Assembly: GCA_023260695.1 (NCBI GenBank)
Contig: JALQUR010000053.1
Location: forward strand, 1 to 43,447
From: Planctomycetaceae bacterium
Lineage (GTDB): Bacteria; Planctomycetota; Planctomycetia; Planctomycetales; Planctomycetaceae
Direction of reading: 5' to 3'
DNA length: 43,447 nt
In this document: one piece after another, positions 1 through 43,447 of the stretch
How positions within the stretch are numbered: position 1 is the first letter of the stretch
How the letters are laid out: every line of letters starts with the position of its first letter
The notes under the pieces: generated by a model
What the model was told of the DNA's origin: nothing
The model's input: the letters and a program-made list of their open reading frames with translations, nothing else
Database searches by the model: none
Translations under genes and position numbers: made by a program

Positions 1-1
1 T

Positions 2-1888
2 GTTTCCGGTGAAAAGATCATTGGTATCGACCTTGGAACGACGAACTCCGTTGTCTCCATCATGGAGGGCGGTGAGCCTCGAGTCATTGCGAATCAGGAA
101 GGCAGCCGCACCACCCCCAGCGTCATCGCGTTTACCACCAAGGGCGAAACTCTGGTTGGTGAACCCGCCAAGCGACAGGCGGTCACCAATCCGCAGAACA
201 CCATCTACTCCATCAAGCGTTTCATGGGCCGCAGGCACAGTGAAGTGCAGGCTGAAGAAAAGCTGGTGCCCTACGAAGTTGTCGGTGGTGAATCTGACTA
301 CGTGAAAGTCAACATTCACGGAAAGGAGCACACTCCTCCGGAAATCTCAGCGCTCGTGCTGCGGAAACTGAAGGAAGCAGCGGAAAACCATCTGGGGCAC
401 AAGGTCAACAAGGCTGTCATCACAGTGCCGGCCTACTTCAATGACGCTCAGCGGCAGGCCACAAAGGATGCCGGACAGATTGCCGGTCTTGAGGTGGCCC
501 GTATCATCAATGAGCCGACCGCTGCTGCTCTTGCCTACGGTCTCGAAAAGAAGCGTGAAGAGAAGATCTGCGTCTTCGACCTCGGTGGCGGTACCTTCGA
601 TGTTTCCATCCTGGAGGTGGAAAGCGAACTCATCGAAGTACTCAGCACCAACGGAGATACTCACCTTGGCGGTGACGATTTCGATGAAGCACTGATCGAT
701 CATATCGCCTCAGAGTTTCAGAAGGAAAACGGGATTGATCTGCGGAAGGATCCGATGGCCCTGCAGCGTCTCCGCGAGGCTTCTGAAAAGGCCAAGAAGG
801 AACTTTCCTCCGGACAGTCGACCGACATTAACCTGCCGTTCATCACTGCAGACGCCACTGGCGCGAAACACCTGCAGCTGAGTGTCTCGCGATCACGTTT
901 TGAGGAACTCATCGACCCGCTCGTTGAACGTTGCCGGCAGCCGGTTCTGAATGCCCTGAAAGATGCAGGACTCAGCCCTTCGGACATCAACGAAGTTGTT
1001 CTTGTGGGCGGATCCACCCGTGTCCCGCGCGTCCAGCAGCTCGTCAGGGACATGTTCGGAAAGGATCCGCATCGCGGCGTGAATCCCGATGAAGTCGTGT
1101 CCCTGGGTGCGGCGATTCAGGGCGGTATTATCGCTGGCGATGTCAAGGATGTTGTTCTGCTGGATGTTACTCCGCTGTCGCTCGGCATCGAGACAGAGGG
1201 TGGCATCATGACGGTGCTGGTGGAACGCAACACTACCATTCCGACAACAAAGACCGAGACATTTTCCACAGCAGCCGACAATCAGCCGGCTGTGACTGTG
1301 AGTGTCTATCAGGGTGAACGTCGAATGGCTCAGGACAACCGCCAGCTCGATGTCTTCACACTCGACGGAATTACGCCCGCTCCACGCGGAGTACCTCAGA
1401 TCGAGGTGAAATTCGACATTGATGTCAATGGGATCCTGAAAGTGTCCGCAAAGGACAAGGCCACCGGCAAGGAACACTCCATTCAGATCAAACAGTCGAG
1501 TGGCCTGTCGGACGAAGAGATCGATCGCATGCGATCTGATGCAGAATCTCATGCCGCAGAAGACCAGAAACGCGAACAGCTCGCGAAGGCCCGCAACGAA
1601 GCCTCATCACTGGTCTACCAGGTTGAAAAAACACTGAAGGAACATGAGGACAAGATCGACGCCGGATCAAAGTCCGCCATCGAAGCCTCCATTGCCAAAG
1701 TCAATTCGGCTGCTGCGGGTGAAGATTCCGATGCCATCAAGTCTGCTGTCGCTGAACTTGCCCAGGCAAGCCAGTCGCTGGCACAGCACATGAATGCCGG
1801 TGCAGGCGATGCTCAGGCAGGATCGGACGATTCCGACAGCGACGGCTCTGACGACAACGTGATCGACGCGGAATTCGAGAAGAAGTGA
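2..1888 (+). CDS. dnaK: Chaperone protein DnaK (Hsp70), 5' end cut by window edge
   Basis: ATP-dependent cytosolic Hsp70 chaperone that works with DnaJ and GrpE. The frame is open from base 2, before the first ATG at 62, and those codons encode the start of the nucleotide-binding domain (GIDLGTTNS), so only a few N-terminal residues are missing. About 628 residues are visible, close to the usual 635-640. Other landmarks are the phosphate-binding [12 protein letters not shown], the adenosine motif [11 protein letters not shown], the substrate-binding beta-sandwich ([14 protein letters not shown]) and the acidic C-terminal tail ending in VIDAEFEKK, typical of bacterial DnaK. The gene ends 31 bp before a strong hairpin terminator. 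grpE or dnaJ may lie upstream outside the window; neither is visible here. Confidence 0.98.
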
Positions 1889-1919
1889 GTTCTTCGACTC
1901 AATCGTGACAGCACCATCG

Positions 1920-1955
1920 AAACAGGCCCGTGAAGTTTTCTTCGCGGGCCTGTTT
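1920..1955. terminator. Bidirectional rho-independent terminator between dnaK and the oxidoreductase gene
   Basis: A 16-bp stem with one T-G wobble closes a TTTT loop (arms 1920-1935 and 1940-1955). The stem has A residues at its left foot and T residues at its right foot, so transcripts from either side end in a short U run. It lies between the convergent dnaK (stop at 1888) and the minus-strand oxidoreductase (stop at 2022), so it probably serves both. Confidence 0.9.
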
Positions 1956-2021
1956 CATTTCTGCATACAATCACTCCCTGCCGCACCTTCCCGAGTCGGC
2001 ATCAGAGTCCAGGCCTGACTG

Positions 2022-3464
2022 TCAGACAATTTCCGGCACGACAAACCCTTCCCGGTATTCACGCCGCATCCAGCGATTTGCCGCTTCAGAATCACCCGTA
2101 AACCTGCCGGTCTCAGGATCCAGAGTGAGCACACTGCTGACCTTCAGACCGGGATCCTGCGGATTGATGCGATGCGCCAGCATATGCTCGTGCATCTCAC
2201 GCATCAGCTCCGGCCAGCCATCAGCGTCAACGGCCTGCAGTGAGTCATGACTGAACTGCGTTCCTGCCTGAAAAGCCACGTTGGCCAGATTGCACCAGCC
2301 AGTGGAATGATTACCCGTTTCCACGTCAGCATTCAGATCCTCAGCACGTCGACTGCGAACCGCCTCAATGAAGTTCTGCTGATGGATTCCCATACCGCTT
2401 GTGCCACGGAATTGTCGCACTTCTCTGCCGTCCGCATCATAAGCAACAGCGCGGCCCCGCTGCCCTTCAAGCCGCCCCCCTTCACAGTAAGCGATATAGC
2501 CACTTCCGGGACCGGGGTGCTTCGGGGAACCCTTGGCATCAGGACCAGCGGTCAGATTCGAAAGTCCGATGACAACTGGAGCAATACCGGTGTCGAACCA
2601 GGCAAAATGAACATTTGGTGTCTGCCCGGCATCATTCCAGACGACCCGGCCACCCCCGCCAAGAATACGATTGGGCAGACTCACCTGATCGCGGAAGACG
2701 ACATTCCGGACGTCATCCAGTACATGCACTCCCCAGTTCCCCATCTCTCCGGAACCGGTATTCCAGTCCCAGTGCCAGTCATACTGCAGATTGTTCCGGA
2801 AGATCGGCTGATCCTGTGCGGGACCAAGCCACAGGTTGTAGTCCACGCTGGCCGGGATCTCCAGAGGTGTTGCACGACGTCCAATTGATCCGCGCACTCC
2901 AAAACGATTGACTCGCACGGACCTGAGACTGCCGAGCGCAGAATCCTCATGCAGAAACTGTTTGATCTCTGCCTGCATCGGATCAGAACGCTGCTGAGTA
3001 CCCAACTGGCAGATCCGGCCATATTTCCGGGCGGCTGCGACCGCCTGGTCACCCTCCCACTGTGTGTGCGACAAAGGCTTCTCAACATACACGTCCTTTC
3101 CCGCCTGCATCGCCCAGATCGCTGCCAGACAGTGCCAGTGATTACAGGTTGAAACAACCACTGCATCAACGTTTTCAGAATCCAGCAGCTGCCGCAGATC
3201 CGCATGACCGGACGCCTCAGAAAATCTCTCTTTGGCCTTGCCGAGCCGGCTGTCATCAGGATCACACAACGCCGTAACCGCTACGCCGTCGACGCGTGTG
3301 AATGCGCTCATCAGCTCATTCGCACGCCCACCGCAGCTGATGAATCCAAGCCGAACTGCTTCGTTTGCAGGCGCAGCGGAAGCGAAAGATCGCGATGAAC
3401 CGGCAACATGGATTCCTGCGGCCAGCCCTGTGGCCAGAAACTGTCGTCGACTTGTCTGAAGCAT
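2022..3464 (-). CDS. Gfo/Idh/MocA family oxidoreductase with TAT signal
   Basis: 480-residue predicted NAD(P)-dependent sugar or polyol dehydrogenase of the Gfo/Idh/MocA family. The N-terminus carries a twin-arginine signal (SRRQFLATG, residues about 5-13), implying export in folded form. A Rossmann motif follows (LGFISCGGRANEL, about 39-51), then the family EKP motif (YVEKPLSH) and a C-terminal alpha/beta substrate domain. The open frame extends to 3659, but the ATG at 3464 is preferred because AGGAG lies about 10 nt upstream and the TAT signal starts at once. Planctomycetes carry many exported paralogues of this family. The substrate cannot be told from sequence. It converges on dnaK and shares its terminator. 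Confidence 0.9.
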   Translation of the reverse strand: MLQTSRRQFLATGLAAGIHVAGSSRSFASAAPANEAVRLGFISCGGRANELMSAFTRVDGVAVTALCDPDDSRLGKAKERFSEASGHADLRQLLDSENVDAVVVSTCNHWHCLAAIWAMQAGKDVYVEKPLSHTQWEGDQAVAAARKYGRICQLGTQQRSDPMQAEIKQFLHEDSALGSLRSVRVNRFGVRGSIGRRATPLEIPASVDYNLWLGPAQDQPIFRNNLQYDWHWDWNTGSGEMGNWGVHVLDDVRNVVFRDQVSLPNRILGGGGRVVWNDAGQTPNVHFAWFDTGIAPVVIGLSNLTAGPDAKGSPKHPGPGSGYIAYCEGGRLEGQRGRAVAYDADGREVRQFRGTSGMGIHQQNFIEAVRSRRAEDLNADVETGNHSTGWCNLANVAFQAGTQFSHDSLQAVDADGWPELMREMHEHMLAHRINPQDPGLKVSSVLTLDPETGRFTGDSEAANRWMRREYREGFVVPEIV

Positions 3465-3731
3465 CTGCACAATTCTCCTGATAAAAAACTTACAGCTGCC
3501 GCTGTCCACCGAACCGAACTGCTCCGACAAGCTGCAATGAGTACGGCTGTTCCGCTCCTGATGTCTCTTCGCTCCAACGCTGCCCGACACAGCCACCGCC
3601 AGCGTAGCTGTTTGTGGCGACTCAATTGTGTGCTGCAGCTGCCGGATATGAATCAACACACAATCTTAGAATCCTGCAGGCTCTGCTGCCAGCAGCGACT
3701 GATCCGGCGAGGCAATGCGGTTCCCGCAGAG

Positions 3732-4868
3732 TCAGCGGTCCCCGGTGGGCTGTTCAAGAATCGCCCGACCGGCCGCGATTTCGTCCAGGTGACCGCGAAT
3801 CCGGCGACGTTCATCCCGAGGCGCCCGATCAACCGCGTCAGCAGCATGTCGGGCTGCTTCGGAAAACTGCCCTTCTCCGGCGAGAGCAACTGCGAGCGTA
3901 TCCAGAGTATTCCACTGCTGATAGCGAGTCATCTCACAGGCTTGCCGAGCTAACTGCAGGGCCTTTGAGGTATTCCGGATTCTCTCATCAGGACAAGTTG
4001 CCAGCAGCCACGCGAGGTCGTTGATCGCTTCGAATTTCTGCGGACTGATCTCGATCGCGTTCTGCAGATCACTGATCGCTTCCTGATATCGGCCCTGTTT
4101 CCGCAGGGCACTTGCCCGATTACCAAGAGCATCCACGAATCTGGGGTCCAGTCGCAGCGCCGCATTGAAATCCTTCAGGGCCGCAACGTTGTCACTGGAT
4201 CTCATGTGCACGATCCCGCGGTTATTCAACGCCTCCGTGAAGTCGGGGACCACCAGCAGCGCTGTCTGCAGATCCTTGAGTGCCAGTCGCGAATCACCGC
4301 TGTCCAGATGAGCCAGCGCGCGGTTGTTCAGATACATCACATTGCTCGGCTCAGCCTTGAGCGCAGCATCGAAATCCTGAACAGCTCTGCGGTAGTCCCC
4401 CAGCAGATAATACGCCTTGCCGCGGTTGTTCATAGCACCGCTGTTTCTGCGGTCCCGACGCAGGCTCTCATCAAAGTCGGAAATCGCCCGCAGATACTCG
4501 GAGTGTGCGAGGAAAGCCACGCCACGCAGATGAAAGTTTTCAGCTGAAGCGTCGCGTGCAAGTCGAGCGGAAAGCTGATCAATCGCAGAATCAAACGGCA
4601 CCGTCTCCTTTTCCCAGAGCCAGCCACCCTTCTCTTCGATCCAGAACCATTCGCCATTGACCAGCGAAACTTCGAAAATCTCGCCCAGGTAGCAGGTCCA
4701 GACGGTGGCCTCAGGAGTCCTCATTGGCGCCCCGTGGCGAATGATCATTACGCGGGAGCCAACGCGTGGATCGGCGGCGGGATTCTGACCATGAGCAGCG
4801 GCAGATGCCCCGCCCAGTACAGCCAGCAACAGCAAATAAACTCCCCACTGTTTCCACCGCAGCGACAT
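3732..4868 (-). CDS. Secreted SH3-like/TPR repeat protein
   Basis: 378-residue protein with an N-terminal signal peptide (hydrophobic core YLLLLAVLGGASAAA), then a bacterial SH3-like module (VGSRVMIIRHG through WFWIEEKGGWLWE, about residues 35-90). Five or so tandem tetratricopeptide repeats follow between about residues 110 and 285, with motifs such as NNRGKAYYLLGDYRRAVQDF. TPRs usually mediate protein-protein contacts; no catalytic motif is seen. An in-frame ATG at 4892 is an alternative start. The one at 4868 is chosen because it has a purine-rich GGGGGATGG upstream and gives a standard signal peptide. The gene lies 267 bp upstream of the oxidoreductase on the same strand and need not be co-transcribed with it. 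Partner unknown. Confidence 0.85.
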   Translation of the reverse strand: MSLRWKQWGVYLLLLAVLGGASAAAHGQNPAADPRVGSRVMIIRHGAPMRTPEATVWTCYLGEIFEVSLVNGEWFWIEEKGGWLWEKETVPFDSAIDQLSARLARDASAENFHLRGVAFLAHSEYLRAISDFDESLRRDRRNSGAMNNRGKAYYLLGDYRRAVQDFDAALKAEPSNVMYLNNRALAHLDSGDSRLALKDLQTALLVVPDFTEALNNRGIVHMRSSDNVAALKDFNAALRLDPRFVDALGNRASALRKQGRYQEAISDLQNAIEISPQKFEAINDLAWLLATCPDERIRNTSKALQLARQACEMTRYQQWNTLDTLAVALAGEGQFSEAARHAADAVDRAPRDERRRIRGHLDEIAAGRAILEQPTGDR

Positions 4869-5068
4869 CGCCCATCCCCCGAGTTCATCCATGAGCTCTC
4901 GAACTATCCTCCACCTGTGCTCGAATCGGCAATTTCAACCGAAATCCTGACCGCAATCCGGAGTCGAATGGATCTACTGCCGCCGCAACCCCGAATTTGC
5001 CCTGCGAGCTGGCCAATCCTGCCGAACAAATGCGTCTGCAATTCACACATGTCACACATGCTGCAGAT

Positions 5069-6142
5069 TTATCGCTGATAAATGGGAAGGAACCCATATT
5101 CGATCGAAAGCGCCAGCACGGCGAGCGATGTGGAATAGACACGTCCAGCCTGCCGCTCTGTCCCATCCTCCGGGGTCCAGTAGCCAATGGGGCTCTGCAG
5201 CTCCAGAATCGTCTCATACAGATGTCGCCGGGCCTGCTGCCATTCCGCCCCCCCCACCTTGTACATGCCGACCGTGCAGTAGTAGGCGCCGTAGAAAAAA
5301 TAATGCTCCGACCGCACCAGCGGACGCGAAAGAATCAGACGAGCAGCCGCCAGCGTTTCCGGCGTCCGATGCTCCCCGCATACTTCCAGCGCGGTAATAC
5401 CAGTGCCGGCCCGGGTGATTGTGCTGCCATGTCCGACCATGTAGCCGAAGCCGCCGTCATGCTTCACATGCAGACGCTTCAGATAATCAATGGCCCGATC
5501 GATGTTTTCCACCGGCACATCGCAGCCAATGTCCCGGGCGGCACGAAGCGACAGCAACTGCCAGGCACTGACACTCAGATCCGAATCCCGACTGGTCGGC
5601 TGATATCGCCAGCCACCACTGTGCTCCTCCGGTCGCGGATGATTCTGTGCATCAATAATCAGCCGCACGGCTCGCTGCAGACAATCCCGACACTGCTGCT
5701 CCTGAGTACCTCCCAGCATTCCACTGATTTCGGCAAGCATCAGCGTGGCAATACCATGACTGTACATCGGGCCATGGCCAGCCCGAGCTCCCACCAGAAG
5801 ACCATTGTCACGTTGCTGGGCCATGAGCCATGCGAGGCCTCGCGGAAGCAGTTTCCCCCACGGACCTTCACCGGGAACATGTCCGGCCGCCATGAAGGCC
5901 ATCATCGCCAGCGCAGTCGTCGCCGTGGATTCACCAAAATCATTTGTCGTCCATGCACCTGAGGGCTGCTGCTCCGCCGCCAGCCAGACCAGCGCCCTGC
6001 GAATCGCCGCATCAATACGCTGATTGAGCTGCCGCTCTTCCACTTCGTCAGCAGTAATCGGACCTGCAGGGATCAGTGCAGCCAGCGGCAGTGCAGACTG
6101 GCGAAGGAAGCTGCGACGTCCACTGCTGAAAGTACTGTGCAT
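5069..6142 (-). CDS. TAT-exported prenyltransferase/squalene-oxidase repeat protein
   Basis: 357-residue protein of the terpene-cyclase-like alpha/alpha toroid fold. It shows repeated Gln/Gly/Trp-type motifs (QPSGAW, QRDNGLL, HSGGWRYQ, HDGGFGYM, SPIGYWTPEDG) spread over residues about 60-345. The N-terminus has a twin-arginine signal (GRRSFLRQSALPLAAL). Family members of this short exported type are common in planctomycetes and are not shown to be cyclases. I see no squalene-hopene cyclase DxDD acid motif in the expected context, so an enzymatic role is doubtful. The frame extends to 6187, but the ATG at 6142 has GAGGAAG about 7 nt upstream and places the TAT motif correctly. Divergent from the HIT gene. 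Confidence 0.85.
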   Translation of the reverse strand: MHSTFSSGRRSFLRQSALPLAALIPAGPITADEVEERQLNQRIDAAIRRALVWLAAEQQPSGAWTTNDFGESTATTALAMMAFMAAGHVPGEGPWGKLLPRGLAWLMAQQRDNGLLVGARAGHGPMYSHGIATLMLAEISGMLGGTQEQQCRDCLQRAVRLIIDAQNHPRPEEHSGGWRYQPTSRDSDLSVSAWQLLSLRAARDIGCDVPVENIDRAIDYLKRLHVKHDGGFGYMVGHGSTITRAGTGITALEVCGEHRTPETLAAARLILSRPLVRSEHYFFYGAYYCTVGMYKVGGAEWQQARRHLYETILELQSPIGYWTPEDGTERQAGRVYSTSLAVLALSIEYGFLPIYQR

Positions 6143-6273
6143 GATCGCTTCCTCAGTTTCCGGCGATGCATCGCCGACCTCACGCATTCTGCGGACTCTT
6201 CGGGATCCCCGGCATTCTCTTCAGAATCCCCCTGAACCTCGAATGTTCCAGACTCATCAAATGAGAAATTTCC

Positions 6274-6296
6274 ACGGGCAATTCTGAATTGCCCGT
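6274..6296 (+). other. Perfect inverted repeat with T-run in a divergent intergenic region
   Basis: ACGGGCAATT and AATTGCCCGT form a perfect 10-bp stem around a 3-nt loop, followed on the plus strand by TTTTG. It has terminator form, yet it lies between two divergent gene starts (6142 minus, 6405 plus). It could be a leader terminator (attenuator) of the HIT transcript, a block to upstream-directed read-through, or a protein-binding palindrome. Confidence 0.6.
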
Positions 6297-6404
6297 TTTG
6301 TCATCGGCGTGCCACTGGAGTTTACTGCAGATCCTGCTACTTTTTCACGGCAGTGCAGTGGCTCGGCTGACCTGCAGCAATCAGTATTTTCAGAAAGGTA
6401 CGGC

Positions 6405-6740
6405 GTGACCGTTTTCCAGAAAATCATCGATGGGGAAATCCCCGCAAAGATTGTCCACGAAGACGAACACTGCCTGGCTTTTCACGATGTCAGCCCTCAG
6501 GCTCCGGTCCATGTTCTGCTGATTCCTCGCAAGCCCGTAGTGTCACTCGATGAACTCACCGAACAGGATACTCAGCTCAGCGGACACCTGCTCAGCATGG
6601 TGCCGCGAATTGCTGCAATGCTCGGCCTGACCGATGGTTATCGAACCGTGATCAATACGGGCAGTCATGGTGGCCAGACCGTCTTTCATCTGCATATCCA
6701 CATTTTGGGCGGACGTCCGCTTGCCTGGCCCCCGGGCTGA
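6405..6740 (+). CDS. HIT family (histidine triad, HINT-like) nucleotide hydrolase
   Basis: 111-residue cytosolic histidine-triad protein of the HINT branch, which hydrolyses purine nucleoside phosphoramidates and related adenylates. The N-terminal part (FQKIIDGEIPAKIVHEDE) and the C-terminal active-site motif (HLHIHILGGRPL, about 97-108) match the family, and the length is typical. The frame is open from 6309, but the GTG at 6405 is chosen: AAAGG lies about 7 nt upstream and the family-conserved sequence starts immediately after it. The gene is followed 112 bp later by the DUF3500 gene on the same strand. Confidence 0.93.
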   Translation: MTVFQKIIDGEIPAKIVHEDEHCLAFHDVSPQAPVHVLLIPRKPVVSLDELTEQDTQLSGHLLSMVPRIAAMLGLTDGYRTVINTGSHGGQTVFHLHIHILGGRPLAWPPG

Positions 6741-6852
6741 ACCCACTGCGGATTCAGCGGCAGACAGTCAGGGCTTCCCGATCTGGAAGTCAGCTGCGGT
6801 CTGTCGGCAGTTCACCGCCTCCCACCAGTTCCAGACTAAAAAGGATACTTCA

Positions 6853-7875
6853 ATGGTTTTCGCACAACGGCTGATTCTGTTGTCACTCTGCAGCATCCTG
6901 CTGCAGCCCGCAGTTCGCGGCCAGGATGATTCTGATCGCCCCGGCCTGGCAATGGCAAAAGCAGCGACAACGTTCCGCGGCCTGCTGAATGACGAACTGA
7001 AGAAGAAGCTCAGCTATTCCTTTGACGATCCGGAACGTGTCAACTGGCACTTCATTCCTCGTGAACGTAATGGCGTTGTGCTGTGGGACCTCGAAGGTGA
7101 AAGCCGTGCCGCGGCCGACGAACTGGTGAAGTCAGGTCTGTCCGCTGCCGGATACCTGACGACGCTGCAGATTCGCAGCCTGGAAGAAGTTCTGTACCTC
7201 TTCGAGGGTGGTGAAGAGGAGTTTCGTCGACAGCGTCGACACACCCACAAGTACCACATCACGATCTTCGGTGAACCGGCCGCAAAGGGAACCTGGGGCT
7301 GGCGTTTTGAAGGTCACCACCTGTCACTGAATTTTGTCATCCGCGATGGCGTTATTGTCAGCAGCACACCCGAGATGCTGGGCACCAATCCGGCTCTGAT
7401 TGATGCCGGTCCGGGCCGCAGTCTGCGCGTCCTCGGCACAAGGGAAGACCTTGCTCGCAGCATCCTGCTGGCCTGCAACGACAGTCAGAAAAAAGCGATG
7501 TGGATTTCCAGTGAAGCACCGGATGAGATCCGTGGCCCCGGTGAAGCTCAGCCAGTCGTAGCAGAAGCAGTCGGACTGCGATATGCCGACATGTCACCTG
7601 ATCAGCAGAAACTGTTCCGCGAACTCATCGGAGAATACGTCAAGGGAATGCCGGCACAGGTCGTACGTGATCGGATGCAGGCAATTGAGAAATCCGGAAT
7701 GGCCGAAATCCGAATGGGCTGGTGGGGTGATGCCGAACCCAACAAACGTCACCACTACGTCATTCAGGGCAGCAGCTTTGTGATTGAGTACAACAATACG
7801 CAGAACTCCGCCAACCACGTCCATTCCATCTGGCGCAATCTTGCCGGAGACTTCGATCTGCCAGCAGGCAAGTGA
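6853..7875 (+). CDS. DUF3500 family secreted protein
   Basis: 340-residue protein with a signal peptide (RLILLSLCSILLQPAVRGQ) and one domain matching DUF3500: an N-terminal MAKAATTFRGLLNDELKK segment, a central THKYHITIFG/GWRFEGHHLSLNF core and a C-terminal YVIQGSSFVIEYNNTQNSANHVHS. Family members are exported proteins of unknown function. The conserved His and Asn residues near the C-terminus could bind a metal, but this is not established. The start has AAGGA about 8 nt upstream. A strong terminator follows 35 bp after the stop. Confidence 0.88.
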   Translation: MVFAQRLILLSLCSILLQPAVRGQDDSDRPGLAMAKAATTFRGLLNDELKKKLSYSFDDPERVNWHFIPRERNGVVLWDLEGESRAAADELVKSGLSAAGYLTTLQIRSLEEVLYLFEGGEEEFRRQRRHTHKYHITIFGEPAAKGTWGWRFEGHHLSLNFVIRDGVIVSSTPEMLGTNPALIDAGPGRSLRVLGTREDLARSILLACNDSQKKAMWISSEAPDEIRGPGEAQPVVAEAVGLRYADMSPDQQKLFRELIGEYVKGMPAQVVRDRMQAIEKSGMAEIRMGWWGDAEPNKRHHYVIQGSSFVIEYNNTQNSANHVHSIWRNLAGDFDLPAGK

Positions 7876-7910
7876 CCTCCGTACTTCGCCTGTCATGCCG
7901 ACAGTCTGTT

Positions 7911-7949
7911 ACTGACCCGATGGCATCCCGCCGTCGGGTCAGTTCTTTT
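7911..7949 (+). terminator. Rho-independent terminator after the DUF3500 gene
   Basis: ACTGACCCGA (7911-7920) pairs perfectly with TCGGGTCAGT (7934-7943). Three further inner pairs, including one T-G, make about 13 bp around a 7-nt loop. TTCTTTT follows on the plus strand. It separates the DUF3500 gene from the M16 peptidase pair. Confidence 0.88.
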
Positions 7950-7993
7950 GTCGGTCCTGCACAGCCATTCCATTCCTGTCGCTCGGTGTCCAT

Positions 7994-9247
7994 ATGACCG
8001 CAGAATCAGAGTCGTTTCAGTTATCCAGTGGCGTCACGGTCGTATTCGAATCGATGCCACATACCGAATCAGCAGCGATTTCTGTTCTGCTGCCCGCAGG
8101 TGTCGTTCGTGAAGCTGCGGGACGCAATGGCACATCATCCATACTCACGGAAATGCTCCCCCGCGGAGCTGCCGGCATGTCCTCGAGGGAACTCTGCGCA
8201 GCACTCGACAACCTCGGACTGCAGCGGCACCTGAGCAACAGCAGCGCGCATCTGACATTTTCGGGAGCGACAACCGCTGACCGTCTGCTGCATGCCGTTC
8301 CACTCATCGCCAATATGATCCGTTCTCCACATCTCGAAGAGACTGACTTTCTGGCATCAAGAGATCTCGTTGCTCAGAGCCTGATGTCCGTTGAAGACGA
8401 ACCCCGTCAGCAGCTCAGCCGAATGCTCAGGAAATGTGCCTACCCGGCTCCCTGGGGAAATCCTTCCGATGGAGAGGCCGAGGATCTTCCGGCAATCACT
8501 CTCGACGGTATCCGGGATCATCACCAGCGATTTGTCACACCCCGGGAAACAATCATCGGTATTGCTGGAAACCTCGAACTCACTGCGGTTCGTGATGCAC
8601 TCGAACGGGCATTTGGCGACTGGTCCGGTGAGGAACTTCCGGAAGTGATCTGTGGAGATGTGGTCCCGTCGCCCTGTCATGTGCACCACAAGTCGGCACA
8701 GACTCAGATCGGTGTGGCATGGCACAGTGTTCCGGTTTCCAGTCCACGATATTACGACGCCTGGGCAGCGGTCAGCCTGCTCAGCGGAGGCATGAGTTCT
8801 CGGCTGTTCACCGAGGTTCGCGAGAAGCGAGGCCTGTGCTATGCCATTTCGGCATCACTGAGCTGCCTGAAGGACGAGGCACGAGTCATGGCCTGTGCCG
8901 GCACCACACCGGAACGAGCTCAGGAAACACTCGACGTCATGGTTGCCGAGATTCTTCGGTTGCACGAGGACATCACCGAGGAGGAACTGCAGCGATGCCG
9001 CGCGAGAGCGCGAAGCTCCCTGATCATGCAGCAGGAATCGACCTCTTCCAGAGCATCATCACTCGCACGTGACATGTATCTGCTGAATCGAATTGTAAGC
9101 CTCGACCAGATTCACGAACACATCCGCAATGTTACTCTGGACAGCGTGCGTGAGTTCATTCTGGATCACCCGCCACAGGACATGGCGCTGGTAACCATTG
9201 GTCCCGCTGCTCTCGATCCGGCGACAACGCGGCAGGCAGCCTCATGA
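7994..9247 (+). CDS. M16 family peptidase-like protein lacking the zinc motif
   Basis: 417-residue protein with the two-domain M16B fold. The alignment around GTSSILTEMLPRGA (about 46-59) shows that the inverted zinc motif HxxEH is replaced: Ser, Thr and Glu stand where His, Glu and His should be. The downstream glutamate region reads VAQSLMS instead of the usual LEEI. By contrast the C-terminal Arg/Tyr motif (SSRLFTEVREKRGLCYAIS) is intact. This is the pattern of the non-catalytic subunit in heterodimeric M16B peptidases. The catalytic partner follows 102 bp downstream on the same strand. Length and frame are intact, so it is not a pseudogene. Confidence 0.9.
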   Translation: MTAESESFQLSSGVTVVFESMPHTESAAISVLLPAGVVREAAGRNGTSSILTEMLPRGAAGMSSRELCAALDNLGLQRHLSNSSAHLTFSGATTADRLLHAVPLIANMIRSPHLEETDFLASRDLVAQSLMSVEDEPRQQLSRMLRKCAYPAPWGNPSDGEAEDLPAITLDGIRDHHQRFVTPRETIIGIAGNLELTAVRDALERAFGDWSGEELPEVICGDVVPSPCHVHHKSAQTQIGVAWHSVPVSSPRYYDAWAAVSLLSGGMSSRLFTEVREKRGLCYAISASLSCLKDEARVMACAGTTPERAQETLDVMVAEILRLHEDITEEELQRCRARARSSLIMQQESTSSRASSLARDMYLLNRIVSLDQIHEHIRNVTLDSVREFILDHPPQDMALVTIGPAALDPATTRQAAS

Positions 9248-9349
9248 ACCAATACTGAAATGACGAACCGGTCCGAGACCGACGCTCGAACAATCCACTC
9301 CCTGCCGCACAACAACCTGGCGAATCAGACCTGCACGGAACCAGACTCC

Positions 9350-10585
9350 ATGAAATTTGAGCATCGACAGCTGTCCAGCGGACTCACTTTGATTGCAGAA
9401 TCAAATCCTGCGGCACACAGTGTGGCCGCAGGTTATTTTGTTCGCACCGGCTCGCGCGATGAAACCCCGGCGGTCTCAGGTGTCAGCCACTTTCTGGAGC
9501 ACATGGCATTCAAGGGAGATGAACGTTACTCCGCAGATGACATCAATCGCATCTTTGATGAAATCGGAGCACGCTATAACGCAAGTACCAGCGAAGAAAT
9601 CACCATGTACTATGCGGCAGTACTGCCGGAATACCTCGAAAGAACTCTGGAACTGCTGACCACCCTGATGCAGCCATCACTGCGACAGGACGATTTCGAC
9701 ATGGAGAAGAACGTCATCCTTGAAGAAATCAGCATGTACGATGATCAGCCCTCATTCACCTGCTATGACAACGCCATGGCTACGCACTTCTGCAGCCACC
9801 CGCTGGAGCAGAGCATACTGGGAACCAATGAGAGTATCACCGCTCTGACTTCTCAACAGATGCGCGACTATCACCGACAGCACTACCACACCGGCAATAT
9901 TACCCTTGTGGTGACCGGCAATTTTGAGCTCGAAACGCTGCTGAATGCTGCAGAGAAATACTGCAGCAGGATTCCTCAGGGTGAACCTCGGCGGGTACTG
10001 CCGCAGCTGCAGCCTGAGAAACGAATCAGACTGGTAACAAAGGAAGATGCGCACCAGCAGCATATTATGCAGATGGGCTGCGCACCGGCAGGAGATGACC
10101 CGCTGCGTTATCCGGCCGAACTCCTGTCTGTCATCGTCGGAGATGACTCCGGCAGCAGACTTTTCTGGGAAATTGTCGACCCCGGCTATGCAGAAGCCTG
10201 TGACCTCGGCTTCAGTGAATACGACGGTGTCGGAGCGTGGATGAGCTACCTTTGCTGCGAGCCGGAAACAGCGGCCGAAAATCTGGAGCGATGTCGACGG
10301 GTGCTGGAAGAAGTCATCAGCGATGGCGTGACCGCCGAAGAACTGGAACAGGCCCGCAACAAGGTCGCTGCACGCGTCGTGCTCCGCGGAGAGCGCCCCA
10401 TGGGTCGCCTCTCATCACTCGGCGGGAACTGGGTCTATCGCAACGAATACCGATCCGTGGCTCAGGACCTGCAGATCATTCGCAGCATCACTGCGGATCA
10501 GATTCACGATGTCCTGAGACAATTCCCCATCAGAATGAACACGACCGTCGGAGTCGGCCCGCTTGCTGAACTGACAGTGAACTGA
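9350..10585 (+). CDS. M16 family zinc peptidase, catalytic subunit
   Basis: 411-residue M16B metallopeptidase. The inverted zinc motif HFLEH is at residues 47-51, and the distal glutamate lies in NVILEEISMY (Glu125/126). In the C-terminal half the Arg/Tyr motif is degenerate (SRLFWEIVDPGYAEACD), unlike its upstream partner, which suggests the two share functions in a heterodimer. The open frame begins at 9260, but the ATG at 9350 is preferred because it gives the same distance to the conserved LSSG motif as in the paralogue. Both sites have weak ribosome-binding sequences. It converges on the T2SS operon end with a 32-bp gap. Confidence 0.92.
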   Translation: MKFEHRQLSSGLTLIAESNPAAHSVAAGYFVRTGSRDETPAVSGVSHFLEHMAFKGDERYSADDINRIFDEIGARYNASTSEEITMYYAAVLPEYLERTLELLTTLMQPSLRQDDFDMEKNVILEEISMYDDQPSFTCYDNAMATHFCSHPLEQSILGTNESITALTSQQMRDYHRQHYHTGNITLVVTGNFELETLLNAAEKYCSRIPQGEPRRVLPQLQPEKRIRLVTKEDAHQQHIMQMGCAPAGDDPLRYPAELLSVIVGDDSGSRLFWEIVDPGYAEACDLGFSEYDGVGAWMSYLCCEPETAAENLERCRRVLEEVISDGVTAEELEQARNKVAARVVLRGERPMGRLSSLGGNWVYRNEYRSVAQDLQIIRSITADQIHDVLRQFPIRMNTTVGVGPLAELTVN

Positions 10586-10617
10586 TCGCCACTGACCTCA
10601 CAGAACTGTCAGCAGCA

Positions 10618-11511
10618 CTATTCCTGGACAACTCGTGCTTCCTTGAATGGCTTGCCAATCGGCAGGATCAGCTGTCGCTCTCCGGATTCAACAACGACCT
10701 CCTGATCACGCACCTCCAGAATCCGGCCATTCATCGCCACCGTTGTAAATGACTCACCCGGTGACGTCCTTGAGACACGTTGTGTCAATTGTTCAGTAAT
10801 CCAGACAAGCGGCGCACCGTTGCTGAAAGTGATCCCGGTAACCAGCGTGTGTTCCATCGGATCAGCAGGATTCAGACCAATCCCGAAGATATTATCCGTT
10901 GTGATCGTTGCATAGTCCGCAACAGACGGCAGTGCCGGAAGTCCGGAATCACCGTTGTTCAGCGAGTCACCTGCTCTGTTCGGCAGCAGTAATGTCTCAA
11001 TCGACAGCGACAGATCAAACTGACCTGTCGTACCGACAGGGTTAAGGGTAAAGCCCGTAACCTGGTGCAGGTAACCCGCGCGACTGATCCGGTACAGAAC
11101 CTGCGTGAACTGACTCAGAGTTCCCCTGGCCCGCAGACTGAATGGAAGGCTCCGCAGCAGGACTGCACGCTTGCGACCACGACGCACCGCCGGAGAACCG
11201 GAATCAACAACGGCATTCTGCAGACTCGCCGATCGCACCAGACTCAGCAGCCAGCTGCGATAGACAGTCCGCGCCACTTCCGGATCAGCCGGCAACGACT
11301 GTTCCAGCCATGTCTCCAGCTGCTCACCCGATTTTCGCATCTCAGACAGCGTTGCCTGCCGTTTGCGAATATCGCCGTTGAGCTGTTCGATGCGGCTGCG
11401 TCGCTGTTGCAGCGGCTCCTCAATCATCGATACCAGCACGTACTCACCAATGCGGATCACTCCGATGACCCCCAGCAGTGCCAGCAGCAACTGTTGTCGA
11501 GTCCATTTCAT
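10618..11511 (-). CDS. gspM: T2SS inner-membrane protein: GspM/PilO-like plus GspC/PilP-like fusion
   Basis: 297-residue bitopic protein. A membrane helix (about 6-26) is followed by a coiled coil (30-60) and a ferredoxin-like region (about 90-175), the layout of GspM/PilO. After a linker, residues about 205-292 look like the homology region of GspC/PilP: DNIFGIGL, then VTGITFSNGAPLVWI, then MNGRILEVRDQEVVVES and a final beta strand. GspC normally links the inner-membrane platform to the secretin N-domains. No separate gspC is seen in the locus, so the fusion may supply it. The ATG overlaps the stop of the upstream GspL gene by 4 bp. The GspC-like assignment rests on pattern only. Last gene of the run. 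Confidence 0.75.
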   Translation of the reverse strand: MKWTRQQLLLALLGVIGVIRIGEYVLVSMIEEPLQQRRSRIEQLNGDIRKRQATLSEMRKSGEQLETWLEQSLPADPEVARTVYRSWLLSLVRSASLQNAVVDSGSPAVRRGRKRAVLLRSLPFSLRARGTLSQFTQVLYRISRAGYLHQVTGFTLNPVGTTGQFDLSLSIETLLLPNRAGDSLNNGDSGLPALPSVADYATITTDNIFGIGLNPADPMEHTLVTGITFSNGAPLVWITEQLTQRVSRTSPGESFTTVAMNGRILEVRDQEVVVESGERQLILPIGKPFKEARVVQE

Positions 11512-13019
11512 TTGCTCGTACCTCCCGGCGCAGTCGCTGCTGCAGCGTCCTGCGGAGCAAATTCATAATCGCTTGTGTCCCGGCGACGGATTGTCAGCGT
11601 CGCCTGAAAACTTGCGGTCAGCTTACGGCCCACCTGCTGCTCGCGCAGACCGGGAATGCGGATTGAGTGCCAGTCGTCACGCAGTCTGTTCTCCAATGCA
11701 GAAATCTGCTCCGGTGGTGTGGCAACTCCTCGAAATGTAGCCACCGCGGATCCGCTTCCCGCCGGAGAAACAGTCAGCTGCTCGATCACCACCGCCGGAC
11801 TCGATGGGATCCGCGATGTCAGATCGCGAAGCTCGTCCGGCCAGCTGATCCGATTCTTTTCCCAGCTGCTCAGGTAAGCTGAGAGCTGCCGACGTTCTTC
11901 GGTATCACTGAGCAGTTCGTTCAGTTCGCCCAGCCGTTCCTGCAGGCGTTGCTGCTCTTCATCCAGTGCCACAAAATCTGCACGTACTGTCCAGAAGGTT
12001 GCGCCCACAAACAACAGACCAGCCAGAACGGCAACCACCAGCTTCGCTGAGAATCGCGCCTTCGCGACGGGCTTTCTGGGACTTGCAAAATCCACCACAG
12101 CACGAATCTGCTGCAGTTCCTCACTCACCGCAGCGATCAGCCCGCAGTGATCTCCTGCACCCACTGCGTCCGCCATTTCAGAAGATGGCGGCGCTGCCAG
12201 CAGCGAGTCCACAGAAACAATCTGAGTCGTCGCGTCAAAATGTGCATCCAGAAGCTGTTGCAGTTCCGGCAGCAGCTCCTTGTTTCCGGTCAGCATGAAT
12301 CGAGTGATCGGGATCGCTGCAAACGCTGACCCGCGAACAGCCAGCACAGTTCGCTGAATCTCTGCCCCCAGAAATCGACACAACTCCTCAGCAGAGCCCC
12401 CCGCTGCCAGGCGAATGCGGCGCGATGTATGCGGCAGCCCCTGAAGAACTACCGTCAGCTCTGCAAACTCACCACCCACACAAATCACCATGGTCGACGT
12501 GCCGACCGGAAGCTCAGCATCCAGCAGCATGTCCGCAGCAGCAAACCGTCTGAGCGGATGTGTGCTGACCAGGATTTTCACTGCGGTTTTTCCGGAACTC
12601 TTCAGCACCTCTTCCACGAGTTGCTGTGCTTCCGGTACCAGCGACATGCCGCTGACGGTCTGACCACCGTCTTCCTCGGCTGGATAAGCAATGAAGTCCA
12701 GCAGTGTCGCGTCGTTAATCGCCGGAATCTCGCGCAACGCCACGTTTCGCACCAGCTCCGGCAGCTCTTCCTCTGTTGCTGGTGGCAATCGAAACGTCGC
12801 GGAATCCACCGAACCTCGACTGACCAGCAGCAGCAGTCTGCCCCGCTCGCACTTCAACTCGGAGACCAGCGAACGAATTCCAGCTGCTGTTTCCACAGCA
12901 GAACCTGCCAATGCTCGATCACCAAGTGACAGCAGCTTCAGCTGACCGGAGCGTTCACCGTCGGCAAGCACATACCGCAGCTTTCCTGCATCCAGATTGA
13001 CGGCCAGTATCCTTGGCAT
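11508..13019 (-). CDS. gspL: T2SS assembly platform protein GspL-like (PilM-PilN fusion architecture)
   Basis: 503-residue protein. Residues about 1-310 resemble the actin-like cytoplasmic domain of GspL/PilM (start RILAVNLDAGKLRYVLA, later MVICVGGEFAELTVV). A single membrane helix (about 325-345) leads to a coiled coil (350-375) and a PilN/GspL-type ferredoxin-like periplasmic domain (about 400-480). GspL links the GspE ATPase to the membrane platform. The C-terminus is Ala/Pro-rich. It lies 36 bp after gspK and overlaps the next gene by 4 bp (ATGA), so translation is probably coupled. Confidence 0.85.
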   Translation of the reverse strand: MPRILAVNLDAGKLRYVLADGERSGQLKLLSLGDRALAGSAVETAAGIRSLVSELKCERGRLLLLVSRGSVDSATFRLPPATEEELPELVRNVALREIPAINDATLLDFIAYPAEEDGGQTVSGMSLVPEAQQLVEEVLKSSGKTAVKILVSTHPLRRFAAADMLLDAELPVGTSTMVICVGGEFAELTVVLQGLPHTSRRIRLAAGGSAEELCRFLGAEIQRTVLAVRGSAFAAIPITRFMLTGNKELLPELQQLLDAHFDATTQIVSVDSLLAAPPSSEMADAVGAGDHCGLIAAVSEELQQIRAVVDFASPRKPVAKARFSAKLVVAVLAGLLFVGATFWTVRADFVALDEEQQRLQERLGELNELLSDTEERRQLSAYLSSWEKNRISWPDELRDLTSRIPSSPAVVIEQLTVSPAGSGSAVATFRGVATPPEQISALENRLRDDWHSIRIPGLREQQVGRKLTASFQATLTIRRRDTSDYEFAPQDAAAATAPGGTSK

Positions 13020-13055
13020 CGCAGTATTTCTTTCCCCGGTGGATTCCCAGTCCGC

Positions 13056-14687
13056 TCACAATGCAGCTGGCATTAACTGCTCGCGACGACATGGAAGCGG
13101 CTGGTCCGTGGTATCCTGACAGGCCACGCGACGTACAGGTCTGGAAGCTCCGTCAATCACCAGCCTCCGTCGAAGCATCGGCCCTCCGGCTTCACGAAAA
13201 ACAATCAGTTCCGTCTGAAAGACGTCACCCCCAGCAGTCAATTCCGGAAAGACCTTACGAAAGTCCTCAATCGTCATGATACCACCACTCACCAGCCACA
13301 GCAGGGAATCGGTTTCGAAGGCAGTGCGTGACTCCCGCCCGGATACAATTGCCGCTGCAGCTTCTGCTGTCAGCCCCGGGATGGCCCGCAGCACAACCTG
13401 ATCCGCAAGCATCAGCTGAATACGACCTTCTGTTCGAGGCTGTGTGTCGGTCGTCACGGCATCACACAGCTGATTGAACAGAATGCCAGCATCCGGGAGC
13501 TCAGACCGCAGCGGACTGGGCAATGGACCGCCGGCAGCAGCAGGGCGATTCACCGTCGCATCAATGACTTCTGCCAGTGAAGCGATCGGGAAAAGTCCAT
13601 CTGCTGCAGCCGGAACCGCAGCACTCTGCAGACCATAGGTTCGTGCAGCAATCAGAAAGTCAATGACCGTTGCCGGCAACAACCCGCTCAGCTGTGACTG
13701 CAGCTGCTGCGGATTCGTCTGATTCAGCGAAACCTTGTTCTGCCCGTCACGACGAAGGGAGCTCTCGGCGGACCACAGCGTCAGCAACTCCGCCAGACCA
13801 CGCACATCTGCGCCGCTGTCACTCCTCTGACCCACCAGATCCGGGGTTATCGACAGCTCTGCTGAATCGCCACTGAGCAATTCATTCCCGGCACTGACAA
13901 CAGCCTGAGGATCACCTGGCATCCCTGCTGCATCAGACTGAAGCAGCCCTTCCCTGCTCTGACTGCCATACAGAATTGCTGGAGTAATCCCGCGCACAAA
14001 CAGGAGTTCCTGCAGATCGACTGGCACTGAATTGGCGCATCGATAGGGAAACGGCAGCGACGAATAGTACTCCGACTCGGCTCCGAATTCGCGCACCGTC
14101 TCATCACTGTCCATCCAGTCCAGCAGAGAATCAGCAATCACTGGTGTCACGCCGGGAAGCTGCAGCAACGCTTCTCGTCCCGCTCCCGGAGAAGCCTGCT
14201 CCCATTGCAGTACACGTCCCGGATGCAGACGCGCTGATTCGTTGCTCAGCCCGAATCTGATTGTGGTTGCACCGTCCGCCGCTCGAGCGGAATTCACTGC
14301 CGAAAACCTCCAGATGTCACGTGTTTCCGGACCAGGACCTGACGGTAACAGCTGAGTCGAGACTTCCGTCGCCCCACCTGTTCCGCTGACCGGGGCAACC
14401 AGTCGCCCCAGAAACAGGTCCGGATTCTGTGTTGCACCGCCCAGCTGTTCTCTGCGCAACTGTGGCAATCCGACCAGCCATGTCACCTGCGATTCGGCGG
14501 CTGCCAGCGTTGCATGCGCCTGCAGCAGATTCCCCCGCAGAACCGTCGCTTCGTATTCGGTGGACATTGCCCCCAGGAACCCGAATCCGGCGAATGAAAC
14601 CATCATCACAACCACCAGCACAATGATCAGCACTACACCTGCCCGATCACATTCCCGTCCCTGCCACCACCGGCCAGCACGCTTCAT
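13056..14687 (-). CDS. gspK: T2SS minor pseudopilin GspK
   Basis: 543-residue protein with a short leader and a hydrophobic N-helix (RAGVVLIIVLVVVMM, about 16-30). As is usual for GspK, the Glu at position +5 of other pilins is absent. The large periplasmic part contains helix-hairpin-helix-like segments (LQLPGVTPVIADSLLDWMD; VVLRAIPGLTAEAAAAIVSG), typical of GspK. GspK caps the pseudopilus tip with GspI and GspJ. At 543 residues it is longer than the roughly 320-residue classical GspK. The start codon overlaps the gspJ stop by 4 bp. Confidence 0.9.
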   Translation of the reverse strand: MKRAGRWWQGRECDRAGVVLIIVLVVVMMVSFAGFGFLGAMSTEYEATVLRGNLLQAHATLAAAESQVTWLVGLPQLRREQLGGATQNPDLFLGRLVAPVSGTGGATEVSTQLLPSGPGPETRDIWRFSAVNSARAADGATTIRFGLSNESARLHPGRVLQWEQASPGAGREALLQLPGVTPVIADSLLDWMDSDETVREFGAESEYYSSLPFPYRCANSVPVDLQELLFVRGITPAILYGSQSREGLLQSDAAGMPGDPQAVVSAGNELLSGDSAELSITPDLVGQRSDSGADVRGLAELLTLWSAESSLRRDGQNKVSLNQTNPQQLQSQLSGLLPATVIDFLIAARTYGLQSAAVPAAADGLFPIASLAEVIDATVNRPAAAGGPLPSPLRSELPDAGILFNQLCDAVTTDTQPRTEGRIQLMLADQVVLRAIPGLTAEAAAAIVSGRESRTAFETDSLLWLVSGGIMTIEDFRKVFPELTAGGDVFQTELIVFREAGGPMLRRRLVIDGASRPVRRVACQDTTDQPLPCRREQLMPAAL

Positions 14688-16018
14688 GGCAGCCCTCCTG
14701 GATGCAGATAACCCAGCAGCTCTGCATCGGAAGTCAGAGTCAAAGGAGAACTTCCGCGAATGGTCTGCAACGGAACAATAAACTCATGCCACTCCAGCGG
14801 CGGGAATTCAGGTTCGGCCGACGTCCTTTCAGCACCGTCGCTCGAGGCATCTGCTGGCGTCTGCGGAGCCGACGTTCCGCTGCCACCACCAAATGCCTGC
14901 CGCACTGACTCGAGGTCGCGACTTTGACACATCAGCAGTCGCACCTTCACGGCAATCGGCAATTCCCTGCGACCATCGCTGTTCCACGTGTCCAGCCACT
15001 GATTACCGTCGTAATAACTCAGTTCAAGACTGATCACTTCCGGGATCAGTTCCACCCGTGGACGCATTGCCACAGGAAGCAGACTTGCCGGCGGGAGCTC
15101 ACTCTCGTAAGCACCCGGACCTGCGCTGATCAGTTGCTGTGGAAACAGTTCCTGGAGCAGTTGTTCGAGGTCCGGGACGCCGGCTGTGCGGGCATCAGGA
15201 TCTTCCACAGCAATTGCCTGCAGTAACAACTGATCACACTCAATCCGACATAATCCCGATGGCAGATAAGACTGTTCACTCCCAGCCTGTATCCACGGCT
15301 GAAAAATCCAGAGCACAACCTTCTTTCCCGTTGGGATGATTGTCATGGCCCCCGCTGTACCGGCATCATCCAGCCCGTCTGCATTCATCCCGGGCAGAAC
15401 GGAAAATCCGGAATTCAGCTCTCCGGCGCCGGTACCGAATTCCAGAGAACCGGCGTCAGCAGAAGTAAGATCAATGCTCTGACCGGCCGACAACTGATCC
15501 AGTTCGGCAGGAGTTCCTTCCCTTCGCAGACGCAGACTGTCGATCGATCCCAGCAGGGATGTCCTCAGCGGGGGAAAGCTGCCCCCAGGCATTCCCAGAG
15601 CAATTCGGACCCGGTCGACGTCTGTCATGATCTCCGCGGGAGCAGCGAACAAATCCAGTACCTGTTCCTCCGCAGCGTCCTCAATACCAGTTTCCGATTC
15701 GCTCAGTACATCCTCAGCAAACTTCACCTGCAGTCCACTCCCTGCAAGCGAGGTCTGCTGAAGATCATCCTGCAGCAGCTGCAGCAGGCTGCGGAGCAGT
15801 TGCCGATCTTCACTCTGCTGTCGCCCTGCCGTGAGATAACTGCTGTACAGCGACAGCATGGACCAGATCAGCGTCATCAGTACTGACGTCAGCAACGAAG
15901 CAATCAGTACTTCAATCAATGTGAATCCAGCACGCCCCGCGGCGACAGCCCAGCTCGTGTGAACCAACCGCGACCGGCCTTCAGGTCCCTGATTCAGGTA
16001 CTCCGGCGCGACCTTCAT
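14684..16018 (-). CDS. gspJ: T2SS minor pseudopilin GspJ
   Basis: 444-residue protein. A long leader of about 30 residues ends in a type IV prepilin cleavage motif (AGRAG/FTLIEVLIASLL), followed by the N-terminal helix. GspJ joins GspI and GspK in the tip complex. The size is roughly twice that of classical GspJ; the excess includes acidic and Gly-rich stretches (LDDAGTAGAMTI and a Ser/Gly/Ala stretch around 395-415). Position and order next to gspI and gspK support the call more than similarity in the globular domain, which I cannot test. ATGA overlaps on both sides. Confidence 0.85.
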   Translation of the reverse strand: MKVAPEYLNQGPEGRSRLVHTSWAVAAGRAGFTLIEVLIASLLTSVLMTLIWSMLSLYSSYLTAGRQQSEDRQLLRSLLQLLQDDLQQTSLAGSGLQVKFAEDVLSESETGIEDAAEEQVLDLFAAPAEIMTDVDRVRIALGMPGGSFPPLRTSLLGSIDSLRLRREGTPAELDQLSAGQSIDLTSADAGSLEFGTGAGELNSGFSVLPGMNADGLDDAGTAGAMTIIPTGKKVVLWIFQPWIQAGSEQSYLPSGLCRIECDQLLLQAIAVEDPDARTAGVPDLEQLLQELFPQQLISAGPGAYESELPPASLLPVAMRPRVELIPEVISLELSYYDGNQWLDTWNSDGRRELPIAVKVRLLMCQSRDLESVRQAFGGGSGTSAPQTPADASSDGAERTSAEPEFPPLEWHEFIVPLQTIRGSSPLTLTSDAELLGYLHPGGLP

Positions 16019-16617
16019 GGATTCTCTCCCGCTGAGGGTGCCACCGGAAAAACAGAATCGGGCGAACGCAGATCCAGTTCCTGAAACGCTCCCTGTTCCG
16101 GCTCACCTGCAATCCACTGCGTCAGACTGAATCGCTGCCGTCGTTGCTGCTGCTGATCTCCCTCAGCAACTTCCACAGTCAGACTCCACATGCCAGGCTG
16201 TGCCGGCAATGCTGCAATCCTGACGGAATAACGAAACTCCGGCGTTCCTTCAGCAGCACCAGCAGGTTCTTCGCGCAGAGATGTCTCACCAGCCAGTGTA
16301 CTCCCGCCAGTGCTGATCGTCGGCGGCAGCCGCAGTTGCTCCCACGGAGCGTCCTCAATCATCCCTGCCGAACGCTCACCAAGCAGAATCTCCTGCATCG
16401 TCTGCTGACAGACCTGCTGCAGTTCCGTGCGGACTGCAGCACGCACCGCCTGTTCTCTCCCCATCCCTGCCAGACGAGAGAGCACCACTGCACTGCCCAT
16501 CAGCAACGCCGTGGCGATTACCACTTCCATCAGGGAAAAACCCTGCCGCCGCGGATTTGCCCGCTCCCGCCAGGCACACTTCCCTGGCCTGCACGCTGGC
16601 CGGATCAGAAAAATCAT
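16015..16617 (-). CDS. gspI: T2SS minor pseudopilin GspI
   Basis: 200-residue protein with a 25-residue leader rich in Arg and Cys, then the prepilin motif (RQG/FSLMEVVIATALL) with Glu at +5. The globular part is short, followed by beta-strand-rich sequence (PEFRYSVRIAALPAQPGMWSL). Size and place between gspH and gspJ fit GspI, the pseudopilin that nucleates the tip complex. Both ends overlap neighbours by 4 bp (ATGA). Confidence 0.85.
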   Translation of the reverse strand: MIFLIRPACRPGKCAWRERANPRRQGFSLMEVVIATALLMGSAVVLSRLAGMGREQAVRAAVRTELQQVCQQTMQEILLGERSAGMIEDAPWEQLRLPPTISTGGSTLAGETSLREEPAGAAEGTPEFRYSVRIAALPAQPGMWSLTVEVAEGDQQQQRRQRFSLTQWIAGEPEQGAFQELDLRSPDSVFPVAPSAGENP

Positions 16618-17432
16618 GGCGCAACCTCGTTTGTTGCCGCCGCAGCATCAGCACCTGCATCAATCACCGGAGTCTGCAGGGGGCGGTAAGGATCACTCAC
16701 CACTGCCATCGCAGTCAGACTACGAACGGAAACATCAACCACAAAGTCTCTGCTGCCACCAATCTGAATCACGTCGCTGGCCGATGCTCGCCCTGACGGA
16801 GAGAAACGCACACTCCGCCAGGCGACCGCCGCTACAGCCGCATCCACCGCCGCAGGCTCCTCCGCTGCCACTGTCACCTCGGAATCACCTGTTCCGGCAA
16901 ACTGCGTCCCGTCCGGCAGGAGCCCTGCACGCAGCAACCCTGAAGTCTGCTGGTCGCCGGGCAACAACTCGGCATCCGCAGCAGTCTCCAGTTCCACCAA
17001 CGGCGTCTCCGCAGCGATGTCAGCAGACGCACCAGCAGCGTCACTGATCACGGTGACGGCAGCAGCAGTCGCAGCAACAACCTCCACAATCTGAAATCGT
17101 CGTCCGCCGGGCTCCCACTGAAACTCCACTGCCCTGCCGTTGCGGATAGCCAGCGATCGCGCCTTTGCCAGCGATTCCTGAGTGACTGCTCCCGCGCGAC
17201 GAATCCTGGCCTTGTCCAGCGGTCCGCGGACACTCGGCAGAATCATTCCCGCAAGTCCCGCCAGAATCGCCATCACGATCAGCAGCTCTGCCAGCGAATA
17301 CCCGAGCTCACAACGCGTCCGCAGCCGCTGCCGGTACAGACGCAGCCCCGCTTCACCTGCACACTTCAATTCAGGCGTGCAGGCCCCTGGCAGATACCGA
17401 ACGCTGTGGATTTGCGCCCTCATCACTCTCAC
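16614..17432 (-). CDS. gspH: T2SS minor pseudopilin GspH
   Basis: 272-residue protein with a long N-terminal extension of about 43 residues before the prepilin motif (CELG/YSLAELLIVMAILAG), with Glu at +5. The helix is followed by RKARIRRAG-type sequence and a beta-rich globular domain (RNGRAVEFQWEPGGRRFQIVEV), as in GspH/FimT proteins. A strongly Ala-rich loop (about 112-185) enlarges it relative to classical GspH. The ATG overlaps the gspG stop by 4 bp. The long leader could mean a later start, but the overlap supports this one. Confidence 0.85.
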   Translation of the reverse strand: MRVMRAQIHSVRYLPGACTPELKCAGEAGLRLYRQRLRTRCELGYSLAELLIVMAILAGLAGMILPSVRGPLDKARIRRAGAVTQESLAKARSLAIRNGRAVEFQWEPGGRRFQIVEVVAATAAAVTVISDAAGASADIAAETPLVELETAADAELLPGDQQTSGLLRAGLLPDGTQFAGTGDSEVTVAAEEPAAVDAAVAAVAWRSVRFSPSGRASASDVIQIGGSRDFVVDVSVRSLTAMAVVSDPYRPLQTPVIDAGADAAAATNEVAP

Positions 17433-17980
17433 TCATCCGATGCTCCGGATCCACTGCCGTCGCCAGTCCAGCTGACGATGTCATCGTCAGTGTTCTCCTG
17501 GCCATCCGGGCCAAAGGACCAGATATCCGGCAAATCCAGACCATTGTGAGTCGGCGGATATTCGTAGCTGTAGGCATTACCCCACGGGTCCCTGGGCAGC
17601 GTCTCGGTCTTCAGATAAGGCCCATCCCAGGAACTTCCGGAACCACCCGCAGTCGCGCCACTGTCCTCGCCCTCAGCACTGGCACCGCCATCGCCGGACG
17701 GCTCAGAAACGAGCGCCATCAGTCCCTCTTCGGATGCAGGAAACCGATTCATATCGACTGCGAATCGCTCCAGCGCTGACTGGAACATGCCAATCTGCGT
17801 CTTCACAGAATTGATGTCCGCCTTCTGCTTGCTGCCCAGAAGTCGCGGTCCGATCATCGACACAAGCAGTACCAGAATCGCCATCACAATCAGCAGCTCT
17901 GTCAGCGTAAAGCCGGCTCGCCCTGCCGTTGAAACCATCACAGAAGATCGACGCTGTTTATTGGTACACACTAATCGCAT
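17429..17980 (-). CDS. gspG: T2SS major pseudopilin GspG
   Basis: 183-residue major pseudopilin. A leader ends in the cleavage motif (GRAG/FTLTELLIVMAIL, Glu at +5). The family signature follows: ALERFAVDMNRFPASEEGL, then DGPYLKTETLPRDPWGNAYSYEYP and the C-terminal calcium-site region (WSFGPDGQENTDDDIVSW). An acidic Gly/Ser-rich insert of about 20 residues (SGDGGASAEGEDSG) sits before the DGPYLK motif. The ATG at 17980 is chosen over an in-frame GTG at 17983 because AAAGGA lies about 7 nt upstream. It heads the tightly coupled gspG-to-gspK block, 124 bp after gspF. Confidence 0.95.
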   Translation of the reverse strand: MRLVCTNKQRRSSVMVSTAGRAGFTLTELLIVMAILVLLVSMIGPRLLGSKQKADINSVKTQIGMFQSALERFAVDMNRFPASEEGLMALVSEPSGDGGASAEGEDSGATAGGSGSSWDGPYLKTETLPRDPWGNAYSYEYPPTHNGLDLPDIWSFGPDGQENTDDDIVSWTGDGSGSGASDE

Positions 17981-18073
17981 CACAGTTCCTTTCAGTAATC
18001 TGCAGGCTGAATCGTCCCTGCGATTCCCGCTCTCAGTCCATGGAGGACAGATTTATCCACACATTAGCCCAAC

Positions 18074-18099
18074 AGGATTGTCCATGGAAAGACCATCCT
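18074..18099 (-). other. Hairpin between gspF and gspG
   Basis: On the minus strand AGGAT-G-GTC and GAC-A-ATCCT can pair (5 + 3 bp with one mismatch) around an 8-nt loop, 5 bp after the gspF stop. No U-run follows, so it is unlikely to be a full terminator. It may protect or separate the gspG transcript, which encodes the abundant major pseudopilin. Confidence 0.35.
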
Positions 18100-18104
18100 G
18101 AGAA

Positions 18105-19313
18105 TCAACTCATCGACGTACTCATTTCGAACACAGGCAGCAGCAGCGCAACAATCACAAACAACACCGCGCTGCCCATCACCATCAGCAGTGCCGGTTC
18201 AATCAGACGCACCATGGTGTCCAGCTGCCTGGCCACCTTCTTATCAATGCCGTCTGCAACACTTGCCAGCACTGTTTCAAGATTGTTCGCCTCTTCCGCG
18301 ATGCTGATCATGGCCATGATTCCAGGCGGGATGAGTCCGCAGCGGGCGAGAGGCGTTGAAAGTGCTTCACCAGCAGAGATGTTCTCTGCCGAATTCCGGA
18401 TCGCCTGCCCCAGAACCACATTTCCGGCCGAGTCACTGCTGATCTCCAGCGCCTTCAGCATCGGCACACCATTTCTCAGCAGCGTCCCCAGAATTCGACA
18501 AAACCTGGATACCGCTCCATTCAGAGCGATCGGGCCGAAAACGGGAACCTGCGTTCGGAAACGGTCCAGCAGCTCGCGCCCACGGACAGAGCTGCACCAG
18601 CGTTTGAACCCGTACAGAATTCCGCCCAGGGCAAGCAGCAGCAGCAGACCGTAACGTCCCAGTGTATCACTCAGCCACAGCAGCAGGATCGTCGGCATCG
18701 GAAGTGTCCCCGCCCGCTCAAGCTCAGCAAACAGATCGGCAAACTTCGGAACAAAGAACACAATCAGAATCAGTGTGACTGTGCTGCCTGCAATCGCCAG
18801 AAATGCCGGATAGGCCATCGCGCCGCGGACCTTTGCTCGCAGCTCCTCCTGCCGTTCCAGAAACTCCGCCGTCTGCTGCAATGCCGATTCCAGAAATGCT
18901 CCCTCTGTTCCTGCACGAACGATGGACAATGTCAGGTCACCGAAAATGTGTCGATGCATGGCCATCGCTTCATGCAGCTGTCGGCCGTCCGCAACCCGAG
19001 TTCGGATATCTGACAGTACTTCACGCATCGTCTCCTGCGGGGTCTGCTGAGCAAGCAGGTCCAGTGCATGCAGCAGTGGCACGCCATTCTGCAGCAGATC
19101 AGAGAGCTGCGTCAGCGTCGCCCCCAGAACTTCTGTACTCACTCCGCGACGGAACTGCAGCTTCAGAAGCGGCTGCCGCGCCGGAGCAACACTGAGCGGA
19201 TACAGCGATTTCCCGGCCAGCATGGTCATCACGTCGTTACGTGAATCAGCCGTAATCAGACCCTTGACGTCCTGACCTGCCATGGTTCGGGCGGTGTAGG
19301 AGAACTCCGGCAA
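18105..19313 (-). CDS. gspF: T2SS inner-membrane platform protein GspF
   Basis: 402-residue polytopic inner-membrane protein of the GspF/PilC family. Two homologous cytoplasmic T2SSF domains (about 65-190 and 265-390) are separated by membrane helices (about 170-190 and 222-240), and a last helix lies at about 370-392. The family motif AYPAFLAIAGS precedes the first helix. The start is a TTG codon: it is the first codon of MPEFSYTARTMAG-type family sequence, and AGGGA lies about 6 nt upstream. The gap after gspE is 102 bp. Confidence 0.95.
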   Translation of the reverse strand: MPEFSYTARTMAGQDVKGLITADSRNDVMTMLAGKSLYPLSVAPARQPLLKLQFRRGVSTEVLGATLTQLSDLLQNGVPLLHALDLLAQQTPQETMREVLSDIRTRVADGRQLHEAMAMHRHIFGDLTLSIVRAGTEGAFLESALQQTAEFLERQEELRAKVRGAMAYPAFLAIAGSTVTLILIVFFVPKFADLFAELERAGTLPMPTILLLWLSDTLGRYGLLLLLALGGILYGFKRWCSSVRGRELLDRFRTQVPVFGPIALNGAVSRFCRILGTLLRNGVPMLKALEISSDSAGNVVLGQAIRNSAENISAGEALSTPLARCGLIPPGIMAMISIAEEANNLETVLASVADGIDKKVARQLDTMVRLIEPALLMVMGSAVLFVIVALLLPVFEMSTSMS

Positions 19314-19415
19314 TGGATTCCCTGTTCGTTACCAGATCTCAGGAACGAGCTGGAACTGACCGGAAGTGCAGCAAAACGAAGCATCCGTTCTCTGCATCGG
19401 TCACAGTCGCAGCAA

Positions 19416-21125
<1,710 letters not shown>

Positions 21126-21432
21126 GGATGTGATGATCCTGAGCCGACAACGGGAAGGATGCGCCGGCAATACAAAGGTGGGATATCTGGCGGGACTACG
21201 AATGATGGACAGAATGTCACTGCCCAACCGCAGCAGGAAGGATTCTAGAAGGCCAATTCGACCCCTTCAATAGCCTGTTTGAGTCAGACACACGTGACAA
21301 TCCATAATGCCCCGTTTTCGTCAGTTTTGAGGGCTGACGCATGCCGAAAATCGGCAGTAAAATCAGTATTTTCAGTATTTTTGTTGTAATCCGCAGCTGT
21401 CCGGTTTGCTCACCGAATCCGAGAATCTCAGG
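21126..21432. other. Intergenic region between the giant N-domain gene and gspE
   Basis: 307 bp without a supported gene. It holds an AT-rich stretch (about 21355-21390) and a short TGCCGA-AAA-TCGGCA inverted repeat around 21342-21356. The spacing is much larger than elsewhere in the T2SS run, so gspE may have its own promoter here, but no convincing -35/-10 pair stands out. Confidence 0.4.
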
Positions 21433-24400
21433 CTACTCGTCCAGAACATCACCGAGGATCTGCATCACACGGCGGGAATTCACTTTTTGCAGCGGAATCA
21501 GGCGGATACCACGAGCTCGAGAGTCGCGAGCAGACTCATCCAGTCGAGACACCAGTTCCTGCAATTCCTCAATCAGAGCCTGAGGTGCTTTCACAACCAG
21601 AGAATTGGTTTCCTGCTGCACCTCAATTGTCAGCAGCGGTGCTGAATTACGGGCATTCAACTGCCGCAGAACACTCGCCACCTCAGCATCAATGCCGGCA
21701 GGAATCGTTACCGGTCGCCGGTTTCCACCTGCTGCCAGTTCCGTCTGATAGACGCTCGAAAGCACGTCCAGAATCTGACCCGCCGATGCGTATCGCACCG
21801 CTATCACCTCTGTCCGAAAGACGCGGCCCGAATCCGGGACCTTCTCTGAATCCAGAACCTCAAGCAGCTGTTCGATCCGCTCGCGATCAATTCTGTTGCC
21901 GTAAACCAGAAGTGCATTCAGACGCGTCTCCGGCACCAGCACCACAGATCCAAAAGCCAGCCGACCCGCCGGACTCTCATAGATCGCTTCCACCGTTTCC
22001 GCCACATCTTCAGCACCCGCATTGCGGAGCTGATAAATCGCAAAGTCCCGACTTCTGCGAACTCCCGAAACTGCTGCCAGGCTCTTCAGCAGACGCTCCA
22101 GCTGATCCAGCGCCGATTTGTCCTCAGAGACAATTGTCACGGTTCCGGATCCCGGGATGACAATCACATCGGCGGCCTCATCAGTTTCGATAACTTCATC
22201 AACGCTCTCATCTCCACTCTCATCAGCGGCAGATTCCAGCGCCGTCGGGATCACAGCGGATGAAAACGCAGGAACCTTCTGAAACTCAGCGCCTTCTTTA
22301 CTTCTGGCAGGATCTGTTCCACTCTGCGGACTCGACGGTGACGCCTGTGGGGCCAGCTCACCAGGCCGCAGAATACGAATTCGATTCTTTCGCAATGAGG
22401 GCCAAAGGTTTTCGATCCTGCGAACAGTCTCCTCCGAATCACCGGGAAACGGAATCACTCGCATCGATGATCCACTGCGGCGACCAGCCGAGCTGCCTGC
22501 AGCGATACCCGGCTCACCCATCTGTGACAACAGGTCACGAATCTCCGTGATCTGACGCGGAGTTGCTCGAATCAGAATCTGTTCAAGGTCCTCATCTGCC
22601 TGCACGATCGGTCCGCTGTACCGCGTTCGCCGTGAATAAGGCGAACTTGAGGAAGAACCTGAGGAAGAACGGGAGGAATAGCTGGACGGAGCTCCGAACA
22701 GGCCCTCAATCGCATTCACCGCTGCATCAGCCGACAGGATCGTAAGCTGTATCACAGCCGTCTCGCGCTCGTCACTCTCCTGAAATCGCTCTGTGACCAC
22801 TCGAGCTTCAGCCTGACCAGCGGCGTTGGCAGAAACGATCATCTGCTGCGTGGAGTCTTCCCAGGAAACACTCGCCCCTTCATCAACAGCACGCAGTGCC
22901 CCCTGAATCACCTCCAGCACCGTATCTCCATCCACTCCCGGCAGAGAATAAACCTCGATCGACCTTGGCATTTCCGCTGACACCGGAGGTTCCATTTCCT
23001 GCACCAGTCCAGCAATCATCTCGTGCTGCTGCGGGCGAGCCACCACAAGCAGAGAATTGCTGCCGGAATCATAGGAAACTCGAACATTGTCCGTTCGACC
23101 AAACATGGTCTGCAATGCCAGAGCTATGGTCTGGCCATCTGCCGTACGCAGCCGATAGGACCGCGGCACAGCGGCGTCAGCTCTGCCCTCACGACTCATC
23201 ATCTGAGAAACAACTTCCTGAATCGTCTCATGCTGCTCAGGTGTCGCAGTAGCCACCAGCACCTCGTCAGCAGCATCCGTCACCAGCACGGCATCCGGCA
23301 TCAGTCGCTCCAGAACTTCCTGAGCTTCATCCGCTTCATATGGTCGCAGCCAGTAACTCTGTGTTTTCAGTCCATCACCCGGAGCTCCGGTGGATGCCAG
23401 CATCTGCCCGACAAGTTCCCGCACCGCAGCCATCTTTCCAGACGGTGCACTGACAAACAGCTGCCGGCCAATACGGTCCGGTGTGACCCGTGCACCCGCT
23501 GGCAGCAGTGGCTGGAGTGCTTCCTGCACCGAGAGTGCATCCATTCGATTCAGTCGAAAGACCGCCAGCTCATGCGGCTCAACAGACTCACCGGGTACAT
23601 CAAGTTCAGCAATCAGTTCGGCGATGGACACGTGCTGATCTTCCCGAGCAAGAACGATCAGACTGCCGGTTTCAGCACTGATAGTCGCGCGCACGTTGTC
23701 ATAGCGGTTGTACATCGAATCAAGCAGATTGCGGACCGTCTCTGCATCCACACTCTGCAGTTGGTAGATCTTCGGCTGCGGCCGAATTGCTCCGGTAGAC
23801 GTGCCTCGCATCTGTGACGCCACCTGCTCAATCGTCTCATGCTGAGCTTTGGTCGCGGTAGCCACGATCATCTTGCGATCGGCATCCGTCACAATCGTGG
23901 CATCGGGAAACAATGCCAGCAGCACTTCCTGGACCTCATCAGCATTGGGAGCACCGACAACGTATGATCTGGTCTCACGATCGCCACTGTCCGCGAGTCC
24001 GGCTGTAATCGATTCGACAAGGCTTCTGACCTCTGCCTGCCGATCAACAGGAACCCGCACAAACAGCTGCCGGCCACCCGGATCAACGGTCAGCTGCACT
24101 CCAGTATCGACCAGCGGCTGCAGCACACGCAGCACTGCACTCGCAGAACTGCCTCGCAACGGATACACGTCCAGTACCTTCTCTGTCCGAGCTGGACGAA
24201 CCTGCTGCAGCTGCTGCAGCAGTTCAGCCACCTGAATATGCTCAGCGTCCGTAGCGACAATCATCAGCTGATCAGCATGAGCCCCGATACTGATTGACGC
24301 CGCCGGAACGGCAGCCTGCAATACCGTTGTCGCATTCCCTCCGAGGTCGTGGATGGAGTAAAGTCGCAACGAACGATCACTTGAGAATGGCTGTTCCTGC

Positions 24401-26577
24401 TGCAGGCGTTCCAGCAATGCCCGAATCTCCGTGTCACGCTGCTGAGTCACCTGCGCCATCAGACGATTCCCCTCAGCCGTCAGTCGGAAACTGACATCCG
24501 ACCATGTGGAAGCAAGCAGGGCCTGCGTCTGAGCTGCGACCTGAGAATTCACCGGGTAGAACTGCAGTGATCGCTCTGTATCACCGGCGGCCTGCTGCAG
24601 TGTCTGCAGAGTCGTCACGATCTGCTGATGATCGTCTGCCGTTGCAATCACGCGGAGCCGATTCAGTGCTGCATCAAGTGTTACGACAGCCTGCGGAACC
24701 AGTGCAGACAAAGTACTGACCGCCGCTGCTCCCGGAGTATTCTCCAGCTCATAAAACTGCAGTTTCAGTTCGGAACCGGGAACCCGAATTTCATCCAGCA
24801 GCGCCGCGACACGGTTGTGGTCGTCCGGTCCCGCCATCACCAGCAACCGCCGATTCGTTGCATCAACAGTCACCGCTGCAGTGGGAATCTGAGTCGCCAG
24901 CATGGTGGTTGCCGTCGTCTGATTCAGTTGCTCCAGAGAATAGCTTTGCAGAGTTCGCTCCGCACGCTCTGCAGTTTCCACACTCTTCAGCAGCAGCTCC
25001 ACCTGAGCATGCTCTGCCGGTCGCGCCAGAATCAGCAGACGCGACCCGTTTGTGTCCGGAATAATCTGCACCTTCGGCAACACGGATGTCAGCAGGCTCG
25101 TCGCTGTCGTGGCAAACGCGGTACTCACCGGATAACCCTTCAGCTCCTGCTGCTGCTCCGGTGCTTCCGCATTCTGCTGCAGCTGCCGCAGCAGCTCAGC
25201 GACCCGCTGGTGATCAGCATCGCTGGCAAGCACAACCAGACCTCGACCAGCACTGTTCACCGTCACCCGCGCCGTGGGAACCAGTCCCGCCAGAATCGTG
25301 GAAACGGTTACCGCTCCGATATCCTCCGTCTCGTACACCACAACACGTGGCCCGGCACTCGTCTGATCCTGCAGCAATTGCTCCAGTGAGCTGCGGATCT
25401 TCTCCTGATCCGCGGCAGATGCCCACGCAATCAGTTTTCCTGCCGTGGCATCAACTCGAAACTGCCCCTGTGGCGCAAGCAACTGCAGAGTCGCGACCAG
25501 CTGCAGCGGGTCCGGAACAATTGCAGGGTATACCTGCAGAACAGGTCGAGCATCTTCACCCTGAGAGCTCTCCAGCTGCTCCAGCACCTTCTTTGCCGTC
25601 AGCTGAGCCTCCGCCGATCCGTAAACCGAAATCTGACCGGCAACAGCATCAACCACCACAGTCCCCTGGATCAGCTCCCGCAGGACTTCTCCCGCTCGAT
25701 CCGGATTCGCGTGCTGCGTCGGATAAACCACCAGCCGCGATCGGAGGTCTTCCGCGGGCTGTTCCGGCACAGCCTGCAGCACCGACTGCACGGCACGCAG
25801 ATTGAGGACCGTGTCTGCGACAAGAATCTGCTTCGTACCCGGCAGCAGTTCGGCCTTCCCGTACTTCCCCAGCAACGGAGTCACTTCTTCCATGATCGTG
25901 TCCGCAGGGCGGTCATTCAGCGGAAACAGTACACTCACAAAATCAAACCGTCCCCGCACCGGAAGTTCTTCCGGCACAACTCGCGGTATCGCGCCTTCCG
26001 GCAGGCCACCCTTCAGATCCAGACACATCAGCATCCGCTCGCGTCGCACCAGACTGAAGCCACGAGTGAGCAGCCAGCCATTCACCAGATCAATGGCCTG
26101 AGCCGGACTGTAGGAACTGGAGTCGGTATAGCTGAACACGCCCGGTGGCTCAGTATCCATGACCAGCGAAAGATCTGCCTCACTGGCCAGCCAGGCCAGA
26201 ACATCGGGCCACTTCTGAGCACGAAAACTGAACTTCAGCGACTTGCCGGAAAATAGTGTGTTGAAAAGACGCCGCTGATCTTCCGTGAGCGTCTGCAGCA
26301 ATCCTGCTTCCGCCGTCGCTGCTGCAGCCGCCTTCGCCTCATCAGTTGTTGCCGCCGCAACCGCCGCCTGCCGAGTTGCCAGAATCTGCAGCACCTGTCC
26401 CCGCTGTTCCGGTGACAGCTGGATTGAAGCCACAACATCACTGTCCGAAAGGCGCTCGATATTCGCTGCAAAGGCCGGAGCATCTTCTGACTGGGCACGC
26501 ACACTGCCCGGCAGCGACGCTGTGATGGCGATCGTGAGCACTGGCAGAAAAAACAGTCTTCGCAGAACTGACAACAT
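21433..26577 (-). CDS. Giant periplasmic protein with about 20 tandem secretin N-domain-like modules and no secretin pore
   Basis: 1,714-residue exported protein. A signal peptide (ends SVRAQ, residue 29) is followed by an Ala/Gln-rich helical segment (45-110), an N0/STN-like region (about 113-188) and then roughly 20 modules of about 58-65 residues from 210 to 1681, plus a partial one at 1690-1714. Each module follows the secretin N1 (Secretin_N) pattern: strand ending in Y or F, helix with LLxxLxP, strand, short turn with N or D, strand (LLVxAxxxxH), helix ending in LLxxL. Modules 800-996 and 1002-1200 form a duplicated three-module block. Ser-rich (1299-1316) and acidic (1450-1470) inserts lie in the C-terminal modules. 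No pore-forming Secretin domain follows. It lies between gspD and gspE on the same strand, so a periplasmic structural role in the T2SS is inferred; function unproven. Confidence 0.85.
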   Translation of the reverse strand: MLSVLRRLFFLPVLTIAITASLPGSVRAQSEDAPAFAANIERLSDSDVVASIQLSPEQRGQVLQILATRQAAVAAATTDEAKAAAAATAEAGLLQTLTEDQRRLFNTLFSGKSLKFSFRAQKWPDVLAWLASEADLSLVMDTEPPGVFSYTDSSSYSPAQAIDLVNGWLLTRGFSLVRRERMLMCLDLKGGLPEGAIPRVVPEELPVRGRFDFVSVLFPLNDRPADTIMEEVTPLLGKYGKAELLPGTKQILVADTVLNLRAVQSVLQAVPEQPAEDLRSRLVVYPTQHANPDRAGEVLRELIQGTVVVDAVAGQISVYGSAEAQLTAKKVLEQLESSQGEDARPVLQVYPAIVPDPLQLVATLQLLAPQGQFRVDATAGKLIAWASAADQEKIRSSLEQLLQDQTSAGPRVVVYETEDIGAVTVSTILAGLVPTARVTVNSAGRGLVVLASDADHQRVAELLRQLQQNAEAPEQQQELKGYPVSTAFATTATSLLTSVLPKVQIIPDTNGSRLLILARPAEHAQVELLLKSVETAERAERTLQSYSLEQLNQTTATTMLATQIPTAAVTVDATNRRLLVMAGPDDHNRVAALLDEIRVPGSELKLQFYELENTPGAAAVSTLSALVPQAVVTLDAALNRLRVIATADDHQQIVTTLQTLQQAAGDTERSLQFYPVNSQVAAQTQALLASTWSDVSFRLTAEGNRLMAQVTQQRDTEIRALLERLQQEQPFSSDRSLRLYSIHDLGGNATTVLQAAVPAASISIGAHADQLMIVATDAEHIQVAELLQQLQQVRPARTEKVLDVYPLRGSSASAVLRVLQPLVDTGVQLTVDPGGRQLFVRVPVDRQAEVRSLVESITAGLADSGDRETRSYVVGAPNADEVQEVLLALFPDATIVTDADRKMIVATATKAQHETIEQVASQMRGTSTGAIRPQPKIYQLQSVDAETVRNLLDSMYNRYDNVRATISAETGSLIVLAREDQHVSIAELIAELDVPGESVEPHELAVFRLNRMDALSVQEALQPLLPAGARVTPDRIGRQLFVSAPSGKMAAVRELVGQMLASTGAPGDGLKTQSYWLRPYEADEAQEVLERLMPDAVLVTDAADEVLVATATPEQHETIQEVVSQMMSREGRADAAVPRSYRLRTADGQTIALALQTMFGRTDNVRVSYDSGSNSLLVVARPQQHEMIAGLVQEMEPPVSAEMPRSIEVYSLPGVDGDTVLEVIQGALRAVDEGASVSWEDSTQQMIVSANAAGQAEARVVTERFQESDERETAVIQLTILSADAAVNAIEGLFGAPSSYSSRSSSGSSSSSPYSRRTRYSGPIVQADEDLEQILIRATPRQITEIRDLLSQMGEPGIAAGSSAGRRSGSSMRVIPFPGDSEETVRRIENLWPSLRKNRIRILRPGELAPQASPSSPQSGTDPARSKEGAEFQKVPAFSSAVIPTALESAADESGDESVDEVIETDEAADVIVIPGSGTVTIVSEDKSALDQLERLLKSLAAVSGVRRSRDFAIYQLRNAGAEDVAETVEAIYESPAGRLAFGSVVLVPETRLNALLVYGNRIDRERIEQLLEVLDSEKVPDSGRVFRTEVIAVRYASAGQILDVLSSVYQTELAAGGNRRPVTIPAGIDAEVASVLRQLNARNSAPLLTIEVQQETNSLVVKAPQALIEELQELVSRLDESARDSRARGIRLIPLQKVNSRRVMQILGDVLDE
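22978..23574 (-). repeat. Second copy of a three-module internal repeat in the giant gene
   Basis: Encodes residues 1002-1200. It corresponds module by module with residues 800-996: GRQLFV is shared in the first module, VTDA and ATATxxQHETI in the second, and NVR plus LIVLAR/LLVVAR in the third. Offset is about 202 residues. Confidence 0.75.
23590..24180 (-). repeat. First copy of a three-module internal repeat in the giant gene
   Basis: Encodes residues 800-996, the partner of the block at 22978-23574. Shared residues are listed there. The modules are more alike at the same phase between blocks than to their immediate neighbours, which points to duplication of a three-module unit. Confidence 0.75.
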
Positions 26578-27193
26578 CCGAATTCACTTTGCGTAAAGGC
26601 AGGAAATTGCGGCGGGAGCAACCATGGAGGCAGCAGGAATGCAGCACACCATCATCAGATTCGGACGGCGCCGCCGAGCCGATGTAATACGACGCGGGGC
26701 ATCAGGGGGAATACAGCATGTTAGCCTCGAACACTCCGAATAACACGGTTATTCCGGAAGCCTCAGCTCTCCGCAAAATGTCTCTTTGACACGCCCGTCA
26801 CGGCTCAATTGTCGTCACCTGCCGCAGTTCAGCGGAGCCGACAGCGGAACTCCGGCCTGTGCAACAGCGCTGACAATTATTGCAGATGTGCCAGTGGCAC
26901 CGAATGCAGGAGTTATTCAATCCGGCCTGACAGTAATCCTCCTCAAAACACCCCGCCATCTGGCTGTCAGTCGTCAATTCAACGACGACCCTGCTGATAC
27001 CAGCCGGCTGACACCGCAGGCACTCTCCAGAACCTCAGAATTCGCCTTGATCCACCCGGCATTCAGTACCGATGCTGAATTCACAGGGGAGCATCGGGAG
27101 CAGCCCGCTTTTCCGTTCCGGATTCACTACCGCAACTCCAGCCGCCATACTGCGGCATCTCTCTCCTGCAGGGTTCTTCTGAAGGTTTAGGCA
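26578..27193. promoter_or_regulatory. Divergent intergenic region between the giant gene and the BON-like gene
   Basis: 616 bp without a supported gene, between two divergent starts (26577 minus, 27194 plus). It must hold promoters for both, though I cannot name -35/-10 boxes with confidence. The clearest element is an inverted repeat at 26736-26757: TCCGAATAAC and GTTATTCCGGA around an ACG loop, perfect over 7 bp and longer with one bulged C. It could bind a regulator shared by both genes. Confidence 0.45.
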
Positions 27194-27919
27194 ATGCGTT
27201 ACCTGTGCACCTTTCTGCTGCTGCTTTTCGCAACGGATTCCGCCATGGCACAGGGGATGTTTGGTCCCAGAAATCTGGGGCAGGGAATTTCCGGACGCTC
27301 GTCCACTCGTGGATCTTCCAGCAGATCTGCAGCCGATGACACAGAAGTCCTCAGCCCTTCCAGCTCACTGCAGGGACGTCGCTTCACTCGCGAAGCACGG
27401 ACAGCCGGGGACTTTGTGGGCGCTAATACTCAGAGTGAAGCAGCCGGAAATTTCGTCGGAGCCCAGTCCACTGCACAGACAGCCGTCGCTGCTGCCGTAG
27501 GAATCACTGAAACGGCCGTCGGAGGAACAAATCGCAGACGCGTGCTGCGGCCAGCGGGAATCTATGCCGAACGACTCACTCTGGCCCCTGAACTGCAGCA
27601 GTCCGCCACCAGTTTCAGTCTGCAGGATCTCGCTGCCCAGGAATCGGCCAGCGCTGTTGCTGTCTGGGCTGCGGCACAAGGGATTTCGTTGCAGGTGTCC
27701 GTCGACTCCCGACAGGCAGTACTCTCCGGGATTGTCCAGTCTGAAAAGGACCGGCAGACGGCGGAACTGCTGCTGTTGCTGGAGCCCGGTGTTGATCGAG
27801 TTCGGAATCAGCTGACCGTGGCATCCGCAACACTTCCGGAGCGAAGAGATTCTCCCCCGGTACCGCCTGTCCGTCGCCGTACACCGCCTCAGCGTCCACT
27901 GCTGCGTCCCGGTCCCTGA
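27194..27919 (+). CDS. Secreted BON-like domain protein within the T2SS locus
   Basis: 241-residue exported protein: signal peptide (YLCTFLLLLFATDSAMAQ), then a Gly/Ser/Arg-rich segment (30-65). Two copies of an FVGA motif follow (AGDFVGANTQSEAAGNFVGAQ region, split at about 73-92), then a linker. A C-terminal domain (about 150-215) ends in SVDSRQAVLSGIVQSEKDR and VDRVRNQLTV, which fits a BON domain; BON domains are small periplasmic or membrane-associated modules. The tail is Pro/Arg-rich. GAAGG lies about 9 nt before the ATG. It is the only plus-strand gene inside the T2SS cluster, divergent from the giant gene, and its 3' 305 bp lie antisense to the lipoprotein frame. Role unknown. Confidence 0.75.
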   Translation: MRYLCTFLLLLFATDSAMAQGMFGPRNLGQGISGRSSTRGSSSRSAADDTEVLSPSSSLQGRRFTREARTAGDFVGANTQSEAAGNFVGAQSTAQTAVAAAVGITETAVGGTNRRRVLRPAGIYAERLTLAPELQQSATSFSLQDLAAQESASAVAVWAAAQGISLQVSVDSRQAVLSGIVQSEKDRQTAELLLLLEPGVDRVRNQLTVASATLPERRDSPPVPPVRRRTPPQRPLLRPGP

Positions 27920-28700
27920 CCGCAGCGTCCTGCTGCAATCCCGTAAATCCAGTCAACGGCTCAGATCCCGTGCTGCCGCTACCGCGGAGATTCCGATTCA
28001 GAAAACCCGGCGGCAATGCAATTTCGGTAACGGATACAGATTCTCTCCCACCTGCAATCTGCCGCACTGCTTCCCGCTCTCCGGCAATGTCATCGGTGTA
28101 CGCTGCCTGAGTCACTGCTGAATTCTGCGTCTGTGACTGTGCTGCTGCATCCGCAGGTGCCTGCAGAGATCTCTGTCGCGCAAGTGATTCATAAAACTGA
28201 CTTCCGTCCCCGGGACCTGGCAGAACGACATGTGCGGGACTGGAAGTGAGTTCCGTTCCCTCCACACCCACAAAACGAGTCACCACGGTCAGGTGAGTAA
28301 TCGCACCTCCGGCCGCATCCCACGGCAACCAGAAACTATACGAATGCCCCATTCTGGAATGACTGTAATGCTGCTCCAGGTCGCCCGCAGGAAATACATA
28401 CTTGCGATCCGGGCTGCGCTGAGATGTCCCCAGACTGTCATCCCAGACGTAAACCACCAGCACGCCCTCCGTACGAATCGTGCGGTGCCGTTCCAGTCCG
28501 TAAAACATGACTCGTCCACCAACGCCTCGAGTTGCCGGTTCTCCCGCCTGGTGTAACACCGTATCAGACCAGACCGGAACCATCTGAGTGGCCACCCGCG
28601 GCTCATTGCGATTCCACCAGCTTCCGAGATTTGCACTGGGATTCACCAGCGAGCATCCGCTGCTGAGTACCAGCAGTATCAGGACAACGCAAAGTCGCAT
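27615..28700 (-). CDS. Predicted lipoprotein downstream of gspD
   Basis: 361-residue predicted lipoprotein: a short hydrophobic helix ends in a lipobox (LSSGC, Cys at about 16 from the ATG at 28700). The conserved-looking core (about 45-165) contains VMFYGLERHRTIRTEGVLVVYVWDD, PDRKYVFPAGDLEQHYSHSRMGHSYSFWLPWD and a beta-rich VTRFVGVEGTELTSSPAHVVLPG. The last 100 or so residues lie antisense to the BON-like gene, are Ala/Pro/Arg/Gln-rich, and may not be conserved. A lipoprotein beside gspD could be a secretin pilotin, but it does not resemble GspS or PulS by eye. An in-frame ATG at 28727 exists; 28700 gives a proper lipoprotein signal. 68 bp after gspD. Confidence 0.7.
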   Translation of the reverse strand: MRLCVVLILLVLSSGCSLVNPSANLGSWWNRNEPRVATQMVPVWSDTVLHQAGEPATRGVGGRVMFYGLERHRTIRTEGVLVVYVWDDSLGTSQRSPDRKYVFPAGDLEQHYSHSRMGHSYSFWLPWDAAGGAITHLTVVTRFVGVEGTELTSSPAHVVLPGPGDGSQFYESLARQRSLQAPADAAAQSQTQNSAVTQAAYTDDIAGEREAVRQIAGGRESVSVTEIALPPGFLNRNLRGSGSTGSEPLTGFTGLQQDAAVRDRDAAVDAEAVYGDGQAVPGENLFAPEVLRMPRSADSELDQHRAPATAAVPPSAGPFQTGQSRRVLPVGSRRTPATKSLVPQPRQQQRWPIPGQRDPAD

Positions 28701-28768
28701 CCGTCTTCTTTCTCTCGCAGGTCCCATGCTCTGCCCTCAGTTCCCATCATTCAGCACAGGTCTTCGAA

Positions 28769-31700
28769 TCAGGGCCGCTGTGGCGGCAGTTCCTGAATCG
28801 TACTCGGTCGCACACCCGGCATGACTCGTGGACCTGACCCTGGCCGAATCCGCCTTATCGGACCGCCTCTCATACCGGGCAGGTACCGTCCTGAAACACC
28901 GCTCTCCGGCACTGCAGAATCGCGATCTTCAGTTCCCTGTGGAGCGGTTTCCGGGACCGCCGTCTGCTCTGACAAAGCTGAGTCATCCGGCCATTCTTCG
29001 GCTGCTGGTACCGATGGTGGCTGAGGCGGCTGGATCGGAACTGCCGGCTCCTGTACTGGCTGCAGTACACCGGATTCTTCCATACTGCGAATCCCGGGCG
29101 TGCGGTCCGGATAGATCACTGGTATCTCGTCACCACCCGTTTCACTGCTGACCGGCATTGCCGGGTTGAGCCAGTCGAACACATCCGATGTGATCCATGA
29201 CATGCGAGCCATTTCGACCTGCTTCATCATCTCCTCTTCGGCAGCATTACGGATGACATGCGGCGTCAGAATGATCAGAAGTTCCTTACGCACACTGGAG
29301 GTGCCGTCGTAACGAAACAGGTTGCCTACCAGCGGCAGATCTCCGAGCCATGGAACACGACGTGAGGTGGACCGATTGTCTGAACTGATCAGACCACCAA
29401 TCACAATTGTCTGGCCACTGGCAGCACTGACTGTTGTCTGTGCTGTCGCAATGTTCACCCGCGGCGAACGAATCACCTCGCCATCAGAAGAAACCGACAC
29501 GGGAATCCCGTCGATCTCAGACCCCACATCTGATTTCTCGGCATCCACTTCCATCACAACCATGCCGTCAGGACTGATACGTGGGGTCACACCAAGAATC
29601 AGGCCGACGTTTTCCAGCTCCACGCTGTTGACCTGACCGACCTGAGTAATGCTGGTTCCAACGATTCGCGGAACTTTTTGCCCCACCTGAATGAATGCAG
29701 GCTGATTGTCGAGCGTCATTACCTGTGGCCGGCTCAGAATCTCCAGATTGCGGGACTGATTCATCGCTCGCAGCAGCAGGCTGATATTCTCACTGCTGGC
29801 GGCAAGTACCAGTCCTCCGAATTCCGTATCTGCACTTGTACGCCCAAGGCTGAAGTGCGACAGCGCCTGGCCGGCCACGTTTGCACCACCAGCCAGAGCA
29901 GCTGCAGATCCGGAATTGCCGAGCGCTCTGTTGTTGAAATCAAATCCCGGGGTCAGAGCGCTGTAGCCGGATGCAGGAGCCGGAAGAATACTGCCCAGCA
30001 GACTTCGATCAAACAACAGCGAATCCTGCAGCCCCAGCTCTACTCCGAACTCATGCATGTTGTCCAGAGTGACTTCGGCAAGGATCACCTGAATCATCAC
30101 CTGTGGTGGCTGTTCATCCAGTCCATCCACCAGTTCAATGATCTGCTCAAAGTAACGTGGGGTTGCACTGATGATCAGCGTGTTCCCCACCGGCTCCGGA
30201 ACCACAACCACTTCGGATTCGATCTGCGTGAATGGATTCTGACGTCCCGGTGCTGACAGGTTCACTACCCGTTCGCTGCGGAGAAAGTTGTTGACCGCAT
30301 TGGCCACATCCAGTGCCGGCGAATTCTTCAGTCGGTAAACTCGGTTGATCCGTTCCTGTGTGCCCGCTTCATCAAGCCGCAGCAGCAGCACTTCAACAAT
30401 CCGCAGATCACCCGACGTTCCGGTCGCGATAATACTGTTGGTCCGAATATCAACTGAAAATCGAACCGGTACCAGTGATGATTCTCCTTCAGCCGTCGCC
30501 AGTTGAGGCACCGCTGCCCCGACAGCTTCCGGAAACAGTGATCTGAGCACCTGCACGAGGTCAGATGCATCCCCATTTCGTATCTGAAACACCTTCAGCT
30601 GTGCTGATGTCGCCGGATTCTCATCCAGCGTGCGAATCAGCTCTTCGATCAGGGGCAGCGTTTCCGGTGGCCCCGTCAGAAAGATTCTGTTGGTCCGTGA
30701 ATCCGGAGTCAGATTGATGTCCTCCAGCAGGCCGGAAGCAACAATCTTCCGCCCGTCAGGCCCGGAGAGCAGCATCTGCAGAGCCGCATTACGCTGAACT
30801 CCTGTCCCGCCGCGAGCTGCCTGCAGCGCGTTGTTGACAGTTGTGGCAACATCGATTGCCAGAGCATTCCTGAGCACAATGATCCGCGCCTCATTCACCG
30901 ATCTGGAAGTCTGCCCGTCCAGCCGGGAAATCAGTAATCGTACTTCCGCCAGATCCCGCGGTGCAGCATTGATCACCAGCGAGTTTGTGCGGGTGTCTGA
31001 GGTGACCGTGACTTCCGGACTGAGCCCTCCCCGACTGGCGAAGAACTCTGTAATCAGCGTCTCAACCTGTGCAGCGCTGGCAAACTCCAGTGGAAAGACC
31101 TCCAGCTGCGTCTCCGGTTCGACTGCCTCGTCAAGCCTTCGAATCAGTTTCCAGGCCGCCTCCACAGCTTCGCCCCAGCCAACCAGCAGCAAAGCATTCG
31201 GCTTGACCAGAGGCGTAATTGTGACCCGCCCCTGGAGAGGCCCGGTGAGATCTTCGAGCACTTCGTCAATCACCTCATTGAGGGCATCACCGCGGACATT
31301 TCGCAGATAGACCACTTCAATTTCCGGTGTCGTGAGCTGACTCAGACGTTCGATTTCCTCGATGATCTGACTGAGTTCCGCAATATCCGGATCTCTGCCA
31401 CGCAGGATCATCACGTCCAGATCCGGAAGTGTCTCAACAGCAACATCCGCAGAGGGCCGTTTCATCAGCGGCGCAGCGGCACCCTGATCCGGGGCTGCAT
31501 CTCGGCCCGATAGTTCGTCACCTTCCTGCCACGCCGCAGGCTGAACTCGGCCTCGCACGCTCCCGGAGCGACTCTGCTGCGGAATCGCCGGCAGTGGCTC
31601 TTCATCAGACTCGGAATCTGCATCTCCGGACTGATTCCAGAGTTGTACGGCGCGCTGCACGAGCACACCCTGAGCATCCGACAGACTCACGATCTTCACA

Positions 31701-32515
31701 GCCTGCTCTGCATTCTGAGTCGCCGAATCTTCCAGACACCGAAACAGCCGTTGAAACTGCTCAGCAAGAACACCATCTCCAGCCAGCTCACAGATATTCT
31801 TCCTGTGATCAAACTTCAGAAACAGAGTACGTTCCGTATCACTCACAAAGCTGAACATGCTGCCTTTTCGTTCGATTGCCGGCCCCAGCAGACCTGGCAG
31901 CAACTGCTCTGACCGCAGACTGTCCAGCAGACCGAATCGATATATCTGACGTCCCATGGCGGCGGGTTGTTCCGTCGGCCTCGAAACAGGATCAGGAGCC
32001 TGTTCAGCAGACTGAATGTTTCGCGCCTCAACAGAATTCCCTGACGACGCAGTCAGTACTGTCTGAAACTCTTCGTGTACCGCCGCCGTGGCCAGCACGT
32101 GAACACTGCTACCCGCTGCATCCAGAGCAATTCGAGCTCGGCTCCCCATCTGCTGACGCAATGCTTCCACTGCAGACTCGGCAGCTCCCGGAGACAGCGG
32201 ATAACTCCGCAGCACGGCAGCAGCCTCTGGCTTTGCCGCCGGTGCAGGAGGCCGCTGCATTCGCTGCAGCAATTGTGCAGTGAGTACATGAGCCGTCTGT
32301 GGTCCTGAAACCAGTAATTCACCCCGCTCTGAATCAACCAGAACCCGAGTTTCCTCCGCCTCACGTCCGAGCAGTTCGAGAATCATTCGCTTTGCTTCAG
32401 CGGCATCCACACCAGTTGCTGCGTAGGTACGGAATTCACGTGTTTCCTGGGCGTATGCAGTGCTGCTCAACAGCAGCAGCAGAAACAGAGTCCTTTGCAG
32501 GAAGGGGATTTGCAT
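28769..32515 (-). CDS. gspD: T2SS outer-membrane secretin GspD with expanded N-domain region
   Basis: 1,248-residue secretin. After the signal peptide (FLLLLLSSTAYAQ) come about nine N-domain-like modules (approximately 25-85, 101-158, 189-262, 272-391, 397-463, 469-535, 541-632, 638-716, 724-801), against four in classical GspD. The third and fourth are degenerate or split by an acidic insert. The secretin C-domain spans about 803-1090: LEILSRPQVMTLDNQPAFIQVG, NVGLILGVTPRIS and the signature VPWLGDLPLVGNLFRY with LLIILTPHVI. A Pro/Glu-rich, then Pro/Arg-rich tail of about 150 residues follows, where the pilotin-binding S-domain would be expected. The ATG at 32515 is chosen for its signal peptide; an upstream frame to 32668 lacks one. 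Confidence 0.95.
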   Translation of the reverse strand: MQIPFLQRTLFLLLLLSSTAYAQETREFRTYAATGVDAAEAKRMILELLGREAEETRVLVDSERGELLVSGPQTAHVLTAQLLQRMQRPPAPAAKPEAAAVLRSYPLSPGAAESAVEALRQQMGSRARIALDAAGSSVHVLATAAVHEEFQTVLTASSGNSVEARNIQSAEQAPDPVSRPTEQPAAMGRQIYRFGLLDSLRSEQLLPGLLGPAIERKGSMFSFVSDTERTLFLKFDHRKNICELAGDGVLAEQFQRLFRCLEDSATQNAEQAVKIVSLSDAQGVLVQRAVQLWNQSGDADSESDEEPLPAIPQQSRSGSVRGRVQPAAWQEGDELSGRDAAPDQGAAAPLMKRPSADVAVETLPDLDVMILRGRDPDIAELSQIIEEIERLSQLTTPEIEVVYLRNVRGDALNEVIDEVLEDLTGPLQGRVTITPLVKPNALLLVGWGEAVEAAWKLIRRLDEAVEPETQLEVFPLEFASAAQVETLITEFFASRGGLSPEVTVTSDTRTNSLVINAAPRDLAEVRLLISRLDGQTSRSVNEARIIVLRNALAIDVATTVNNALQAARGGTGVQRNAALQMLLSGPDGRKIVASGLLEDINLTPDSRTNRIFLTGPPETLPLIEELIRTLDENPATSAQLKVFQIRNGDASDLVQVLRSLFPEAVGAAVPQLATAEGESSLVPVRFSVDIRTNSIIATGTSGDLRIVEVLLLRLDEAGTQERINRVYRLKNSPALDVANAVNNFLRSERVVNLSAPGRQNPFTQIESEVVVVPEPVGNTLIISATPRYFEQIIELVDGLDEQPPQVMIQVILAEVTLDNMHEFGVELGLQDSLLFDRSLLGSILPAPASGYSALTPGFDFNNRALGNSGSAAALAGGANVAGQALSHFSLGRTSADTEFGGLVLAASSENISLLLRAMNQSRNLEILSRPQVMTLDNQPAFIQVGQKVPRIVGTSITQVGQVNSVELENVGLILGVTPRISPDGMVVMEVDAEKSDVGSEIDGIPVSVSSDGEVIRSPRVNIATAQTTVSAASGQTIVIGGLISSDNRSTSRRVPWLGDLPLVGNLFRYDGTSSVRKELLIILTPHVIRNAAEEEMMKQVEMARMSWITSDVFDWLNPAMPVSSETGGDEIPVIYPDRTPGIRSMEESGVLQPVQEPAVPIQPPQPPSVPAAEEWPDDSALSEQTAVPETAPQGTEDRDSAVPESGVSGRYLPGMRGGPIRRIRPGSGPRVMPGVRPSTIQELPPQRP

Positions 32516-32925
32516 TGACTGGAACTCGTCTGGGCAATTCGATAGGTGGGAGCGTTGCAGCCATTCTGCAGCAACGCCAGCAAAAGAGGACCGGGCGTGA
32601 GCTGCAGGGAGTAACCCCCCGGCTTGACGGCTTTTGTGAGAAATAAGGAAATCTGCATTCGAAGCCAAGATGGGACCGGCGAAAGCACGGCTTCATCTGC
32701 CAGACATCGCGTCGCATGTGCTGCTCCGCTGGCAGATTCCTGCAATAGTCCGCCGCAACAATGAATGCTGACTGCCGAAATAAACTCCCAGTGGCAGAAT
32801 CTGCCGCTCAGAAATCCCACCCTGACCACCATCAGACCGCAGAGACTTCTGCTCATCGCAGCATTCATTATGCTGCTGTCTGCCAGAAGTCCCGTTCACC
32901 CCGGAATGCTCAACTGAATGCTGCA
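32516..32925. promoter_or_regulatory. Divergent region between gspD and the mntR-like gene
   Basis: 410 bp that should hold the promoters of gspD (minus) and of the regulator gene (plus). A GCGTTGC/GCAACGC inverted repeat with a 12-nt spacer (32552-32577) lies 37 bp upstream of the gspD start and might be a leader hairpin or operator. No clear sigma70 boxes were found. The plus-strand frame runs through part of it from 32761, but that sequence does not look like protein of the MntR family. Confidence 0.35.
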
Positions 32926-33363
32926 GTGAAAAAGAACGTCCCTCATACAAAAGGCCATCAGCGCACTCGCAGCGACCACGCAACGGAGCTGACTCAGGAT
33001 TACGTTGAAGCCATCGCAGAATTGCAGGAACAGAAGGGAGAGTGCCGAGTGCGCGATCTTGCTTCACGTTTTGCAGTCAGCCACGTCACAGTTTCCAGAG
33101 CACTTGCTCGGATGCAGCGCGACGGATTCATTCAGACGCAGCCGTACGGACCTGTCCAGCTCACTGAACAGGGACAGAAACTTGCGGGATTCTCTCGCCA
33201 TCGCCACCACGTTGTCATGCAGTTCCTGATCTCTCTCGGAGTCAGTCACAATACAGCCGCGATCGATACGGAAGGAATCGAGCATCACGTCAGCGACGAA
33301 ACACTGGCGCGAATGGAGGAGTTTGTAATGCGGAACACGCGAGCGAGAGCGGCCGATTCCTGA
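32926..33363 (+). CDS. mntR: MntR-type manganese-responsive regulator (DtxR family)
   Basis: 145-residue DtxR/MntR-family repressor. A winged helix-turn-helix (VRDLASRFAVSHVTVSRALARMQRDGFI) is followed by a dimerisation domain with metal-ligand positions in HxxVVxxFL and GIEHHVSDETL, the pattern of proteobacterial MntR. It lacks the SH3-like C-terminal domain of DtxR/IdeR. The frame is open from an ATG at 32761, but the extra residues do not resemble the family. The GTG at 32926 gives the expected length, though its ribosome-binding site is weak. MntR controls manganese uptake or efflux genes; none is adjacent here. Ends 15 bp from the convergent FGE-type gene. Confidence 0.88.
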   Translation: MKKNVPHTKGHQRTRSDHATELTQDYVEAIAELQEQKGECRVRDLASRFAVSHVTVSRALARMQRDGFIQTQPYGPVQLTEQGQKLAGFSRHRHHVVMQFLISLGVSHNTAAIDTEGIEHHVSDETLARMEEFVMRNTRARAADS

Positions 33364-33378
33364 AGCCACCATTCACAT

Positions 33379-34464
33379 TCAGCGATCATTGATCACACAG
33401 CGAAAGCCTGTATGGAATGCGCCCGTGTCCTGCTCTCCCTTCATCCGCGAAGCAACACGGTAACCCACACAGTACTGATCACTGCACATGAACGACCCGC
33501 CGCGCTGAACTCGTTTCACAATGCCGGGTTCCTGCGGATCAAAAGATGAGTCCGGCCCCACAGGATTGTTCACCGGGCTCTGGGAGTAGTAATCTGGACG
33601 ATAATAATCTGCACACCACTCCCACACATTTCCGGAAATATCCAGCAGCCCGTAACCGTTGGAGGGAAAGCTGCCCACGGGTGCGGTCCCGTCGAAACCA
33701 TCCGCCGCAGTATCCTGAACCGGAAATTCACCCTGCCAGATATTCCCCTGCCACTCCCCGGCAGGCGTGAGCTGATTGCCCCATGGATAGTCCTTGCCCG
33801 ACTCTCCGCCTCGCGCTGCAAATTCCCATTGAGCCTCGCTGGGAAGCTCCTTGCCCGCCCAGCGACAGTATTCCATTGCATCCAGCCAGCTGACATGCAC
33901 AACCGGATGATCCATGCGATCGTCAATGGATGACTCCGGGCCCTCCGGATGCCGCCAGCTGGCGCCAGGGACATACCTCCACCAGCTGTATGCGCCCTTC
34001 TGTGGATCGATCTGTTCGCGACTTTTCAGAGGCAGACTGCAGATTGATCCCGGCACGTCAAACTCAGGGAGGATCGGCAATGCTGCAGCCTCACTGCCCG
34101 ACTGCAGGCTGCGAAACTCCGGTGGCTTTTCTGCCAGAGTGACATAGCCAGTAGCCTCAATGAATTCTGCAAACTGCCGATTGGTCACCTCCGTCCGGTC
34201 CATCCAGAAACCGTCCAGTCGAACGCGATGTGCCGGAATCTCATCGGGGAAAACAGAGTCGTGCGACCCCATCATGAAACTGCCCGCAGGGATCCAGACC
34301 ATTCCCGCAAAACGCCCTTCGCCTGCCACGATCGATGCTTCGTCCGAATCGGCAGCGCCGTCGACCGCCGGCACCCCAACATCGGAACCAGATCTCAAAC
34401 CAGCGAGGACCAGCAGCAATGCGGCGACCAGAAATGTTACAGCGGAAAGAACGTTCTTCTTCAT
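33379..34464 (-). CDS. Formylglycine-generating enzyme (SUMF1/FGE) family protein, membrane-anchored or exported
   Basis: 361-residue protein with an N-terminal hydrophobic segment (VLSAVTFLVAALLLVLAGL), then one FGE-sulfatase domain (about 53-361): MVWIPAGSFMMGS, DEIPAHRVRLDGFWMDRTEVTN, PVVHVSWLDAMEYCRWAGKELPSEAQWEFAARGG, GNVWEWCADYY, and the end HTGFRCVIND. The two active-site cysteines of true FGE are present as Cys327 and Cys332 in RGGSFMCSDQYCVGYR, so it may convert the sulfatase active-site Cys to formylglycine. Many family members lack them and are not sulfatase activators. Planctomycetes encode many sulfatases, though none is in this window. The exported location is typical of periplasmic action. 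Confidence 0.88.
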   Translation of the reverse strand: MKKNVLSAVTFLVAALLLVLAGLRSGSDVGVPAVDGAADSDEASIVAGEGRFAGMVWIPAGSFMMGSHDSVFPDEIPAHRVRLDGFWMDRTEVTNRQFAEFIEATGYVTLAEKPPEFRSLQSGSEAAALPILPEFDVPGSICSLPLKSREQIDPQKGAYSWWRYVPGASWRHPEGPESSIDDRMDHPVVHVSWLDAMEYCRWAGKELPSEAQWEFAARGGESGKDYPWGNQLTPAGEWQGNIWQGEFPVQDTAADGFDGTAPVGSFPSNGYGLLDISGNVWEWCADYYRPDYYSQSPVNNPVGPDSSFDPQEPGIVKRVQRGGSFMCSDQYCVGYRVASRMKGEQDTGAFHTGFRCVINDR

Positions 34465-34621
34465 TCCAGTCCAACTTCAACAGCTGCTGCAGCGGCGCCT
34501 CGATCTGTCAACTCTGAGGCAATCACACCCAGGATTCTCTGCTCTGTCAACCGGGCACGGCGTTCCCGTGAGCTCGCTCCGGGCTGCTGCCTCAGCTGAA
34601 TGCCGACTCAGAACTGCCTGG

Positions 34622-35362
34622 CTAAGTACGCAACGCCTGGGGACGACGAAGCACGGCAAGGCAGGCTGCGGCGGCAGTAGCCACATTCAGGGAACCAACA
34701 GGTCCCGTCGGAGCAATGGAAACCAGCTGATCGCAGCGCTCACGAGTGAGCCGTCGCAGACCCTGACCTTCATTACCCACAACCAGCATCCAGTGGCGAT
34801 CGCAGGCCACGTCATAAATCGAACTCTCTGCCCGCTCACACGTTCCAAGAACCCAGATTCCGGCTTCCTGTGCTCGCACAAGAGCCTGCGCCAGATTGGG
34901 AACAACCGAGAACGATACGCTCTCTGTGCCACCTGCACTGACGTCGCAGACAGTGCCATTCACCGAAGCACTCTGGTCCTTTGTCATCAAAATCCCGCGG
35001 ACACCAAAGAAGCCGGCCAGTCGAAAGATCGCTCCCAGATTCTGAGGATCCTGGACTCGATCCAGTGCAATCCAGATTCCAGCACCTGCCTCGTCAGCAG
35101 ACAACAGCAATTCCAGCGGGATCGGCGACGGAGGCTCAACCAGCGCCGACCCGGCACCTGTACGCTCCGTCTGATGACGCCCCCGACGCTGACCGTGGGA
35201 AGCAGCCCCGAAAGCGACAGGCACCCCGCACTCCCGCGCCTTCAGAAGCACCTCATTCCACGGTTCCGGCGGCTGCTCCGACTGCAACTGCAACTGCCGC
35301 ACTGCACGTGGCCGGGATTCCAGCACCGCACGAATGCTGTGGGGATTACGTAGTTCAAGCAT
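34622..35362 (-). CDS. rlmB: 23S rRNA (guanosine-2'-O)-methyltransferase RlmB (SpoU/TrmH family)
   Basis: 246-residue SPOUT methyltransferase. An N-terminal substrate-binding domain (1-80) leads to the catalytic knot with the three family motifs: DRVQDPQNLGAIFRLA, LVVGNEGQGLRRL and IAPTGPVGSLNVATAAAACL. It methylates a ribose in rRNA using S-adenosylmethionine; assignment to RlmB (position G2251 in E. coli) rather than another TrmH-type enzyme is from motif and length. GGAG lies about 8 nt before the start. It sits downstream of rpmA, separated by that gene's terminator. Confidence 0.92.
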   Translation of the reverse strand: MLELRNPHSIRAVLESRPRAVRQLQLQSEQPPEPWNEVLLKARECGVPVAFGAASHGQRRGRHQTERTGAGSALVEPPSPIPLELLLSADEAGAGIWIALDRVQDPQNLGAIFRLAGFFGVRGILMTKDQSASVNGTVCDVSAGGTESVSFSVVPNLAQALVRAQEAGIWVLGTCERAESSIYDVACDRHWMLVVGNEGQGLRRLTRERCDQLVSIAPTGPVGSLNVATAAAACLAVLRRPQALRT

Positions 35363-35433
35363 TCGAATCTCCGGGTGTTCGGCCGATTCTGATTGTCCCC
35401 GAATCTGCCATTCTCTCAGTCCGTCAGCGCATA

Positions 35434-35467
35434 AAGAAACGGTACTGCTCCTGCCGGAGCAGTACCG
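35434..35467 (-). terminator. Rho-independent terminator of rpmA
   Basis: A perfect 12-bp stem (CGGTACTGCTCC/GGAGCAGTACCG, 35440-35467) with a 4-nt loop is followed on the minus strand by TTTCTTT. It lies 69 bp after the rpmA stop and before the rlmB start. Confidence 0.92.
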
Positions 35468-35489
35468 CTCAGATTCACGTTCAGCCCGC

Positions 35490-35531
35490 CGAACAGATCA
35501 GCAAACGAACAGATCAGCAAATGAACAGACC
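35490..35531. repeat. Short tandem repeat after rpmA
   Basis: Two and a half copies of a 16-bp unit (CGAACAGATCAGCAAA at 35490-35505 and 35506-35521, then a partial copy). It lies between the rpmA stop and its terminator. Confidence 0.8.
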
Positions 35532-35536
35532 AGCTG

Positions 35537-35791
35537 TCACTCAGCAGCAGCAGGTGCAATGTTCATGCGACGACCACCCTTGTCGAATTCGACCGTTCCG
35601 TCGCACAGAGCATAGAGAGTGTAATCGTTGCCAATACCGACATTGCGGCCGGCATGCCACCGAGTCCCACACTGTCGCGCCAGGATATTTCCGGCCACTA
35701 CAGACTCGCCACCAAACTTCTTGATCCCGCGCCGCTTCGCGTTGGAATCACGACCGTTCCGGCTGGAACCCTGACCCTTCTTGTGAGCCAT
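35537..35791 (-). CDS. rpmA: 50S ribosomal protein L27
   Basis: 84-residue L27 of the large ribosomal subunit, near the peptidyl-transferase centre. The start [16 protein letters not shown], the [22 protein letters not shown] core and the [10 protein letters not shown] end are textbook L27. The protein begins directly at the mature Ala-His-Lys-Lys form, without the cleaved extension of Firmicutes L27. GAGG lies about 7 nt before the ATG at 35791. The usual upstream partner rplU (L21) is absent. Confidence 0.98.
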
Positions 35792-36335
35792 CACACACCT
35801 CTTCAGACACAAAAATGCCGGAACCGGCGAACCGCACCCCGACGAAGAAAATTCTGTTCACAAAAGCCATCTGCGGCGACGAGACCTGAATCATCAGGAG
35901 ACTTCCGTCACAACTGCCATAACAACTGCCATAACAGCGTTGCAGCAAGAAAACCAAGCACCACTCCTGGAGCTGCCACGGTTCCTGGCACTTCCCGACC
36001 CGCTCAGCAGGCCAGTTCCACCGACTTTTTCCAGCAGACAAGCCGACATCGCTGAAAGATGCCGTCCGCCGCATGGTTGCCTTATTGGCAAACCCGCAAC
36101 GGGACAAAACCCGCTGTCTATGGCATTGTCTTCTGGCCAGTTGAGGCGTCATCCAGACGTGAATCACAGGTGAATCACAGGTGAATCACACACCGCCAGC
36201 CTGAAATTGCAGCCGGAGCCGCAAAAGTCGAGCCCCGGAGTCTGACGAATTATCGGGATTTTTCAAGAGTTTTCACAGTCGAAACTGTGTTTTCCCGCGC
36301 TCGATGCAGGCGTCTGCAGCTGGACGACAGTCCGC
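35792..36335. other. Intergenic region upstream of rpmA with short tandem repeats
   Basis: 544 bp with no supported gene. It should hold the rpmA promoter. It contains two short tandem repeats: CAACTGCCATAA twice at 35911-35934 and GTGAATCACAG three times (last copy one base short) at 36159-36190. A CACAGT-CGAA-ACTGTG hairpin (36274-36289) lies 46 bp after the next upstream gene's stop. Its T-run is on the plus strand, so it is a poor terminator for that minus-strand gene. Minus-strand frames running from rpmA into this region have no family match. Confidence 0.6.
36159..36190. repeat. 11-bp tandem repeat, three copies
   Basis: GTGAATCACAG at 36159-36169 and 36170-36180, then the same unit short by one base at 36181-36190. 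Direct repeats of 11 bp are close to one helical turn, which would suit cooperative protein binding, but slippage is the simpler explanation. Confidence 0.8.
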
Positions 36336-37334
36336 TCACTGAGCAACTGCTGTCTCTCCGGGAATCGCCGACGTCGGAATCCGACGCAGAATCTGATTGA
36401 AGTCCCGGATCGATGAGTCGAAGTTGCGCCGACGATAGGTCCACATCGGCAGATTGTCAGACTTGTCGTCACCATCAATGTCGGCGGAGTCGACCAGACG
36501 GAACTCCATCTCCTCCTGCAGAAACTCATCCCCAGGACGATTGAACCTCTGCACAATCACCTTTTCCTCGAAGATGTTGTTGCCGTCTTCGTCCTGGCTG
36601 ACTCGATATGCATTGGAGAAGCCCGCCATATACACAGTGAAGAAATCAGCCTTGTCGTCGACGTTTCGCCAGATTGCCACACCGTACAGCGCCTTCGACA
36701 ACGTATCCGGATCGTCTGCAGCAACTGGATCGCCAATCTCCTGAAGCGCTTCCACACTGTTGAGCAGTCTGACCTGGCTTCCACGACGCCCCAGTTCTCG
36801 CTCAAAAATCGCCTGCTGAATACCCGGGTGAATCTCATCCGGCCAGGCCCCAACTACTGTGTCGTCGATTTCTCGAGCCTCAAGCGTGAATCTTGGTAAA
36901 CGCAGCGGTCGTGTGAACTCCTCTTTCTGATCGTTCACCGGCCTGTTCTCAGAATCCGCGAGTTTTGTCTCCAGCTCCAGCTTCTCTGCACCGGCCAGAT
37001 CCGTGTAATCACGCAGTATGACCCGGTACATCAGGTAACGCACAATCTCCTGACGCGTCTCTCCGTCTTCCTTCCAGTTGACTCGCAGCAACCGCAACCG
37101 CTTGAACTGCACTTCAGCAATCCAGAGCGACGGGTAGCCAGGCCCCAGCAACGGAGCGTCTGCTTCGCGCACCTGCTCAACCCCCAGCATCTCGTCAATC
37201 GAAACACTGATTGAACTGCTCCGGACGAAACCGTCGGTCAGAGGTGCCTGGACAACCTGAGCCGAACCTCGGGAACTGCCGAGAATCATCGCAACGGCAG
37301 AGAAAACCACGATGCGGGTTAACATTCGGAGCAT
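36336..37334 (-). CDS. Secreted hypothetical protein
   Basis: 332-residue protein of unrecognised family. The N-terminus is a signal peptide (TRIVVFSAVAMILGSSRGSAQ). The body is mixed alpha/beta, with a segment YPSLWIAEVQFKRLRLLRVNW followed by ETRQEIVRYLMYRVILRDYTD. Late regions include WRNVDDKADFFTVYMAGFSNAYRVSQDEDGNN and SADIDGDDKSDN. The last two are Asp/Asn-rich turns that could bind calcium but do not form a complete EF-hand by eye. GAGG lies about 9 nt before the ATG. It is probably periplasmic or surface-located. No function inferred. Confidence 0.75.
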   Translation of the reverse strand: MLRMLTRIVVFSAVAMILGSSRGSAQVVQAPLTDGFVRSSSISVSIDEMLGVEQVREADAPLLGPGYPSLWIAEVQFKRLRLLRVNWKEDGETRQEIVRYLMYRVILRDYTDLAGAEKLELETKLADSENRPVNDQKEEFTRPLRLPRFTLEAREIDDTVVGAWPDEIHPGIQQAIFERELGRRGSQVRLLNSVEALQEIGDPVAADDPDTLSKALYGVAIWRNVDDKADFFTVYMAGFSNAYRVSQDEDGNNIFEEKVIVQRFNRPGDEFLQEEMEFRLVDSADIDGDDKSDNLPMWTYRRRNFDSSIRDFNQILRRIPTSAIPGETAVAQ

Positions 37335-37578
37335 TGATGCACCTCAACCTATCGCCGAATCAGACTGTCCGCAACATGCAGATACTGGCGGACCAGAACC
37401 AGAAAAGTCGTCGGAACCTGCGTAATCGCCAGAATCTCACCACCACGGGCGCAGAAAACGGGCGCACAAAGTTCCTGCATACTTTGATAGGTTATCGGCG
37501 AGCGTGCACAGGGTTTTCTGCCTCAACCCACAAAAAATGGTAAATCTGCGTACTTTCGGGGAATCAGCGGAGTCTTCT

Positions 37579-38037
37579 TCACATCTCCAACTGGTCGGCC
37601 CGCTTACGGATCTCTTCCAGACTGAAAAATGCCCCCGTACCCGCTCCGGGACACGTATCACAAACTCGCTGCCACGATTCCTTCGACTCCAGATGCGAGT
37701 CCCAGAAGGGCCAGGTTCGGCACTGCACCGGACGCACCGGGTAAACCGTGCATTTTCGTGCTCTCGGATCAAAAAACGTACAGTCTCCGTTGGCAAACTC
37801 CGTCAACGATACCCTGCCCCTCACAATGCGTGTGTGGAACAGACGAATCTCGCCGATCGGCTTGTCCAGATAGTCCGCAATCTCTCGCAGTTCCTCGTCC
37901 GTGACCCAGACTGTTCCCGGAGCACCTGTACAGCAGTCACCGCACTGACTGCAGGTGAAGTTCAGACCGTCACGATACCAGGGCTGCTCTTCGCTCGAGT
38001 GCCCACCCGCCTGCTGGTCTTCTGATTCTGATGCCAT
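37579..38037 (-). CDS. YkgJ family cysteine-cluster protein
   Basis: 152-residue protein with the YkgJ/CxxCxxCC pattern: CSQCGDCC at about 29-36, then CTFF, CTVYPVRPVQCRTWPFW and CDTCPGAG. These cysteines probably bind zinc or an iron-sulfur cluster; the biochemical role of the family is not settled. AGGAAG lies about 7 nt before the ATG. It lies 127 bp after tsaB on the same strand. Confidence 0.9.
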   Translation of the reverse strand: MASESEDQQAGGHSSEEQPWYRDGLNFTCSQCGDCCTGAPGTVWVTDEELREIADYLDKPIGEIRLFHTRIVRGRVSLTEFANGDCTFFDPRARKCTVYPVRPVQCRTWPFWDSHLESKESWQRVCDTCPGAGTGAFFSLEEIRKRADQLEM

Positions 38038-38164
38038 TTTTTTCTTCCTGCACCGTATTCGCTGTTCGTTTCAGTTCCGGCCTGTTCACCACTTCAAAAC
38101 CTGCAGTGGACAGAACTCCATCCGAATCTGCTGGCCTGCAGCCGCAACCCTGCGACATATCGCC

Positions 38165-38875
38165 TCACCCACCCTTGGCGACTTCATCCACCTCAACGTG
38201 CTTCTGCAGGGCTGCATCCCGCTTCTCTTCGGCATAGCTGGCTCGGATGTAAAGCGGTTCCAGCTCTTCCGGTGCGCAGAAGCAACCCTGCAAAACCAGC
38301 TGCTGTCCAACCTGCGCCACCGTAGCGGCCTTCGGCTGCAACTGCAGTGTGCCAGCCGTGTGTCCGGCAGCAAGCAGTGTTTCGGCATGCCGCTCCACGA
38401 CCGTCCCGGCGACCAGCTGCTGGCCGGCAAGCTGTCTGGGGAGTCGAACCTGTACATCTCCCTGCAGACGCCATAGCTGCTGCTCGTAATTCCATTCCAC
38501 CCATGCTGCAAACACTTCGTCTCGCTGCGCATCACTACAAAGGACTGCATGGGTTTCTGCAGACGGAATCTGCTGCGCCATTGCCTCAAGAGTGTTGACC
38601 GCCACCAGCGGGAGTTTATGCAGCCAGCTGAGCGTGGCAGCAAAAACAATCCCCACGCGGAGGCCGGTAAAACTTCCTGGCCCCACGCTGACTGCAATCG
38701 CGGACAGATCTTCTGACTTCAGCCCATGCTGTTCCAGCAGCTGCTGCACTTCACTGACAAGCGTCTGAGCATGACGTCGCCCCGCTGTACAAAGACTGCG
38801 CTCCTCCAGAATCCGCCCGGAATCCGCCAGCGCAATCTCTCCCTGCATCCCCGATGTTTCAATTGCCAGCAGCAT
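38165..38875 (-). CDS. tsaB: tRNA threonylcarbamoyladenosine biosynthesis protein TsaB
   Basis: 236-residue ASKHA-fold protein that pairs with TsaD (and TsaE) to make t6A at position 37 of ANN-reading tRNAs. The start MLLAIETSG and the motif SVGPGSFTGLRVGI are family hallmarks, and HAQTLVSEVQQLL also fits. The length is normal. Neither tsaD nor rimI is adjacent. It lies in a same-strand row with the WD40 and YkgJ-type genes, with 127-151 bp gaps, so co-transcription is possible but not required. Confidence 0.95.
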   Translation of the reverse strand: MLLAIETSGMQGEIALADSGRILEERSLCTAGRRHAQTLVSEVQQLLEQHGLKSEDLSAIAVSVGPGSFTGLRVGIVFAATLSWLHKLPLVAVNTLEAMAQQIPSAETHAVLCSDAQRDEVFAAWVEWNYEQQLWRLQGDVQVRLPRQLAGQQLVAGTVVERHAETLLAAGHTAGTLQLQPKAATVAQVGQQLVLQGCFCAPEELEPLYIRASYAEEKRDAALQKHVEVDEVAKGG

Positions 38876-39026
38876 GCAACCGCTCTGTCCTCTCTGGAAA
38901 GCTGGACGCTGTCCACACCGGCAGCAGCCGCACGGATCATAAACGGCCCATTTCCCGATCGCAGGCCGATTGCCGCAGATTCCTGAATTCCACCACTGTC
39001 GGAACGATTTCCCGGATGCCGTAAAC

Positions 39027-40046
39027 TCAGGCGGGTTTGGTCTTCAATCGAGTGATCCGCACCTTGTTGTCATGATGCGCCGTCGCCACCGTAACACCAT
39101 CCGGATGCAGATCCATATCCCGCGCCAGGTTTGGCAGTTGAAAGCGATGAAAATCCTTCTCTTCCGGAACCTTCCAGAACAGCAGAAAGCCCCCGGTGCC
39201 GCCACCACATGCGCCCATCAGAGACCCATCAGCAAGCCAGCACAGTCGCCAGAGCACTCCCTGAGTAATTCCGTCAGCCGTAAGCTGTTTTTCAACCTTG
39301 CCCGTCTCCAGATCGATGAGCAACACCAGCGGCTCATGCACTGCTCCCAGAGGATTTGATGCCTTGTGCAACCCACCGGCAGCAAGCCACTTCCCATCCG
39401 GACTGATCGCCAGAGTCCGCACACCACCAAAATCCACCTGCTGCCCGCCATTGAAGGAATGCAGCGCGGCCCCGTCGAAAGTGCGAACTTCCTTGCCAGT
39501 CTGCACATCCCACTGACGGATCACTCCGCCCAGATCGCCCGAAAAGAGGTTCTGTCCAGCGGCATCGAAGCAGACGGAGTAAACATGTTTTTCGTGCCCG
39601 GAGAATTCCCGCAGCAGCTCTCCACTCGCAGTATTCCACAGACGTACCATCAGATCGTTGCCGCCACTTGCAAAACTACTGTGGTCCGGCGACGCCTGTA
39701 ACCCACGAATCCAGTGTGTTCCGTGAGCCGCAATCGATCTCCGGGGTTCCGGAGCCTCTGCTGCAGTCGACCACCAGGTGAGCTTTCCGTCGTAACCGCC
39801 ACTGACGACAACGTCACCATCAGCACTGAATACAAATGTCCTGACCCATGTCGCGTGACCGCCCTTGAGATCAACTCGAGCACCGTCGCTCAGCTGATAG
39901 CGTTCCACAGCGGCGTCTTCCGAGCCACAGAACACATACCGTCCCTGTGGGTCGAATCGACATGCGATCAGCGGGCGATCATACGCCCACTCGTGTTCAG
40001 TCCATGCGGCTTTCGGATCAGGTGCATCAGGACGAATCTGCAACAT
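39027..40046 (-). CDS. WD40 repeat protein
   Basis: 339-residue beta-propeller protein with about seven WD40-type blades. Clear ones read PLIACRFDPQGRYVFCGSEDAAVERY, TWVRTFVFSADGDVVVSGGYDGKLTWW, WIRGLQASPDHSSFASGGNDLMVRLWN, HVYSVCFDAAGQNLFSGDLGGVIRQWD and VRTLAISPDGKWLAAGG. There is no signal peptide, so it is probably cytoplasmic; propellers act as protein scaffolds. The ATG at 40046 is chosen because GGAG lies about 8 nt upstream; an in-frame ATG at 40076 has no such site. Partner unknown. Confidence 0.92.
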   Translation of the reverse strand: MLQIRPDAPDPKAAWTEHEWAYDRPLIACRFDPQGRYVFCGSEDAAVERYQLSDGARVDLKGGHATWVRTFVFSADGDVVVSGGYDGKLTWWSTAAEAPEPRRSIAAHGTHWIRGLQASPDHSSFASGGNDLMVRLWNTASGELLREFSGHEKHVYSVCFDAAGQNLFSGDLGGVIRQWDVQTGKEVRTFDGAALHSFNGGQQVDFGGVRTLAISPDGKWLAAGGLHKASNPLGAVHEPLVLLIDLETGKVEKQLTADGITQGVLWRLCWLADGSLMGACGGGTGGFLLFWKVPEEKDFHRFQLPNLARDMDLHPDGVTVATAHHDNKVRITRLKTKPA

Positions 40047-40197
40047 ATGTTCACTCCGCCGGCGAATCACTGGCACCGCGTTCAGACCCGCAGGTCGGAC
40101 TCATATTGGTAACCAGTCTGAGACTAGCATCAGAGGCAGACAGCAGCATAGTCTGCGACGACAGCAGAGTCACGCGGGTTCTGTCAGCGCAGCAGCG

Positions 40198-43100
40198 TCA
40201 TTGCATTCCCATCAGGGAAGAAAGATTCGTGGCCGAAGGAGCACCAAATCGCGGCTCCAGAGAAAACCCGAGGCCGACGTTGTCGCGACTGAAGTCTATT
40301 CCAAATCCGAAATGCAGGATCCAGTCCAGGCCCACACGGGAAACAGTAAGCGATGTTCCTCGAGCCTGCTCCTGAGCAATGTCGTAGGCAAACGAAGCCG
40401 TGGAAATCCACTTTGGACTCATCTGATAGGTGTAACTGCTGACCAGTGTCTGACTGTCCAGATAATCACCGACGCTGACATTCCGTAATCCGACATAGAC
40501 ACTGCCACGAGTACTTCGCTGGCTCAGCACGCCAAGGCTCCAGACCTGAGCCGCATTGTCAAAGATGTCCCATGCAGCGTCGCCATGCAGACCCGTACGG
40601 TCACTGATGTTCCAGCGATAACGACTGTAGAACAATCCGAGGTCTTCTCCAAAGTTATCCCGATCAGACTTCGGGAAGAATGTTGCCCCTGCTTCCAGAG
40701 TCATCCAGTCCCGTGTCCGCAGCGACTCCACACTTCCCGCATGCGTCTGCAGCCGTTCGCGAATTCCCAGCCGGATCGACTGAAAACTGTCCGCCACTTC
40801 ATGATAGGGGGCACTTGTCCACAGGCCGGCCCCCGTTCGCAATGCATAATTGCGGGGATCAAACTGATCAGGAAGTGCACCCGGAAACACCTGTGATGCC
40901 AGTGTGTATCGCGAACGAAAACGCTCCTGAGCATTGTCATCGAGTTCGTTGAACTGCGGTACTTCGTTCAGAGACATTGATGAGTCGGTGTAGGAGTACT
41001 CCAGAATTGTCTCGTGACGATGCGCCAGACCGTTCACTCCAAGCAGACTGTTGCGAACAAATGGAAATACTCGAGTCGCAGAAAAACGCGCCTGGATTCC
41101 CGTATTGATCAGATATCGCCGATCCTCTCCGCCGGTCGTGCCACTGCCCCAGTGAGCAGCCTCACCGCCGACCCACGGCTCCAAGTTCAGGACACCCAGA
41201 CGCATCGGAGCGCTCAGCCGATGCCGCGACATTGCCACCATCCCGCTTGCATCGCGCATGCCGGTCAGTCCCAGCGGAGAAAACGGATCCTGCAGATCTG
41301 CCGGTGCAGGCAGGGTCTGCATGTCCGCAAAACCCACGCTCGAGTGGTGATCCCAGTAAAGCAGTCCACCCGCCAGCGGCTGCGAAAATGCATACATGTC
41401 AGCTCGAGGAAGCCACTCTGTCGTTGCCTCAAACTGATTCAGATCAATGCGCCCCCAGATCTGACCGGACCACGCAGCCACGTCCCTTCGCACTCCCAGA
41501 ATCGTCTCAACGTCTTTCTGAGTGTCAAAACGGCGTTCGTCATACTGCTCCAGATAGTTACGGTCGGACAGATAGCCGATCTCACCGAAGAGCATTCCTG
41601 AGTCGCCAGTTCTGCGGAAGCGTCCGGTGATCTCACCACGATCCGAATCCTCCGGCTGCAGGTCACGACGGCCCAGCCCAAGGTTGTCAGTACCTGTGTC
41701 CTGCTGATAGTAGATGCGGCCTTCACCCTCAACCTGACTGTTTCCCCACGTACTGCTCCACGCCCCCTCCAGGCCGGTACCGATCCCGCGATCACTCCGA
41801 TAGTCTGCAAGCAGGTCAAGTCGCTGTCCTGGCCTGCGCGGCAGCCCCATCAGCTGTTCCAGATCCCATGCAGTGCTCACCTGCAGGCCAAATACCCGAT
41901 CAGAAGAAACACCGACTCGACGCACCGGTATCCGTGGATCTTCCGCAGGACCACTGATCCGCGGCAGGTACAGCAGCGGTATCTGTCCCAGCACGAATGT
42001 GTTGTTCAGACTTGTCACCCAGAGCGGACTTTCCGACAGCGGGCGACCAGTCCGCGGATCACGCCCCGTTACTCGTGGCTGTCCAGGTTCCAGAAAGATA
42101 TCCGACGCCTGCAGCCGGTAACCCGGCACTCCGTATGGACTCGTGGTGACCCACGCATCCTGCAGATGAAATCGGTCGCGACCAAGCTGGCGCAGGCGTT
42201 CCCCGCGGACGCGAACGGTAACGTCAGTACTCGGCACCTCCGCGCGGAGCTCCGCACGCAGCAACAACGCCCGATTTCCCGCAGCATCATAGAATCCTGA
42301 TTCAGCCCGGATGGTGTTGCCGCCCTGGCGAATCACGATGTTGCCTTCCAGATAAACCTGAAACCGCTCATCAGCTGACTGAATCAGCGGTCCGCCGGAT
42401 CCCGGGGCACCTGAATCCTCCGCCTGCGTCCAGATCACAACCCGATCCGCTGACAGGTCCAGGGCGCCAAGGCTGTAGTCGCTCAGGCTGGAAACACTGT
42501 CGAGGCCGTCGATCAGGACCTGCACTCCCCCGGTGATTACTGTCATTCGCTCCGCTGGAACAGTGCCCTCTTCCGGCCCGACTGTGAATGATTCCACATG
42601 CAGCTCTTCACTCGACCGTGGCCGGATACGAATCTGACGCTCTCCACCATCACTGCCGGGAGCAGGCAGAGTTGGAATCGGACGCGAGAATATCTCTGCC
42701 GGTGAACGCTGACTCACAGTCTGCAGCGATTCTCCCCAGCCCGGATACAGACGCGGCAGAGCACGCTGCAGCAGCGGAGGAATCGCCAGCGTCGCATCTG
42801 CAGAATCTTCCACATTCATCAGCGGCAGAGCCGTTGAGTGCAGACGAAACTCCTGCGCTGCTCGAGTCTGCTGTCCTGTCGGACCCGCTTCCGTGATGTC
42901 CTCACCATAAACAGCCAGGTCGAATCCATTCGGTACTGGAATGACGAAGACGGCCATTCGAGCCGCTGAAAAACTCAGCTCCCCCTGCTCCAGCCGAACC
43001 CGCCCTACCAGCAGGTGCACGTCCAGAGACTCCCACTGCAGCAGCTCTTCGTACTGAGCCGAAATGTGGATTTCCTGAGTGCTGTCCAGCGTTCGATTCT

Positions 43101-43233
43101 CAACCGGCGACACCTGAGAAATTGTATCCTGACCGCGCAACATCGGCAGACAGACAATGGCTGATGCCACGACCGCGACCGGAAGCAACCTGGAAAGGAG
43201 AGTGCGAATGTGCATGCAGATGCCGAAAGGCAT
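40198..43233 (-). CDS. lptD: LptD/OstA-like outer-membrane protein
   Basis: 1,011-residue exported protein. A signal peptide (LLPVAVVASAIVCLPMLRG) is followed by OstA-like beta-jellyroll sequence in two parts (about 50-105 and 285-345, the latter EGNIVIRQGGNTIRAESGFYD). A long region follows (about 390-1011) with alternating aromatic strands typical of a beta-barrel. LptD inserts lipopolysaccharide into the outer membrane with LptE. The only two cysteines lie before residue 30, so the disulfides that regulate E. coli LptD cannot form. An in-frame ATG at 43215 is an alternative start. The assignment is by architecture; other large outer-membrane barrels cannot be excluded. Confidence 0.75.
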   Translation of the reverse strand: MPFGICMHIRTLLSRLLPVAVVASAIVCLPMLRGQDTISQVSPVENRTLDSTQEIHISAQYEELLQWESLDVHLLVGRVRLEQGELSFSAARMAVFVIPVPNGFDLAVYGEDITEAGPTGQQTRAAQEFRLHSTALPLMNVEDSADATLAIPPLLQRALPRLYPGWGESLQTVSQRSPAEIFSRPIPTLPAPGSDGGERQIRIRPRSSEELHVESFTVGPEEGTVPAERMTVITGGVQVLIDGLDSVSSLSDYSLGALDLSADRVVIWTQAEDSGAPGSGGPLIQSADERFQVYLEGNIVIRQGGNTIRAESGFYDAAGNRALLLRAELRAEVPSTDVTVRVRGERLRQLGRDRFHLQDAWVTTSPYGVPGYRLQASDIFLEPGQPRVTGRDPRTGRPLSESPLWVTSLNNTFVLGQIPLLYLPRISGPAEDPRIPVRRVGVSSDRVFGLQVSTAWDLEQLMGLPRRPGQRLDLLADYRSDRGIGTGLEGAWSSTWGNSQVEGEGRIYYQQDTGTDNLGLGRRDLQPEDSDRGEITGRFRRTGDSGMLFGEIGYLSDRNYLEQYDERRFDTQKDVETILGVRRDVAAWSGQIWGRIDLNQFEATTEWLPRADMYAFSQPLAGGLLYWDHHSSVGFADMQTLPAPADLQDPFSPLGLTGMRDASGMVAMSRHRLSAPMRLGVLNLEPWVGGEAAHWGSGTTGGEDRRYLINTGIQARFSATRVFPFVRNSLLGVNGLAHRHETILEYSYTDSSMSLNEVPQFNELDDNAQERFRSRYTLASQVFPGALPDQFDPRNYALRTGAGLWTSAPYHEVADSFQSIRLGIRERLQTHAGSVESLRTRDWMTLEAGATFFPKSDRDNFGEDLGLFYSRYRWNISDRTGLHGDAAWDIFDNAAQVWSLGVLSQRSTRGSVYVGLRNVSVGDYLDSQTLVSSYTYQMSPKWISTASFAYDIAQEQARGTSLTVSRVGLDWILHFGFGIDFSRDNVGLGFSLEPRFGAPSATNLSSLMGMQ

Positions 43234-43447
43234 GCAGTCAGAACGACCGCGGGCTGAGAAATTCGGAGAGAGGATTCTGAGAGGATCAGCGGAAGCCGTG
43301 ATGTGCAGACCAGTGAGGAGACCACACTCTGCAAACTATACGAGTGAAGCGGAAAATGGGTCAATACTTCCCGCTTTTCGAAACACCGCTGGCAGGTGCA
43401 AAACACCTCGAAGTCGCCGACCCACACACCGCAACACCGCTCGTATT
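43234..43447. promoter_or_regulatory. Upstream region of the LptD-like gene, to window end
   Basis: 214 bp with no supported gene. It should carry the promoter of the LptD-like gene. A short GCATGCAG direct repeat flanks the start codon area (43211-43235). No sigma70 boxes are clear. Confidence 0.35.

Follow-up and report, generated by a model that had tools for sequence, protein, structure and literature searches.

The type II secretion system (T2SS) operon analyzed here raises the question of what an exported protein may do that is built of secretin N-domains and lacks a pore. The window, a stretch of 43,447 nucleotides from a Planctomycetaceae bacterium, carries the gene of this protein, termed the array, at 21433–26577 on the minus strand, on which all further domains and T2SS genes of the window lie as well. 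The gene is an intact open reading frame with an ATG start and translates to 1,714 amino acids. In agreement with the original prediction, which had described an exported protein with an N0-like region and about 20 modules of the N1 pattern, a hydrophobic signal sequence ending in ARA-Q was recognized by eye in the translation (residues 1–29, 26491–26577; MLSVLRRLFFLPVLTIAITASLPGSVRAQ). A helical stretch lies between this signal peptide and the N0 domain (residues 110–190, 26008–26250), which proved to be genuine: in relatives, the Pfam profile type_II_gspD_N0 (PF21305) matched three out of ten members with a best E value of 4.7e-4, and the six best PDB matches of a profile built from relatives, five GspD and one PilQ protein, all fell onto N0 (E values of 0.015–0.09, each weak alone). 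As predicted, the secretin pore domain (PF00263) found no match in the array protein with Pfam, nor in any of the 62 arrays counted in this study, and because this domain is missing, the array by itself is not classed as a secretin.

Behind N0, an HMM built from the modules of the locus itself detected 17 tandem modules at residues 218–1355, the first of which was weak, and further modules at 1513 and 1590. The tandem modules, delimited here as A01–A17 (residues 214–1355, 22513–25938), are followed by a split module A18 (residues 1370–1500, 22078–22470) with two half-modules around an acidic, poorly conserved linker, by A19 and A20 (residues 1511–1684, 21526–22047; full modules at 1513–1576 and 1590–1681) and by a terminal half-module A21a (residues 1686–1714, 21436–21522) that comprises beta1-alpha1 only. 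The approximate borders of A18 and those of A21a were placed by eye and homology. The predicted number of modules was borne out by this layout, and both the Secretin_N search and the structure prediction that had been proposed along with it gave positive results. Pfam Secretin_N matched the array with an E value of 7.9e-92 in 12 significant stretches, an AlphaFold2 model of A10–A12 (pLDDT 75) showed three repeats of the order beta-alpha-beta-beta-alpha, and all of the 20 best PDB matches obtained for it with Foldseek were N-domains of T2SS secretins. Towards the C-terminus, residues 1480–1681 aligned with residues 141–320 of E. coli GspD (phmmer, 5wq7, E value of 2e-6), and the best stretch for the gspD family TIGR02517 was found at 1468–1681, with 215 bits and therefore below the equivalog cut-off of 351. 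A block of three modules is duplicated, A10–A12 recurring as A13–A15 with identities of 43% (A10/A13), 57% (A11/A14) and 39% (A12/A15). It is conceivable that such modules form a flexible string of N1 folds without rings, which binds cargo or the cell wall or acts as a ruler of the periplasm. The divergence of the tandem modules from those of GspD (mean identity of 20%) and a module number that differs within the genus would be compatible with this, but the N-domain folds and the regular spacing of 64–69 residues per module argue against it, and a cargo binder is hardly expected to be fused straight to a pore, as similar arrays are in giant secretins with up to 47 module hits. We consider a flexible string quite improbable.

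In the direction of transcription, the operon consists of gspD, a lipoprotein gene, the array gene, gspE, gspF, gspG, a GspH-like gene, an N_methyl gene and gspJ as additional pseudopilin genes, then gspK, a PilM/GspL-like gene and a GspM/GspC-like gene. The original prediction had correctly placed the array on the same strand between gspD and gspE but had missed the lipoprotein gene and a BON-domain gene in between. The gspD gene (28769–32668, likely start at 32515) encodes a signal peptide, about eight or nine N1-like modules, one of them split, and the pore (Secretin_N with seven significant stretches; Secretin with an E value of 1.7e-45), while no N0 was detectable in the GspD of the window even with search filters off. 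Its split module D4 (residues 322–446, 31331–31705) corresponds to the chain-break point in other loci. The lipoprotein gene (27615–28727, lipobox LSSGC) is a pilotin candidate, given that its homologues in other lineages throughout the class lie directly downstream of pore-bearing gspD genes (L062, L063, L064, L049, L066, L067, L100 and others) and that in other genomes it follows gspD rather than the array, as a pilotin would. The BON-domain gene (27194–27919, plus strand) is convergent with it, the 3' ends overlapping by approximately 300 bases, and this overlap recurs at L022, L023, L024, L041 and L059.

The ATPase gene gspE (19416–21227; T2SSE, E value of 2.2e-139) is located 206 bases downstream of the array and is followed by gspF (18105–19313; T2SSF, 1.7e-52), gspG encoding the major pseudopilin (17429–17983; T2SSG, 7.2e-26) and a segment at 13056–17432 with the gspH-like gene (weak Pfam GspH match), an N_methyl pseudopilin gene, gspJ (T2SSJ) and gspK (T2SSK_1st). 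The PilM/GspL-like gene (11508–13019), assigned to the inner-membrane platform, showed a weak match to the NCBIfam entry Amuc_1101 PilM-like (E value of 0.0085) and has homologues in other T2SS loci. The GspM/GspC-like gene (10618–11511), whose homologues immediately precede arrays, giants or GspD, is a candidate for the inner-membrane partner of N0. A search of its product for an HR domain yielded weak matches to GspC (2lnv, E value of 0.32) and, in one member, to Pfam PilP (0.12); matches to Pizza6 were discarded as irrelevant, these being designed propeller proteins. GspM/GspC-like proteins at L062 (5409–6590), L089 (6606–8504) and L065 (3547–6291) contain extra putative Ig/cadherin-like repeats in the linker that joins the coiled coil to the C-terminal domain, and their size ranges from about 300 to 914 amino acids, as if lengthening had affected this linker too.

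The location of the array in the usual gspD slot directly upstream of gspE and its ending in a half-module might suggest a decaying gspD copy that lost its pore. This is contradicted by dN/dS values of 0.075 and 0.098 against two relatives, which indicate strong purifying selection, and by the terminal half-module, which with identities of 97% and 79% in two relatives is conserved as well as the full modules (90% and 75%; the A18 linker reaches 51% and 39%). It ends every array scanned within the genus, and the identical ending in all arrays examined together with the presence of arrays throughout the family leaves decay with next to no probability, so that this explanation was rejected. A frameshift or truncation artefact was dismissed as well, since the C-terminus is kept in all genus members scanned and is under purifying selection. 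The gene is conserved in the genus with 13 to 20 module hits per array. Single modules or blocks are gained or missing between species, A04–A09 being absent at L059, for example. N0, A01–A03, A10–A15, A17–A20 and the terminal half-module were present in every complete array of the genus that was scanned.

The comparison covered 62 distinct arrays that have N0, lack a pore and could be read completely or almost completely. Their sizes are about 940–1,500 amino acids (mostly 5–7 module hits) and 1,333–2,690 amino acids (13–32 module hits). In 39 of the 62, a gspE gene of the same strand is no more than 3 kb away, in the slot that is usual for gspD. Within the family, array-type N0 domains are present in 119 out of 120 genomes. 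Together with the Secretin_N matches and the signal peptide, this neighborhood speaks against modules of another fold and against a cytoplasmic protein that is widespread without T2SS genes, both of which the original prediction had named as observations that would count against it. Some genomes harbor arrays without a T2SS gene in the 20 kb read around them. At the threshold used, five genomes (G025, G030, G038, G027 and G039) had neither an array match nor a T2SSG pseudopilin match; the pairing fails for G034, with a T2SSG match but no array match, and for G035, where a fused secretin occurs without a T2SSG match. The co-occurrence of array and T2SSG across genomes is therefore suggestive only.

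Further pore-less proteins with N0 and N1 modules were observed. A separate class of paralogues of approximately 960–1,050 amino acids (L047, L048, L053, L054 and L055) is distinct in the N0 tree, and gspE is absent from the 20 kb read in four of these five loci. The source genome itself contains two additional pore-less N0 + N1 frames, L042 (9423–12236, contig C77) and L043 (1–2937, contig C597), both cut by contig ends, so that a pore may lie beyond the cut. The N0 tree places L042 with arrays adjoining gspE in sister species and L043 with N0-bearing pore GspDs, and because of this placement a second bipartite system is probably present in the source genome.

The relation of the array to GspD can be read from relatives in which both are fused. 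The single-chain secretins L028 (3,269 amino acids) and L029 (3,240 amino acids) contain N0, 28–29 modules and a pore. In both, N0 is followed by a tandem stretch of about 22 modules and a split module; two modules then lead to another split one, and five more precede the pore. Without the large expansion, the same plan is found in L037–L039 (2,175–2,328 amino acids; N0, 9–11 modules and pore). Position-specific HMMs derived from the genus modules placed the array positions before the GspD positions on the fused chains (N0-A01-...-A17-A18b-A20-(D4b)-D6-D7-D8-D9-pore). At L049, where the gene order is GspC/M-like gene, array, pore-bearing GspD and lipoprotein, the array comprises N0, 7 module hits, a terminal first half-module and a disordered tail, and the GspD, which has no N0, has the matching second half-module as its first element behind the signal peptide. 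This looks like a gspD that was severed where it stands, within an N1 module; given that the array ends and GspD begins with halves of the same module, the chain break lies in the linker between these halves.

N-domains and pore thus lie on separate genes in an order that matches a single chain elsewhere, which suggests a split secretin. We hypothesize here, with a probability of roughly 0.62, that two genes together encode the secretin of this T2SS and that the array represents its half next to the inner membrane. Arrays with no T2SS gene in the 20 kb read and the class of paralogues located apart from gspE count against this hypothesis. Since fused relatives exist, an arrangement of array and GspD along one channel is the most economical reading, and to this extent the original prediction, according to which the array assembles with GspD to lengthen the channel, is supported. 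Rather than as an accessory component, however, the array is better viewed as the N-terminal half of the secretin, because fused chains share the module order, L049 appears cut in place and the GspD of the window lacks N0.

A duplicated pore-less secretin paralogue might instead form its own ring stack, or a sheath, beside or around the pseudopilus or GspD and not end-to-end with the latter. GspD is devoid of N0 in the window and its genus and at L062, L064 and L049, but in several sister genera (L063, L065–L067, L089 and L100) N0 is retained in the pore-bearing GspD as well, so that strict complementarity, with N0 on one protein only, holds in the window and fails there. N0 on both proteins is expected after whole-gene duplication, and an alignment of the C-terminal array region with residues 318–690 of GspD (26% identity) points to a common repeated plan. 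The fused chains of the same order and the in-place split at L049, however, favor an end-to-end arrangement, and there is neither evidence for a second concentric assembly nor positive evidence for the sheath and cargo-wrapping ideas of the original prediction. A separate stack or sheath is therefore regarded as unlikely.

Returning to the two-gene secretin, the half-modules indicate where both proteins could meet. In all array/GspD pairs examined (15/15), a first half-module closes the array and GspD holds the second half (D4b). Joined to D4b, the array half scored 17–41 bits as one module, and in the three trans pairs tested, including that of the window, the joined halves outscored all 200 shuffles. 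The degenerate first half of D4 in the GspD of the window scored poorly with the HMM, 27 of 200 shuffles being as good. In an AlphaFold2 model of GspD residues 318–600, a beta-alpha element, a disordered linker and a beta-beta-alpha element were predicted with low confidence. According to this model, the GspD of the window can apparently supply the first half of D4 by itself, and the array half-module may be surplus in this window. The claim that GspD is unable to complete D4 without a partner was rejected in view of the beta-alpha element, and for the same reason obligatory trans-complementation is not claimed for the window. That the beta1-alpha1 half of the array and the beta2-beta3-alpha2 half of GspD build one N1 module in trans, which locks the two ring stacks, is a tentative proposal that we consider possible, if doubtful. 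If true, the trans-complemented tube would have nearly 30 layers (over 40 in the fused giants) with a length set by module copy number, and these would be the longest secretin channels proposed.

Single-chain giants of 4,213–5,073 amino acids with N0, 43–47 N1 module hits and a pore were observed in two further lineages of the phylum (L082, 2308–17529; L083, 3227–17101; L084, 2065–15936; L085, 3219–17036; L086, 3096–15737). Secretins of ordinary size (741–972 amino acids, 3–4 modules) occur in other families of the phylum (L096–L098, L101). The pore-domain tree unites split and fused secretins of planctomycetes in a single clade (94/92). Apart from the long-branched G032, the split secretins make up a subclade of it (97/89). 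The giants L082–L086 sit on separate branches of this tree, and for this reason the giant module expansion may have arisen more than once. Both fission of a fused ancestor and duplication followed by complementary loss could have led to the split pattern; the columns of the N0 tree are too few to tell them apart, and the presence of N0 in both partners in some of the sister genera favors some duplication in this history.

Secretin N-domains stack as rings, and by homology we infer that exported array protomers would do likewise and that the array would contact GspD physically. N0 would be positioned at the base of the stack and face the GspC/M-like platform, in line with the GspC HR domains that hold N0 at the secretin base (PMC6882859). 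The C-terminal end of the array would meet the N-terminal modules of the GspD ring, with the terminal half-module as a good candidate for a docking element that completes, or swaps into, an N1 module of GspD, and GspD would supply the stack on the outer-membrane side as well as the pore. The joint periplasmic tube would consist of about 20 plus 8–9 module layers and would be perhaps 60–110 nm long if each module equals a ring of 2.5–4 nm. Along this tube, the pseudopilus would push cargo to the pore. The number of modules changes through the duplication and loss of blocks, by which the tube length could be tuned.

Such a tandem-lengthened, two-gene secretin would provide a concrete and testable answer to the question of how T2SS machines bridge a periplasm of unusual width, and would illustrate how gene fission within a single fold can remodel a multi-ring machine. 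Mahajan et al. 2020 (GBE, doi 10.1093/gbe/evaa159) reportedly described Planctomycetales T2SS outer-membrane proteins with extended periplasmic segments that match a periplasm of ~45 nm in Tuwongella. In the literature searched, a scope outside which that report lies, no T2SS secretin half was found that lacks a pore and carries tens of N1 modules. The statement of the original prediction that no T2SS component of this form had been described accordingly holds in detail within this literature; split secretins and long N-domain stacks are each known, and it is their combination that, as far as the literature searched shows, is new in detail.

Like GspD (TIGR02517; E. coli GspD 5wq7, XcpQ, PulD), the array starts with N0 followed by N1-type modules, it occupies the same operon slot ahead of gspE, and its fold matches are GspD N-domains. 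In contrast to GspD, it has no pore, carries about 20 N1 modules where a typical GspD has three, contains acidic linkers inside split modules and ends in a half-module. The rhizobial type III secretion system (T3SS) has a secretin encoded by two genes as well, RhcC1 and RhcC2, with an N-terminal part separate from the C-terminal pore part, whereas the system studied here is a T2SS; as far as the excerpts of these papers go, no array of ~20 modules is described for RhcC1 (PMC3574062, PMC3973906). PilQ of Thermus thermophilus, called one of the largest systems characterized so far, has six stacked N-domain rings in a complex of 35 nm and a periplasm of ~70 nm (PMC5745081, PMC4463427). The extra N-rings by which PilQ crosses a very wide periplasm are the feature to which the array, known here from its sequence, is likened by homology, although PilQ is a single chain with six N-domains and belongs to a type IV pilus and not to a T2SS. 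Compared to these six domains, the single-chain secretins of 4,213–5,073 residues with their 43–47 module hits widen the range of N-domain stacks several-fold.

Follow-up and report, generated by a model that had tools for sequence, protein, structure and literature searches.

A planctomycete type II secretion locus with a nine-module GspD-like secretin and a separate array of N modules that carries the N0 domain

What kind of secretin does a planctomycete type II secretion operon encode when some nine N-like modules precede the barrel and a neighbouring gene carries an array of further modules? The window examined here is the whole 43,447-nucleotide stretch of contig JALQUR010000053.1 (Planctomycetaceae bacterium, assembly GCA_023260695.1). 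We favour, with a probability of roughly 0.7, a type II secretion system (T2SS) with an unusually long secretin distributed over two genes, in which GspD would form the outer end and the array, with N0 and 19-20 modules, the inner end. What was seen directly, and what this reading builds on, is the domain content, the fold of N0, the operon, the co-occurrence of the two genes and the existence of single-chain relatives. The secretin gene itself is organized as follows.

28769..32515, minus strand: GspD-like secretin of 1248 aa, with signal, nine N modules, barrel, helix and Pro-rich tail, and no N0
residues ~29-87: module 1 (AlphaFold2)
residues ~101-158: module 2 (AlphaFold2)
31721..31957, minus strand, residues ~187-265: module 3, N-type with one additional beta hairpin (AlphaFold2 strands and helices; missed by the profile)
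31331..31702, minus strand, residues ~272-395: module 4, split by a disordered insert (AlphaFold2; second half matched by the profile)
31442-31621, minus strand, residues ~299-358: disordered insert inside module 4 (pLDDT ~30)
residues ~398-462: module 5 (AlphaFold2)
residues ~470-533: module 6 (AlphaFold2)
residues ~542-632: module 7 (AlphaFold2)
residues ~639-721: module 8 (AlphaFold2)
residues ~723-800: module 9 (AlphaFold2)
29246..30103, minus strand, residues ~805-1090: secretin domain (Pfam PF00263, AlphaFold2, Foldseek)

The reading frame and start given by the first-pass annotation hold, with an ATG at 32515 and a Sec-type signal. Pfam recognizes seven Secretin_N stretches (209 bits) before the barrel and one Secretin match (PF00263, residues 917-1089, 155.2 bits against a cut-off of 27.5); the same scan of E. 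coli K-12 GspD returns three Secretin_N stretches plus N0. In the AlphaFold2 model (residues 24-1145, 43 sequences) nine beta-alpha-beta-beta-alpha units precede the barrel, the first following the signal and all being of N type, and GspD chains rank top in a Foldseek search with this model (5zdh, E 3.4e-27). The models of GspD and of the array are monomers of moderate confidence (pLDDT 68-70, pTM 0.27-0.35), in which the geometry between modules is not reliable.

When GspD, the array and one of the giant secretins described below were each shuffled 100 times, our own module profile gave no match of at least 5 bits; it gave none in five other proteins of the window and one in the reversed array. 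As this profile was trained on the window proteins and their relatives, its counts are partly circular, and the claim of modules therefore leans on Pfam and AlphaFold2 and that of specificity on the shuffles; GspD modules 3 and 4, like the first module of the array, go undetected by the profile in its second version. Since the AlphaFold2 units, Pfam and the specificity of the profile agree, the earlier count of roughly nine N-like modules was right (seven by Pfam, nine by AlphaFold2), and a protein with just four N-domains is not what was found. The proposal that an acidic insert splits the fourth module was likewise borne out, the insert being a mildly acidic stretch of about 60 residues with a net charge of -5. 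The third module, previously described as degenerate, is a normal unit in the model, apart from one additional hairpin.

One could imagine that the additional modules are decayed or spacer duplications devoid of a structural role, and among 14 aligned proteins modules 1-3 are indeed the least conserved part of GspD before the tail. However, modules 5-9 of the same alignment contain many invariant residues, all nine modules keep the fold and the long form of GspD recurs in many genera, so we give this idea very little credence. GspD is long, but not as a peculiarity of one genome: 75 complete relatives measure 1038-1513 aa (median 1283), and on the sequences compared the long form is the norm of the lineage.

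The end of the protein and the gene behind it comprise three further features.

29168..29245, minus strand, residues ~1091-1116: conserved helix of 26 residues after the barrel, where the S-domain would begin (AlphaFold2)
28772..29167, minus strand, residues 1117-1248: disordered Pro-rich tail of GspD, Pro/Glu first and Pro/Arg last
27615..28727, minus strand: lipoprotein gene with lipobox Cys25, candidate pilotin-like protein or secretin accessory (position, conservation)

The C-terminal 150 residues had been described as rich in Pro/Glu and then Pro/Arg. This stands for the last 132 (Pro 19.7%, Glu-rich and then Arg-rich) but not for the start of the region, which is the conserved helix, with R1104 invariant among the 14 aligned proteins. 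The helix remains where an S-domain would start and may be a reduced S-domain. Tails of at least 50 aa beyond the helix position are present in 73 of the 75 relatives, with a median Pro content of 17%; a sequence search of solved structures (PDB) with the last 162 residues of GspD gave no match. The pilotin family PF16549 has no match in the window's own genome. In 72 of 75 loci the lipoprotein gene comes after gspD; of the three loci that lack it there, two (L116, L117) are at contig ends. Its lipobox Cys is invariant in all 21 aligned family members; Pfam and PDB searches with this family returned no relative. The lipoprotein is possibly a substitute for the pilotin, which is a guess from its position.

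Ordinary GspD starts with N0, and N0 contacts GspC. In the window's GspD no match to N0 (PF21305) was obtained in Pfam up to E = 1, and our own N0 profile found none on the GspD of the 75 complete relatives. The N0 of this locus is encoded by the array gene, which lies in the operon between the gspD-lipoprotein pair and gspE.

21433..26577, minus strand: secretin-less array of 1714 aa, with signal, helical segment, N0, 19-20 N modules and a half-module
26014..26253, minus strand, residues 109-188: N0 domain of the array (fold comparison)
21436..21516, minus strand: C-terminal half-module of the array, a strand and a helix

Fold comparison with N0 of ETEC GspD (4jtm) by VIA-align gave a Z of 11.8 and an rmsd of 2.1 over 80 residues. 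Pfam PF21305 does not reach the N0 of the array, and this assignment therefore rests on fold comparison and on our own N0 profile, which also recovers the Pfam-supported N0 of another locus (L204). Taken as a membership check, the N0 fold is followed by N modules: the order is N0-N1-N2 of the GspD type, and XcpQ N0-N1-N2 tops the Foldseek list. Pfam detects 15 Secretin_N stretches in the array and no secretin domain. The modelled part (residues 213-1196) contains 15 regular modules; beyond it the profile adds four more, and one split candidate is unscored. All 30 complete arrays end in a half-module, supported by partial profile matches in 14 and recognized by eye alone in 16. The earlier estimate of close to 30 N-type modules for the locus proves correct, as it contains nine in GspD, 19 supported in the array (20 with the unscored split candidate), N0 and the half-module. 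A side observation concerns the helical segment before N0 (26248-26460, minus strand), which carries the motifs LSPEQ and LTEDQ and which we take to resemble LTxxQ proteins.

The remainder of the operon is that of a T2SS.

19416..21227, minus strand: GspE ATPase (TIGR02533, 627.7 bits)
18105..19313, minus strand: GspF (Pfam and NCBIfam)
17429..17983, minus strand: GspG major pseudopilin (PF08334)
16614..17432, minus strand: GspH-like minor pseudopilin (weak match)
16015..16617, minus strand: minor pseudopilin in the GspI position (N_methyl only, below cut-off)
14684..16018, minus strand: GspJ (PF11612)
13056..14687, minus strand: GspK (Pfam and NCBIfam)
11508..13019, minus strand: GspL-like protein (position, conserved neighbourhood; weak PilM-like match)
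10618..11511, minus strand: protein in the GspM position (position alone; no family match)

GspD is thus encoded alongside GspE, GspF, GspG and GspK, as befits T2SS membership. With the N0-N1-N2-N3-secretin-S proteins GspD, PulD and XcpQ it shares the barrel, the Secretin_N modules and an operon with GspE, F, G, J and K. Unlike them, it has nine N modules, no N0 and a Pro-rich tail, its N0 belongs to the array, a distinct protein that adds 19-20 modules of its own, and GspC (PF11356) was detected in none of 59 genomes, the E. coli and Caulobacter controls being positive. In NCBIfam it matches TIGR02517 (type II gspD) best, with 330.4 bits, slightly short of the curated cut-off of 351.35. The protein works like a type II secretin, yet it departs from GspD in N0, GspC and the curated score, and we class it as a variant member of the secretin superfamily.

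Do GspD and the array belong to one structure? Two genomes of another family encode single chains (L038, 3240 aa; L039, 3269 aa) in which N0, 24-26 module matches and the barrel follow one another, and the same lipoprotein gene comes directly after both. L038 residues 138-2151 align with array residues 112-1713 in two overlapping segments, and residues 2282-3054 with GspD residues 355-1112 at 42% over 780 residues. At the join, the half-module of the array is followed by about 120 residues, after which the second half of the split module 4 of GspD completes it. Single chains of 2137-2328 aa occur in two genomes of a third family, and four genomes of family f3 with a frame of 2138-2331 aa have one N0 match each, inside that frame. 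Because single-chain relatives carry both parts, we regard the array and GspD as one architecture.

Another possibility is that GspD alone makes a nine-ring secretin and that the array, a mere neighbour with related domains, serves a different process. The outer end of GspD is complete, and the array gene need not lie beside gspD: it is present in only 14 of 80 fetched stretches, many of them truncated, and in one single-contig genome (G035) it is 3.4 Mb away. However, the fusions, the presence of N0 on the array and not on GspD, and the position of the array gene in the operon argue against this, as does co-occurrence. Both a long GspD (E <= 1e-67) and an array-type N0 (E <= 1e-3) were found in 51 of 59 genomes and neither in the other eight, although the N0 count includes N0 borne by GspD of a sister type, so that "array-type" does not always mean a separate gene. 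Seven of the eight genomes without the pair belong to one family, and the pattern therefore reflects few independent events. In a draw of 148 genomes from the phylum, 19 had a GspD match (E <= 1e-40), and all 19 also had an N0 match. We consider an array unrelated to the secretin quite improbable.

A more serious rival accepts the association and casts the array as a periplasmic ruler or flexible tether and not as a stack of rings: a few copies would connect the GspD ring with the platform in the inner membrane, at a distance set by the number of modules. In its favour, the array is a protein of its own that appears to be soluble, and complete arrays of the window's type vary widely, from 12 to 30 modules by the census profile. 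Against this, two relatives have the array and the barrel in one chain. Barrel-bearing secretin chains form 12-15-mers, and the array part of the fused relatives would therefore be present at ring stoichiometry. Moreover, the pitch of the array modules (~65-70 residues, with short linkers) resembles that of GspD N1-N3. We judge the tether rather unlikely.

Under the two-gene secretin that we prefer, the array would assemble as rings, much as other secretins do with their N regions, and these would stack coaxially with the GspD rings into one conduit across the enlarged planctomycete periplasm. N0 of the array would point towards the inner membrane, the orientation it has in ordinary GspD, and the half-module probably meets GspD near the split module 4, in a handshake suggested by the join of the fused relatives. 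Substrates would be pushed through the channel by the pseudopilus, with GspE as its motor. Secretin rings have a pitch of 2.5-3 nm, and about 29 of them would give a tube of ~70-90 nm.

Still longer single-chain secretins exist. Within the draw of 148 genomes, four of one genus (G059, G082, G127 and G171, of which G127 is a single contig) encode them; their frames of 4605, 4623, 4624 and 5073 aa contain 44-45 module matches; as N0 of the 5073-aa frame begins at 533, its start is probably placed too early. Pfam alone finds 39 Secretin_N stretches in the 4605-aa protein. A fifth giant, from G139, has 4213 aa and 42 module matches, and all five adjoin gspK- and gspL-like genes. Such giants of ~4200-4620 aa, with 42-45 module matches, occupy the loci L198 (3719-17536), L199 (3065-16936), L200 (2308-17529), L201 (3727-17601) and L202 (3096-15737), in other planctomycete families. 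Hydrazine synthase, sought as a check on an anammox origin of the giants, gave 0 of 6 in a search in which no control was matched either, and this result carries no weight.

Did the two genes arise by fission or by fusion? In a tree of the last module plus barrel, rooted on K-12 GspD, the single-chain forms fall outside a 26-row clade (support 84) that holds all sampled two-gene forms. This tree, a quick search of 41 chosen rows with moderate support, favours, as far as these sequences go, fission of a long ancestor. The N0 tree, from which ten loci were omitted as near-copies or fragments, along with two partial rows that were duplicates, is largely without resolution. The fission reading is complicated by the sister type (G018, G021, G024, G030), in which N0 is still present on GspD and a short array has five module matches and a Gly/Arg tail; for these reasons the sister-type pair is not a simple split. 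Two sister-type operons (L178, L181) run array-E-F-...-K-L-(M)-D; in them the array as well as GspD bears N0, and the tail of the array is rich in Gly/Arg.

Among known systems, the injectisome secretins InvG and MxiD belong to the same fold family by Foldseek; they have a shorter N region, and the operon here is a different one. An extended stack of N domains is shared with PilQ of Thermus thermophilus, whose six rings come from one 757-residue chain, compared with ~29 modules in two chains here and 42-45 matches in the single-chain relatives. PMC5745081 describes Thermus PilQ as 13-fold, with six rings and 350 A long, and calls it one of the largest characterised; a 2016 survey gives an average secretin length of 555 +/- 151 aa (PMC4827864). 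Our search of open-licence papers found no report of long or split planctomycete secretins. Set against the six N rings of Thermus PilQ, which were reported as unusual, an architecture in which two genes share ~29 N modules, or one chain has as many as ~45, widens the known range of secretins several-fold.

A long secretin offers a route across a very wide periplasm, and that of planctomycetes can be greatly enlarged, according to PMC5394234. The same paper describes crateriform structures of Planctopirus limnophila that join the outer and cytoplasmic membranes press-stud fashion and bear 12-nm fibres, and PMC8303584 likens periplasm-spanning structures of two planctomycete strains to the Thermus pilus machine. 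The long secretin is, speculatively, a natural candidate for the crateriform structures. We propose, as a tentative idea with the odds against it, that tubes of ~29-45 rings (~70 to over 110 nm), built of two proteins via a split module completed in trans or of one chain of 4200-4620 aa, may be the core of these structures, pinning the outer to the cytoplasmic membrane and emitting the fibres. However, craters are also described at sites where the cytoplasmic membrane is near the wall (PMC5394234), and these need not suit a 70-nm tube. The genes reported here would be candidates for the crateriform-structure protein complexes imaged in planctomycetes, a phylum with a genetically tractable species. 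In P. limnophila, cells stayed viable when three pilQ-like genes (Plim_0794, Plim_3284 and Plim_3688) were deleted, according to PMC11958385, which prints the genotype of the triple mutant with Plim_3281.

Three more loci of this kind lie elsewhere in the window's own genome (L197, L196 and L002, on contigs C597, C77 and C267): another long GspD, this one bearing N0 itself, another array, and a secretin frame of 790 aa that also has N0. The additional GspD and the additional array both run off contig ends. Directly upstream of gspD in the window lies a gene for a protein with a sulfatase-modifying-factor (FGE) domain (33379-34464, minus strand), and two adjoining M16 peptidase genes (7994-10585, plus strand) lie past the downstream end of the operon and are oppositely oriented.
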